Origin: Cafeteria roenbergensis | Lineage: Eukaryota; Sar; Bigyra; Bicosoecida; Cafeteriaceae | Direction of reading: 5' to 3' | Assembly: GCA_008330645.1 (NCBI GenBank) | Contig: VLTN01000026.1 | Location: 186,001 to 250,000 of the forward strand | Length of the DNA: 64,000 nt | Shown here: positions 1 through 64,000 of the stretch, piece by piece | Position numbering within the stretch: the first letter of the stretch is position 1 | Layout of the letters: the number at the start of each line of letters is the position of its first letter | Position numbers and translations under genes: made by a program | Notes under the pieces: generated by a model | Told to the model about the DNA's origin: nothing | Seen by the model: only the letters and a program-made list of their open reading frames with translations | Databases searched by the model: none

Positions 1-178
1 GGGTGGCCAGGCCGGAATGCAACTTGCGCAGCCGCCAGGTTCCTTGAGCCGATCCGGCCCGCCGCTGGCTCCGCGCCGCCCCTGAGCCGCGCCGCACCCC
101 CGCGATGCCCGGGCTGCGCGTGTGCGCACCCGCCATCTGCCTTTCTGTCCCGCCTCCCGTCGCCGCGGCGTGGCGCAG

Positions 179-1540
179 GTGCTGGTGCTGGACCAGTCCG
201 CTTCTTACGGCGGCACGTGCGCTTCGCCCAACCTCACCGACCTGTTCAAGCGCTTCAACGATGGTGCCGAGCCCCCCAAGGGCCTCTTTGAGGCCCTTGG
301 CCGCGACCGCGACTACAACGTGGACCTGATCCCCAAGTTCATGATGGCCGAGGGCGCGCTCAAGGACGTGCTCGTCAAGACCCGCGTGCACACCAGCATC
401 CAGGCCACCGCCGGGTTTGCAGGCATCGGCGGCTGCTACGTCTTCTCCAAGACGCTCGGCAAGGGCTGGTTCTCGGCCGGCGCGGCCGGGGTGGAGAAGC
501 TCCCCGCCACCCCCTCGGAGGCCATGAGCTCCCCGCTCCTCAGCATGGCGCAGAAGCTCTCCCTCCGGTCCTTCCTCGTCTTCGTCAACGGCTGCGAGAC
601 CCCGCAGCGCGGGCCCGACGGCACCGACCTCACCAAGACCACCTCCCGCCAGCTCTACGCCAAGTTCTTCTCCTCCAGCGACGCCGACCTCCCGCAGTTC
701 GTCGGCCACGGCATGGCCCTCTTCCCCTCGGACGAGTACCTCGACCGCCCCGCGTCGAACCTCGTGGCCGCCATCCAGCTCTACCGCGACTCCATTGAGC
801 GCGTCAAGACCAGCCCGTTCATCTACCCCATGTACGGCCTCAGCACCCTCCCCGAGGCGTTCTCGCGCCTCTGCGCAGTGCAGGGCGGCGTGTTCATGCT
901 CCGCACCGCGGTCAAGGGCCTCCTGTACGAGGACGGCAAGGTGGCTGGCGTGCTGGCCCAGCCCGAGTTCGCGGACGAGCCCCAGGCCGCCCGCGCATCG
1001 GTCGTCGTCGCCGACGCAAACTTCCTCCCCGCCGAGAAGCGCGGCAAGTCCCTCGGCGACGTTGTCCGCGCCATCTGCCTCACCAGCGCGCCCCCCCGCG
1101 GCGTCAAGACCTCCTCGGCGCAGATCATCGTGCCCCAGGCGCAGGTCGGCCGCCGCAACGACATCTACATGAGCATGCTCGGCGAGAAGCAGATGGTCTG
1201 CGCCAAGGGCAAGTACGTGTGCATCGCCTCCACCACCGCGGAGGGAAAGGGCTCCCTCGACGCCGAGCTCAAGCCCGCTCTGGACCTGCTCGAGGGCGAC
1301 AGCGTCATTGCAAAGTTCGACTCAACCGCGCCCCTCTACGCGCCCTCCAAGGACGCCCCCGAGGACAACGTGTACTCCACCGGGTCCTACGACGCCACCA
1401 CCCACTTCGAGTCGGTGATGCGCGACGTGGCGCATCTGTGGAACCTCATGACCGGCGAGACGCTCAAGGACTTTTCCGTGCCGTCGCCGGAGGAGGCTGC
1501 CGCCGCCGCAGCAGCGGCTGCCGAGTCGGCAGACGCCTGA
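179..1540 (+). CDS. GDI: Rab GDP dissociation inhibitor (3' exon, N-terminus outside window)
   Basis: This exon encodes 453 residues of a Rab GDI, the cytosolic chaperone that extracts prenylated GDP-bound Rab GTPases from membranes and recycles them. The family pattern is followed end to end: YGG after the first strand, LFKRF, RDYNVDLIPKF (the Rab-binding conserved region), FVGHGMALF, SPFIYPMYGL with RLCAVQGGVFML, and YDATTHFE near the C-terminus. The tail is an alanine run. The exon starts at an intron acceptor (CAG at 176-178) in phase 0, just before VLVLDQ, which corresponds to KVLHMDRN in other GDIs. The first 30 or so residues, with the dinucleotide-fold glycine motif, must lie on an exon before position 1; bases 1-178 show no coding match. 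GDI fits better than Rab escort protein because the length is about 450 residues and the large REP insertions are absent. Confidence 0.93.
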   Translation: MLVLDQSASYGGTCASPNLTDLFKRFNDGAEPPKGLFEALGRDRDYNVDLIPKFMMAEGALKDVLVKTRVHTSIQATAGFAGIGGCYVFSKTLGKGWFSAGAAGVEKLPATPSEAMSSPLLSMAQKLSLRSFLVFVNGCETPQRGPDGTDLTKTTSRQLYAKFFSSSDADLPQFVGHGMALFPSDEYLDRPASNLVAAIQLYRDSIERVKTSPFIYPMYGLSTLPEAFSRLCAVQGGVFMLRTAVKGLLYEDGKVAGVLAQPEFADEPQAARASVVVADANFLPAEKRGKSLGDVVRAICLTSAPPRGVKTSSAQIIVPQAQVGRRNDIYMSMLGEKQMVCAKGKYVCIASTTAEGKGSLDAELKPALDLLEGDSVIAKFDSTAPLYAPSKDAPEDNVYSTGSYDATTHFESVMRDVAHLWNLMTGETLKDFSVPSPEEAAAAAAAAAESADA

Positions 1541-2102
1541 ATATGTCAGTATCTGTGAGTGTGTGAGTGTGTGTGAGTGTGAGTGTGCGTGCGAGCACGC
1601 GCGCGCGCGCGCTTGCGTGGCCGCCTGTGCCCCGCCCGAGCCTTGCCACGGCCGCTCAGCCAGTTGCGCCCCCAAAGCGCCCACGCTCACCACCCGCTGG
1701 CACACGACACCGCCCGCTCAAGGCAAGTGTGCGCACTCAGTCGCTGCCGCGTGCGTGTGTGGGGGTTGCGTAGTGGGGGAGGGTGCAAGAGAGGTCGAAT
1801 AAGTGCGCGTGGCCGCAGAGCGTGGCCAGCCGTGTGAGCACTACGTGCGACGGATCGCGTTGCACCGCGACGGCCAGGGCGTGGAGAGCGTTGCGAGCAT
1901 GCCGCGACGGGATACGCACACGCACGTGCCCCGCGCGAAGCGCAGTGGCGGCCGGCGCGCGATGGGGAGACACAGACGGGGTTGCGGCAGGGCAGCGCGG
2001 CCAGCGGGCCGGCGCGCTCTGCCTGACTAGCACCGGCTGGGGCAGGGGCGCGGGGGGGAGGGGTGGCGACTGGAAGGGCGAGGGCGAGGGCAGGCGAGGG
2101 CC
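1541..2102. other. Convergent intergenic spacer, GDI to CCT7
   Basis: This is 562 bases between the two stop codons. It holds a GT-rich then GC-rich simple repeat at its left end (listed separately) and one copy of the abundant octamer at 2016-2023. Open frames crossing it look like chance products of the base composition. I see no gene in it. Confidence 0.6.
1555..1613. repeat. GT/GC dinucleotide-like simple repeat
   Basis: Alternating GTGTGAGTGT units pass into GTGCGTGCGAGCACGC and then a pure GC dinucleotide run, just 3' of the GDI stop codon. It is an alternating purine-pyrimidine tract and is probably in the 3' UTR or spacer. Confidence 0.8.
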
Positions 2103-4363
2103 TCAGCGGCCGCCGCGGCCCTGCATCTGGCGGACACCGCGACCGCCTGCGACCATTCCGCGCATGCCCTGGCCTCCCATGGCCTGCGACATGGCCGCGC
2201 CCCTGCCGAAGCCGCGGCCTCCGACGCCCTGGGAGCGGCGCTGCTGCTCGGCCTGCTCGCTCTTGGGGTTGCGCACAGTCTCGTCCACGGACAGGACGAT
2301 GCAAGCGGCCTCGGTGGCCGACGCGAAGGAGTTGCACTTGGAGGCGGTGGGCTCCCACACGCCGCGCTCCATGGTGTCGCAGATGCCCTCGTGCTCGATG
2401 TCGACGCCGATCCACTTGCAAGCCTCGGTCTTGGCGGCGTGGGCGTGGCGGAGCTTGTTGAGAATGTCGGTGGCGTCGAAGCCGGCGTTCTCCGCGAGCT
2501 GGCGGGGGATGAGCTCGAGGGCGCGGGCGTAGGCGGCCACGATGAGCTGCAGCTTGCCCTCGATGGTCTTGGAGTAGTCGCGGAGGTGGCGCGCGACCTC
2601 GAGCTCGACGGCTCCGCCTCCGGCGACCACCTCGGTGGACTTGACGCAGTTCTTGACCACCATGAGAGCGTCGTGGAGGGAGCGCTCGGTCTCGGCGATG
2701 AACTGGTCGGCGCCGCCGCGCATCACGAGGGTGGCGGTGCGGGCGTGGGGGCAGCCCTTGAAGATGTTGTAGCGCTCCGCGCCCACCTGGCGCTCCTCGA
2801 AGTCGCCGCAGGTGCCGAGCACGCTGGGCTCGAGGCCGTGCACGGTGGTCTGGACCTTGCCACCGGTGGCCTTGGCGGTGCGGGTGAGGTCCTTGTCGGC
2901 GACGCGGCCCGCGCAGAAGATGTCGCGGTCGGCGAAGTACTGCGTGGCGAGGTCTCCGATGGGGAGCTTGGAGAGGACGATGTTGGCGCCCGACTCGGCG
3001 CAGAGGCGGAGCTTCTCGTAGATGATCTCCCACTCGGCGTCGACGATGCTCTGGTACTTGGCGGGGTCGTCGATGCGGATCTCGGCGTTCTCGCGCTCGC
3101 TCTTGAGCTCCAGCTCCAGGTTCAGGAGGAGGATGCGCGGCTCGGTGAAGGTCTTGGGCTGCTGCTCGAAGCCCGCGTAGCTAAAGGTGCGCTTGAAGGC
3201 CACGCCCTCCACGAGGAACGACTCGGTGACAGCGGCGCCGGGCACCTTCTTGAGGCCGACCATGCTGAGGTCGAGGCCTTCGCCCAGGCACTCGATGGCG
3301 TCCACGACCATGGGCGCGAAGAAGTCCTGGTAGCGGGCGATGAGCTTGGAGTTGAGCGCGGTCTTGGCGCACCTTTCCATGAGGGAACGGCGGCCGGCCG
3401 ACGCAGCGGCGGCATCGCCAGTGTCCGCAACGCCGACGGAAAGCTCGGACAGCTTGCGGAGAGCCTCGGCCTGGGCAAGGCGGAAGCCCTTGATGATCAC
3501 CTGCGGGTGAACGCCGTCCTCCACAAACGACTTGGCCTCCTTGAGGAACTCGCCGGACAGGAGGGTCACCGTCGTGGTGCCGTCTCCGATCTCGGCGTCC
3601 TGCGCGCGGGCCACGTCCACAAGAGTCTTGGCGGCGGGGTGCACGATGTCCATCAGCTTCAGAATCTCGGCGCCGTCGTTGGAGATGGTGGCCTGCGAGG
3701 ACGTTGGGAAGTTGCGGGGCTCGAGGCGGGCAAGGTGGAGCCGCACGGGGACGCAAGCCGCACCCTAGGCAGTAAACAAGGAGCCCCCTCAAGATTGGCG
3801 GCGGCCAGCCGGCCAAAGGGGCCGCCTGGAGGGCGGGGCGAGGGGGATTGGGCCGGATGACGAGCTTTGAACCAGAGTCCTCTGCCGCCAGAGACAACAC
3901 CAATCCCTGGCCGCCTTGCGGCCGCGCCCCCTCCTCGCCGCAGCGCCCGCCTGGCCCGCGCGGCTTCCCGATCCGTACGGGGCTCCGCGCGCCCGTGCAC
4001 AGGCCCGGCTCGCGGGGACGGCAAGCACGGCTTGCCGTCTCCCCGGCCCACCGCAGGCAAACCAGAACACCACCTCGCGAGCGAAGGGGCGGCTGCGCCC
4101 CGCCGAGGCCGCCCCGCCCGCGCGGACCGCCCCTGAGCGGCGCCCGCCTTGCCGTTCCTGGCGGCGCAACTGCTCGTGCTCACCTTGGACCCGTCGTGGA
4201 TCAGCTTGTCCATGCCGCGCGGGCCGAGCGTGGTGCGAATCGCCTCCACAACGGCCTGGCAAGCGTTGATGTTGCTGATGAGCTGGGCCTTGCCCTGGCT
4301 CGTGTCAGTGCCATCCTTGAGCAGGATGATGGGAGGGCGGAACCCGACGTTAGGGTTCATCAT
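2103..4363 (-). CDS. CCT7: T-complex protein 1 subunit eta (CCT7), two exons
   Basis: This encodes one of eight subunits of the cytosolic CCT/TRiC chaperonin, which folds actin, tubulin and other proteins in an ATP-driven double ring. Exon 1 (4363-4184) encodes 60 residues ending [17 protein letters not shown]; the donor is GTGAGC. The intron is 491 bases (4183-3693) and phase 0. Exon 2 (3692-2103) resumes at [13 protein letters not shown], exactly as in other eta subunits, giving 589 residues. The nucleotide-binding motif NDGA lies near residue 65 and the catalytic GDGTTT near 96. ALSSKLI-like, FAGRV-like and VVAGGGAVE family blocks follow, and the C-terminus is a GRG/GGM-rich tail. TFSYAGFE and [15 protein letters not shown] identify eta rather than another subunit. 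The start is ATGATG at 4363-4358. All key residues are present. Confidence 0.96.
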
Positions 4364-5752
4364 GGCTGCCTCTCCGTGGCCTGTGGGGCCGCCGAGCGCT
4401 CGGGCGCACGCTCGCCAACCGCTGCCCCCCTTTCAAACTTGCAGAGCTCTGCAGTTCAGCAGAATACTGCCGGCCGCCGCGCCCGGCCCACACTGCCCCT
4501 CGGCCAATGGGGCGCCAACACATCAGCCCGTTGCCCGTGACATGGGGATCATGCGCGGGACGGCGGCTCTAAGGCTGTCTGGCCCGGGCTTGCGTCGCGA
4601 TCGGGTGCGGGCCGGGCGCTCCCACCGGCGCCCGCGGGTGCTGCCGCGCGCCAGAATCACCGGAAGGCAGTCTATGGACGCTGTTTGGTGTGGCGCGTTG
4701 TAGTGCATCTCCAGGACAGCGGGGCGGCTCTCGCTTGCGCTTGGGCGTCGCGAGGAGATGTCGCGAGCAGGCCGCAGCTGCGCGTGGTGGCTTCTCACGC
4801 TTGGCCCGGGCCGATGGCTTCCGGGTCGACTTGCACAGCGTACCAGTGCATCGCCACGCTGTAGTGGCCGGAGCGACAGCCTGCACGAGCTTGCTGGGCG
4901 CACCCAGGCGGCTTGCGCTCTCTAGCTTGCCCGACGCGCCCGACAGCGTCGGCGCTTGCTTCAGGGGCGAGCAGCGGTACCAATACGACGGAAAAGGGCC
5001 TTTTAGCACGGCCATAGGGCCGCACGCGGGCCCCATGACGGCTCGTCGTTCGAGGCTGAGCGGGCTGGGTTGGATTTTTGTTTTTTTGTAGGCGCCGCCG
5101 GCCACCACCGCTCTGCCGCCGGTGCTGGCCTCGCAGCCCAAGGCCCAAGTTGTGCTCGGCCTCCGCGCAGCTGCTGCAATCGCGCGCCTCCGTGCTGCGG
5201 CGTGGCGGTCTGGCTGCGTTCGCATCCGCATCGCACGCCGCCTCGCAGCCCGAGCCACGGACGATCCAAGTTCCGCATACTGACCACGGCCCGGCAAGTG
5301 CATCGCGCGCGCTGGGGTCTCGAAAACACCAAAACGATTGGAATTTGGTGCGCCCAGCCCGCTTCGTCGTGGAGCCCTCCGACATGCCGGCTGCCGATGC
5401 AGGCGTGCGCCGAATGTAGACAGAGCTGCATATATGTCAAGCAACGTGCGGGGGGCCGGCAAATACGAGTCGCATAGCCTTCCCAGCGAGGGCAGCCCAG
5501 GAGCACACGCAGCACAGGAGGCTGGGGGCAGGCGGCCAGGCGGATCGCAGGACCGCGTGACTGGACTGCGTCCCGCCGCCAGGTTGCCCAACTGACAAGC
5601 GCGGTCAGACCCTCACCGTTCTGCGAACGCCGCCGCCTTTCGGCCGCTCCTGGTCGCTCACCGAAGTGCCTTCTCGGCCCTGGACAGTTTCCACCCACTG
5701 GTAGGGGCGCGTGGCTGCTGCTGCGCCCGCTTTCTGATCCTGGCTGGGCAGA
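4364..5752. other. Intergenic spacer upstream of CCT7 and the 3,265-codon gene
   Basis: This 1.4 kb divergent spacer probably carries promoters for both neighbours. It holds a 14-bp perfect palindrome at 4440-4453, one octamer copy at 5110-5117, and a short T-rich patch at about 5074-5090. A 340-codon frame on the minus strand is alanine/arginine-rich with no family resemblance, and I treat it as chance. Confidence 0.5.
4440..4453. promoter_or_regulatory. 14-bp perfect palindrome upstream of CCT7
   Basis: TGCAGAGCTCTGCA reads the same on both strands and lies 77 bases upstream of the CCT7 start codon. It joins two copies of the GCAGAGC half-site that is abundant across the window. A dimeric factor site is one possible reading; no function is shown. 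Confidence 0.3.
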
Positions 5753-8700
5753 ATGAAGGCACGGCCGACCAGCGCCCGTGCGGACTCCGGGAGTCACTTG
5801 CGCCCGCCATCCGCTGGCCTGGGGCGGCGCTCTGCGGCGTCCGCCGCGGCAATGGACTCGACGGAGCTAGGCGACCGGTTGGACCGGCGCGAGAAGCGGC
5901 TGGCGGCTCGGATGGCCGAGGCTCGGGCAAGGCACGCGCGGAGAGCGCAGGCAGTTGCCGCGGCAGCCGGCCTTGGTGCCGGCCCTCAGTCCGGCAGCTT
6001 GCCCCGCTTGCCCCCCGTCAAGCCGCCCCAGCCCCCCTCTCTGGGGCGCACGGCCCCGCTGCCGTCGGCTTCCGCCGTGACGGCCGGCTCGACCCGGCGA
6101 TTCAGCTCCGCCGGCAGAACAGCGTCTTCGGCCTCCTCCTCCTCCTCCGCAGGCTCCTCCCCTGCTGTTGCGGTGGCGGCGGCGGCGGGCGGAGTTGGGC
6201 CCCGCCACACCACCGCTCTCAGCACCTCCACGCCGCAGCTGCGCCGGCTCAGGGGCTCTTCTGTGGCCGCCGCCGCCACGCAGCCTCAACCGCAGCACCG
6301 CCCGCCAGCTGCGTCGGCTGCGTCAGCCGCGTCGTCCCCTGTCGCGACGGCACCCTCGGCGCCGTCCCTGGCTGCGCTTCCCTCGAACCCTGCTGGCGAC
6401 GTCGACCACGCCGCTGCGGACCCGGCCGGAGATGCGCTTCTCACTCCTGCTTCCGCCACCCAGGGCACTGCCGCCCCCGCCAGCGATGACCAAGTCGCCG
6501 CCGCTGCCACCAGCGACGACATCGCGGCGGCAGAGCTGCTCATGGCCACTCCCTTCGTGCTCCTGAAGCGCGACGACCGCTCGCCCGCCGGCGCAGGCGC
6601 TGCGCGCGGCTCGACCGCCCGCGGCTCGGCTGCAGCGCTGCACCCGTTCATCAGCGTGCAGCGCCAGCACACGTTCGGCTCGGACGTCGGCACCCACAAC
6701 GGCGACGCGGGCGGCGACGGTGACGAGAGCAAACTGGAAGGATTGGGGGCGCAGGAGGAGGAGGAGGAGGAGGGCTCTCCGAAGCACCGCAACCAGTGGC
6801 AGACGCAGCAGCTGCGCGTGGTCCCGGTCGCGGTGCGGGCGGCAGCGGCGGGGGGTGCGGCGCCGGGCACCGCTGGTGCCGCCCGACGCGCTCGCACCGA
6901 CAGCGTGGCCAGCTCCGAAGTGTCCGGTACAGCCCCGCATCGGCTGCATGCCTTGCGCCCTGGGTCTTCAAACCCAAGGCGGGGCTCTACCGGGCAGGAG
7001 GACCTCCGAAATCAGGCGTCGGCGGTGCATTTCGCCGCAATTGCAGCCGCCCTCAGCGGATCGCCGGCACTGCGATTCGCGGAGAGCATCGCGACGGACG
7101 GACCGGCCGGACTGCGTGCCGGCTCTGCAAGCGATATCGGGGCACCGTCGTCCTCCTCGTCCGCCCGAGCCATCGGCCGCAGGCTCAGCAGCGCGTCGGA
7201 GCGCTCAACGGACACTTCATCGGCCCTCGGCAGCACCCAGCCGGCGGATCTGCGGGAGGCGGCCGGCATCGCGACGCCCCCGGCAAGGGCCACAGCAGCG
7301 CACGGTGGGACGGGCGACGCTTCAAGAGGCGGAGGAGGAGGGGGGGCAGCGGCAGTGTCAGCGGCCGCGGCGGCGGTATCAGCAGCGGCGGCAGAGCCCA
7401 GCCCCTGGCTGTCAGCCGGAGCTGCCCTGCTGCGGAGCACAGCAGCAGCGTCCCAAGCCGGCGCGCCGACGCGGCCGGGGCGGGATCAGGGGAGGCCGAT
7501 CGCGGTGACGCCGAGACGGCTAGACGTCAGCGGCGGGGCTGCGTCGATGCCAGCGCTGCCGAGCTCTGGCGCCACAGGCGCTGCGTCGATCCAGCCGCGT
7601 GCGGCGACACTGCACGCGGCTGCCGAGGGCGACGGCGCCGGGTCAGCTGCCGGTCAGGCGCGGGTCGGGGCCCAGTCACGCGGGATCGCCGACTCGGGCT
7701 CGGTGCGACGACACCCGGCCCGGGGCGGTTCGCTCGCTTGGGCGGCGCGTCCCGACAGGGGCGGGGGTGGCGGCGACGGCGACGGCGCCGAGGTGGCCAG
7801 GGGACGGCAGGAGCCTGCGGCGGCGGCGGCGGCGGCTGGGCCCGACCGCGCGGCGGCGTGGCTGGCCGGGGCGGCGCCTCGCAAGTACAACAAGCCGCGG
7901 TTTCGCGTGCTTTGGACCGACGCGGTGCTGCACGGGGCGCGGGTGGCGGAGCAGCGGCCGGGGCCTCTGACGGTGGCGAGCCAGCGGCGCCGCCTGGGGC
8001 GCGCCGCTGCCGAGCGGCGGCGGCTGGCTGAGGTGGTGGCGGCCGCGGAGGCTCGGAAGCGAGCGGAGGCGGAGGCCGCTGCTGTGCGCATGCGGGGCGG
8101 CATCAGAGGCATCTCGGCGCTGCGCCGAGCGCGCCACCGGGCTGACGAGCGGCTGCGCGGGGCCAAGTCCCCCTCCAGCCCCACCTGGCCGGGGCAGGAG
8201 GAGGAGGCTGCAGAGGCGGCGGGCAAGGCCGGAAAGTCGGCCAGGGGCGGTTTCGCGCCCCAGGCGCGCAGGCAGAGCCGCACAGGCGCCGGGAACCGGC
8301 GGGCAGCCGGCCCCGGCGCGCCCGGTGGGTCTGGGGCGCCGGGCGCGGCGGAGCCGACAGAGGCTCTGCTTGGTCCTCGGGGCGCCGGCCCGGCGCTGGT
8401 CGGGGTGGCGTCGCTAGTCGCGTTTGACCCGCGGTCGGAGGCCGACTCTGGCCTGCCGCGGCTCGGCCGCGACGTGACGGCGACGACGTCGGCAGAGGCC
8501 CGCGTCGAGTGGCTCACCACGGTCATCACGCAGTCGGCCGACGTTCGCAGGCGGGTCAGGAAGAGAGTGGCAGCCGCTGCGGCCAGCTCTGCCGGGGACA
8601 GTGACAGGCGGGTCTTGGCCGGCAGAGCTGCAGCAGAGCACCTGCGGCGACTGGAGGAGGAGGCGCTCGCTGCCGCGGCGGCGGCCTTGCGAGCGGGGGG

Positions 8701-11700
8701 CCGCCCAGGCAACGCCGGGGCTGTGCTGATGCGACGGGAGGACCTTCAGTACAGCGACGACGACGACGATGACGACGACGAGGGCTTCGACGCCGACGAC
8801 GCCCACGGGGACGCTGACGCGGCTTCGGGCTCACCCGAGCGCTGGGGGCCATCGCGCGCCTCTGGCCTGTGGGGTCGCGCCAACGGCAGGACCGTCGCTT
8901 CGCAGCCATCGCTCGATCAGGGGTCCATCACGGCGCGGCTGGGCCGTGGCGCTGGGCTGTCGTCCGAGTCCGCGCTCGTCCGCGGCGTGGGCCGCGTCCG
9001 CCGGTCAGGAGGAGCGCCCACTGGGTACGTCGGCGGCTCTGCCACGCCGGGCCGGGGCTCGAGGCCGGGAAGCGCCGCCGCCGGACACCGGAGCGGTTTT
9101 GCGGGTCCAGGCGCCGGCAGCAGGCGGGGTGTCACTGGTGCAGCAACGGCGCGGCCGTCGTCGGCTCTGCCGGGGCACCGGCTGGCCGGCCGGCGGGCAG
9201 CCGCCACGAGCCGCGGGGCAAGGGACGCCCACCGTGGCGCCAGAGGCCGCAGGCCCGCCGGTGCCTCGCCGACGTCGTCGGGCCCCGGATCTCGCGCGTC
9301 CCGGCCGGGGCGCGCGCGGCCGCACTCCGCCCTCCCGGGATGGCGCGGGCGAAGACGCTCCCCGTCCCCGCTTCGGGCAGGGTCGGCTCTGCCGGTGGCG
9401 GGGCGGCGGCCGGCTCCGCTGTACGAGCCGGACTCGGCAGAGCTGGTTGCAGCCGGTCGGCGGCTTCTCGCGGCTCTGCCGATGGCGCTTGGTCGATCGA
9501 TGGTTGGGAAGGGTTCCGCGGCGGGCCAAGCGAGGCCTTCTCTCCACGGAGGCAGCACCGGGCCCCGGGCGACGGACAGCCGATGGGACCTTGATTCTAT
9601 CGTGATGTCGTCTGCAGCTCTGCTGCCGGCTGCGAGCGGTGAGGGTGCGTCGCCGGCGGCCCGCGAACGCGGAGGTGGGGGAATCCTTGGCTGGTCAACG
9701 GCCAGTCAGGGCGCAGTCGGCCACGGATGGGCGGGAGCCGCGCTGGGCGCCCGGCCAGGCAGCGGCGCGCTCGCAGAGGGTCGCGTGGGTTCGGCCGGAT
9801 CGCCAGCGCATGCCGGCGGCTCTGCCGGTGGTCCGAGGGGCCAATCCCGGGGCACGGCCGCCCGGCAGCGAGGGCGGTCGCCGCCAGACCACCGGCTCTC
9901 CGGCGGGAGCGGGCCCAGGGCGCCCGGCCGCCGAGGGGCTGCGTCGCCGGGGGCTGCCGCCTCGGTGGCCTCCGCGGTCTCGACGCCGAGGCCTCGGCTC
10001 TCCGGCTCGGCCAGCGAGGCCGCGACGGCCGCGGCCGGCGGGGAGCAGTCTCTCTTGGGCCTGTCGATGACGGCGCGAGGCGCCGCGGACAGGGCGGCCC
10101 GGCAGGCGGCGCGTGTGGCGCTGGCGCGGCTGCGGGCGGAGGAGGCTACAGCCCGCCACGCCGAGGAGGCGAGGGCGTCGCTCGCCCGTGCCACGTCATC
10201 GGCGGAGGGCCGGCTGCGGAGGGAGCGTGCCATGACGTGGATGGCGCTCTGCGCGGTTTCGGCCCGCTGCGCTCGGCTCATCCGGGCCATATCCACGGCC
10301 CGGATGATCCGTTCGGGCGATCCGGCTGCGGTGGCGGCCGCAGTGGTGGTGCAGCGGCGGGCGCGGGGGGCGATTGCGAGGGCGTACGTGCGGGGCCTGC
10401 TGCTCGTGCGGCCGTCCCTTGGGGCCCTGGTGCTGCGTTGGCGCTTGCGACGGCCCCTTCGGATTCGGCGGGAGGCTGGCCAGCTGCTGGCCAGGTTCGT
10501 GACCGACTTCGTCCTGGACGTCGGCGCCGGGGGGGTCCGTTGGAGGGCCCGCTGCACCAGCTTCTACGAGCGGTGCCTGGCAGCGCAAGCCATGTGCCGC
10601 GCGTTTTTGCGGCGGCAGAGGCTGCGCAAGCTGACCTTGCTCGGGTTCTGGGACCGCTGCGCGTCGCTGGAGCGGTCCAGCCAGCGCTACGCGGAGATGC
10701 TGAGCGACGCGAGGGCAAGCATTGCCAAGCTCATCGACAAGAAGAAGGAGGACTCACTGGGGGGGTCGGGCAAGCGGAAGCAGCCCAAGAGGCGCCGGAA
10801 CGTCGCCGACGCTGCGGCGGGCGGTGCCGCCAGGGGCGACGGGTCGAAGCGGGCGGCCTCCAGAGACCCTCGCAGCGGCTCTGCCACTTCGCGTGGGGCT
10901 CGCCGCTCGCGAGGCACCCCTCGCGGCCTGTTCACGGCTCGGTCGAAGGGGGATGCCTCTGCAAGGGGCTCTGCCGATGGCTCCACGATCGGCTCTGCCC
11001 GCGGCGCGGCTTCCGCGAGGCGCCGCAGGTCCTCGCTGGGGCTTGAGGGGGGCCGCGGGGGAATGTTGGGCAGTCCGATTGCAGGCGGCAGCAGCGTCGT
11101 GGTCGGTCGGGCGGGGGCGGGGCCAGGGCCATTTTCTGGCGAGAGCGCAGCCCCAACGGCGGCGAGCGGGGGGGGGGAATCCCCGGCGGCGACCCCAAAG
11201 GCCAGACGGCCGCGAAACCGCCGGTCGTCCATCGGGGCGCCCGGGGACGCCGCGATGGCGGCAGCAGCTGCCGCCGCGGCCGTATCCGCGCTCCGCCGCG
11301 AAGATCTCGCCACTGCCACAGCGGGGCGAGCCGGGGGCCAGCGCCCCCCGCCGCCGCCCGGACGCAGAGCGCACGCAGCGGCCGGCCAGCCAGCAGTCGG
11401 CAGCGCCGAGGGCAGCGCGGACGCCGGGGCCGCGCCCCGCGAGCTTCGCCCTCCGCCCCCGCCGGGCCGGGCGCTGCCTCCCCTTCGAGCCCTCCCAGAG
11501 AGCGGATCGACGCTTCCGTGGGCGGCACCGCAGCCCTCAGACGCCGAGGTGTCGGCGGACGCGGCGGAGGCGGCGGCGCTCACCCTCGCCCGCGCAAGCG
11601 CCACGGTGCTCGACGCGGCGCGGGCACGGCTCACGCAGGAGGCAGAGCTGCTTCTCGGCAGGGCGAGGCGGTTCGACCTCAAGGCGGTCCACTCCAAGCT

Positions 11701-14700
11701 CTCCGTGCTGTCGGGAGCCGACGAAGGCACGGACCCTTGGATTCGGGAGGCCGCGGCGGCGGCTACGGCGGCGGCGGCGGCTACGGCGGCGGCGGCGGCA
11801 GCGGGCGGGGAGCACGCCGGCGGCCCAGGTGGCGCGGGCCTTGCGCCTGACCGCCCGGATGACGTCACGGGCGAGTCACACCTTGTTCGCTCCGCAGCGC
11901 CCTTCAGCCGGCTACCGCGCACGAGACGGCCAAAGGCAGGCATGGCCGGGCCAAAGTGGGCCCGAGCGGCCGCCGCAGCCATGGCGGTCGCCCGGCTGCA
12001 CGAGGCGCGAAACCGCGCTGCGGCCAAAAGTGCCGCCGACGCGACGGACGGCCTGTCGGCCTCGGCGGGATCTGCGATCGAGGCGTTGCTGCGGTTTCGC
12101 GACGAGCGGGCCCAGCGACAAGCAGCAAGGAGAGCAGGCAACAGCCACGGCCACAGCGGAGGCGGCGGCGGCGGAAGCGGCGGCCGTCGCAACGGGAGGT
12201 CTTCGAGCGCCAGCGGCAGTGCTCGCGGGGCGTCGGGCGGCGAGGCGCTGGCCCGCCGCCGGTCGCTGTCGCTGGCGTCCCCGGAGCTGGCGGCCTCGGC
12301 CGCGGCCCTCGTTGGGGACCCGGCGCTGGAGCGCCTTGGCCGATCGCAGCACGTGTTCGACGGCGCAACCGCAGCTCTGCGCGACAAAGTGGCGACGCGG
12401 TTCATCGCGGCACGCATCGCCCAGTGGCGGCGGCAGCGGCTCGAGTGGGTTTCCGTCGCGAAGCAGGTGGTGCTTCGGGCCATGGTATCGGCAGCAGCGG
12501 CGCAGGCCGTCGCAGCGGCGGCTTCCGCCTCCACAATGGCAGCAGCGGGCGCAGCGGCTCTGGTCGGCGGGGATACCGCCGGTGGGGCTGCGGCGGGCGC
12601 GGGGCTGCGTAGGAGTGCCTCGCACGGTAGCTCTGCCGTGTGGAAAGTGGGCAGCGCGACGTCTCTTCTGGCGCCGCCGGCTGCGAAGCAGCGCACCCTT
12701 CCCGTGGCGTTGGTTGCCATCGGGGGCGGGGGGGACCCGTGGGAGGAAGACTGCGGCGACATCACGTCCCCATCTCGCGTGCGTCGCGGGAACGCGTCAG
12801 CCAGGTCCGGGGGCAGCTGGCACGCAGGCGATCACCCAGGCAGCGGCATTCGAGCCGGCGTTGAGCACGAGGACGACGAGCTGCGTTCTCAACGAAGCCT
12901 GGAGAGCTCTGCTGACGGCGAGGACGACGATCCCGCCACGCCGGCGGGAGCCAGTGTCCTGGGCAGCGTGGCTGCAGGGTCGGACAGGGCGGCTGCGCCG
13001 CTGGCGGCCGACGTTGCCAGCGAGGCAAGGGCCGTTCGCAAGCTGTTCCGTGATCAGTCGAAGTGGGCTGTACCGCCGTGGTCGGCTCTGCTTGGCAGCG
13101 TGACGGGAATGCGGTTCGCCCTGCTGGTGGCGCGCGTTGCGACGCTGAACGCAACCGTTATGAGGGCTGGGGGCGACACAGCGTCAGCCATGCAGCGGGC
13201 CGCGGAGGCTGCGGCAGCGGCGGCGGTGGCTGGCAGCGCGGCAGGCTCCTCCGCCGGCAGAGGCAGCGGAGCGCGGTCCAAGGCGGGCGCGGCCAAGGCG
13301 GCCGCGTGGGCCGTTCGCCTCGCAATCGCGGCCACGTTGCAGCAGCGGGCCCGGTTTCTGGGAGAGGACACCCCGACGGGCCAGGCAGGGATGGCTGAGC
13401 AGTCGCTCGACGGGCAGCGGGCCGCGGGCGGCGGCGGCAGCGCGCAAGCCGCCCGTCGGGAGCGATCGGCGGCGAGCCGGTGGTCAAAGGCGGGCGGGGC
13501 CGCCAAGACAGCCGTGTCGCTCGCCGCTGCCATGGCCCGTCGGCGGAAGGCGACGGCGGGATCGGGCTTGCGCCCCGGTGGGCGCTGCCAGCTGGCAGAG
13601 CTGCTGGGCGCCGGTCGGTCAGCCGACCTGTCAGACCGACTCCGCCGGCGCCGGCGCAGGCAGCTGCTGGCCGCGCAGGCCAGCCAAGCCCAGAGCGGCT
13701 CTGCCGCCCAGCTTGGCAGCGGAAGCTTCGTCGCCGGGCAGGCTGCCTCGCCTGGCGTTGCTGCAAGTGCAAGCAGCGGGGGGAATGGGAAGCTTGAGAG
13801 CGCGAGCCCGGCTGCTGCTGCGGCCAGCGACCGGGCGCGAGTGGCCGCCGCCGTGGGAGCTGTTCGGCACGTGCTCATCGCCGCGGGGTGGCTCCCGGCA
13901 GAGGCACGTGGCAGCGCGGCGGCGGGCTCCACCTTCGGGCCGACTGCTGCCGCGACGTTGGGGCCGTCCCGTGGGCGGTCGCCTCCGCCTGCGGGCTCCA
14001 GGCGCGGCCTCGTTGCGTCCGCTGCTGCCCCGCTCGAGTCCCCAGAGAGCAAGGCGGTGGCTATGACGCTCAGGAGCTCGTCGGGACTTGCCGCCGTCCG
14101 GGCCGTTCTGGGCCCCGATTGCCTGAGCGACGCGTTGGCGGCTCTGTCCCAGCGCGTTTGCACCGTGACTGCCGACGGCAAGCACAGGGCCCTTCCGAGC
14201 GCGACGGTGGAGGTGGAGTCTGTGACCGACGCCGGGTCGCTCGGCCGCGCGACGTCGGGAGTCGCTCATGGCCGCGGGGGCGCCGGCTGGAAGCTTGGCG
14301 CGTCGGCAGCACCGGCCAGGGGGGGCGGTCGGCCCGGGGCACGGGGCTTCGGCGCAGCTGGCGGCAGAGTGTCCTCGGCCAGAGGCTCCGCGGCCGGCGG
14401 CGGAGCCGGCCCCGACAGGCTGGACCAGTGGGCCGGCTCTGCCGCAGACGCGTTCCGGCGGCAGGGGTGCTGGACGAGGGCGCGCGAGGCAGAGCACACC
14501 GCAGGCAGCGCCGCTCGGGCGGTGCGCGCAGCCGTCCGTGTCGGCGGGCGAGCTGGCGAGGCCGGCGGCTCGGGAGGCGGCAAGGAGGCCGGGAAGGCTC
14601 CCGTGGCCAGAACCGAGTCGTCGGCGCTGATGAGGGCGCTCAGCTCTGCCGCGCTGCGCAAGGCTGGGTCGATCCGGGGGCCCGTGCGAGCCTTGCCCGG

Positions 14701-15550
14701 GGTGACACTGCCGAGCGTGCGGTCTGTTCGAGGCGTTGACCACTCCGGTGCAGGGACTGCGGCCAGGGGCGGCGGGCCGCCCTCCCCGACGAGCTCGTCC
14801 GACGCTGGCGAGCGAGAGGTCGCCCGCGGCTTCGTCGAGGCGGCCGATGCGGGGGAGGCCCTCGCTGCGTCCCGGGACGGAACGGGAAGCCTGGGTGCGC
14901 TGCTTGCAGCCGCGGCTGGAGGGGCGCGTCAGAGTCATGCTCTGGACGGCGGCAGCGATGGTGACCGAAGTGAGGCCGACTGGAGTGACGCTGAATCCGT
15001 TGGAACGGGCTCTCTGGTGTCCTCCGCTGGCCTGGACGACTGGACCAGCCGCGCGGTGGCCAGGAGCGCTGCGGTGGCCGCCACCGGCGCTGCGCCATCG
15101 AGCTCCACTCGCCAGGAGCTGTCGCAGCCGTCCGAGTCTGCTCTGCGGCGAGCCAGGGTCGGCGTCGGTCGACCACAGCAGCCAGCCGTGACAGGACAGG
15201 GCGGAAGCATGCGGAGAGGGCCAGCTGGGCGCCGGAGAAGCGGGGCAGAGTCGGCTGGAGACCGCGGCAGCTTTGGGCGGCGCCACTCGGCGGCTGCAGG
15301 CGGTCGGCGGGCTCTGCCTGGCCCAGCGCTCACTGACACAGACCGGGCAGCAGCTGCAGCTTGCACAGCGCACATGGGGACGCTTGCGGCATGCTTTGAA
15401 GCGCACCTTGAGGAGGCTCTCTTCGATGTCTGCCCAGTCGGGCTCACGCTGATTGGCACGGAAGAGGGAGTCACGCAGCTGCAGCGCCTCGTGGCTTCCC
15501 ACCGGGGCGCGTCGCTTGGCGAGGTTCTGGGACGCCCAAGACGCGGCTAA
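5753..15550 (+). CDS. Giant low-complexity protein with central IQ-like segment
   Basis: This is an uninterrupted frame of 3,265 codons. I do not recognise it as a named family. Most of it is alanine/glycine/serine/arginine-rich and probably disordered, with an aspartate run near residue 1000. The N-terminal helix (DRLDRREKRLAARMAEARAR) follows a second in-frame ATG at 5852, which may be the true start. Two IQ-like calmodulin or light-chain binding helices stand out: VVVQRRARGAIARAYVR near residue 1530 and AAQAMCRAFLRRQRLRK near 1608. Between them is a leucine/arginine helical stretch with FVTDFVLDV, and a WDRCASLE segment follows. This layout recalls IQ proteins of flagellated protists, but that is only a resemblance. 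Compact non-repetitive islands also occur around RKYNKPRFRVLW (near 708) and at the extreme C-terminus (HLEEALFDVCPVGLTLIGTE). The frame holds 21 copies of the GCTCTGCC octamer. Hidden introns cannot be excluded. Confidence 0.7.
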   Translation: MKARPTSARADSGSHLRPPSAGLGRRSAASAAAMDSTELGDRLDRREKRLAARMAEARARHARRAQAVAAAAGLGAGPQSGSLPRLPPVKPPQPPSLGRTAPLPSASAVTAGSTRRFSSAGRTASSASSSSSAGSSPAVAVAAAAGGVGPRHTTALSTSTPQLRRLRGSSVAAAATQPQPQHRPPAASAASAASSPVATAPSAPSLAALPSNPAGDVDHAAADPAGDALLTPASATQGTAAPASDDQVAAAATSDDIAAAELLMATPFVLLKRDDRSPAGAGAARGSTARGSAAALHPFISVQRQHTFGSDVGTHNGDAGGDGDESKLEGLGAQEEEEEEGSPKHRNQWQTQQLRVVPVAVRAAAAGGAAPGTAGAARRARTDSVASSEVSGTAPHRLHALRPGSSNPRRGSTGQEDLRNQASAVHFAAIAAALSGSPALRFAESIATDGPAGLRAGSASDIGAPSSSSSARAIGRRLSSASERSTDTSSALGSTQPADLREAAGIATPPARATAAHGGTGDASRGGGGGGAAAVSAAAAAVSAAAAEPSPWLSAGAALLRSTAAASQAGAPTRPGRDQGRPIAVTPRRLDVSGGAASMPALPSSGATGAASIQPRAATLHAAAEGDGAGSAAGQARVGAQSRGIADSGSVRRHPARGGSLAWAARPDRGGGGGDGDGAEVARGRQEPAAAAAAAGPDRAAAWLAGAAPRKYNKPRFRVLWTDAVLHGARVAEQRPGPLTVASQRRRLGRAAAERRRLAEVVAAAEARKRAEAEAAAVRMRGGIRGISALRRARHRADERLRGAKSPSSPTWPGQEEEAAEAAGKAGKSARGGFAPQARRQSRTGAGNRRAAGPGAPGGSGAPGAAEPTEALLGPRGAGPALVGVASLVAFDPRSEADSGLPRLGRDVTATTSAEARVEWLTTVITQSADVRRRVRKRVAAAAASSAGDSDRRVLAGRAAAEHLRRLEEEALAAAAAALRAGGRPGNAGAVLMRREDLQYSDDDDDDDDEGFDADDAHGDADAASGSPERWGPSRASGLWGRANGRTVASQPSLDQGSITARLGRGAGLSSESALVRGVGRVRRSGGAPTGYVGGSATPGRGSRPGSAAAGHRSGFAGPGAGSRRGVTGAATARPSSALPGHRLAGRRAAATSRGARDAHRGARGRRPAGASPTSSGPGSRASRPGRARPHSALPGWRGRRRSPSPLRAGSALPVAGRRPAPLYEPDSAELVAAGRRLLAALPMALGRSMVGKGSAAGQARPSLHGGSTGPRATDSRWDLDSIVMSSAALLPAASGEGASPAARERGGGGILGWSTASQGAVGHGWAGAALGARPGSGALAEGRVGSAGSPAHAGGSAGGPRGQSRGTAARQRGRSPPDHRLSGGSGPRAPGRRGAASPGAAASVASAVSTPRPRLSGSASEAATAAAGGEQSLLGLSMTARGAADRAARQAARVALARLRAEEATARHAEEARASLARATSSAEGRLRRERAMTWMALCAVSARCARLIRAISTARMIRSGDPAAVAAAVVVQRRARGAIARAYVRGLLLVRPSLGALVLRWRLRRPLRIRREAGQLLARFVTDFVLDVGAGGVRWRARCTSFYERCLAAQAMCRAFLRRQRLRKLTLLGFWDRCASLERSSQRYAEMLSDARASIAKLIDKKKEDSLGGSGKRKQPKRRRNVADAAAGGAARGDGSKRAASRDPRSGSATSRGARRSRGTPRGLFTARSKGDASARGSADGSTIGSARGAASARRRRSSLGLEGGRGGMLGSPIAGGSSVVVGRAGAGPGPFSGESAAPTAASGGGESPAATPKARRPRNRRSSIGAPGDAAMAAAAAAAAVSALRREDLATATAGRAGGQRPPPPPGRRAHAAAGQPAVGSAEGSADAGAAPRELRPPPPPGRALPPLRALPESGSTLPWAAPQPSDAEVSADAAEAAALTLARASATVLDAARARLTQEAELLLGRARRFDLKAVHSKLSVLSGADEGTDPWIREAAAAATAAAAATAAAAAAGGEHAGGPGGAGLAPDRPDDVTGESHLVRSAAPFSRLPRTRRPKAGMAGPKWARAAAAAMAVARLHEARNRAAAKSAADATDGLSASAGSAIEALLRFRDERAQRQAARRAGNSHGHSGGGGGGSGGRRNGRSSSASGSARGASGGEALARRRSLSLASPELAASAAALVGDPALERLGRSQHVFDGATAALRDKVATRFIAARIAQWRRQRLEWVSVAKQVVLRAMVSAAAAQAVAAAASASTMAAAGAAALVGGDTAGGAAAGAGLRRSASHGSSAVWKVGSATSLLAPPAAKQRTLPVALVAIGGGGDPWEEDCGDITSPSRVRRGNASARSGGSWHAGDHPGSGIRAGVEHEDDELRSQRSLESSADGEDDDPATPAGASVLGSVAAGSDRAAAPLAADVASEARAVRKLFRDQSKWAVPPWSALLGSVTGMRFALLVARVATLNATVMRAGGDTASAMQRAAEAAAAAAVAGSAAGSSAGRGSGARSKAGAAKAAAWAVRLAIAATLQQRARFLGEDTPTGQAGMAEQSLDGQRAAGGGGSAQAARRERSAASRWSKAGGAAKTAVSLAAAMARRRKATAGSGLRPGGRCQLAELLGAGRSADLSDRLRRRRRRQLLAAQASQAQSGSAAQLGSGSFVAGQAASPGVAASASSGGNGKLESASPAAAAASDRARVAAAVGAVRHVLIAAGWLPAEARGSAAAGSTFGPTAAATLGPSRGRSPPPAGSRRGLVASAAAPLESPESKAVAMTLRSSSGLAAVRAVLGPDCLSDALAALSQRVCTVTADGKHRALPSATVEVESVTDAGSLGRATSGVAHGRGGAGWKLGASAAPARGGGRPGARGFGAAGGRVSSARGSAAGGGAGPDRLDQWAGSAADAFRRQGCWTRAREAEHTAGSAARAVRAAVRVGGRAGEAGGSGGGKEAGKAPVARTESSALMRALSSAALRKAGSIRGPVRALPGVTLPSVRSVRGVDHSGAGTAARGGGPPSPTSSSDAGEREVARGFVEAADAGEALAASRDGTGSLGALLAAAAGGARQSHALDGGSDGDRSEADWSDAESVGTGSLVSSAGLDDWTSRAVARSAAVAATGAAPSSSTRQELSQPSESALRRARVGVGRPQQPAVTGQGGSMRRGPAGRRRSGAESAGDRGSFGRRHSAAAGGRRALPGPALTDTDRAAAAACTAHMGTLAACFEAHLEEALFDVCPVGLTLIGTEEGVTQLQRLVASHRGASLGEVLGRPRRG

Positions 15551-17083
15551 GACTCCATGGACTGGGTTTGTGGTCGGTTTGTGTTCCGTCGGGCTTGCTT
15601 GACAACCGCGGGCGAAGCTCACGCGCACTCAACGGGCCCACCTGGGAGTCTCGCTGCGCTGACCAGGCTGCACCTGCACCGCTCAAGCCCTCGACGCCTG
15701 GCCCAACTCGGAATGAGCACGGCGCAACAAGCGGCGCAGCGCAAGGTGTTCTGGTTGCTGTCAGGCCGCTGCTCAACTCGGCGCTCAGGCATGGGCCCGG
15801 TTGCTGACGGCGGGGCAATGGGGGAGGTTCGGGGAGAGCAGCGCCTCCCGGCAAGTTGCAAGTGAGCCGCTTGACTTCCACGCAGTTGCGGGACAGGGGC
15901 GCAAAGCAACGTCGGACGAGGCCTTGGGAGCAAGGGCGGCCCGTGCAACCCCGCCCCACCGCCAGTTCCGTGCACCTCCCAAAGCTTCGCCCTCGGCAAA
16001 CGGCGCGCTCGCATCTGGCGTGTCCGGCGGCAGCCGCGACCGGGCGCCAGCCTCAAGTCCCCCAGCCGATGGAAGTCGCCACCGTCGGGCTGGGGTGAGC
16101 GTATGCGCTAGCAAGCGCACGGCAAACTCATCGCTGACTCATCGGCGCCCGACGGCGCTGTGGGCTGCGCCGGTATTGGCCCCTAGGGCTTCGCGTCACC
16201 TGCTTTGGACGTGCAATGGCTGGCCTTGGCCTCAGCCCGGAGTGCGTTGGTGGCTCGGGTGGCTCGGCAAGCTGCGCTGCGAGGTTTGCGAGTCAAAGGC
16301 GCCAGCTCGGCCGGTGTGCGAAACCTCTGCAGACTCGACCAGCGACGTTTCTGAGGCTGCAGGGGCTGGGGCAACGCCCCGGGGCTCGTGCGCAGCTGCC
16401 TAGGCCCGCAGCCTGCGGTCAGTTGCCGCTTGCATAGGTTGGGCGCTTGCCGATCACCGGGGGGGGGGGGGGCGGGGGGGCTCCGCAAGGCCGGCTGAGA
16501 AGCGGACGAGGACAAAAAGCAAGCCGCGACCGCCGACGCAGCTGGCCTCGCCCCGCAGCGAAGCCGAGAGGTGCGAGCGGCCCGAGTCGAGTGAACGCCC
16601 CTCTGTGCGATGTACGGGTGCTCGGGCTGGCTGCGCCCGCGATCCGGGCTTCGTGCGGTCTGGGCACGTCCCAGCCTCGAGAGTCGCAACAGCCAGACAG
16701 CATTGCCCAGGCAAACATGCAACTGGGCCTGCACGTCAGCGCACGCGCGCCAACGGAACCACGAAGTCCGGTTGGCCGAAGGCAATCGCATGCAACTGGG
16801 ATGCAGCCGCCCCTGCGCGCCACCGAGCGGCTGGCCTGGGCGGGTCGTGCGGACAGGCTGTCGACTCTCTGAAGACGTTGCTCTCCGCGCACGGTCACAG
16901 CGATTTCGCTTGGGCAAGCGCGTGCACTCCCTGAGGCGCCGTTGGGACCCGTCTGCCCGGCAGCAAAGGGCACCCAGCGCCAAAAGCGCACCCGCCCGTG
17001 CCCTCAGGGGAGCGGCCTGCGGCCTTGCGGCCTTGCACAGCGCCTCCGCGCCGTTGCACCTGCTTTCGGCAGCCTGCGGGCCC
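15551..17083. other. Intergenic spacer before the homeodomain gene
   Basis: This is 1.5 kb without a supportable gene. It contains a 14-base G run followed by a 7-base G run near 16459-16480. Minus-strand frames of up to 424 codons here are arginine/proline/alanine-rich and resemble no family. The right end probably holds the promoter and 5' UTR of the homeodomain gene. Confidence 0.5.
16459..16480. repeat. Poly-G tract
   Basis: Fourteen consecutive G, one C, then seven G. It is a homopolymer tract capable of G-quadruplex formation in an otherwise featureless spacer, and also a likely site of sequencing error. Confidence 0.85.
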
Positions 17084-20000
17084 ATGGACATCCCGCCTTC
17101 CGCCCTCGCGGCGGCCCCCGACGCTGCGCGCCCCGAGGAGCTGCGGTCAGCGTCTAAGCGCACCCGGGGGGGCAGCCCGGCGCCGGCCGCATCGCCCGGC
17201 CGCAGAGGCGAGCGGTCAACGCAGATGCTGACCGGCGTGGCCGGTGCCAAGCGAGCCCGCCTGGCCGACGCAACACCACAAAGCCAAGGCCAGGAAGATG
17301 GGCCTAAGGGCCCATCTTCGCGCGTGGTGTCGGATGCGGGACGCTCTCCACACGACAGCCGCGATGGGCCGGCTTGGGACCAGGGCGAGGTGAGACAGCG
17401 AGGACTCGCGTTTGCTCGCGCTGTGCACACGTCCCAAGCTCGCGTGGGTCGGGGCACGGTTTGGCTGTGCGGCTCAACACCGTTTGGCCCGGGCGCGCGC
17501 GCGTGGGGGTGCTAGTTGTGGCGGTGCCGACGATTCGGCAAGTTGGCCAACCGGGGTCTCGAGCATGCGTCGAGAGCTTCTCGAGGAGTCGCCGTAGACC
17601 GCCGGCGTTCCTTGCGGCTGGCCGCCGGCCAGTGATCGCTTGGCGCGCGGTCATGGCAAGCCTTTTGTTCTGGGTCGGCAGCAGCGGCGTGGCACAGGTT
17701 GCCCAAAGGGCCATCGCGAACGGCCCGGGGCAGCCCGGTCCTTTGCGTCAACGCAGCGACTCGATTGTTGACGTGCGGTGTCCGACGCCTCACTACCCCC
17801 TGGCTCCTTCCCCGCCGCTGCCTCCGAACCCGGCGCAGTCCTCTGCGATCGCTCCAGGCGCCCGCAATGGTCGCGCGCCCCCCGGTGACGATGCATCGTC
17901 CGGACAGCGCGCGTCGGCTGGCCGATCGACGCGCCAGCGGTCTGAGCCTGGAGTCAAGCCATCCCACGGCCGAGCCGAGCAGGCATCTCGAGCCGAGGGC
18001 TCCGCGCTCCCCACGCCCCGGGGCGCGGCGCGCGGCACGCCGGGAGGGCGCCCCTCCGGCGTGCGCATCAGCGAGTGCGGCCGCGTCGCCTTTGTCCAGC
18101 CTTTGCCGGGCCTGCTGGGAGACGCGCCCATCCGCCAGCGGTCTTCCGAGGCCCAGCAGGCTGCCGCTGCCGTGCTGAACGAGCAAATGGCAGCGGTTCA
18201 CGCTTCTGGGAAGAGCGGCCGGCGCCCGGCGGACATGGGCGTCGAGGTTTGGTTCGGGCTGCCCGGCGGCTACTTGGCTGCCGTCCGCAGCGAGGGCCGC
18301 GGCGCGACGCGGCTTCCTCCCTCTGCAACGCTGACCCTCAAGCGGTGGATGTCCGACCCAGCCCACTGGTCATTCCCCTACCCCACGGATGCTGACAAGG
18401 CCGAGCTTGCCGGCGAGCTCGACATGACCGTGGTGCAAGTCGGAAACTGGTTTCGCAACGAGCGCAAGCGCGTCTGGCTGCCACTCAAGCGCGCGGCCGA
18501 CAAGGTGGCAAATTCGCTGGTCCCCTCGAGCGTGGAGGACATCCAAGCAGAGGTGCAGCGCCAAGGCGACATCGCCAGCGGGCGCATTGACGACAGCGCT
18601 GCGCTTCCGGGCGGCGCCGCAGGTGCCGCGGCTGCAGCGACGGGCACGGCTCCAAGCGGCGACGGCCGCGTGGCGGGGTCCCGTCGCAGCACACCCATCG
18701 GATCACCGCGCGCGTCGCCCTCCTCCCGCGGCGCGCGCGCCCCAGAAGGAGGGCCGCTCGCCCGGACCCTCGGCCCCGCGGCCGCCGCCGGGAACGGCTC
18801 GACTGGCGACATGGCCCACGGCTCTCACCCAGGATATGCCCAGTTGTCCGGCCTCTCTGCCGACCGCGCGCCCTGGAGCCACTCACACCGCCATCGCGCT
18901 GGCGGCCGCCCCGTGGGCGGTGCATCAGGCCCCACCCCCCCGCTCTCCAGTCCGCCGCCGTCCCCCGGCGGGGCGCAGGCGGCCCCGTCGCTCGTTCCCG
19001 CCGACTCCGTGGCCAGCGCAGGCAGCGCAGGCAGGGTGCCCTGGGCAGCCGCGCTCCAGGCCCTGCCGCGCGCGGGTGAGCCGCGCCCTCCCCGCGGCCG
19101 CTATCTTCCCATGCAGGGGCCCTCTCACCATCCCCATGGCGGTACTATGGGGGACGACGAGGGCGTATCCGGCGGCTACCCGTACGGCATGCACCGCCAC
19201 GCCGCCCATCCGCACAGCAGCTTCCCCGCCGGCGGTCTCAGCGCCGTCGACTCCCTCGGCATCCCGTTCCCGGGAAGCGCGCTCGCACCCGCCTCCATCT
19301 CTGAGCTGGCGAGCATGCGGACGTACGGATACCAGGCCGGCGCGGGCGGGCTGCCTGGCAGCGGCCGCGCCCTGCCCAGCACCGGGACCGGCTCCTCGTC
19401 CTCGTCCTCGGCAGTCGCGAGCGCAACCAGCCGGGGCGGGGCCGGATCCGGCCCCGAGGCGCGGATGAGCGGCCTCTACAGCGGCTTGGGCAGCGAGATC
19501 ACTGGAAGCAGCAGCGGCGACGCCGGCTTCGACGCGACCGGCTCCGGTCGGCTGGGCAGCAGAGCCGGCGCCCCGGCCGCGCTGGGACAAGGCGCCGACG
19601 CAGAGACCGGCGCCTCGTCCGGGGCAGCTGCGTCCGCCCATGCAAGCGCCGCCAGCGATGGCCGTGGCGGTTCGTCGTCGGCCGCGCCGGGGGGCGGGGG
19701 TCTTGACGCGAGCGGCCCGGCCTTCCAGGCGCGCCTGTCTGACTCAACCAGCGCGGGCAGCCGCCAGGGTGGGCTGGGGACCTTGCTTGCTGCAGCCTCG
19801 ACTGCCGACGCGGCCTTCATCCGAGGAGACACCCTCGGTCCCTCGTCATACAACCAGCACCTCCTGCAGCAGCCGCTGGCGTACCAGCAGCACCAGCACC
19901 AACAGCACCAGCAGCAATACCAACGGCCGCAGCACCGGCAGCAGCACCAGCACCGGCCTCACCCCGGCCAGTCTCATTCAGCCACATCGGCAAGCCAGGG

Positions 20001-22653
20001 CGTCAGTTCCGGCGCCTCCGCGAGGGCCTTCCCAACTGCCTCAGAGCGAGCCGCCGGCTTTGCTGACCAGTTCGGTTTCGGCTCGCTTGCCGGGAGCGCG
20101 TCCATGTTCGAGGGGAGTGACCCCTTTGGGCCGCTGTCCGGGACCGGCGGCTTTGGCCAGGCGTCTTTGCCAGGGATGCACGCCTTTGACTCCGCTGACT
20201 CGACCGAAAGCGGCGCTCTGTTCGGAAGCGGCTTTGCCACTCCCGTTGAGTTCTTCGCGGACCCTGGGGTGCTTGAGGCTGAATGGGACGTGGCTCAGCT
20301 GCCTCCGGGCGCCGACTTGGCCAGAGGCGCGGGGGGAGACGGAGGCATGCCGGGCACCAGCGGCCGTGACGGCATGCTGTTCCACGACGACAGCATGTTC
20401 GACCCGGCCGCGGTCCTTGCGCCGGGTGGCTTCTCCACCATGTTCGTCGATCGCGCGGTCTCAACCGCCCCGTTGTCCCCTGAGCCATGGGTTGGGGCCC
20501 CGCCCCAGTTCCGCGGACCGTTCGCCTCACAGCTGGCCATGGCACAGAGGGGCGAACCCGCCGCCCGGGCGGCAGGCCCAGCCGACGCCGCTGGCAAGCC
20601 GCACGCAGAGCACGACCTCCTGCCGGGAGAGGCGTCCGCTCAAGGCCGCCCAGGTTCCCAGCGCGCAAGCGCAGGCAAGCCGCCCGTCTCAGCTGGCGGC
20701 ACAATGGCCGGTGGCCCGCCGTCCGGGCAAGCCAGTCGAGGGGCCGAGGCTGAGCCCTCGGCCGCCTCCTCGTCCTCGCCCCCCTTGGCAGCGACGCCCG
20801 CCTCGGGCGCTGCAGCTACCGGTCTATCGGCACCCTCAGGGCCTTCCCCCGGCGCAGCCGGCGGCGCTAGTGGTGCCGCCAGGGCAGAAGCCGGGTCCGC
20901 GCCGTCCCAGGAGGAGCACAACCACGCGGACCGCCGCCACTGGGCGTACTACAACCGCTGGCTTCGCTGGGCCAGCCTCCAGCAGCAGCGGCGCATCCGT
21001 GCCGCTGCCCTGGACTTCTTCAAGAACCCCGCCCCTGGCTCGCCTGCCTACGACGCGGCCATCGCGGCGGCTGCTACGGAATTCCACCGGCAGCGGTCGA
21101 GGTTCGCCGCCCGTGCTCGGCAGATGCAGCTCATGAAGGCGCAGCGGCAGTTCCAGCTCCAGCGCCAGCGCCACATGCTCCGAGCCCAGATGCAGCGCGG
21201 CCACGCGGACGAGTTCGGGGCGCCAGGCGAGGCCCACAACCCTTGGAACCGAGGGCTTGGCGATGCGGAGGGCCAAGACCGCGGCAGCAGCGGCTCTCAC
21301 ACGGCAGCTGCCGGCACCAGCACGGCGTCTTTTGTGCCAGGCAGTCGCGCTGGCCCCAGTCAGCCGCAGGCGGCAAGCCGCACCATCGCGATGCCAACCA
21401 TCTCGTCCGGCTGCTCCACGGTTTCGTCCCAGTCACCTGCTACCGCTGCCAGGGCTGCCGCAGCGTCGCCTGACATGGCGGTGGTGTCTGCTGCGGGCCC
21501 TGCGCCCGGCCCCAGCGATCAGCCGTCAAGCGCTCCCGGGCCTGAGGGCTGGGCTCGTGGCTCCCCAAGCGTGGCTGCGCTTGCCGCGCAAGCGGCCGGT
21601 CGCGGGCCGGCGCAGCTGAGGCTGAGAGCCGAGGACAGCTTGGCGTCGGCGGCGTCCCGGGGCAGCGACGCGGCCAAGACGAGCGGGAGCAGGACCGCGG
21701 GGGCCGAGTCTGGGAGAGAGGTCGGCCGCGACGCACCAGCTGGCGCGAGTGGCAGGACCAGCAACCACAGCAGCAACAGCGCCATCACTTCAGCAGGAGT
21801 TGGCGGTGGGAGTGGCATGGCGGCGCTCTCGTGCGTGGCTGCTCTGGCTCGCGAGGACGGCACCTCGTCGGCGAGCAGCTCGTCTCGTCCAGCCCGCCCG
21901 CCTGTGGTCGCCCCAAGCCTCACAGACCCCCCAGCACGGGACGCGGGCGACGACACTGGAGGATATGCAAGCTCGCATAGGCAAGCGCCGATGGGGCCTT
22001 CCCTCTCACAGCAACAGCAACAGCAACAGCAGCTCCTTGCCGAGCAGCAATATTTGATGCGAATGCGCCGCACGCAGCAGCTTCAGCACCAGCGCCAGCA
22101 ATTCCTCCTGCACCAGCAACAGCAATTGCTGCAACAGCAACATCACCAACAACAACAGTACTTTCAGGCGCCCTCAAGCGTGGGATGGCTTGGGCCGGCG
22201 GACTCGCTGACGGGCGGCATGCTCCCGACGTCACGCCACGCCGCACTCGCTTTCGCGGACAGCGCGCGGTCCAACCGCAGCGGCTACTCTGCCCATCCGC
22301 TTCAGCGAAACGGCCCGGGCGGCGGTGCTGGCGCAGAGGGGTCAGGCGACTTCGGGCCGCCTCAGGCGCTCGGCGGCCCCCACCCCGCGTTCACCGCAAC
22401 CGGCTCGTTTGACCCTGCTCGAAGAGCAACCACCTGGCCGGCCGAGGCCCGCGTGCAGCCCTCCTTCTTCGGGGCAGGCAGCGCCGCGGAGCTGGTGGCC
22501 GACGACTCTGCCAGGTCTGGAGTTCTCCCATGGAACGACTCGATGCGATCGCTCAGCGCTGCGGAGGCCGGCGCCATGCTTTCCGGGGGTCTGCTCGAGC
22601 GCAGGTCTGGCGACTCGGGCGGCCAGGCGGAAGGCCCGTCCAGACATTCTTGA
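17084..22653 (+). CDS. TALE-class homeodomain protein, two exons (inferred)
   Basis: This is a likely nuclear transcription factor. The homeodomain spans 18309-18506 and shows LPPSATLTLKRWM (helix 1), the diagnostic TALE three-residue PYP insertion, and WFRNERKRVW (recognition helix with the invariant W, F, N and R). I infer exon 1 as 17084-17389, starting MDIPPSALAAAPD and containing KRTR and KRAR basic patches, with donor GTGAGA. The intron is 449 bases and the acceptor follows a pyrimidine-rich tract at 17837-17838. Both junctions are phase 0, giving about 1,706 residues with the homeodomain near 260-325. The rest is low-complexity: glutamine/histidine runs at 19879-19962 and 22009-22160, and serine/glycine/alanine elsewhere. 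One helical island at 20932-21200 (HWAYYNRWLRWASLQQQRRI, then a Q/R-rich helix) looks folded. If exon 1 is wrong, the open frame still extends upstream of the homeodomain from 17374. Confidence 0.82.
19879..19962 (+). repeat. CAG/CAC-rich tract encoding Gln/His
   Basis: Imperfect CAGCACCAG repeats encode a mixed glutamine/histidine run within the homeodomain gene, typical of transcription-factor activation segments. Confidence 0.75.
22009..22160 (+). repeat. CAA/CAG-rich tract encoding poly-Gln
   Basis: Three clusters of CAACAG codons encode glutamine runs interrupted by leucine, methionine and arginine near the C-terminus of the homeodomain protein. Mixed CAA and CAG codons reduce slippage and suggest selection on the peptide. 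Confidence 0.75.
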
Positions 22654-22851
22654 GCCGAGGCGTGCTCTGTTGGGCCACGCTTTGCGTAGTTGCGGCGCAA
22701 ACGCGCAATTTGGTACATGGTGACGCAGGTCGGCTGGGTGTTCAGCCTCGGCTTGCGTCCCGCGGGCTGAAACGAAGACTCTGCCCTGGGGGCTGCCGTG
22801 ATTGCGTGCGCGACGCAAGGGCACATGGCACGCATACTAACACTCGGACAC

Positions 22852-25800
22852 TCATGAAACAAGCTCCGTGAGGCATCCCATGACAGGTGCAAGGCGCGGG
22901 CAAGCCGAAGCTGCAGCTGCTCCCGGCACGACCAGTGCGACCATGTCCACCTTGGCATTGGGGTGCAAAAGGGCTCTGAGCCGCCTGCGAAGCGCATCTG
23001 CAGCGAACCGCGACACTGAAAAGTCGCTCGCGGACAGACCCGTCATGAACCGGTCGCCCTCGGCTCCAGCAAACAGAACGCGGACACCGCGCTGCTGCGC
23101 GTCCACGCCAGATGTCCTGCAGTCGGCGATGTCCAGGGCAAACTGGTAGGTCCACCGCGCTGCGCCGCTCGACCCCGCGAGCATCGCATCATGTTTCGCC
23201 GGATTCATCGGCAACGGCAAGCTGCCCTCTCCCCGCTTGGTGCAGGTATCGGGCTCAGGGTGGGCAGGGAGACGCGTCGTCCCTCGGGAGAAGGCTGTGC
23301 CTCCCGAGGGTGGGCCCGTCGCTGCGCTGAGCTCCGTGCCAAGGGCACCAGATTCCACGCCCTGGGAGCCGGGGCTGGGGCGAAGGACCGCCATCGCCGC
23401 GATGTCTCCCGGCGAAATCGCAATCACGCGGCCAACGAACCGCACTAGCACTGGGTGCCTGGCCCGCTGAGCGATCAGGCCGGCCGAGGACGCGGCTATG
23501 GCTGGCGGAGCAGCCCCGACGACGCACGTCACGAAAGCGTTTTCGGGGAGAGCAGGCGCGGGCTCGATGCTCACGACGGATTCTGGGCCAGAGGCAGCCC
23601 CCGCCGGACCCCCCGCCTCGCTGCAGTCCAAAAGGCTGCTGCTGCCAGCCGCTGAACAGCCGCCGGGAGCGTCGCTCGCGGGAAGCGCAGCAGCGTTCCG
23701 CTGGGCTGCCCAGGCAAGCAACTTTTGCTGGGCCTGCCACTGAGCGACAGCCGCGTCAGCCGTGTCGCTGCCTACAGCCACGAGGCCACGAGCGCGGGCA
23801 TGCGTGGCAGCCCTCATCCGGCTTGCGGCCGCCCCTCCCTCGACCGCTTCGTCCCCGAGTGACAGCTCGCAAGTTGCAACGGCGCTGCCCGTGAGAGCAG
23901 CGCCCCTGCAGCGCACCCAGCACCCCACGGCAACGTCTCCCCCTCCCGCCACGAGCCACTCTCCGAACCTGGGGTGCAGCGCCAGCCGCATCACCACGCC
24001 ATCAACAGCTGAGCGGCTTTGCTTGACCCACGCGGGCGCCCCATCGCGCTGCATCCGCCCCGTCACTGCCGCGGCTGGCGTTGCGCCGCCAGCCCCGTCG
24101 AACAGCCACCCCGTGGAATCCGACCCTTCCAGCCACCCAGCGCCCGTGAGGGACGACTGCCCATCAGCGGCAGTCCCTTCGCCCCCGCTTCTGCCGCCAG
24201 AATCAGGCGCGCACAGGAACGGCGGGGAGACCAGCCGCTCCCCCGGCGGCGGCTTGCGGCTGTAGCCGGTGCCATCCCAAAGGTGGAGGACCAGCAGCGG
24301 TTTCGCTTGTCCGTCCATCGTCCCTGCTCCGAGCCGTGGCTGCCCCGCGCCGGCCGGCCCGGCGGCAGGCAAGGCGGCGAACGGCGGGTGGTCGCGCTCG
24401 TCCGGACCGACGACCGCCCGCTGCGGGGGCGGGACCGAAGACGCCCCTGCGATGGGCACCTGGGGCGCCAGAACCAGCCTCACGTGCGCGAGGGCTTCGC
24501 TGAGAGACGCAAAGCATCGCTCGTCAGCGGTGCTAACGGCGCACACGCAGCCAAACACGTCCACTGCGTTCCCCACGGCTACGCCGGCCAGCTCCCGTCG
24601 GTCCAAGGCGATTCGGTAGAGCTCCTTCACCGGACCAAGTGACGTTGGCGACTGCCGGCAGAGCTGTGCCCGAGCCGCGGAGCTGAGCGGGCGGCAGGCC
24701 GGTGAAGCAGGCTGAGACGGGGCTGCAGAGTCGGCCGGATTCGGGTCCGGAAGCGTGTCGACCCCGCCACCTGAGCTGCCGCTGCCGCTGCCAGCCGGGT
24801 TGCCGCTGCAGCTGTCGCCACCGCTGCTGCTGCCGCCAGCCTGAGGGGCGCAAGGGACGATAGCGTCGCTTGGGTCTGAGCTGCTCGAGGCTGCCTCCGG
24901 CACGTCGCCTCGCGTCCAGCCCACGAGAGCTCCGCCGCCTCCAGGCTCACCCAAGAGCCGGCGCGGAGGCGGGCGAGCAGCGCCGTCAAACGGGGGCAAC
25001 GGCTCTGCCAAAGCGCGTGGCTGCCGAATGAGCCCAGCCAAGAGCGGCAGGGTGTTTCGCGACCACTCCAGGAGGCGGTTGGCCTCACGCATGTCAGGGT
25101 CGTCCATCACGAACCGGTCACCTTCGCTGCACAGGACAGGGATTGTTCGCACCGCCGGCCGGCTGCGAAGAAGCAGCATTGATGATGGTCCAGGACCCAG
25201 GGGGCATCGCCTGTCCTTGACGTCTCGGTTCGGCGACACAAGGTTCATGTGGGTTCGATGAAACCGCGCCCGCTGAATGCGAATCACGTCGCCAAACGCT
25301 GCTCCGGCAACGACGCCACGCAGCGCGTCTGGCGCCACTCTGGCGCCGGCAGCCGACGACGTCGTTGATGCTGACCCTGGGTGCGTTCGCCTGGTGACGA
25401 AGGCCTGCAGCGTTAGCGGTCCCCTGCCAGCCGCCAGCCACGCAGGGTCGGTGAGCTTCAGAGTGGTGGTCCACTGGCCCAGGCGGTTGAGCGAGGGCAA
25501 CGTCGCGTCCACCACAACGGCCCAAAGATTGGCCGTGAAGTCTCCATCGGCCATGTCGCAAACAGGCGGAAGGCAGCGATCCTCGGCGGGGCTGCCCATC
25601 AGCCGCTGGACGGGGGGCGGGCCACGCGTTGCGCAGCTCCTCCGCCCAACGGCGCCCGCCGCGCGGATTGCCTCCAGGTTAGGGCGAACGCACTGGCAAA
25701 GGTCGTCCGGCAGAGCGGGGAGAAGCCACCGTCCGATCGGCAGCGCCTGGGAAGGCATCGCCGGAGCAGGCATCACTGCAGCGGGCATCGCTGGAGCAGG

Positions 25801-28227
25801 CATCGCCGGAGCAGGCATCGCCGGAGCAGGCATCGCCGGAGCGAGCATCGCTGGAGCGGGCATCGCCGGAGCGGGCATTGACGGAGCTGCAGCCTGCCCC
25901 GTCGGCCCGGCGGCGCGATGGCCAGTTGCCGCCGAGGAGGACGCCTGTGAAGCACGACCCGGGAGCGCGACGGTCGGACGGGCGGCTCTTGCAGCGCAAG
26001 CCCGATGCTCCGCCGCAGAACAAGCAGAGGGCTCGTCGTCGCGAGGGGAGTGGCAGGCCGATCCAGCGTTGGCCGGGCCAGTGCCCTGGCTGGAGACAGA
26101 AGGCCCCGGCGCACGGCCATCCTGGGACGCTGCTGATGCGCGGAGGTCTGGCACTCGCGCGTCGCTCGGCGCCCTCCCCTGCGGCGCATCTGTCGCGTCG
26201 CTGCAGTTCCCAGCTGCGCTCTCAGGAGGGTCATCGCTGTCGCAACCAGCATTGCTTGTGTCTGCCTGCCTGCAGTTGGATGCCTCGCCGAAGCCCGTCT
26301 CGCCGGCCCCGTCGGCACCAGCCCCGCATGCGGTACACCCCATTCCGTCGACAGCGACCGGCTCGGCAATGCCAATGCTGTCTTTGGATTCAACGCGCCT
26401 GCCAGCGCCTGCGACGGTGCCTCCTTGGCAGGCGGGACTGCCGCTCGCAGTGCTTGTGCCGCAGTGTGGGGAGGCGTTGCCACCGGCCGTAGGCACCTCT
26501 GCCATGTCGCCAGGGCCACTGACGCCCCCACCGCCCCCGCTACAGCCACTTGCAGCCCCACCAGTTTGACTCGAACCGGCTTTGGCCTCGACATCCCCTC
26601 CGTGGCCACCACCCGCTTCGCCTTGAGCGTGGCCACCACCAGCACCATCGAGGCCGTCCTCGGCGTTGGTGTCGGAGTCGGCGTCGGAGTCGGCGTCGTC
26701 GCCTCCCACTGAGTCCGAGTCGCTCAGGCCCTCGCTCGACTCGGACCGATCCAGGATTCGAGCACAGGCCGCGATGCGGCGACGAACCCGCCCCAGATGC
26801 GCAACCACTTCACCCCCGTTCGCCCGCTTCCCTCCAGGCCACCCAGGGCGGCTCGCTGAGCGAACGCCAGCGCCGGCAGGCCCCCAGTGGTCGCCGTCGA
26901 ACAGCTCTACCGAGGAGAGGAAGGAAGTGGAGGGCGCGCAGAGGCGTGCGGGCAGTTCGACTTCCCCCTCATTTGAGCTCTGCCCGGTAGAGCAAGTGTC
27001 AGAGTCGCTCGGCGAACCCTCGCCGTCGCTGCCGTCGCTGCCGTCGCTGCCGTCGCTGCCGTCGCTGCCGTCGCTGCCGTCGCTGCCGTCGCTGCCGTCG
27101 CTGCCGACGCTGCCGTCGCTGCCGTCGCTGCCGTCGCTGCCGTCGCTGCCGTCGCTGCCGTCGCTGCCGTCGCTGCCGTCGCTGCCGTCGCTGCCTTCGC
27201 TGCCGTCGCTGCCGTCGCTGCCGTCGCTGCCGTCGCTGCCGTCGCTGCCGTCGCTGCCTTCGCTGCCGTCGCTGCCGTCGCTGCCGACGCTGCCGTCGCT
27301 GCCGTCGCTGCCGACGCTGCTACTGTCGTCGCTCTCCTCATCTACGTCAGAGCCTGCACTCCTGTCGTCGCTGGATCTGCTTCCTGACGCGCTTGGTGTG
27401 CGGCCAAGTCGGGCAGAGGGCGGGGCAGCTCCAGAGGCGGTCAGCGCCAGTCCATGAACCATCACGGTCACATCAGGTGCGCAAACCGCTGACGGCAGCG
27501 GCGGCGGCACCGCCTCCAAAACTCCCCCGGCTGCATCAAGCGACCACAGATGGACTCTGGAGAGGCCACTGACCCGGGGCAAGAATCCCCGGGGAGCAAA
27601 CGAAGAGGCAGCCGACGTGCCCTGGCCACTCTCCCGCACCGCCCGGCGACGAGGCGCGCTGCCCCACGCAAAGCCCGCGCCGGCGTCGTCTTCCTCCTCA
27701 TCGCTGCCGCCGCCTCCACCGCCGGCCCAGAGGCCACGCTCGCTCGACAAGGCCAGCTCGCCGCTCTGCTCGGCCGCCAACCACGATGAAAACCCCACCG
27801 CGCTGCCACGGCTCTGCCCGGCACGAAACCGCGGCAGAGCCGCAGCCCAGGCCACCCCGTGGCTCGTGCGGGGTCGCTTGGCGCGCATGGCCTCACGAAC
27901 CAGCGCACCTGCCCTGCAGGACAGCTCCTCCGCTTGTTGGAGATGGGCAAAGCCAGTGCTGTTGGAGGCGAGGGCCTTGTTCGGCTGAGAGGCGGAGGCG
28001 CCCAGAGGCACCACCGACTGCGCCGCAACGTCGGGGTGGTTTGCGGCCTTGGAGCCTTCGGAGACTTGGTCGTCGCTGGCCGACGACATGATCGGCCACC
28101 GGTGGCCTTGGCGCCGGAATGGCTGGCAAAGGGCGAGCGACGCACGTCTCTCAGAGTCGCTCGCGTCGTCAGCCAGCCATGCCCCGCCGCGTAGCAGCGA
28201 GCGGGGCGATGCTGGAGCGCCGTCGCC

Positions 28228-28296
<69 letters not shown>

Positions 28297-28311
28297 ACCG
28301 TCACCGTCGCC

Positions 28312-28360
<49 letters not shown>

Positions 28361-29460
28361 GCGGTGGCGGTGGTAGCGTCCTCAGCCGCTCTCCTGACTG
28401 GCACAGCTTCGCCCGGCGACTGGTCCGGGCAGCGTAGTGCGCTGGGCACGTGAGCCGACGCAGCCCGCTCGGGCCTTTGAGGGGGCCGCTTGTCAGAGCC
28501 GGGGCCGCCTGTCCCGGCAGCGGAATCACTCCCACAAATGACGAAACCGCCTCCGTCGCCGCCCCCATCACCACCAGCACCCTCCGGAGCATCACTCCTG
28601 CCTGGCAGGGCCGCGGCGTCCTCGCCATCGTCGCGCGGGCGCTTGGCGGCCCTTCCGGCCACGCCTGCTGCTGGGACCACACTCGTGGGCTGGCTCGCAG
28701 GCTCGATCGGCGTGCAGCGGCTTCCAGGGACCGCAGTGGCAGCGCTAGTGGGGGGGCGCTGCGCCTCGGGGCCGGGCCTCGCCGCGCGCGTGGCGCCCTC
28801 CGACCCGGCCTCGGCGGGGCGCACCGACGGCACAACTTCGACCCGAACGTCGCGGCTCGCGACGCTGCGGTTTCGCGCCAGCCTTGCAGCGGCACCCATG
28901 GACCTAGGCGGGGTTTGCAGGGCGGTGCTCGCCACTGAGGCCACGACTGTGGGGAGGCCGCCCACGTGATCCCAGGAGCTCTCGGCAGCGAGGGCATCGG
29001 GCCCCAGGGCTGCCCGCGCGGTGGGGGGGACGACCACCCCCTGGCTGTCGGCTGGCGCTGCAGATGACGTGGCCGGCTGGACCGCCCACCCCGCCCCAGC
29101 GAGCAACACAGCGTCGCCCGGCCGCGCTGCCGCGAGGCTCGCCGCCGCAGGAAACCCCGAGTCCGATGTCAGCACCAGGCGGATCCGCTGGCGGCCGGAG
29201 CCGGCGCCGCGTTGGGCGGCAGCGCCGGCTGCGCGGTCGGCAGAGCCGAGGCCTGCGTCACCGCCTCCGGCGGAGGGGTCTGACGTGGCTGGAGGCTGTT
29301 CCAGCACGGCCTCCACCCGAACACGCGAGGTCCGCGAGGCTGCTGCCGGAGGCGGCTGCGGGCCCCGGGGCTGCAGCGGCAGCGGCGACGAGGGCGGCGA
29401 GGGCACTGTAGCCCGAATAGCGACGACTCGGGCCTGGGAGGCGCGGACAGTGGAACCCAT
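22852..29460 (-). CDS. POT1: POT1-like telomere end-protection protein with giant acidic N-terminal extension
   Basis: Numbering is from the in-frame codon at 29493; the first ATG is at 29460. Three C-terminal segments match POT1 OB folds. OB1 (about residues 1315-1500) has DFTANLWAVVVDATLPS, then GDVIRIQRARFHRTH, and closes with the family helix ANRLLEWSRNTL. OB2 (about 1690-1900) contains LLVLHLWDGTG, equivalent to LLKVWDGTRTP in animal POT1. OB3 (about 2110-2213) has WTYQFALDIAD, VRVLFAGAEGDRFMTGLSA and a final helix. POT1 binds the single-stranded telomeric overhang and recruits other telomere proteins. The first 1,300 residues are mostly disordered and carry GD, GSD and MPAPA tandem repeats. 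The extreme N-terminus (SRVRVEAVLE, QRIRLVLTSD, RPGDAVLLAGAGW) could be another OB fold. POT1 is normally 500-700 residues, so this would be an extreme expansion; two adjacent genes fused only by a chance open frame is the main alternative. Confidence 0.75.
25754..25887 (-). repeat. 15-bp tandem repeat encoding MPAPA
   Basis: About nine imperfect 15-bp units (GGCATCGCCGGAGCA on the plus strand) read as MPAPA on the minus strand, directly before the OB1 segment of the POT1-like protein. They may act as a flexible linker. Confidence 0.85.
27022..27320 (-). repeat. 9-bp tandem repeat encoding Gly-Ser-Asp
   Basis: About 33 units of GCCGTCGCT (plus strand) with a few single-base variants encode (GSD)n with occasional GSE and GSV on the minus strand. 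The array makes an acidic, probably disordered tract in the POT1-like protein. The unit length preserves frame. Confidence 0.95.
27809..27842. repeat. Inverted repeat, 10-bp arms
   Basis: CGGCTCTGCC and its exact reverse complement GGCAGAGCCG are separated by 14 bases inside the POT1-like gene. Both arms are the abundant octamer with one extra matching base on each side. Confidence 0.7.
28219..28359 (-). repeat. 6-bp tandem repeat encoding Gly-Asp
   Basis: About 23 units of GCCGTC, a few with A in place of the first G, encode a (GD)n run on the minus strand in the POT1-like protein. The low divergence between units suggests recent expansion. Confidence 0.95.
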
Positions 29461-30000
29461 CCATACAGCCGCAAGAGGGGGGAGGTTTGGCAAGCGGGAG
29501 ACGCGCTGGCCCGCACGTGAGGGACGCGTCTCGGGCAGCGGTCGCCGATGCTTGTGCTGATTCGAGCCCCGTGTGACTCACCTTGACGTGTTTGAACGCC
29601 AGCGAGGCCGGTCCGCGCCCAACAGCTGCTTCCCCCATGTCTAGCATGTCCCCTGCACACGGGGGGTCCGCAACAAGCCGCAACGAATGCGTGAGGCGCG
29701 CGTGAAGCACCGCGCCAGGTTCAAACGCAATTCGCCCAGCCGCAGCGCAGCTCACCATCCTCAGGCAGGCCTGGCACCAGCGAGGCAAGCTCGGCGAGTC
29801 CCCGAGACCATTTGTCCATTCGGGGCGCGCGCGGCCGACCCTCGCCGCCGGCCCGCGTGCGCCGTTTGGGGGCGGACTTGGAACGGGGCGGCTGGGGGCT
29901 CTGCAGCTCCGGACCCAAGAGCCTGCTGCGCGCGATCCAATTTCCGCCACCCTGGTCGCGCGAACATCCGCGTGAGCCCAGCCCCAAGCCTGCCTCTGAG
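29461..30000. other. Divergent promoter region, POT1-like and collar-like genes
   Basis: This 540-base spacer separates two divergently transcribed genes and presumably carries both promoters. I see no TATA box and no gene. The left part is in frame with the POT1-like gene as far as 29493, but without an ATG. Confidence 0.5.
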
Positions 30001-31176
30001 ATGCAGACTCTGACTGTGTTTATTGCGGCTGCCGGCGCGCTCCTGGCGGCGACGCCCTCCGCGGGAAGCGTGCCCGCTGGGACGGCGCTGTTCTTCGAGC
30101 AGGGCTGCCCTGACGGCTGGATCCGCGAGCCGCTGTCGGCCGGGCGCATGATCGTGTCGGTCACAAACGGCACCCGTGGCGGCTTCACGATCCACCAGGC
30201 GCTCTCCGACCAGGAGGTCCGGACGCACTCCCACCAGTCTCTTGCCGTCACGTCGCTGGCCACCAAGTCTGTGTCTGGCGTGGACGGCTCTGACCACAGC
30301 GCCGCGGCCCACGGCGCGCAGCACGGGGCCAACGCCACCGCTGCCAGCGCCGCCGGCCTGGGGTTCGTGCAGCTCCCGCTGTGCGTGGCTGTCACGGCGC
30401 TGCCGAACGCGACGCTTCCGGCTGGAGCTGCGGCCTTCTTCGGGCCGGACACCTTCTCGTGCCCCGCAGGGTTCGACCCGCTGGCTGACGCCGCGGGGCG
30501 CATCCTCACGCCGGCGCACGACCTTCAGATCACCAAGAGCGACTCCCTGCCGCTCGGCGACCAGGAGGACCGCCTTCACTCGCACCCCACCGACAACGGC
30601 CGATGCGCCATCAACACGCAGGCCACCGACTTTGAGGGCATCGGAGGCTGCTGCAACGACAGCCCCTCCGCGGACGGCACCTACCCCGTGTCCGTGTCCG
30701 CCGGACCCGCCTCCACGGGCCTGCCCTACATCCAGCTGCTCACCTGCGGCGCGGCGGGGGACGAGCAGAGCCATGGCGCCTCCCAGGGGTCCCTCCCGGA
30801 CGGCGCCCTCTTCTTCTCGACCTCCGAGCTGGGCTGCCCGGCCGGGTGGGAGGTGTTCGACGAGCTCGGCGGTCGCTTCCCCGTGTCCACCCCGGTGGGC
30901 GGCACTGACGGCTCCGTGTTCGGCGGCGAGCCGATCGCGCGCGCGTCTGCCGCGGGAACCACTCACGCCCACGACCTTCACGGGTCGATTGTGACCAGCC
31001 CCGCGGGCATTGAGCTCGTCCACGGGTGCTGCGCCAAGGGCTACGCCGAGTCGGGCGTGTACGAGTACGCATGCGCCACGGACGACACGCAGGGGTCGGG
31101 CCTGCCGTACCTCATGACGCCGCTCTGCCGCCGCTCGCCCGCCGCTGCGGCAACCGGGCTGCGCGGTTTCGCCTGA
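30001..31176 (+). CDS. Secreted protein with three tandem tail-collar-like modules
   Basis: This encodes 391 residues. The ATG at 30001 is chosen because it opens a clear signal peptide (MQTLTVFIAAAGALLAATPS, cleavage near residue 20-24), so the protein enters the secretory pathway. Three repeats of about 105-110 residues follow (25-128, 139-249, 266-376). Each starts with a PxGxALFF-type strand and a CPxGW/CPAGF turn, has a central GR[MIF] strand, then an HxH pair (HSH at 76-78, HSH at 193-195, HAH at 322-324), and ends GLP[YF]xQLxxC or a variant. Strand, PxGW turn, GRF and HxH in this order recall the phage tail-collar fold, in which HxH histidines bind metal in fibre tips. That link is by pattern only. 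Repeats 2 and 3 add a GCC...Y disulfide-like insert. No transmembrane helix follows. Possible roles are surface adhesion or prey/particle binding. It is upstream of another secretory-pathway gene on the same strand. Confidence 0.8.
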   Translation: MQTLTVFIAAAGALLAATPSAGSVPAGTALFFEQGCPDGWIREPLSAGRMIVSVTNGTRGGFTIHQALSDQEVRTHSHQSLAVTSLATKSVSGVDGSDHSAAAHGAQHGANATAASAAGLGFVQLPLCVAVTALPNATLPAGAAAFFGPDTFSCPAGFDPLADAAGRILTPAHDLQITKSDSLPLGDQEDRLHSHPTDNGRCAINTQATDFEGIGGCCNDSPSADGTYPVSVSAGPASTGLPYIQLLTCGAAGDEQSHGASQGSLPDGALFFSTSELGCPAGWEVFDELGGRFPVSTPVGGTDGSVFGGEPIARASAAGTTHAHDLHGSIVTSPAGIELVHGCCAKGYAESGVYEYACATDDTQGSGLPYLMTPLCRRSPAAAATGLRGFA

Positions 31177-31587
31177 GCCGAGAAGGCCCCGGCTCCGCGG
31201 GGCTGGTGGCGCGGCAGCTCGCTCCCTGGCCGGCTGACTGGCAGACCCGCCACGGGTCGCCCCCGACTGCACAGACACCGCGGCCTTGACCGTGCAAAGA
31301 CGTTGAGTTGAGATCTTGCTGCGACGCCCCCGTGAATGGCCGACAGCCCACTGCAGCGCTGTGGCGCTCTTTTCTCGAACCCCCGAACGCACCCGACTTG
31401 CAGACAACCCCCACACAGGTCGGCCCGCAGCAGACCCCGCTGCTCGAGTGCTGCTCGGCTCTGCCGCCCGCCTGCTGCGAGCGGCGGTGCAGTTGCCGAC
31501 GGCCGCCTCTCGGCGCAGCCGGCGGCGTGGGCCACTTGCGCACCGCCCCCCGCGCAGGGAAGGGCCCGTCGTTGGAGCGCGTCAGCC
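31177..31587. other. Spacer between the two surface-protein genes
   Basis: This 411-base spacer lies between the collar-like gene stop and the ATG of the cysteine-rich membrane protein. One octamer copy lies near 31457. I see nothing else that I can support. Confidence 0.5.
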
Positions 31588-33873
31588 ATGATCTCCCTCG
31601 TGGCAGTTCTGCTGCTCGCTGGGGCGATGGCCCCGGCCATGGCCGAGGACTGGCCGGCGCCGATGGTTCGCAGCTGCGCCAAGACGGGCAAGCAGTGCTC
31701 CGACAAGGTGGCGTGAGCCTGGCCATCGCGAGAGGGCGGGGCTCGAATCAGGCGGCGCGCCGGCGTCACGCCCTTTGCGGCGCGCTGGTCTCGCGCGCGC
31801 GCGATGCCCGCTGCGAGGCAGCGGAACTTCAACACGTCTCTGGCCGCTGCTCAACCTGAACATGCAGCTGCAGCTCGACCCCCGTTCCCCCGGCGACGCG
31901 CTTGCGGCGACTTTGCGCAGGTGCATCTCGGAGTCGGACTTTTGCGACACGTCCGGGCTGAGCTCGTCGTGGCGCGACATTGCGCTGGGCCTGCGCCGTG
32001 GCGATGAGGGCTCGTGTGTCCCCGTGGGCCAGGTGAGCGCCCTTTTCCTGCGCCGGCTGCCCCTCCTCCCTCGGGTCCCGCGAGCCGCCACCCGGCCCGC
32101 CGCAATTGCGTCTCGCGGGCGCCAAGCTGCGGGGGTCCCCGGCAGCCACCCGAGGCCCGGGATCGGCCGAAGGCAAACCTGGCTCGGCCCACAGCAGCGA
32201 GAATCCCTCGGCCCGTCGCCCCCTCCCCTCGCTTGCGCCCGCGGCGGGAACCTTTCGCTGCCCCTCCTTATTTCCGCCTCCCCGGCCTTGCACGCGCCCC
32301 ACTGCGATCTCCCTGCGTGTGCTTGCCGCATTTTCCGTGAGCGCCGCAGCCCGCCGAGACGTTCCGCAAGGCGTGCGACCCGCGCCGGCCCGGTGCAGTC
32401 CAGTGCGGCTTTGGCATGGACTGCAACGCCCGCGCCGTGTGCGAGCCAGCTGGCGGCGGTCGCGCGGGAGACGGCTGCGTGGACGACGACGACTGCGCGG
32501 CGGGCCCGTCCGGCCCGCTCTCCAACCGCTGCGGCGCCGACCACACCTGCACGGGCCTCAGCCTGGGAGCCGCGTGTGGCGGCCCGCTGCACACCAACTC
32601 CGCCCGCGCCTGCGCGGCGGGTCTCTACTGCAACGCCACCTCCTCGTCCAACTCGAGCGCCCCCGGCCAGTGCCTGGAGCGGATTCCCGCCTGGTCGCCG
32701 TGCGCCGCTGACGAGGAGATGGTCTTCCCCGACACCGCAGCTGTGGTCGGCATCGCTCCGTCAACCTTCATCGAGCCCTGCCAGCGCGGCAGCATCTGCG
32801 CGACCGTCAGCCCCGACGGCGCCAAGACGGTGCCCCGCTGCACGCCCCTGGGCGTGTTCGGCGACGGGGCCGTCATCAACGTTCTGCCGTTCGAGCACCG
32901 CGACCGCAGCTTCCGCAACCACGACGAGAGCCCCTCGCAGCTGGGGCGGCCACACCACCACAACGCAACGGAAACCCGCACTGGCTCCAACCTGCTGTGC
33001 GCCAGCGGCTTCGCCATGGCGTCCTCGCTGAACGAGACCCACTACCGGCTGTCGTGCGCGGACCCCGTCTCGGCAACGTACCTGACCAACAAGATCGGGC
33101 AGCCGTGCGACCTGCACGAGGAGGACCCGCTCGCCACCTTCCCGTACGTCTGCGTGCCCGGCCTCGGCCCCGGCATCTCCCCCGGCCTGGCCGCCCCCTG
33201 GCAGTGGCGCAGCGACGCCGTGGCCATCTTCCAGAAGCTCGCCACCTGCCGCATGGGCGCGGAAGTGAATGGCAGCGGCACCGCCGGCGGGTCCTGCGGC
33301 CGCGAGGGGGTCTTCTCCCTCGGCGGCTGCGCCTACTACGGCTGCTTCGACCTCTTCGCGGAGGCCACCTGCCTCACCAACGGGCTCATCTGGGACAGGG
33401 CCAGCTGGAACACCGTCGGCGCAGGTGTCGCGGAGTGCTTCGCTCCCCAGATGGCTCTGCCGGAGGACATCTTCCGGTGTGTGTGGCGCGGCCAGAACAT
33501 GGCCAACTGCAGCGCGATGCCCGGGGCGGGGTCGGGGGCGGGCGTCTGCCCCTACAGGCCGCGGGACGGCCTCTCGACCGAGGAGCGCGACGGTGTCACC
33601 ATCGCCATCGTGTTCGCCGCCGTGGGCGTCATCGTGGTGGGCGTGTCCGCCTTCGCCATGCGTTCCGCCCGCCAGCGGCAGGAGGCCGAGAGGTCGCGCG
33701 CGTGGCGCCAGGGCGGCGCCGTGCTCGACGGCGGGGTCGACGCGGAGCCCCTCGCAGCCGCCATGGCGGCCCGGGGCAGCGGAAGCGGCGGCTCCCTCAA
33801 CGGCCACGCGCGCGTCGACGTCGCGTCGCCTGGACCTGACACCGGCTTCTACGCGGCAGGGCGCCGCAAGTGA
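31588..33873 (+). CDS. Cysteine-rich single-pass membrane protein, three exons
   Basis: Exon 1 (31588-31712) encodes a signal peptide, MISLVAVLLLAGAMAPAMA, then MVRSCAKTGKQCSDK. Exon 2 (about 31822-32032) encodes CISESDFCDTSGLSSSWRD and ends SCVPVGQ at a GTGAGC donor. Exon 3 (32350-33873) resumes PAETFRKACDPRRPGAVQCG. The exon 2/3 junction is firm (phase 0 on both sides). The exon 1/2 junction is not: a GTGAGC donor at 31713 with acceptor at 31821, or a GTGGCG donor at 31708 with acceptor at 31867, both keep the frame (619 or 602 residues). The ectodomain holds about 30 cysteines and several N-glycosylation sequons (NATS, NATE, NETH, NGSG, NCSA). A single membrane helix (VTIAIVFAAVGVIVVGVSAF, encoded at 33595-33655) is followed by a basic stop-transfer and a roughly 65-residue cytoplasmic tail. 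It is a type I surface protein of unknown family, possibly a receptor. Confidence 0.82.
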
Positions 33874-34413
33874 GCGTGGCAACCCCTCCCGGTCGTCATG
33901 CCACCGCGAGGTGGGAGTGCCTGGGCCACGACCAGCGAGCGTGGCTGCGACTTCATGTGTGCGTGCGTGAGAGCGCCCTGCCGGGCCGGGCGCCGAAACC
34001 CGCCATCGTCTCAGCATCTCCGCGCGCTTGCACCGCTCCACTGGGCATTCGGTGGCGGGCGTGGGGGTGAGCGACGGTCGTCGTTGCCTCGGCGCAAAGG
34101 CACCCGTGCGTTCGAACCTGCCGGCCAGCACAGAGTCGCTGGCGGGCTCGCTTCAGCGAAGCCCGCCGCGCTTGCCCAGCACAGGCCAGAACACAAAGGG
34201 TGCGAGGGGTGCGGCCTACACAACGGATCGTTCGGCGCTGTGGCCATTGCCTGGTGGGTGGCGCAAGCGACACCAGCAGTGCAGCGGCTCTGCACCGAAT
34301 CGTGCGCTGCCATCGCAGGCCAGGGCGGCCAGCGCGCCGCGGCGGCACAGGAAGACCGAGGGCCGCCGCCCTCGAGCCTGTGCCGTCCGTCGCTGCGACT
34401 CGCAGGCACCGCC
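33874..34413. other. Spacer upstream of the myotubularin gene
   Basis: This is 540 bases with no supportable gene. It should contain the 3' end of the preceding transcript and the promoter of the myotubularin gene. Open frames here are short and arginine-rich. Confidence 0.5.
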
Positions 34414-37400
34414 ATGGCGGACCAGGGCAAGGCCGGCTGGGGCCTGATGAGGCGACTGCGTCATCGCATGGCGGGAAACAAGGACGGCGTTTCGAGCGAG
34501 TTCAACGACCTGAACCTGCGTGAGTGGTGCGCAGTCGGCGGGGCTTGCGCGTGAGGGCGGGATCGCGCCATAGGTGGTGCTCGAGGGGCCGCGAAGTCGG
34601 TGCGCGCCCGGCCGTGACGCGGCTGGAGTCTCGGCAACCCGGCCGCGATTTCCCCTGCCCTGCTGAGCTGAGGCAGCGTCGGCCAACGTCAGCGGCGCCA
34701 GCGCCGCCTGCTCCCCCGGCCCGCCTCCTGGGCTGGGTTCAACCAACCGGGCAAGCTGGAGGCAGGATCTCGTGAAGCTGTGACCCACTGAGCGACCTCG
34801 GGGGCGGGGCACTGGGTTGCCAAAAGGGCGTGTGCATCGCTTTCGCAAAGTGGCCCGCGCCCTGCCGTGCTTGACCGCGCAAGCGCTGCATCCCGCAGAA
34901 CTCAAGGCGACTCGCGACTTTCTGGCAGACCTGAGCCGCAAGTGCGCGGCGTTTGAAGAAGCCGCCACCGGTGAGCCGGCCAAGAACGCGTGCCGCCAAA
35001 GGGTCACAGTTGACCGGCCCATTGACCCGCCCCGCGCGGCAACCGCGAAGCCGTGCTCGGGGTGTGCTGGGGGAATGGGGGTGCCGCAAGCTGCGGCAGG
35101 CCTCCAGTGCTGGTGGGCGCCTGCCCGAGGCGCCCCCGTTCGCTCCGCCCGACCACGAGTCCTTTTTCCGGCACTCGCTCAAGGAGTGCTTCGCAAGCGC
35201 CCCGCGGTCAAACGCTGCCCCGAAGTGCAATCGCCTCCCCCCTCCCCCCCCGCAGCCTTTGAGGCAGCCGGCGTGGCATTTCGCGATGCGCTCCAGACCA
35301 TCTGCGCGTCGGAGGGAACGCAGCGGTCGCTGGGCCCTGCAGCGGCCACGGCGCTGGGAGCTGCGCAGGGGCGCCTGCTCTCCGAAGGTGTGCTCACCGC
35401 CCGCGCCGTAGCGGCATCTCTGCGCGACGCCGCGACGTCCCCCTCCCTCTTGGGGGAGCTCGCCAGCATCAAGGTGAGGCCGTCGCTGCGCGGACCGCTC
35501 AGCGGGCCGCGCGCCTGCCGTGCTTGGCGAGAAAGCGTTCGGCGAGACCTCCGGCTCGCACCTGCGCTCGCTGCGGACACTCCCCGCCCCCGCCCATCCG
35601 CCGTTCTGCTCTTGTCGCTGCTTGTCGGGGCTCTCGCTCCGCGCACCCGCAGGCAGCCAAGCAAGCGCTGTACGACCTCAACGAGGACCGGCGCCGTCTC
35701 CAGGGCGGCATTGGCGCAGCGCGCTCCGGCCTGCTCGAGGCCGCAGCGGACCACCGCGAAGCGTCGGAACGCTTCGGCGAGCAGCAGAGCGGCCTCATCG
35801 CGCGCATGCGCTCCGTGGAGCGCGCCATCGACCTCGGGGTTGCCGCTGCGCTGATGCGCGCCGCCGGCGCCGAAGCCAACCTTGCAGCCTCCGTCAGCGA
35901 CAGCATGGCCGAGGTGCGCGAGTGGGCAGGCACCGCCGCGACCAACCTGCGCTCGGAGACCTTCGAGTGGCAGGATCAGCGCTCCGCCTGCGACACTGAC
36001 TACGAGTCAGCGGCTGCGGCTCCTGCTCCAGCGGCTGGCGCGGCGGAGTCGATCGACGTGGCTCTGCCCAGAGCGTGCAACGCTGCGGCGCTCATCGGAT
36101 CAGCGCTGGCCCAGCCCGACGATGCCGCCGCCCATCAAGCGAAGTCGCGCTCCGGACACCGGGCCCGCTCCGAGGAGGACACCGACGTCGACGGCGACGT
36201 CGACGGCGAGGCTGGCGGCACGAGCGTGTCGGCAAGCGGCGCTGCCTCCGGCAGGCTGGGCATGCGGGCCGTTGCCGCGGCCACGGCAGCCGCGGTGGCG
36301 GCGTTGGTCCCTCCCGCTGCCGGCCCCGCCAGCGACGCCGACGACAGCGATGCCGACGACGAGGACGGGGCCGTGGAGGCTTGGGGCTCCAAGCCCCGCA
36401 GGTCCGCAAGCAAGCCCTCCACGTCCACCACCAAGCCCATGCCCGTCAAGGTGCCGTCCGGCCGCGTGCCCTCGTGGGCCATGTGGCGCGTGCGGCCGCA
36501 GCTGCTTCCCGCGCGCGCGGGCCCGCTGCGGCTCGTCCACGGCCCCCCCGAGGCAGCCGGGTCTGCCTTTGCGGTCATGTGCGTGCCGGCAGAGCCATGG
36601 TCGGTGGCCACCTCGCTCCTCCACGGCGAGCTTGTGGTCGCATGGATCGACCGGGTCATCGACCAGTCAACGGCCAACCCTGGTGCTCTGCTGGTGACCA
36701 ACTTCGCTCTCCGCTTCTTCCCCTACTCGCCTCCCGACCTCTCCGGCGCCGCTGCCGCATCGCCGGCCGGCCCTCAGCAGGCCGGCCAGGGCTCGCTGGC
36801 CGCCTCTGGCCCGGCCCCGCCCCGCCCGCAGTCCATGCCCGTGGCGGGCAAGGCAACCGGCAGGGCCGCACGCATGAGCCGCATCTCCTCGATGATGGTC
36901 GGCGCGGGCACCCCTCCGCCGGCAAGCGCAACTCCGCCGCCCCCGGGAAGGTCGCCCGCTGCCGAAGCCGGGGCTGAGGCCGACGACGCCGCTGCCGCCC
37001 TCGGCCTGCCGGCGGCCGCGCCCCAGCCCTCCGCCGACTCCCGCGCGCTCTCGCGATCGGCGTCCGTGCCGGCAGCCGCGGCCTCCACCAAGCCGCTTCG
37101 CTTCCCCGTGCTGGGGGACGGCTCTACCGGGACCCTTGCCTGCTTCACGGGGTGGACCGGCTCGCGCGACACCCGCGTGGACGTGACCGTCATCCCCCTG
37201 CGGTCCGTCGTCACGGCGCGGGCCCGGGGGCCCAAGCTGCCCTCCGACGCGCCCGCCCGCCTGGGCGATTTCTACCAACACTCCCCTGGCTCACGCCTGA
37301 GTCTGGAGTGCTGCGACGGCCGCGAAGCCAGCTTCGACTTTTCGCGTGCCGTGGCTGCGGAGCCGAAGCTCCGTGAGGCTGGCGCCGATGCCACTGCCGT

Positions 37401-40284
37401 TGAATCCGAAGGTGCTGGTGCTGGTGTCGCTGTCGCTACCGATGCTGAAGGTCCCCCCCACTTCGCCGGCGGCTCGGCAGAGCAGGACGGCGCGACCTCC
37501 TCTGCGGCGAGCGACGCCGGAAGCACCGTGGCCACCAGCGGCAGCGTCGGCGGCAGAGCCACGCCCGTTGACAGCACGCCAGGCGACAAGCCAGACACCG
37601 CTGCCGCCTCCCCAGCGCCCGCGGACAGCGCCATGGCAGCTGCGGACGCCGCAGGCAACGCGCTGCCGGCCTTCGGCCCCGTCACGGCGAGCCAGTTGCT
37701 CACGGCCCTCACGGGGGGAGGCGCTGCTGGCGCAGCTGCAGGCAAGCGCCGCACCGCTGCGCCGGCGAGCGGCGGGGGGTTGCTCTTCGAGGACGTTTAC
37801 GGATTTGCCAAGGCCCACGCCGCCGCGCTTGTGGCGGCTCTGCCAGACGCGGAGCGGGACCAGCCCGCCTCCCGCGCCGGCTCCCTCCCCCGGGCGCTGT
37901 CAGCGGGCTGGAGGGTGTACGAGCCCGCGGCAGAGCTGGCGCGCATGTTCGTCGGTCGCCTGAGGGTGTCAGCAGCGACCGACCCGTCAGGCGCTGTGAG
38001 CATGGCGGTCGAGGCGCTGGCAGAAACCGCGGCGGCGCAGGCGGCTGCGGCAGCCGCGGCAGCCGCATCAGCAGCAGCGCGCACCAGCGCTGCCTCCCGT
38101 GGAGTGTCCGGCCCGTTCGGGCGCTCCGGCGACGAGGAGGAAGAGGAGGACCTGCTGCTCGTTCGGCGCCGCGCTGCGGCCGAGGCGGCTGCCAAGTCCG
38201 CCTCCCCGCCCGTCCCCGCCGAGGGGTCGGCGGGGGCTTACTGGGAGGCGCGCCCCGTCAACAAGGACTACGCCATGTCGCCTACCTACCCCGGGACCAT
38301 CATCGTCCCGTCAGTGGCCTCGGAGGAGCAGCTTCTCGGCTCGGCCAAATTCCGCAGCAGGCAGCGATTCCCCGCCGTGACGTGGGTGTGGGGCGGCGTC
38401 TCCCTGAGCCGGGCCGCGCAGCCGCGCACTGGCATGCTCAGCAGGACGAGCACGGAGGACGAGGATCTGGTAAAGTGGCTCTGCCATGGCCCAGAGCTCT
38501 GCGTGGACGACCGGGCGCCAGCGCCGGCGGCGGCAGGCGGGGACGCGGGTGCTGCGCCCGCAGCCGCAGGCGCTGGGGCCGGCGCCGGCGTTGGAGCCGC
38601 TGCGGCAGCGCAGCCCCGCAGGGTGGGCCAGGCGCGGCAGGCGCGGCTCCTGGCCGCCCTCCCCGACGACGCCTCGGGTTGCGGGCTGGTGATCTTCGAC
38701 GCGCGGCCCGCGCTCAACGCGCGCGCCAACCGGATGAAGGGGGGGGGCTGGGAGCAGGAGCGCCAGTACCCGGGCGCCCGCTTCGTCTTCCTGGGTGTGG
38801 ACAACATCCACGTGGTGCGGGACGCGCTCCTGGACCTCCGCAAGCTCTGCGCGGAGGGCGTCGCTTCGTGGAGAGCCAGCGGAGGAGCTTCCAAGGAGGC
38901 CGCGGCGGGGGCGGGGGCGGGCGCCAGGGGCGGGCGCGGGGGAGCGGCCACGCGCGGCCGCGCGGCCTCGTCCGCGTCGGACCGGTCCAGGCCGAGGGAC
39001 GGGAGCGCCTCGCTGGCAGAGCCGCTGCAGGAGCTGGAGGAGGAGCACGAGGACTCGGAGGAGCCTGAGACTGGGGAGGCTGGGCCAGAGGCTCCGGCCG
39101 ACGCCGCCGTCGCGGGCGCAGCAAGCGGCAGGCGGGGTTCTCTTGTCGTTGGCGCGGGCCGAGCGGGGTCGCTGCAAGCCGCCGCCGGGGACGACAGGGC
39201 TGGGCGTTCGCTGAGCGGCGGAGGCGCTGAGGCCACGCGTCGACGCCTTCTGGCGTCCTCCTCTGAGGCTGCAGTGTCAGCTGACGATGGGAGCCTCGTG
39301 TCCGCGATGGAGACGGAGTCCAAGACGGAAGCCGACTCTGCGCGCGCCGCCGCCGCCGCCGCCGCTGCTACGGCTGCTGCTGGCCCAGAGGGTGCGCCAA
39401 CCGCCCTGTCTCGCTCTGGCGACTTTTCGCAGCTGCCTGTCTCCAGGGAGCCGGCCAAGTGGCGCTCCGCTCGGCACGCCGTCGTGGGAGCAGCGTGGCC
39501 CCGACTGCTGGTGCCCATCTTGGCGGGCGCTGCCCGCCTCGCTCGCTGTCTCCGGGCTGGCAGGCCGGCGCTCGTGCACTGCTCCGACGGCTGGGACCGC
39601 ACCGCCCAGCTCACGTCGCTTGCGCAGCTTTGCCTCGATCCGTACGCGCGCACCGTGGAAGGATTCGCGTCGCTCATCTGCAAAGAGTGGCTCTCCTTTG
39701 GCCATCAGTTCGGCCTCCGCACGGGCACAGGGTCGCCGTCGGCCCCGAAGAGGTCGCGTGCCCGGCCTCCTGCCGCGGCTGCCTCGCAGCGCTCTCCGGT
39801 GTTCCTGCAGTTCTTGGATGCGGTGTGGCAGTTGGGCAGAGCTCACCCGACGGCTCTGCAATTCGGCCCCGCCTTCCTCTCTGCTATTGCGGATCATGCC
39901 GTGTCAGGCCGCTTCGGCACGTTCTGGGGGGACCACGAGCGCGACAGGGTTGTTGAAAGCGACGCGGAGACTGCCACTGCGTCGCTCTGGACGGCCGTCT
40001 TGAGCGACCCTCGGCCGTTTGTCAACCCGTCATACATCCCGGTATCTGCAGCCGACGGAGCCGGCGCTGTCTCCAGCCCGGCATCGGCTGCAAGTCCCCG
40101 GGGCGCCCGTCTCCCCTCGGATGCTGCCCTGGTGGAAGCAGTAGCGCGCATATCGGCACAGACCAACGCAGCTCGAACCGCCCTTCGCAACGCGGCTTCC
40201 CTCGACGTGTTCGCTATCGACCCGCCCGTCAGCGAAGAGGCTCTTGGCGTCTGGCCGCACTGGCTGGTGCGCTTCGCGGTGTGA
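34414..40284 (+). CDS. BAR-like / GRAM / myotubularin phosphoinositide 3-phosphatase, four exons
   Basis: Exons are inferred at 34414-34519, 34851-34970, 35256-35473 and 35653-40284; phases agree at every junction (1, 1, 0), giving 1,691 residues. Donors are GTGAGT, GTGAGC and GTGAGG; the third acceptor follows a long C/T tract. The second exon's acceptor could instead lie near 34826. The catalytic domain is clear: RFRSRQRFPAVTWVW, DARPALNARANRMKGGGWE, VFLGVDNIHVVRDALLDL, and the P-loop HCSDGWDRT near residue 1457 with C, D and R intact, then CKEWLSFGHQF. Such enzymes remove the 3-phosphate of PI3P and PI(3,5)P2 on endosomes. A GRAM/PH-like segment lies near residues 470-510 (GELVVAWIDRVI, LLVTNFALRFF). 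The first 250 residues are helical with heptad-like spacing (FEAAGVAFRDAL, ASERFGEQQSGLI) and resemble a BAR domain of the ACAP type. Long alanine-rich linkers split the phosphatase domain. The fusion is unusual. Confidence 0.88.
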
Positions 40285-41085
40285 GCCCTAGGCACCCTGC
40301 GCCCTGCGCTTGCAGCCAGGGTGCCTGGCCCGTCCGAGCAGCCAGCGGGCCCTGATGTGCCAGCCGTTGAGGCTCAACGCTGGCAACGAAGCCCTGGCAG
40401 GAACATGTGTTTCTCCGCCTCCATCCATGCCACGGGCCGCGTCGCAGCAACACCCAGTTGAGGCCTCTGCTTGTCCCTCTGCCCTGCGTCTGCCGTGATC
40501 GAGCAGGCGATTGCGTGGGCATTGCGCTCCCGGTTTGCGTCCTCTGCAAAGCATTGCTGCAGGCGGTCCAAGTTGTGCAAAGGCTTGCGCCTGGCCCGGC
40601 CCGTTCTCGCTGCCGAGCGGTGCCGCCGCCATCGTTCGCGCCGAACCCACACCGGCGCCGCTGCAGAGCAGCGCTCTGCAGCGGGGCCACACACTGTTTC
40701 TCGGCACTCTGCGGACGCGACCGTCGTTGCAGCCGTGTCCCTTCGCCTCCTCACAGTGAGCAGGCATCGAAACGCATGCGTGTAGAGGCATTGCGCTGGG
40801 GCTGCTCTGTCAACGAGTTGGCAGTGCGGGCAAGGGGAGCCGCGCGCTGGGAAGCAGGTCGCTGCGTTCCGAAATCAGCTGGACGCCTGACACCCCGCGA
40901 CTGTCGCTGGGCCTGCACGCCTGTGCGCAACAGCTTGGTGTGTATGCTGGCGCCAAGCTTGTGTGCGACCTACCTGCCGGGTGACGGGCCCATGCCCAAG
41001 CTCCAGCCGCTCCCGTGCTTGCGTTTCCCGCTCGCGCGCTTGTGCTCTCTGCTCGCAGCCGCTCGCTTGCATTGCAGCCCGCTCG
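40285..41085. other. Spacer between myotubularin and methyltransferase genes
   Basis: This 801-base spacer is visibly less GC-rich than the genes to its left. It carries a near-perfect hairpin at 40658-40684 and no supportable gene. It should contain the methyltransferase promoter. Confidence 0.5.
40658..40684. repeat. Hairpin, 12-bp perfect arms and 3-base loop
   Basis: CCGCTGCAGAGC is followed by AGC and then its exact reverse complement GCTCTGCAGCGG. It lies 374 bases beyond the myotubularin stop. It contains the GCAGAGC half-site in both orientations. No T run follows, so it is not a simple bacterial-type terminator. Confidence 0.75.
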
Positions 41086-41905
41086 ATGGCTTCTGCCGCA
41101 CCCCGCGGAGGACCAGCAGCTTTCTGGGACAGCACGTATGGGTCTGGTCCCGAGATGGTCTACGGTCAGGCCCCCAACCGCTGGCTGGCTGCGTCGTCAG
41201 GCGTGAGGGACCTTGTTCCCGAAGGCGCCCGAATTGTGGAGCTTGCCTCGGGAGAGGGCCGCAATGCGGTGTGGCTGGCGGAGCAAGGCTTTCGTACGGT
41301 TGGGGTTGACATTTCTGCTGCAGGTGTTGCCAAGTCACGGGCCTTCGCAAAAGCAAAGGGCATGTCGGAGGACGTGCTGCGGTTCGAGACCGGCGACGCC
41401 ACAACGTTCGGTGACGACGACTCCTTTGATGCCGTGGTCGGCATATTTGCGCACGTTCCCCCGCCGATGAAGCAAGCCTTCATCGCAAACATGGTCCGTA
41501 TCGTCAAGCCAGGCGGCCGAGTGATCGGCCAGTGGTACACGCCCACGCATGTCGACCGCAAAAACGACCCAGCAATTGCCTGGGGCAAGGGTGGGCCGCC
41601 AGATGCTGCAGCATGTGAGTCAACCGCGCGTACTTGCCACCGTCCGCAGCGCGCATGGCCTTGCCGCAGGGCCGGCCATCTCAGACACTTGCCTTGAATG
41701 ACACCCGCGTCGTGTGCCTGCAGGTTTTTCCGCAAAGGAGCTGCGTTCATCTCCTCTCGGTACCGAGGGCGCATTCGAGGTGCTGGAAGAGGTCGATGCC
41801 GACGTAACGGAAGGGACCCTGCATGCGGGCAAGGCCAACGTCCTCAACGTTATTTGGACCAAAGCCACCCTTCTGGAGGGCAAGCCCGACAGGGGTGAGG
41901 CTTAA
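41086..41905 (+). CDS. Bacterial-type class I SAM-dependent methyltransferase, two exons
   Basis: Exon 1 (41086-41614) and exon 2 (41724-41905) join in phase 1 over a 109-base intron (GTGAGT...CTGCAG), giving 236 residues. The start MASAAPRGGPAAFWDSTYGS leads into the family N-terminus FWDxxYxxxEMVYGxxPN. Motif I is VELASGEGRNAVWLAEQG (residues 51-68), with acidic D75 after the second strand (VGVDIS) for the ribose hydroxyls, and FDAVVGIFAHVPP and KPGGRVIGQWYTP follow. The C-terminal exon supplies FSAKELRS...FEVLEEVDADVTEGTLHAGKANV. This arrangement is common in small bacterial methyltransferases of the TehB/UbiE-like Methyltransf_11/25 type, acting on small molecules; the substrate cannot be read from sequence. 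The joined product runs through the GGPPDAAA-FSAKEL block exactly as bacterial relatives do, which supports the splice site. An ancient transfer from bacteria followed by intron gain is possible. Confidence 0.85.
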
Positions 41906-42022
41906 GCTTGCCAACGCCAGCGTGTGTGGTCGTGCGTCGGCACAAGCGTATGCTCAGATGCTGCTCTGAACTGACTGTCACGCTTCGAACAGAGACCCTG
42001 AGCTGTTGTGAGCCAGTCGCGC

Positions 42023-45000
42023 TTATTTGCGCCTCCGCGCCAACGCAAACCTCGCAAAGCTGCGGAGCACTCGGCTGCTTCTGCGAGAAGCTGGCATTGC
42101 GAGGGCGCGCACGCTGTCGCCCGTGCCGGTCGCTTGCAACGGAACCACGTCAGTCGGGCGTTGTCTGTCCCTCAGGCAGGATTCGGACTCGGGCGATAGT
42201 GCCGCAATCCCGACTGCTCGAAGCACACGCCTTGCGTCCGAGTCTGCTGCCTGCATTGTCTCCTTGACCTGAGAAGATGCCAGCGAACTGGTTGGGCCCG
42301 TCCCAAGGGTGACGGTCAGGCGGGCGGCACGAACCAGCACGTGAGCCAAGCTCGTCTTGGGCATTCGGGAACGGTTCGACTGACTCTGCCCCGATAGGTT
42401 GAACAGACCGGGATCGGGAAGGAGCGCAGCCCTGGCGGATAGAGCCTCGATCGGGTGAGCTGAGCCGCCGGCCATCAGCTTGGCCACCACGCGTGCTTCC
42501 TCCACGGCCACGTTGGAGAGCGGGTCTGCGCCGAGCTCGCGTAGCACCAGGCCCAGCGCTTGCAGACCAATGGACAAGGGACGCAAGGTGCCAGCCACCT
42601 CAGTCGGCGCAGGGGATGGTGATGCAAGCCGCGATAGCCAAGCACGAACTGAGTTTGGAAGACCGACTGGTGCTTGGCTGAAGAAGGACAGCAGTCGCTC
42701 TCGAGCAGCCCAAGTGCCGCTATTCTGCAAGTCGATGATGGCTGCATGCGCTCGACCCCAAACGTTGACTAGAGCCATACCCCCGAGGCAAACGGATGCA
42801 ATAACGAGCTGGATCGCTGTCGCTGCAGCTGAAACGGAGTCCAGGGCGAAGGACCAGTCAGCGACCGCACGGGGAACGATGGCACGCTCCCGCCCGACGC
42901 TCCACGGCGCGGCGCTATGGCTTGAATTCAGCACGCAGCCAGCTTGCCAGCTGTGCTCCAGATATGTCTCTGGCCGAGCGGGGTGCAAAATCGAACACGA
43001 CTTAATGGATGCCAAGGCAAATGCCGCCGCCACAGCAAGCCCAGCGCCAGTGGCCGCTGCGGTGGAACCGGACTCGGGCAGCAGCACGCCCCGAAGCCCC
43101 AAGAGCACGGCTTGCGCGAAGAAGACGATCGCTGCAGCGCACGCGGCTGCGCCGACACACTCCAGCTGGCCGAGTGCCTGCCCAGCAACGGCGCGCCAGC
43201 TGCCCCAGCTCTGGGCTGCGCCCCGCCAAGGCAGACACTCGCTTCCAGCTCCTGTTGCAATTGCTAATGCAAGGGCAAAGGCCCACCCCACTGCCGCTGC
43301 AAGGAAGGCAAACACGCGGTTCAGCTGAACTCCGCGTCGCTCAGCAGCCACGTGGTATCGGAGCAGCATGCGAGACTGTGCGCGCGAAGCTGCCGTGGAG
43401 CCGGCGAAGGACCGGTTGACGAGAGCCTCCATTTCAAGGCGATCCACGGACGTGGTGAATACGTTCCATTGCCACACCGACGGGGCAAGATTGCCAAGGT
43501 TGGGATGGCCCTGCAGAGCAAGCCACGAAGCAGGCGACCGCAAATCCGGAAGCGAGGACTTGAGACACTTCCCATTGTCAGCATTCCAGTGGTCCGCCAG
43601 GATCCAGTCCGAGGAAGAGAGCCAGGCGAACGGAACTCCCAGGCGAGGCACAAAGCCTCCGAGCGGAGGCGATCGCGCGACGCCTTGGCCACAGGAGCGC
43701 AGTTCACGAAGCGGGGCAACGATGGCCAAGTCCGCAACGGCCTGGCAGGGTCCCAGAAGCAGTGAACGCAAAAACGCATCGTGTTTAGACAACGATCCCC
43801 AAGACACTCGCCCTGGGAGCCAACCGGCAGGATTCGCCGCCGCCTCCAGCACCGCCGGGTGGGCTGCGACATCTCGTTGGCGGCCGAGTTTGGTTCGCAG
43901 CTGGCGTGCCAGCTCCACAAGACGTCTCGCCTCCACCCCGCGGGGTTGAGTCCGTGTCGCCGGTCGGCGTGCCACGCAGTCCCTCAGGAACTGGAACTGC
44001 TGCTCGATGAGGCTGCTCGCCGCCTGGCCATGCCCTGCCGGCGGAAATGGTGTCCACCCGCGAGCTGCTTGGGCTGCCAACACGCATGCAGTGGGCACAA
44101 CCATCGCGTTCCAGTGCTCAGTTGGCGCCCAAGTGACCATGGATGCCAGTTGGGCAGAGCTCACGAGCTGAGAGGAGGCTTCACTGAAGCACCCCTGGCC
44201 GCCCCACAACGGACGGCCAGCGGCGGACTCCAGAGAAACCACAGCAGCATCTGCTGGATGCAAGAAGCTGCTTAAAGACGCCTCGACAGGCTTGAGCGAA
44301 GCGCAGACTTCCAAGCCCCGAAGCCTTGCTCGAAGAATTGCCCGACACGTTGCGACATTTGCCTGGCAGCATCGCGGGACTGTCAATGCAACTGACTCCA
44401 GGCCTCCGATAAAAATCAGAGCAGGATCAGAGTCAGCCTGACTGCCTCGTTCCTTTCCATTTCCAGAGGCGGACGACGGAGTCCAGAGGCAGTGCTTCTG
44501 GGCCTGGTCAAGAAGCAAGCCGCCTCCCAGGCGACCGGAAAGCGCGATCCGAGCGGCCGATTGGCTTCGATGCCGAAGCAATTCGCGCAGCGCCGAGCTG
44601 AAGCCCCAGCCCTTGGATGAGCCGTCTCCGACTGTGAAGCTGATGACCATTGCCGCAATCCATTTCAGCGGCGGCACAGGGCCGCCGAGAAACGAGAAGC
44701 CGGGAACAGTGCTGTTCGCGCTTTCGGACGCATCGCGCCGCGGCTTGTCGTCGACCAAAGCGACGCTAGCTGTCCCGAGAGCTGCGTCCAGGCGAAACAC
44801 TGAGTGAGAGGGCACAAGCGCTGACCTCCCGTCCACCAAGTCGACAGTCTTTACTTGAGCGGCGAGGCGCCCAAATCTGGTGGCCCTACCTGCGTCGTTC
44901 CTGGAAACCGACGAAGCTGATTGCCGGCAGCGCTGGGTCACGACCCTCATTCCTGGAGCCGAGGAGCGCAAATGGCATTGTCCCCCAGCCGATTCTATCC

Positions 45001-47008
45001 GAGTGGTTGCCCGGGCTGCCGGCAACGCCAGCCTTGTCGCTCCATCAAGCGCCATAGAGGTTGACGCTGCAACAGCTCGTTCCACCCGCGTTGCAAAGCT
45101 CTCTGCCGCTTTGCACGCAGCCAGCGAGATGACTGAAGCCAGGTGCAGTGCAGACCGATGCAGGTGCTGCGGGCCGGCCGGAATCGTGCTCTTCGAGACC
45201 ACGGCAAGAAGCCTACGCCCAAGGCGTCGCCCTGGAGTGCAGAGCGATGACACGAAAGTGACCCGCGGGTTGCGTATCACAGCGTGAAACTCCGCCTCTG
45301 CCTCTTCAGGGGTGAGCAAGGGCGCCACCGCGTCAACTGGCGCTTCAAACAGCAGGCAGAAGGGATGGCAGTCCCATGGAGCAGCACCAGCACCAGCACC
45401 AGCACCAGCACCAGCACCAGCACCAGCACCAGCACCAGCACCAGCACCAGCACCAGCACCGGCACCAGCACCAGCACCGGCACCAGCACCGGCACCAGCA
45501 CCAGCACCGGCACCAGCACCGGCACTAGCAGCTTGCGCTCGATCGGGGCCAGACTTTGAAGCCGCTTGCGAAGCAGCATCGTGTCGAAGCAGGGCCTCGG
45601 AACGAGGAGGCTCGTCCAAGACCTCACAGTGGCCGTCGCAGTCCACGTAGGGGACACTCGCGTGGTTGTACGTTCCCTCCAGAATCGAAGGGGAAATTGT
45701 CGCCCAGGACATGCACCTGTCAGAGCACCAAGCCCCAAAGGTCCGAGCTCTGGCTGCAATCCACTCTTGGCGGTGCCCAAGAAGCTCGAGCTGCTCCGCC
45801 TGCCCTGCCTTCGCCGGTGGCAAGCGCGGCTTGCCCTCGGCCGGCAGAACGCAAGGGCTGGCAAGGACAGCAGCCAGCGCCTCGCCAAACCGCCGGCTGC
45901 GGTTTCGCTCTCGCAGCCCAACTGCAAGAGCCTGCCAAACGACTTGCCGACGCGCCCGCTCTGCTGCCAGCGCCACGACCACCGCTGCGATGCTCCTGAC
46001 GGCAGCCGGGCTTGGCTGCACGCCGCCAGGCGTGCCCGACCGCACGCCAAGCAAGGCCGCAACAGCCATGCTTCGCTCCCGAGAAGGCTTCGAAGCTGAC
46101 GGGGCCCACGGCCGTATTCCCGGTGCAACATGTCGATGAGCATGCGTAGACGTCAATGCCTGGAACCGGGTCGAGTCGAGGCGGGCTTGGCCAGCAAGGA
46201 CGTTGTGCTCAACGTGCAAGCGAAGAGCTGCTTCCACGGCTGCCTCGGCCGCCAGCGCCTCCTGATGCTCAAGGCCGCGGAGCACACCCCACCAGACGTG
46301 AGCACGGACCACCTCACTCGCACCACCCACCGCCGCGCACAGCAAAGCCGCTTCCACAAGACCGGACCCAATGTGGCAAGCAGTTGAGTCCCTCGCAGGC
46401 TCAAGCGGCGCCATCCCGAATGCCGAAACTCGCACACAACTGGCGCCTTTGCATTTGCAATCTGTGCCAACGGACGCAACGGGGATGCTCGCCGCAAGGC
46501 CTGCGAGCCCCAGTGCGATGGCGGCTTGAATTGCAAAGCCGGCGGCGTCGGCTTCCCGCTCTCCGAGCTTCAGAGAGCGACCACTGGCCGCTGCCCGGCC
46601 AATTCGCAGGGCTTCTGCGCGCCCGTGCATCGTCGAAATGTCGCAGTGCTCGTACGCCTCAGGCCCTCCCACCCAGTGGAGAAGCAAGCGGAGCAATCGC
46701 ACCCCGGGACCGGCGGCAAAAATCCCCAGGCGCTCGACCGCCGTGGCCGCAGCGCCACCACATTCCACAGAGTGCGGGCCACAGAGAACGTCAATGCACG
46801 CGTCGAGGGCCTCGAGAGCATCGGCCGGCCCGCCCTCCATAGCAACGTGTTCGCGACCAGGGGAAGCGACAGTGGCGTGATTCGAAGCACAGAACAGCGG
46901 CTTCAACCGCGGGGCAGTCCACACGGGTGCACCAACCGTTTGGTCGGAGCGTTGAAAACGCAAAGGAGTGCGCTCCTGGCGGCTCGGAGTGTCCACATGC
47001 CAGCTCAT
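42023..47008 (-). CDS. Unrecognised large protein with four C-terminal membrane helices
   Basis: The frame is open from 47152 but that codon is TTG. The first ATG is at 47008; a second at 46840 (MEGGPADALEALDACIDVL) looks more protein-like and may be the real start. About 1,560-1,660 residues. I do not recognise the family. Four hydrophobic helices are visible in the C-terminal third: FAFLAAAVGWAFALALAIAT (about 43315-43250), an AAACAAAIVFFAQAVLLGL helix (about 43150-43090), a GAGLAVAAAFALASI helix (about 43040-42995) and a TAIQLVIASVCLGGMALVNV helix (about 42825-42765). The long N-terminal part is alanine/leucine-rich and may be helical. An (AG)n run interrupts it. The stretch is less GC-rich than its neighbours, so a 5-kb frame without stops is better evidence for coding here than elsewhere. 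It is convergent with the methyltransferase gene, 117 bases away. A multi-exon model cannot be excluded. Confidence 0.62.
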   Translation of the reverse strand: MSWHVDTPSRQERTPLRFQRSDQTVGAPVWTAPRLKPLFCASNHATVASPGREHVAMEGGPADALEALDACIDVLCGPHSVECGGAAATAVERLGIFAAGPGVRLLRLLLHWVGGPEAYEHCDISTMHGRAEALRIGRAAASGRSLKLGEREADAAGFAIQAAIALGLAGLAASIPVASVGTDCKCKGASCVRVSAFGMAPLEPARDSTACHIGSGLVEAALLCAAVGGASEVVRAHVWWGVLRGLEHQEALAAEAAVEAALRLHVEHNVLAGQARLDSTRFQALTSTHAHRHVAPGIRPWAPSASKPSRERSMAVAALLGVRSGTPGGVQPSPAAVRSIAAVVVALAAERARRQVVWQALAVGLRERNRSRRFGEALAAVLASPCVLPAEGKPRLPPAKAGQAEQLELLGHRQEWIAARARTFGAWCSDRCMSWATISPSILEGTYNHASVPYVDCDGHCEVLDEPPRSEALLRHDAASQAASKSGPDRAQAASAGAGAGAGAGAGAGAGAGAGAGAGAGAGAGAGAGAGAGAGAGAGAGAAPWDCHPFCLLFEAPVDAVAPLLTPEEAEAEFHAVIRNPRVTFVSSLCTPGRRLGRRLLAVVSKSTIPAGPQHLHRSALHLASVISLAACKAAESFATRVERAVAASTSMALDGATRLALPAARATTRIESAGGQCHLRSSAPGMRVVTQRCRQSASSVSRNDAGRATRFGRLAAQVKTVDLVDGRSALVPSHSVFRLDAALGTASVALVDDKPRRDASESANSTVPGFSFLGGPVPPLKWIAAMVISFTVGDGSSKGWGFSSALRELLRHRSQSAARIALSGRLGGGLLLDQAQKHCLWTPSSASGNGKERGSQADSDPALIFIGGLESVALTVPRCCQANVATCRAILRARLRGLEVCASLKPVEASLSSFLHPADAAVVSLESAAGRPLWGGQGCFSEASSQLVSSAQLASMVTWAPTEHWNAMVVPTACVLAAQAARGWTPFPPAGHGQAASSLIEQQFQFLRDCVARRPATRTQPRGVEARRLVELARQLRTKLGRQRDVAAHPAVLEAAANPAGWLPGRVSWGSLSKHDAFLRSLLLGPCQAVADLAIVAPLRELRSCGQGVARSPPLGGFVPRLGVPFAWLSSSDWILADHWNADNGKCLKSSLPDLRSPASWLALQGHPNLGNLAPSVWQWNVFTTSVDRLEMEALVNRSFAGSTAASRAQSRMLLRYHVAAERRGVQLNRVFAFLAAAVGWAFALALAIATGAGSECLPWRGAAQSWGSWRAVAGQALGQLECVGAAACAAAIVFFAQAVLLGLRGVLLPESGSTAAATGAGLAVAAAFALASIKSCSILHPARPETYLEHSWQAGCVLNSSHSAAPWSVGRERAIVPRAVADWSFALDSVSAAATAIQLVIASVCLGGMALVNVWGRAHAAIIDLQNSGTWAARERLLSFFSQAPVGLPNSVRAWLSRLASPSPAPTEVAGTLRPLSIGLQALGLVLRELGADPLSNVAVEEARVVAKLMAGGSAHPIEALSARAALLPDPGLFNLSGQSQSNRSRMPKTSLAHVLVRAARLTVTLGTGPTSSLASSQVKETMQAADSDARRVLRAVGIAALSPESESCLRDRQRPTDVVPLQATGTGDSVRALAMPASRRSSRVLRSFARFALARRRK
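45382..45528 (-). repeat. 6-bp tandem repeat encoding Ala-Gly
   Basis: About 24 units of CACCAG, some with CACCGG, encode an alternating alanine/glycine run on the minus strand within the unrecognised membrane protein. The unit length keeps the frame. Confidence 0.92.
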
Positions 47009-47155
47009 CGTGAGCACATGCAGCCGGACTGCTCTGTCGTGACTCGTCGGTTCCGAGAAAAGCGCCGGAAGCCATGTTCGTTGATGAGCGTGATTGAAAA
47101 GGCTGGCGAGGAAAACGCCCAAGCGCAAGTCATGCGCACGCCGAGCACGCAAATC

Positions 47156-50100
47156 TCAAGCAGCCTTGCTCCGGAGGCGCCACAGCGCGAAGATGAAAAG
47201 CAGCAGCAGCGCGGCGCTCTCGGCCACCATGATGCCGATGGCGCGGCCGCTGTTCTGGGCCTCCAGGCCGTACAGCCCCTCGATGAAGTCCAGCTTGGGA
47301 ACGTCCTTCTTCAGCACGCCGCCGTCCAGAGCGTCGATGGTACCGCAAGGGCCACGGGCGTACGACACGAGGGGCTCACCCTCGGGGCACACGAATGCAG
47401 CGGGAATGGCCGCCTCGAGCGCGTACGACTGAGGGGAGATGTAGTGGAGCCAGATCCAGCCGTCGGGGATGTCGGCGCGGGGAAGGAAGAACCCGGAGAA
47501 CATGGACGCGACAGCTAGAGCGACGGAGAGCAAGGATGTCACGAGCTGGGGCGTCTCGGCGAGGAAGCCCAGCACCATGGCGATCAGGCTGAAGGAGTTG
47601 GCCAGGATGAACACGACAAGCAGCATAAATGGCATTACCGAGAACTCGTAGCCCACCATGAGGGCGTACACGGCGGTGAAGAGCACACTGAAGACGAAGA
47701 TCCACGGCAGGTTGGCCACGGTGAGCGCGAGGCCGTAGGCAGTGGGGTCGAAGGTATGCGCGGCCTGCTCCCGGGTGAAGGACGGACGGCGCTTGCCGAT
47801 GGCAACTGATGTGGTGTTGGCAGTGATGGCCGACACGAAGATGACGCCCATCACAACACCCCCGACAAGGCTGGCCACACCGGCTTGGTCCACATCCTCA
47901 ATTTGGAAGAATACGCCCCCGGAGATGAGCGCGAGCAGCACGAACAGGACGCAGCGCTTCAGGCCGAAGTCGGTGTCGCGGAAGAAGTCGACTGACGCAC
48001 GCTTGGTCAGCATGGCGAACTGGACGCAGAAGTTGGGGCGCGAGGCGTCGCCGTGGGCATCAGCGGCAACGGAGGTCTTCGCGAGGCGGCGGCTGTGGCT
48101 GTCGCGCTCGATGCCCATCCCGTCGAGTGTCTCGTCGAGGGTGGCCTTGGCGGCCGACTCGATGAACTTGCCACGGAGCAGCTGGGCGCGCGTGGGCGCG
48201 GCAGCGGCAGCGGCGGCCGGCTTGCCTTCAGCATGGGCGCCCGCGGCGTCGGTGGAGGCGCGCGATGCGAGCGCGGGCTCCCCTCCAGCCGGCGCAGTCC
48301 GTACACCGCCACGAAGCTCGGTATTTGCCACCTGGCTGCCGATGACGTCGAGCATGTAGTCGGCGGGGTTCATGCCGTCGGGCAGCGGGTGCGACCCGGG
48401 AAGCGACTCGAGGTAGTCCACCATCGTGCGGGAGACGGGCCCGAGCGGGCCGTAGTACACGGTGTAGCCGCCGCGGGCCAGGAGCAGCAGGTCGTCCATG
48501 GCCGACCACACACCGGCCGAAGGCTGGTGGAGCGTGCAGACGACGGTGCGGCCGGAGTCGGCCACGCGGCGGATGACGCGGGCCACGTCGCGGGCCTGGG
48601 TTGAGCTGAGCGCCGTGGTGGGCTCGTCGAGGAAGAGGACGGACGGGTCCGCCACCAGCTCCACGCCGATGGTCACGCGCTTGCGCTCGCCGCGGGAGAG
48701 GCCCCAGCCTGCCTTCTCGTCTCCGATGGCGCGGTGCTCCACGGGGCGGAGCTCCAGCAGGTCGAGGGCCTCGTCCACGGCGGCCATGACGTTGGCATGC
48801 GTGGCCGCGTGGCCTCGGCGCATCCACGCGCTGAACTCGAGCGCCTCGCGCACGGTGGCCGTGGCGAGGTGGCGGTCGAACTGCTCGCAGTAGCCCACGC
48901 GGGGCCGGAGCTGCGTGGCCGCGATGGCGGTCCCGCCCAGGATGATGGAGCCCATCACGTGGCCTTGGGTCACGGTGCGCCCGGCCAGGGTGTTGAGCAG
49001 CGTGGTCTTGCCAGCGCCACTCTCGCCGCAGAGGGCGAGGATGCGGCCTGGGCGGGCGACCCCGGAGATGCGGTGGAGGAGGCGCTTGTGGCCGCGGGCG
49101 ACGGCCCCGGCATCGAGCACTGACGGGTCGGCTTCAGCCTTCTTGTCGGACTTGGCCTGCTTGGCTGCGGCCTTCTTTGCTGCGGCGCCGACGAGGCGCA
49201 CGTCGAAGACGAGGTCGCGGAAGGCGAGCTTCTTGCCGTGGGAGACCTTGCCGGTGGCCGCGGCAGGGGTGGCAGCGCCACTGGCGTGTCCGATGGTTGG
49301 GACGTCAAGTGAAGCCCTTGCCGGATGCACGGAGCCGGTGTCTGCGTCGCCTGCCCTCGAGCCAGGCGTTGAACCGCGTGATGCGACTGTTCGCACTGGC
49401 GCTGTGGCACTGGAATGCCTTTGGGTCCCGCGAGGTTCCCCAATGATGCGGAAGGCGAACGTGACCGACCCAAGGAGCATTGTCAAAGCAGCAAAGGCTC
49501 CCAAGTAGATGTAGCCGTATGCGATCCATTCGTCCTCGGGCTCCACGTCGTACGTCTGGAGGTACACGGTGCCCTTGCGCATCATTGTGCCGGGAGGAGC
49601 GCGGGGAACCGGGATGACGGCGTCGTACTCGGGCGCGTTGAACTCGTTGATGGCCAGCGCGCGGATCGCCCAGCTGATCGGCGTGAACCAGTAGATGCCC
49701 TGCCCGAGGTCGCCCCAGCCGAGGTTGCTCCGGGTGGCGAGGAAGCCGGAGAAGAGAGTGAACAGGGCGATGAAGGGCACCGTTGCTGCCAGAGCCACCT
49801 CAAGCGATCCAGAAGCCCATGCAATCCATCGAAACGTCGCAGTCATGCAAATGACCATAATGAGCGTAATACAGAGGAAGACCGCGAAGCGCTCGCCGGC
49901 CTCGGCGAAGCCCACCATGTAGTACATGGGCGCGCAGAACAGGATCGTCTCCAGCGCCACGATGGGCAAGTACACCAGGGACACCGACAGCGCGTACAGG
50001 AAGGGGCGGTACATGTGGTTCACGCGCGACTGGCGGTCCACGATGATCTTGTTGTTCAGAGCCACGGGCAGCTCGGCCGCTCCGCCCATGGCGAGCTGGA

Positions 50101-51778
50101 GGCATGCGAAGAAGATGAGACTGATGCGCTGCACGAAGTCGTCCACGCCGAGGCCGGAGAAGAGCGAGCCCACAACCACTGAGAGCACGAGTGCGCGGAC
50201 GAAGTGGCTCTGCAGGAACTGGATGTCGCGAACCGTGTTCACGACCTCGCGGTAGGACACGGACGCCGTCTGCGCGAACCCGTTGCGAGCGTAGCTGGCC
50301 GCGAAGATGGCGCGAGCCTGCTCCTTGTCCAGCGGCCCGGTGGAGCCGTTGGACGACAGCAGCGGTGCGTCCGCGGCCGAGTCGTCCTCGCGCACCACAT
50401 GCGCCACGTAGGCGGCGGCCAGGGAGGGCGCAGTCAGCGGCACGTCCGAGAGCGGGGCCGAGGCGACGCGGCGCCCGGGCCGGCCGAAGGACTCAGGCTC
50501 CGAGCAGACCGCGGCGAGGAACTCCGGGTCGGACACGTCGTCCTCGCGCTTGAGGCCGAGCTTGCCCTCGAAGAAGGCCGGGGCGTCGGCCACCGGACCG
50601 CAGTAGAGGCAGCGCCCGTCGCGGAGCAGGATCACGTCGTCGAAGAGCTCGAAGAGCTCCTGCGCCGGCTGCTGCAGGGCCGCCACCACCGTGCCGCCCA
50701 GCTCCTCGGCGAAGGGCCGCAGCAGCCCCGACGTGATGGCCTTGGTGCGGGCCGCGTCCAGGCCGTCGCTGAAGGAGTCAAGCATCCACACGCGGGCGGG
50801 CCCGACCATGGCCTCGCCCACGGACACGCGGCGAGCCTCGCCGCCGCTCACGCCGCGGACGGTCTCGGTGCCGAGGCGCGTGTTCATCACATTGTCGAGG
50901 CCAATGTGCTTGGCGACCTCCTCGGCGCTGAGCCCGGTCGGGCCTCCCGGGACGGCGGGCTGCTGGTTGGCGGCGGCGAAGGCCAGGGTCTCGCCCACGG
51001 TGAGGAGGCCGAAGTGGTTGTCGAACTGGGTGGCCATGGAGGCCAGGCGGGGCCAGTGCGCGACCTCGGCGTTGAACTCGGCATCGGCGCCGACGACGCT
51101 GAGGCGGGTGGCTCCGCCAGTCACCCGTGCGCCGGGGACCGGGAGCAGGCTGCCGAGGCGGAGGAGGGTGGACTTGCCAGACCCCGGGTTGCCGATCACC
51201 TGCGGAACAAGCAAGGCCAGAAGGCAAGCTGGCTTCGTGGATCATTCGCGCTCCGAACCGGACGGCAGTGCTTCCGCACTTGCTGCTTCGGTCGTCAACA
51301 TTGTCATTTTTTCCCGACAGCCATGCAAACTGTCATGCTCCCGGCGGCCCTTTTGGCCAAGCAAACGGGGCCACCTTCCGCCCCAGGGGTGGTACGGCAT
51401 GGCGGTTGGTGGACTGGGGGGAGAATGAGGGGAGCGGCTAGACGACTCGTGGTGTTGCGCAACACGGCATGCCGGGCTGGATATTTTTCCGCATGGTTTG
51501 GGAGATTCTCCGGCGTGCTTGCTTCGCTTTGAAGCCCCGCCCAACACCGCAGGAGGCAGTGAGTGCTCGCGCAGGGTCTTCCTCACCATGGTCAGGCGTC
51601 CAGGATCGGCCTTGGCTTGCACGTTCTCCAGCACCGGCGCAGGCTTGGAGGCGCAGGCACCTTGGGGCTTGCTGCCGGTGACTGACACGCCATCCCACAC
51701 GACCTGCACCCGAGGGAAAGCTTGACCGTGGGCCTCGCGAATGCGCCGAAGCGCGTCGCCCGCCGTAGCATGTTTCAT
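47156..51778 (-). CDS. Full-size PDR/ABCG transporter, copy A, two exons
   Basis: This is an ATP-driven multidrug or lipid exporter of the plasma membrane with NBD-TMD-NBD-TMD order. Exon 1 (51778-51587) encodes 64 residues ending PVLENVQAKADPGRLTM; the intron is 387 bases (GTGAGG...CCGCAG); exon 2 (51199-47156) opens VIGNPGSGKST. Total 1,411 residues. The start is supported by copy B, whose ATG is at the same alignment position. NBD1: Walker A GNPGSGKST (67-75), signature VSGGE (181-185), Walker B WMLDSFSDGLD, in which serine replaces the catalytic glutamate (206). TMD1 about 365-640, then a divergent linker about 650-715. NBD2: Walker A GESGAGKTT (near 789), signature LSRGE, Walker B LFLDEPTT, H-loop HQPSAG. 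TMD2 about 1130-1400. One composite ATP site (NBD2 Walker motifs with the NBD1 signature) is intact; the other is degenerate. It lies 843 bases downstream of copy B. Confidence 0.95.
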
Positions 51779-52621
51779 GGAGCCGGAGGTGGTCCTGGTT
51801 GAGGAGTGCACGGTCTGGGCAAAGGCACGGCGGTGCAGGCGTTGATAGAGTGCTCGGCTCTGCGGGCTGGGCCTGCAACGTTACGGGCCCTGCCTCCTGC
51901 ATGCAGTTGAGCTGTGTTCCCTGCACCTGGCACCCCGTCTCGCCCCTGTGCCTCCCTCGTCTCCCCCCCCCGCGCAAGTCAGTGCCCGAATGTGGGCATT
52001 CGCAGCATGTTCTGCGCGTGCGGCACCGAGACACGGGCTGCGTCTCCCGTCTGCTTGCTTGGCGATGGCTGGCTCTCAAGCTGCCCTCCACGACTCGACG
52101 CGGGAGCCCGTCCTGCTCTGCACCCCTCGCTCGCAGGGGCCCGTTCTCGACGCTGGTTGAGTGGTGCCTGTGCCGCTCTCGCGGATACGCAGCGTGCTCG
52201 GCCACGATCGGGGGCACCCGCCCATCAGGAATCATGCGGCAATACTCGCGGATCATCTCGCCATTGTCAGCTGACGGTCGGCCTGCTGCAACCTGGAGCC
52301 CTTGCGCGCAGCTGTCACGTGAGGCAGTGTCGCTCTTCTCAGTGCGGCCTTTGGCGATGCGTGTGCTGCCGTTCGTCAAGGCAACACGATGGCCATTTGT
52401 GGCGCTCTGACCGCGCGGGCGTGTGATGAGCGCGCAGGTGGAGCAGACTAGGACAAGAATTGGAATACAGGACAAAGGACGACCGGCGCACTCGCCCAAG
52501 GCGCAAGACCGCCACCAGGAGGCAAGCCCGAGACGTCACTGTCGCTGTTGGGACCTGCGACGAATGCCGCTCCGACTTGCAAGCGAGAGGATCTGCTGTG
52601 CTGCAGCCACAACGCAGCCGC
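51779..52621. other. Spacer between the tandem ABC transporters
   Basis: This 843-base spacer holds the 3' end of copy B and the promoter of copy A. It shows no clear similarity by eye to the spacer upstream of copy B, although the coding regions are nearly identical. No gene is supportable. Confidence 0.5.
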
Positions 52622-55600
52622 TCAAGCGGCCTTGCTCCGGAGGCGCCACAGCGCGTAGATGAGGAGGAGGAGCAGCGCGGCGCTCTCGGCCACCATGATG
52701 CCGATGGCGCGGCCGCTGTACTGGGCCTCCAGGCCGTACAGCCCCTCGATGAAGTCCAGCTTGGGAACGTCCTTCTTCAGCACGCCGCCGTCCAGAGCGT
52801 CGATGGTACCGCAAGGGCCACGGGCGTACGACACGACAGGCTCACCCTCGGGGCACACGAACACGGAGGGAATGGCCGCCTCGAGCGCGTACGACTGAGG
52901 GGAGAGGTAGTGGACCCAGATCCAGCCGTCGGGGATGTCGGCGCGGGGAAGGAAGAACCCGGAGAACATGGACGCGACGGCCATGATCACGGACAGGATG
53001 GATGTCATCAGCTGGGGCGTCTCGGCGAGGAAGCCCAGCACAAGGGCGATCATGCTGAAGGAGTTGGCCAGGATGAACACGACGAGGATCATGAACGGCA
53101 CCACCGAGAACGCGTAGCCCACCATGAGGGCGTACACGACGGTGAAGAGCACACTGAAGATGAAGATCCACGGCAGGTTGGCCACGGTGAGCGCGAGGCC
53201 GTAGGCAGTGGGGTCGAAGGTATGCGCGGCCTGCTCCCGGGTGAAGGACGGACGGCGCTTGCCGATGGCAACTGCAGTCGTGTTGGCAGTGATGGCCGAC
53301 ACGAAGATGACGCCCATCACCACGCCTCCGACGAGGCTCATGACGCCAGACTGGGTGTTGTCCTCGATCTGGAAGAATACGCCTCCGGCAATGAGCGCGA
53401 GCATCACGAACAGGACGCAGCGCTTCAGGCCAAACTCGGTGTCGCGGAAGAAGTCGACTGACGCACGCTTGGTCAGCATGGCGAACTGGACGCAGAAGTT
53501 GGGGCGCGAGGCGTCGCCGTGGGCATCAGCGGCAACAGAGGTCTTCGCGAGGCGGCGGCTGTGGCTGTCGCGCTCGATGCCCATCCCGTCGAGAGTCTCG
53601 TCGAGGGTGGCCTTGGCGGCCGACTCGATGAACTTGCCACGGAGCAGCTGGGCGCGCGTGGGCGCGGCAGCGGCAGCGGCGGCCGGCTTGCCTTCAGCAT
53701 GGGCGCCCGCGGCGTCGGTGGAGGCGCGCGATGCGAGCGCGGGCTCCCCTCCAGCCGGCGCGGCAGCCGCCCTGACACCGGCCACCTTGGCATCCGTCTT
53801 GCCCTCCGAGCCGATGACGTCGAGCATGTAGTCGGCGGGGTTCATGCCGTCGGGCAGCGGGTGCGACCCGGGAAGCGACTCGAGGTAGTCCACCATCGTG
53901 CGGGAGCCGGGCCCGAGCGGGCCGTAGTACACGGTGTAGCCGCCGCGGGCCAGGAGCAGCAGGTCGTCCATGGCCGACCACACACCGGCCGAGGGCTGGT
54001 GGAGCGTGCAGACGACGGTGCGGCCGGAGTCGGCCACGCGGCGGATGACGCGGGCCACGTCGCGGGCCTGGGTTGAGCTGAGCGCCGTGGTGGGCTCGTC
54101 GAGGAAGAGGACGGACGGGTCCGCCACCAGCTCCACGCCGATGGTCACGCGCTTGCGCTCGCCGCGGGAGAGGCCCCAGCCTGCCTTCTCGTCTCCGATG
54201 GCGCGGTGCTCCACGGGGCGGAGCTCCAGCAGGTCGAGGGCCTCGTCCACGGCGGCCATGACGTTGGCATGCGTGGCCGCGTGGCCTCGGCGCATCCACG
54301 CGCTGAACTCGAGCGCCTCGCGCACGGTGGCCGTGGCGAGGTGGCGGTCGAACTGCTCGCAGTAGCCCACGCGGGGCCGGAGCTGCGTGGCCGCGATGGC
54401 GGTCCCGCCCAGGATGATGGAGCCCATCACGTGGCCTTGGGTCACGGTGCGCCCGGCCAGGGTGTTGAGCAGCGTGGTCTTGCCAGCGCCACTCTCGCCG
54501 CAGAGGGCGAGGATGCGGCCTGGGCGGGCGACCCCGGAGATGCGGTGGAGGAGGCGCTTGTGGCCGCGGGCGACGGCCCCGGCATCGAGCACTGACGGGT
54601 CGGCTTCAGCCTTCTTGTCGGACTTGGCCTGCTTGGCTGCGGCCTTCTTTGCTGCGGCGCCGACGAGGCGCACGTCGAAGACGAGGTCGCGGAAGGCGAG
54701 CTTCTTGCCGTGGGAGACCTTGCCGGTGGCCCCGGCAGGGGTGGCGGCGCCAGCCACCGGTGCGTCCTTGGCATCCGATGCCCCAGCGGCAGTGGACGCC
54801 TCCACATCACCCGCGGCAGGAGCGGCAGACACGGCGCGGCCGGCAGCGGAGGCGGCAAGCTTGTCCGCAGCCGTCTTACCGGCAAGGCGCCTTTGGGTCC
54901 CGCGAGGCTCGCTGATCACGCGGCAGGCGAACGTGATCGACCCGAGGATGATGATGAGAACGCAGAACGCCCCGATGTAGATGTAGCCGTATGCGATCCA
55001 TTCGTCCTCGGGCTCCACGTCGTACGTCTGGAGGTACACGGTGCCCTTGCGCATCATTGTGCCGGGAGGAGCGCGGGGAACCGGGATGACGGCGTCGTAC
55101 TCGGGCGCGTTGAACTCGTTGATGGCCAGCGCGCGGATCGCCCAGCTGATCGGCGTGAACCAGTAGATGCCCTGCCCGAGGTCGCCCCAGCCGAGGTTGC
55201 TCCGGGTGGCGAGGAAGCCGGAGAAGAGGATGAACAGGGCGATGAAGGGCACCATGCCGGCCAGAGCCACCTCGAGCGACCCTGACACCCACGCCACGAA
55301 GCGGAAGGTCGACGTCATGGCAATCACGAGGAGGAGGATGATGGAGAAGAAGACCGCGAAGCGCTCGCCGGCCTCGGCGAAGCCCACCATGTAGTACATG
55401 GGCGCGCAGAACAGGATCGTCTCCAGCGCCACGATGGGCAAGTACACCAGGGACACCGACAGCGCGTACAGGAAGGGGCGGTACATGTGGTTCACGCGCG
55501 ACTGGCGGTCCACGATGATCTTGTTGTTCAGAGCCACGGGCAGCTCGGCCGCTCCGCCCATGGCGAGCTGGAGGCATGCGAAGAAGATGAGACTGATGCG

Positions 55601-57741
55601 CTGCACGAAGTCGTCCACGCCGAGGCCGGAGAAGAGCGAGCCCACGATGAGGGCAAGAATGATCGCGCGGACGAAGTGGCTCTGCAGGAACTGGATGTCG
55701 CGAACCGTGTTCACAACCTCGCGGTAGGACACGGACGCCGTCTGCGCGAACCCGTTGCGAGCGTAGCTGGCCGCGAAGATGGCGCGAGCCTGCTCCTTGT
55801 CCAGCGGCCCGGTGGAGCTGTTGGACGACAGCAGCGGTGCGTCCGCGGCCGAGTCGTCCTCGCGCACCACATGCGCCACGTAGGCGGCGGCCAGGGAGGG
55901 CGCAGTCAGCGGCACGTCCGAGAGCGGGGCCGAGGCGACGCGGCGCCCGGGCCGGCCGAAGGACTCAGGCTCCGAGCAGACCGCGGCGAGGAACTCCGGG
56001 TCGGACACGTCGTCCTCGCGCTTGAGGCCGAGCTTGCCCTCGAAGAAGGCCGGGGCGTCGGCCACCGGACCGCAGTAGAGGCAGCGCCCGTCGCGGAGCA
56101 GGATCACGTCGTCGAAGAGCTCGAAGAGCTCCTGCGCCGGCTGCTGCAGGGCCGCCACCACCGTGCCGCCCAGCTCCTCGGCGAAGGGCCGCAGCAGCCC
56201 CGACGTGATGGCCTTGGTGCGGGCCGCGTCCAGGCCGTCGCTGAAGGAGTCAAGCATCCACACGCGGGCGGGCCCGACCATGGCCTCGCCCACGGACACG
56301 CGGCGAGCCTCGCCGCCGCTCACGCCGCGGACGGTCTCGGTGCCGAGGCGCGTGTTCATCACATTGTCGAGGCCAATGTGCTTGGCGACCTCCTCGGCGC
56401 TGAGCCCGGTCGGGCCTCCCGGGACGGCGGGCTGCTGGTTGGCGGCGGCGAAGGCCAGGGTCTCGCCCACGGTGAGGAGGCCGAAGTGGTTGTCGAACTG
56501 GGTGGCCATGGAGGCCAGGCGGGGCCAGTGCGCGACCTCGGCGTTGAACTCGGCATCGGCGCCGACGACGCTGAGGCGGGTGGCTCCGCCAGTGACGTGT
56601 GCGCCGGAAACCGGGAGCAGGCTGCCGAGGCGGAGGAGGGTGGACTTGCCAGACCCCGGGTTGCCGATCACCTGCAAGAACCGAAACGCATCAAAAGGCG
56701 AAAAACGCGTCTCTGTCGGGTTGCGGAACGATGCGCTCCGCAAGGCGTGTCGCAGCATGCTCGTTGCCTCTCGCCTCCCAATGGCGTGCGCATTGCAAGC
56801 TGCATGGGCAGCAGGGAAGCGCGGGCAGCAGCCCCGCGCGCGCATCAGACTGGGGAGGCAGCATCTGCCCCGTGGCGCAGGTCGGTGGCCAACTTCGGAA
56901 ACCACGGCACATGCCGGCTGTGGAGGTGGCTTCAAAGACCGAGCCCCGGTGCCATTGCCCCATCATTCTGCCGGGATCCCGCGGCCGGGGGCGGGTGGTG
57001 GCAGGCGGGGCCCCTTGCGCCACGGGGGGCAAGCCTCCACGCCAGAAGGTGCGCGTCGCCACGACTTTGGAAGAAAGCCGCGCGGGCTTGCCTCCCCCGC
57101 CTTTGCGGCCACGCCGCCCCAGGGGCGCAGGCGGGACCGTTTCAAGCGAATCAAGTGCTGGGCAACTCGAGAAGAGGGCTGGGGAGGGCGGTCCCGCGCA
57201 CGGGGGCGCCCCTGGGCGCAAGCGCGCGGGAGCAAAGAGTCCCCCGACGGAAAAGTTGTTTTCCCGCCCGGCTGAGCTGGCGTCACCGCCCCGCTTCCGG
57301 CCCAGGCAAACCCAGCAGCCACCCCAGCCGCTAGAGGTGGGCGTACCAGTCAGCGCGTTCTGAACCGGTGGATCCAGCATTGCTGGGGCGAGCAAGGGGG
57401 TGGCTGCGGAGGAACTCGCGCTCCGCCACGGAGCCACGTGCCACGCGGAGCTCGAGCAAGCAGTGCCCTCGGGACTCCCGCCACGGGAACGACACAGGCT
57501 CTCTCGGTCCCGTGGCGGCATGGTGCGATACCGCGGTGCAAGTTCTCACGATGGTCAGACGGCCGGGGCGCGCCTTGGCGTGCACGTCCTCGAGCAGCGG
57601 GGCGGGCTTCGAAGCGCAACGACCCGCAGGCTTCGACCCGGTCACGGACACGCCATCCCAAACAACCTCAACCTGAGGGAGGGCCTTGCCATGGGCAGAC
57701 CGAATGGCCTGAAAAGCGGCGAGCGCTGACGGGCTCTCCAT
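52622..57741 (-). CDS. Full-size PDR/ABCG transporter, copy B, two exons
   Basis: This is the tandem paralogue of copy A. Exon 1 (57741-57550) encodes 64 residues, MESPSALAAFQAIRSAHG through PLLEDVHAKARPGRLTI; the intron is 878 bases (GTGAGA...TTGCAG), more than twice that of copy A; exon 2 (56671-52622) starts VIGNPGSGKST. Total 1,413 residues. NBD1 and NBD2 are virtually identical to copy A at DNA level, including the serine in place of the NBD1 Walker B glutamate and the LSRGE signature of NBD2. Differences cluster in transmembrane segments (for example FSIILLLVIAMTSTFRFVAW here against LCITLIMVICMTATFRWIAW in A), in the TMD1-NBD2 linker, and after NBD2 (GSEGKTDAKVAG against GSQVANTELRGG). 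Exon 1 is clearly more diverged than the NBDs. Function is presumably export with a different substrate range, which is inference. Confidence 0.95.
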
Positions 57742-58214
57742 GCTTTCGACACCTCGAAAGGCGGAGTGCCAACCATCGCGCGTCGTCTCGGGTTGCGGAA
57801 AAACTTGCTGCTCTGCTGCCGGGCTCTCTGCATCAGGCTCTGCTGCGCAACGCTCTTCACAAATTGCGCGCACGCTGGGAATCGCTGAGCCGCGCCCGCA
57901 CGTCCGTTCCATTCAGCGACCGCCGGGACAACACTGGGGGAGGCGACCTGTGACTGTGCAGGTCAGCAGCGGCAGGGTGCCCGCGCGGCCCAACGCGTTT
58001 GCGACGCTCACACATCCGTTGGTTCAAGCGCACGCACACAAGAGAAGCCACATCGAAGCAGAGCGCCAACCGCTATGCCAGGCACAAGAGCCCCGCAACA
58101 CACAGGCACCGCGGCGCGACCGGATGGCGATGGCCAACGAGGCACTGCCGCCTCACAACGTTGCTAGCAAAAAAAATCTGGCCCGCGCTCCCACGCGCGT
58201 GGCCCGAAACACTA
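57742..58214. other. Spacer upstream of ABC copy B
   Basis: This 473-base spacer lies between the start of ABC copy B and the stop of the ankyrin gene, both on the minus strand. It is presumably the promoter of copy B and the 3' end of the ankyrin transcript. It includes a short A run near 58169. No gene is supportable. Confidence 0.5.
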
Positions 58215-61200
58215 CTAGTGGAGGCGACCTAAATCCAGCTCCCTCGCTTGCGCCATTGCGTCCGAGGAGCCTTCGTCGTCCTCGAGGCCGTCGTGCGGAT
58301 CAAGCTCGTGCACGACGGAGGACTTTGCGCTGACGGGGTCGTCATCACTGGTACGCGGGTGCCTCTTCACAAGCTCCCGGCGCCGAGCCTGCGCAGCCAC
58401 CGATGCACTCCGCTGCATCCGCAGCCGCGCCGCAGCAGTCGCCGTGGACCCGAGGCGCTTGCCGTCGCACACGTCGCCCAGAAACTCGATGCCTGTGGCG
58501 TCTGCCACGATCCCGCCGGTGGCAAGAATGGCGACCCGGCTGACCTGCCCGCATAGGCCTTCAGCTTCCAGCTCGTCCTCGGCCAGCGCGACACAGCAGC
58601 AACACGGGGGGCATCCCTCTTCGTCGTCTTCCTCGTCGAGCAGCTCGAACCCTCGGTCGGCCGCAGCCATTTCCGCGTCGCGCAGCATCTCCTGCCGATA
58701 CGCCTCACGCTGCTCCGGGGTTGCTGTGGCAACAGCTCGCTCCTCCACCCCGGCCCCAAATCCACGGGGATCGCCCACTTGGTCGGTGCAGGCCCCGCAG
58801 CACAAGGCCGCTGCGGCAGCTCCGGCTGAACGCTGCACCAGGCGACCCACGGCGCCAACCCACGCAAAGTTGTCCGCAAGGGGCACGTCGGGCTGGTGCA
58901 CAGCAGCCCGGTCCAGTAGCTCCTCGTGGAGACGCTGCCGCACCGCCTCGGAGTACTCGAACACCTCGCGCGGGCTGAGCCCCGCTCTGGCCAGCTCGCG
59001 ACGCCCCACCGTGTTGAAGTCGTTGGCAGAGCGAAGGGACTCGATGTTGGCCAGGCGGTCGGCCAGTGCCTGCAGACCGAATCGCTTCACAATGTCCCAC
59101 ACGTCAGCAGGCAGGCCGAACGCAAGCTCAAACTCGAGCACACGATCGTCGTCGTCCTCAGGGTCTGCGCCAAGGCGGCCGGCTTCGTCGACCAGGACGC
59201 CAAGCCGCGCATCGTCGGCCAGTGCGCTTCCCTCCAAAGGGCTCATCGGGCGACCGCCTGCGGGCAGCGCGCCCGCTGCGGAGGCTCCATCAGACGCAGA
59301 CCCATGCCGCAAGCCAGCTCCGCTGGACTCGTCGCCGTCCCCTCCTCCTCTGATACCGCTCGCGCTGCCTCCGTCGCCGGCGGCTGACCTGGACTTGCTT
59401 CTGCGCTGCCCCACCGCAGCCGCTGCTAACCTGTCGGCCCGTTGCACCGGGTCCGCTCGCAGCAGCAGGCGGGTCACGCCAAAGCTCCCGTGCGACACTG
59501 CAACGTCAAAGGCCTTGTCGCCCACGCCATCCCGCGCTCTGACGTCGCATCCCCGCCGGATCAGCTCTCGAACCATTCCTGCAAGGTCGAGCCTCGCCGC
59601 ACGCATCAGGGGGGTCTCCCCGGACGGGGATGCCAGCTCAATGTCCGCGCCGGCGTCGAGGAGCACCTTCACCACCGACGGGAGCTTGACCTCGATGGCG
59701 GCCAGGAGCAACGTGTCGCCGCTGCCGTCGGCCGCGTCCACGTCCGACCCTGCGGCCAGGAGCAGCCGGGCGACCGGGTCGTGCCTGGACCGGATCGCGT
59801 GGTGGAGCGCGGTCATGCCGGCATCGTCGGCCACATGCACGGAGGCCCCGGCGTTGAGCAGCAGCTCAACTGCGGCCACGTCGCCGCTCGCCGAGCACAC
59901 CATGAGCGCCGTGCGGCCCGACGCACAGTCCTGCATGTCGGGCGACAGCCCCGATCGGAGCAACCGCTGCAGCGCAGCGTGATCCGCACACTGAGCTGCA
60001 GAATGAAAAGCAGCACACTCAGCAGAGTCCACTTCGCGACGGGGGCCGCGAGCCCGAGACCGAGCGGCGCCATTCGCGCCGCCTTGCCCGGGGCTTCGCC
60101 CGGCGTCGTCTGAGCCAGCTGACTGCAGGTCTGCTGCGGCATCGCTGCCGTCGCCGTCTCCGCGATCCACCCACGGCCAGGGACCCTCACCGTCGCGGCG
60201 GTCATGGGCCTCCACGCCTGAAAGTGGGGATAGCTGCATCGATGATGCTTCGACGCCGCTTCGCGCGTTGGCGTTGTCCCTAGCTCTGGCGCTTCGACCG
60301 TCTGCGCCTCCAGGCTTGGATCCCATGACGTCGGCATCGTCCTGGAATCGGCTAGCTGACGTGCCAGCGCCCCCAGCTGCGTCCTGACCGCTCGCGGCAC
60401 GCCGCGCTGCAGACGGTCGACCGGCTGATGCCGAGACGGTGATACCGCCAGTCTGCTTGCCTGCGGGCGAGCGCCGGCCGCGGAGCTTAGAGTCTCCTGC
60501 TGCGCCAGAAGCCTCCACGGCACGGCTGTCACTTGGTTGGCGACCCGAGCCCACCCGAGAGCGTCCCGATTCACCTACGCGGGCCGCGCCTGCATCGCTG
60601 GGCGTCCTCTCTGACTCCCAAGGCATGCTCGCCGGATCGGCGGCTGCGGGACCCACGGAGCCCGCCAGGCTTCGCGATGGCAGCGCGAGGCTCTCCCGGG
60701 TCCGCTCCATCGGCGACGGGGCAACCTGCACAGACCCTGCCGCGAAAACGCTCCACCTGTCTTTGCCAGGGCTTGCTAGGTGCCGGGAGAACCGGCCCGG
60801 CATGCCTGCGGGGCTGCTCCCAATTCTGCCCGCGCCGTTTGCAAGCGCCAAAGTTGAGTCCTCCCCCCGTGCCGCTTCGCCCAAGAAGGGGCGGGCCCGG
60901 CGGGCACTGCGCACGTCCGCGGGCGACCCTTCGTCGGTGAGGACAGTGCCGCTCAGATCGCCTGTCGGCACTGTCAAGCTGGCGGCGGCCGCCCCCCGCA
61001 GCCGCTCGTACAGCGCGGCTGCTGACTCACACGGGCCATCGTTGCGCACACGCACGACTGTGATGGCCCCGCCTTGGCGCCGCTTTGCCCGCCTGCTGCG
61101 GCTGGAGTGCGCCGTTCGCGTCCCCGACACGGTCGAGCGTCCTGCAAGCGAGCCGTCCTGCCGCCCGTCGCGTTTGGGCGTTCCCGATGCCCAGCCAGCG

Positions 61201-61592
61201 CCAACCGACTCTGAAGTGCGCCCACTGTCCATTTCCCGGAGCCTCGGCTGCCTTCTCGGGCGGGCGGCAGACTCTGGGCCCGTTGGGCGCTCCGCCGCGT
61301 AAGCTCGAGTCGACGCGGCCGACCCCAGGCCCGTCGCGTCGTTGAGCGTTTCCTTCGGGCTTGTAGAGCGCGCAGGAGGGGGGCTTGTTGCCCCTTGGTG
61401 TCGCGCTCGGGGCCGGCGCCAGGGCTCGGCGGCTCCGGCAGCCGGCCGCGGCGGCGAGTGCGCTTGCGCGGAATCGGGCGCCGGCAGACGATCAGCGCCT
61501 GGCGCCGCCGGTTCGAGCTGGCCCGAGCCAGTCGATTGCTCGCTGCGACTTGGGAGGCACGAGCTTGCGTCTGGGGAGGACCGCAGGGCCAT
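58215..61592 (-). CDS. Ankyrin-repeat protein with SAM-like segment and cysteine cluster
   Basis: This encodes 1,125 residues from the ATG at 61592 to a TAG. The first 515 residues are basic, serine/arginine-rich and probably disordered. About six ankyrin repeats follow at roughly 519-705, with the typical GRTALMVCSASGDVAAVELL, GMTALHHAIRSRHDPVARLL and GETPLMRAARLDLAGMVREL helix-turn-helix units; these bind protein partners. A second ordered stretch near 820-900 (VWDIVKRFGLQALADRL, NDFNTVGRRELARAGLSPRE) is helical and resembles a SAM-type domain, though weakly. Downstream are cysteine groups (ALCCGACTDQ and GCPPCCCC near residue 994) that could be palmitoylated or bind metal, an acidic EEDDEE run, and a charged C-terminus. 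It is a scaffold-type protein of unknown partner. An upstream exon is possible. Confidence 0.82.
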   Translation of the reverse strand: MALRSSPDASSCLPSRSEQSTGSGQLEPAAPGADRLPAPDSAQAHSPPRPAAGAAEPWRRPRARHQGATSPPPARSTSPKETLNDATGLGSAASTRAYAAERPTGPESAARPRRQPRLREMDSGRTSESVGAGWASGTPKRDGRQDGSLAGRSTVSGTRTAHSSRSRRAKRRQGGAITVVRVRNDGPCESAAALYERLRGAAAASLTVPTGDLSGTVLTDEGSPADVRSARRARPFLGEAARGEDSTLALANGAGRIGSSPAGMPGRFSRHLASPGKDRWSVFAAGSVQVAPSPMERTRESLALPSRSLAGSVGPAAADPASMPWESERTPSDAGAARVGESGRSRVGSGRQPSDSRAVEASGAAGDSKLRGRRSPAGKQTGGITVSASAGRPSAARRAASGQDAAGGAGTSASRFQDDADVMGSKPGGADGRSARARDNANARSGVEASSMQLSPLSGVEAHDRRDGEGPWPWVDRGDGDGSDAAADLQSAGSDDAGRSPGQGGANGAARSRARGPRREVDSAECAAFHSAAQCADHAALQRLLRSGLSPDMQDCASGRTALMVCSASGDVAAVELLLNAGASVHVADDAGMTALHHAIRSRHDPVARLLLAAGSDVDAADGSGDTLLLAAIEVKLPSVVKVLLDAGADIELASPSGETPLMRAARLDLAGMVRELIRRGCDVRARDGVGDKAFDVAVSHGSFGVTRLLLRADPVQRADRLAAAAVGQRRSKSRSAAGDGGSASGIRGGGDGDESSGAGLRHGSASDGASAAGALPAGGRPMSPLEGSALADDARLGVLVDEAGRLGADPEDDDDRVLEFELAFGLPADVWDIVKRFGLQALADRLANIESLRSANDFNTVGRRELARAGLSPREVFEYSEAVRQRLHEELLDRAAVHQPDVPLADNFAWVGAVGRLVQRSAGAAAAALCCGACTDQVGDPRGFGAGVEERAVATATPEQREAYRQEMLRDAEMAAADRGFELLDEEDDEEGCPPCCCCVALAEDELEAEGLCGQVSRVAILATGGIVADATGIEFLGDVCDGKRLGSTATAAARLRMQRSASVAAQARRRELVKRHPRTSDDDPVSAKSSVVHELDPHDGLEDDEGSSDAMAQARELDLGRLH

Positions 61593-62786
61593 CCGGATCG
61601 GCTGCCGCGGGGGGGTCGTCCGACCGGTTGCCGACTGGGGCGACTTGAAGGCGGCCGATGCAGTCGTCAGCGTTTGCCAGCCAGCCGGTGCCGCTCGCGA
61701 GGCCGCGCCCTGCTGAAGCGACAGGCGCCGACGAGCCTGCCCGCTCGCTGCCCAGCCTTCTTGCCTGCGGCACAGGTGCGCAGCGCGAGGGGGGGCCGAG
61801 GGGGGAAGTCACTTTGGGATGCGAAGTCGAGACATTGCCTGTCAAGCCGGCGCGTGCTGCGACCTCTCACTGCCACGGCGAGCGCAGCGACCGCCGACCC
61901 CCTCAGCCCGCGGGGAGAGGCGAGGGAGCCACCAAGCGTTCCCGACGCCCGTGGGCCCCTCGGTCCCCGGCCCCTCGCCCGTGCACCCATGGGGGCCGGG
62001 TGGCGCGGCCGCGCGCTCAGGTCCGCGAGGGTGCGCAGCATTGACGCGCGGGCAAGCGTTTGGTTGCGCATGCTGTGGGGCCTTCCGCTTCCCTGACGCG
62101 GCGGCCTCCCAACACACGCGATTCTCACCGGCTGAGTCGCAATGTGCCTGGCCAGGGCACGCCAAGGCGAGGTTCGGTTCCGCGCAGAGGTGCCCGACGC
62201 CCCGGCTTCGCGCAGGGGCTCCTTCTTGACCCGGTCGCGATCGATCACGCGCCGGCGAACACGTGCCGTGTCCCGGCGGCAGAGCCCGAGGCGACGCCCT
62301 GCGACGGCGACGACCTCATTGCCCGACGGCATCCGACGCAAGCGCGGGCGCCGCACCGGCGGGCATGGCGCTGGGTGTCGGGTCTGCCGTCGCCACGCAC
62401 GACGGCTCCATCACAGGTGTGAGTTGGCGCGAAGTTGCTGCATCGGCCCCCCTGCGCGCGCGGCAGCAGCTCGCTGCCAGGGCAAGCCCGCCAACAGCGC
62501 CCGCGAGGCGTCGCTCCGGAGCGGCACGCACGGCCAATGAGGGGGTATGCCCATCTCGTGCGTCCTGGGCGGTGCGCATCGCTTCCAGGCGGCGCCGTCA
62601 GCCGCTGGGACTGGGGCCGGCAAGCGCAGCAACCAGACCCCCTCGCTCGAGCCCCTGCGTTCTGAGGCCTGCCGTGGCGACCAACCACGGGCGCCGCATA
62701 CTTCCCAAGCCGGGCACGCGCTGCCAGTACCCGCGGTCGCTCTTCCCATCCCGCGTCTGCCCTGCGGCTGCCGCGCGATCACGCAG
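61593..62786. other. Divergent spacer between the ankyrin gene and the edge gene
   Basis: This 1.2 kb spacer is between divergent genes. A short ATG frame at 62365 (MALGVGSAVATHDGSI) that ends next to GTGTGAGT at 62417-62424 could be a first exon of the edge gene, but this is weak. One octamer copy spans 62279-62286. The other frames look like chance. Confidence 0.4.
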
Positions 62787-64000
62787 GACATTCGATGGAT
62801 CGGTGCGCTGCCGGAGCTTGGACCCGGCGACTGGGCCGCCATCGAGTCGGCGGAGCCCCCGCGCCTTCCCAGGACAAAGCGAACGCAGTACACGGCCCTC
62901 TTTGACGGCGACTATGCCGGGTCCCGCCTCTTCAGGCCGCGCGCAGGTCACGTTGCACACCTGGTGCCCACGTCCGACACCGTGGCTTTGCTTGCGTCTC
63001 CGACCACGAGGAGGCCTGCCGACAGGGCCAGGGCATCGCATTTCCTTGCCCACCAGCCGCCTGAGCACGCGCCAGTGAGCACAGACTTCCCTCCCGGGCA
63101 CCCTGGTGTTGGCGCAAGCGAAGGCCGCCGTTCGCCACAACACGACTGGCACCTGCTTCGCGCAGCCGATGCGCGGCCCGGAGCGGCCCACGGGGCTCGC
63201 TTGCCGCTGGAACACGCGCCACCAGGCGCACCCCGCCACGACCCGCACGGGCGGCGCCACCCGCCCCAGCCGCCGACGAGGGAGGCGGCCGGCAGCGCCC
63301 GAGGAGCCGCCGCCCGCTCCGGAGCGCTTCCGACCGCAGCCACGCCGCCTTCGCCCCCGTCCCCCCGTCAACGGAACCCAAGACGTCACCAGTCGCTCAG
63401 CCACAGCCACTCGTCGCTGGGCGATGCGTCCACGTCTCGAGACGGCGTCTGGGCCGACCCCGTGCTGGGAGCGGCGCCGGACGAGGCGGGGTCCGCTCCT
63501 GGCTGGCCATCGCTCCGCCCAGAGGGCTACTCGACGCCCTCCCCCCCGCAAAAGTTGCCTCCAAGGCCTACGCATGGGGCTGGTTCCTCGCAGCAGGCGC
63601 ATTCAAGACGCGAGCGCCTCCCAGCCTCGACAGGCATCTCGGGCGAGGCGGCCCCCGGCCGCAGGCTCTCCCCTTCCCCCACAGGATCCCACGGAAGGAA
63701 GGGGTCTCCCTACGAACAGCAGGAGCCGCGCCCGCCCGCCCGCCCCTCGCCCGTCGACGACCGGACTGCGGACCTCGACGCGCAAGCGGCCGCCCGCCGC
63801 GCGAGGCTCGCCGCTGCCAGAGCCGCCAGGAAGGCCCTGGATGTGCCGCAGGCGGCGTTTGGGGGCGACATTGACCCCCTCAGGGCAGTCCTCTCCGCTG
63901 TTTCGTCGCCGGCAGACAATGCTGCCGCTGCCCGCACCCAGCAGGCCGCACCGCCCGTGGGCCCTGCGAGCGCTGGGGAGAGCGCCGCCTCTGCCGTGCC
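62787..64000 (+). CDS. Hypothetical disordered protein, runs off the window
   Basis: A plus-strand frame is open from a possible acceptor (ACGCAG at 62781-62786) to the last base with no stop, about 404 codons. The first part looks the most protein-like: DIRWIGALPELGPGDWAAIE, then TQYTALFDGDYAGSRLFRPR and HVAHLVPTSDTVALLAS. It then becomes proline/serine/arginine-rich and disordered, and near the end helical (AARRARLAAARAARKAL). The family is not recognised. The 3' end lies beyond 64000, and the 5' exon is unknown. Stops are rare at this GC content, so the open frame alone is weak evidence; the compact aromatic-containing segment at the start is the main support. Confidence 0.45.

Follow-up and report, generated by a model that had tools for sequence, protein, structure and literature searches.

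The window analysed here, the whole 64,000-nucleotide stretch from positions 186001 to 250000 of contig 26, comes from an assembly of Cafeteria burkhardae comprising 36,303,456 bases in 167 contigs. The genome report on Cafeteria roenbergensis (burkhardae) strain BVI gives 36.3 Mb, 170 contigs and 70.1% GC (PMC6972860). On the minus strand of the window, one frame runs for 2,213 codons without a stop (Table 1). Its stop codon lies at 22852-22854 and, reading back, the frame remains open to 29577, the preceding TGA being at 29578-29580. The interval 22852-25560, singled out in a preliminary description of this DNA, covers only the C-terminal ~900 residues. The frame fills the gap between its neighbours: the convergent ORF ends at 22653, and on the other side the diverging plus-strand ORF probably starts, judged by eye, at an in-frame ATG at 30001.

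Table 1. Features of the locus and its surroundings, in coordinates of the window; limits of the OB folds are approximate.
Feature	Position	Strand	Remark
GDP dissociation inhibitor (GDI)	122..1540	+	E 3.6e-110; then four GTGAGT words at 1555-1579
KN-type homeobox	17374..22653	+	PF05920, E 6.6e-11
Open frame, 2,213 codons	22852..29493	-	TTG at 29493; first ATG 29460
Possible OB3	22855..23466	-	block VRFVGRVIAISPGDIAAMAVL; later VRVLFAGAEGDRF at 23047-23085
Probable OB2, with long inserts	23839..24630	-	LLVLHLWDGTG at 24265-24297
OB1, Telo_bind/POT1 type, with apparent inserts	25024..25554	-	closing helix ANRLLEWSRNTL at 25048-25083
15-bp tandem array coding (MPAPA)n	25753..25887	-	
9-bp tandem array coding (GSD)n	27022..27320	-	
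6-bp tandem array coding (GD)n	28218..28358	-	
N-terminal segment, OB-N-like by eye	28984..29433	-	candidate
Proposed intron 2, 148 nt	29434..29581	-	donor GTGAGT
Proposed second exon	29582..29652	-	DMLDMGEAAVGRGPASLAFKHVK
Proposed intron 1, 103 nt	29653..29755	-	donor GTGAGC
Proposed first exon	29756..29819	-	MDKWSRGLAELASLVPGLPED
Myotubularin-related phosphatase domain	35524..40284	+	E 3.9e-92

We examined the 1,300 codons upstream of the first OB fold (OB1) for signs of coding. After removal of repeat arrays by a simple pattern, 1,139 codons were left, in which an order-1 Markov model predicted 15.6 stops (minimum 4 in 400 simulations) and none was seen; the other five frames of the same stretch contain 7-29 stops each. 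We also trained a codon score on seven other large ORFs, all within the window, leaving this frame out. In the ORF frame it was positive in 20 of 22 intervals of 100 codons and was the highest of the six frames in 20 of 22; the test is soft because the training ORFs were assumed to be genes from their length. The score dips to about zero at 26193-25594. The preliminary description had placed three POT1-like motifs in a single open frame, and all three are indeed present in a frame that is free of stops beyond expectation. When the whole frame was scanned against Pfam, TrAA12 was matched (E 3.4e-12), but the matched residues, 359-428, coincide with the (GD)n array, and we rejected this match as low-complexity. 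A match to Androgen_recep on a shortened copy of the N-terminal region (E 0.0068, under the cut-off of that family) was rejected on the same grounds. Used as a query against the genome, the shortened copy hit, besides its own locus, three sites that we considered unconvincing (E 0.36 to 2.2).

Of the three folds, OB1 is the best supported. In Smith-Waterman comparisons, OB1 scored 58 against OB1 of Oxytricha TEBP-alpha, a value reached by none of 1,000 shuffles (26.3±4.0; 7.8 shuffle standard deviations); this likeness had been spotted by eye first and was tested afterwards. Against OB1 of S. pombe Pot1 it scored 49 (2/1000 shuffles), and against human POT1 OB1 only 31, which is not significant (119/1000). 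For scale, the same test gave 111 for human against S. pombe OB1 and 100 for human against TEBP-alpha OB1. In all, seven segments were each compared with ten known domains, among them two versions of human OB3, which makes 70 comparisons. Only three of the 70 stood at 5/1000 or better (TEBP-alpha OB1, S. pombe OB1 and human OB2), and all three paired like with like; four others stood at 16-26/1000, none of them like with like. We also cut 300 tiles from eight large ORFs of the window. The best tiles for TEBP-alpha OB1 (58, next ORF 36) and for S. pombe OB1 (49, next ORF 42) hold the OB1 described here, and the best for human POT1 OB1 lie in other ORFs.

Profile comparisons pointed in the same direction. 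An hhalign profile built from the three known OB1s scored 39.6 on OB1 as against a maximum of 18.6 in 40 shuffles, and the alignment of this three-species profile spans 67 columns and extends through GDVIRIQRARF. MAFFT aligned the closing-helix tryptophan in all four OB1 sequences; the GDVIRIQRA stretch was placed differently by MAFFT and hhalign. For both the C-terminal 902 residues (E 0.21) and trimmed OB1 (E 0.013, 15.7 bits versus a cut-off of 29), PF02765 (POT1) was the sole family listed by Pfam. When 51 of 176 residues were removed from OB1 at three places picked by eye, the match rose to 17.3 bits (E 0.0043, profile positions 15-79). The family thus stayed under its curated cut-off throughout (11.9, 15.7 and 17.3 of 29 bits), and it was absent from the listing when the whole frame was scanned. 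The best PDB match of the cut OB1 was TEBP-alpha, at a non-significant E of 0.14, in an alignment that runs out of register beyond the first strands; other TEBP-alpha chains ranked 4-7 in that search, after two unrelated proteins. Uncut OB1 and the 902-residue piece matched no POT1 or TEBP chain in the PDB at E <= 10. The POT1-type OB1 of the preliminary description is thus supported by the pairwise, profile and tile tests, even though the Pfam cut-off was missed and human OB1 gave no significant score.

Searches of the wider genome with OB1 gave no second match at E <= 10. Six-frame genome searches with PF02765 and PF16686 found nothing at E <= 0.001, and genome searches with PF12009 (telomerase RBD) and PF10451 (Stn1) found nothing; none of these four families matched in any control. 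Among viral contigs, 56 pattern matches to OB1 were obtained and none was confirmed.

Could OB1 be a chance resemblance within a GC-rich frame that is open but non-coding? Single-sequence structure models are poor and GC-rich sequence yields other long frames in the window, which would suit that reading. Yet the frame is stop-free beyond expectation and coding-like in codon use, and a match as far from its shuffles as that to TEBP-alpha would then be coincidental; we regard chance as highly improbable. The structure prediction of the C-terminal part that the preliminary description had called for gave a pLDDT of 35.2 for 904 residues, modelled from a single sequence because our searches yielded no relatives, which is uninformative and speaks neither for nor against POT1 folds.

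OB2 has moderate support, which comes only from human POT1. Its score against human POT1 OB2 was 46 (1/1000 shuffles), with the match around WDGT, and the pairwise shuffles against S. pombe and TEBP-alpha OB2 were not significant. In the tile control, OB2 reached 46 for human OB2 as against 43 in an unrelated ORF; for OB2 of S. pombe and of TEBP-alpha, the highest-scoring tiles lay outside this OB2. The OB2 profile scored 19.0 on a trimmed segment (shuffle maximum 17.0) over 19 columns; on the 904-residue piece it scored 17.0, within its shuffles (maximum 19.2), over 38 columns and by another match than that in the trimmed segment. No Pfam family matched OB2. The LLVLHLWDGTG segment thus belongs to a probable OB2, whose likeness shows against the human protein and not against the other two.

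At the C-terminus, the motif VRVLFAGAEGDRF is present as described, and a third POT1-type OB fold is suggested, weakly, by a three-block matrix. The candidate scored 12.7, a value reached by none of 300 shuffles (maximum 12.3) and none of 208 real tiles (maximum 9.3), although the blocks had been picked by eye; block 1, VRFVGRVIAISPGDIAAMAVL, alone was placed as expected, with blocks 2 and 3 elsewhere. Known OB3s left out in turn scored 25-31, one of them inside its own shuffles. Pairwise shuffles against all three known OB3s were not significant, hhalign gave 13.6 versus a shuffle maximum of 14.8, and no Pfam family matched. Among known proteins, human and S. pombe OB2 and OB3 recognize each other significantly in the same test, and neither OB2 nor OB3 is significant between human and TEBP-alpha or between S. 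pombe and TEBP-alpha. In profile comparison with POT1 OB1, OB2 and OB3, of the kind proposed in the preliminary description, OB1 thus scored above its shuffles, OB2 did so narrowly on the trimmed segment and not on the 904-residue piece, and OB3 did not.

The weak assignments of OB2 and OB3, together with the Pfam description of PF02765, which covers Cdc13 too, would suit a different sort of OB-fold protein (CTC1/Cdc13-, RPA- or BRCA2-like). We consider this improbable. Among the domains of TEBP-alpha, S. pombe Pot1 and human POT1 that were compared, the best pairwise matches are to OB1 of TEBP-alpha and Pot1 and then, in the right order, to POT1 OB2, and RPA1 is a separate gene, which we found with PF08646 (E 6.8e-23) on a contig other than contig 26. 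We favour a POT1/TEBP-alpha-type telomere end-binding protein, and the frame is probably the gene of a divergent orthologue in C. burkhardae; judged from sequence, its first DNA-binding domain is well supported and the rest less so.

A further question is whether OB1 and the 1,300 codons ahead of it are parts of one product. Known POT1 proteins begin close to OB1, and here an ATG at 25554 lies 8 residues ahead of the first aligned OB1 residue, and the codon score dips at 26193-25594. These features would be expected of two genes, a ~900-residue POT1 starting at that ATG and a separate gene upstream, the frame running on by chance. However, a gene upstream would have to end in a stop or be spliced out of frame, and its 1,300 codons contain no stop. 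GTGAGT, GTAAGT and GTGAGC do not occur between 29433 and 25560, although GTGAGG (27896) and GTGCGT (28145, 25693) do occur upstream of OB1. We judge two genes to be unlikely. The upstream codons are free of stops and for the most part look coding, so that a single long product is the simplest interpretation; this agrees with what the preliminary description had inferred for the N-terminal 1,300 residues.

The 5′ end may lie beyond the open frame. Donors GTGAGC at 29755 and GTGAGT at 29581, with phase-matched acceptors, suggest a protein of 2,238 residues that starts at 29819 and begins MDKWSRGLAELASLVPGLPEDGDMLDMGEAAVGRGPASLAFKHVKARVVAIRATV. The upstream exons remain a proposal because the window contains GTGAGT no more often than its anagrams (13 occurrences; median of the 60 anagrams, 13) and because 259 of 4000 random positions have a compatible single-intron extension. 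In the RPA1 gene of the same genome (contig 3), all four placeable introns have the donor GTGAGC; they were placed by alignment with human RPA70. Two GTGAGC words also lie within the frame (24950 and 23574), so there may be in-frame introns that separate OB1 from OB2 or precede OB3.

The segment that follows proposed intron 2 looks OB-like by eye (ARVVAIRATV ... RIRLVLTSDSG ... GDAVLLAGAGW). It matched no Pfam OB-fold family and no PDB sequence. A single-sequence model of the 159 N-terminal residues was uninformative (pLDDT 46.5; elements E-E-H-E-H-E), and Foldseek with this model gave 13 matches at E <= 10, the best at E 5.2, and no PDB fold match at E <= 0.001. A fourth fold, OB-N, is reported from U. 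maydis and most metazoan POT1s, with an extension ahead of OB1 of ~200-350 residues in most basidiomycete Pot1s (PMC9119445). The Cafeteria frame would resemble these proteins in having a folded-looking segment upstream of OB1, here a candidate only, but would differ in the more than 1,000 residues between that segment and OB1. A four-OB stramenopile POT1, with an N-terminal OB-N, ~1,100 disordered, partly acidic residues, then OB1-OB2 and OB3, is a speculative and rather doubtful reading. If true, it would mean that OB-N, so far known from metazoans and basidiomycetes, was already present in the common ancestor of opisthokonts and stramenopiles, and it would agree with the proposed ancient paralogy of POT1, RPA1 and CTC1. 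To our knowledge, such a protein would also be the longest POT1 by far.

In known POT1, OB1 and OB2 sit next to each other on the single-stranded, G-rich end of the telomere, and OB3 docks a TPP1/TEBP-beta-type partner; by analogy, OB1, OB2 and OB3 of the Cafeteria protein would have these same roles. The ~1,300 largely low-complexity, partly acidic residues N-terminal to OB1, together with the inserts in the OB folds, are most likely disordered padding that arose by GC-rich repeat slippage, like that of some genes nearby. We infer the identity of OB3, the DNA binding, the partner, the single transcript, the function and the origin of the padding.

Oxytricha TEBP-alpha (PDB 1PA6, 1JB7) is alike in the first strands of OB1 (NLWAVVVDATLPSLNRLGQWTTTLKLTDP v. 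HFYAVVIDATFPYKTNQERYICSLKIVDP) and in having probably three OB folds in the same order, with OB2 and OB3 of the Cafeteria protein not significant against it; it has 495 residues (PDB 1JB7), whereas the frame here has at least 2,213 codons, its OB folds carry inserts and its N-terminal region is long. S. pombe Pot1 aligns in OB1 at 19% identity. Human POT1 aligns at the WDGT motif of OB2, but its OB1 shares only 19% identity, without significance; OB3 of the human protein contains an inserted domain.

On the condition of a single gene, the preliminary description saw in this length a greatly expanded telomere protein, which is overstated. By an entropy measure, low-complexity sequence makes up 56% of the frame, 65% of the part upstream of OB1 and 42% of the part that begins with OB1. 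By the same measure, the KN-homeobox ORF (1,759 codons) is 61% low-complexity, the myotubularin ORF (1,586 codons) 60% and an ankyrin-repeat ORF (1,125 codons) 47%, and the longest ORF of the window (3,265 codons) reaches 81%; less padded are GDI (6%) and three other long ORFs (16-27%). Oxytricha TeBP-beta3, a paralogue among telomere proteins, has 1,399 residues, including an extension of ~1,000 residues that is unexplained (PMC3558436); it shares with the Cafeteria frame the long extension, but it is a beta rather than an alpha protein and its extension is C-terminal. The length is thus less telling than it seemed at first, since some neighbouring ORFs and TeBP-beta3 are similarly long or extended. 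Padding is not universal in the window, yet it is frequent enough to make length a poor guide to telomere biology.

Telomere proteins change rapidly in evolution and have been little sampled outside animals, fungi, plants and ciliates. We found no paper on POT1 in Cafeteria in a partial coverage of the literature. A bicosoecid POT1 would extend the family in the stramenopiles and would offer a test of the age of the four-OB form.

Elsewhere in the window, GC content falls to about 0.64 at 40001-48000, over a long minus-strand ORF (42023-47152), and AT skew is +0.16 to +0.23 from 42001 to 48000. The assembly contains no match to a 24-base TTAGGG pattern (2 mismatches), to an exact TTAGGG dimer or to a 21-base TTTAGGG pattern (trimer, 2 mismatches). 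We viewed the outermost 90-110 bases of 80 contig ends (both ends of contigs 1-40), one of which consists of N; the sole telomere-like end among them is the start of contig 7, whose bases 1-21 read as a degenerate ACCCTAACCTAACCCAACC.
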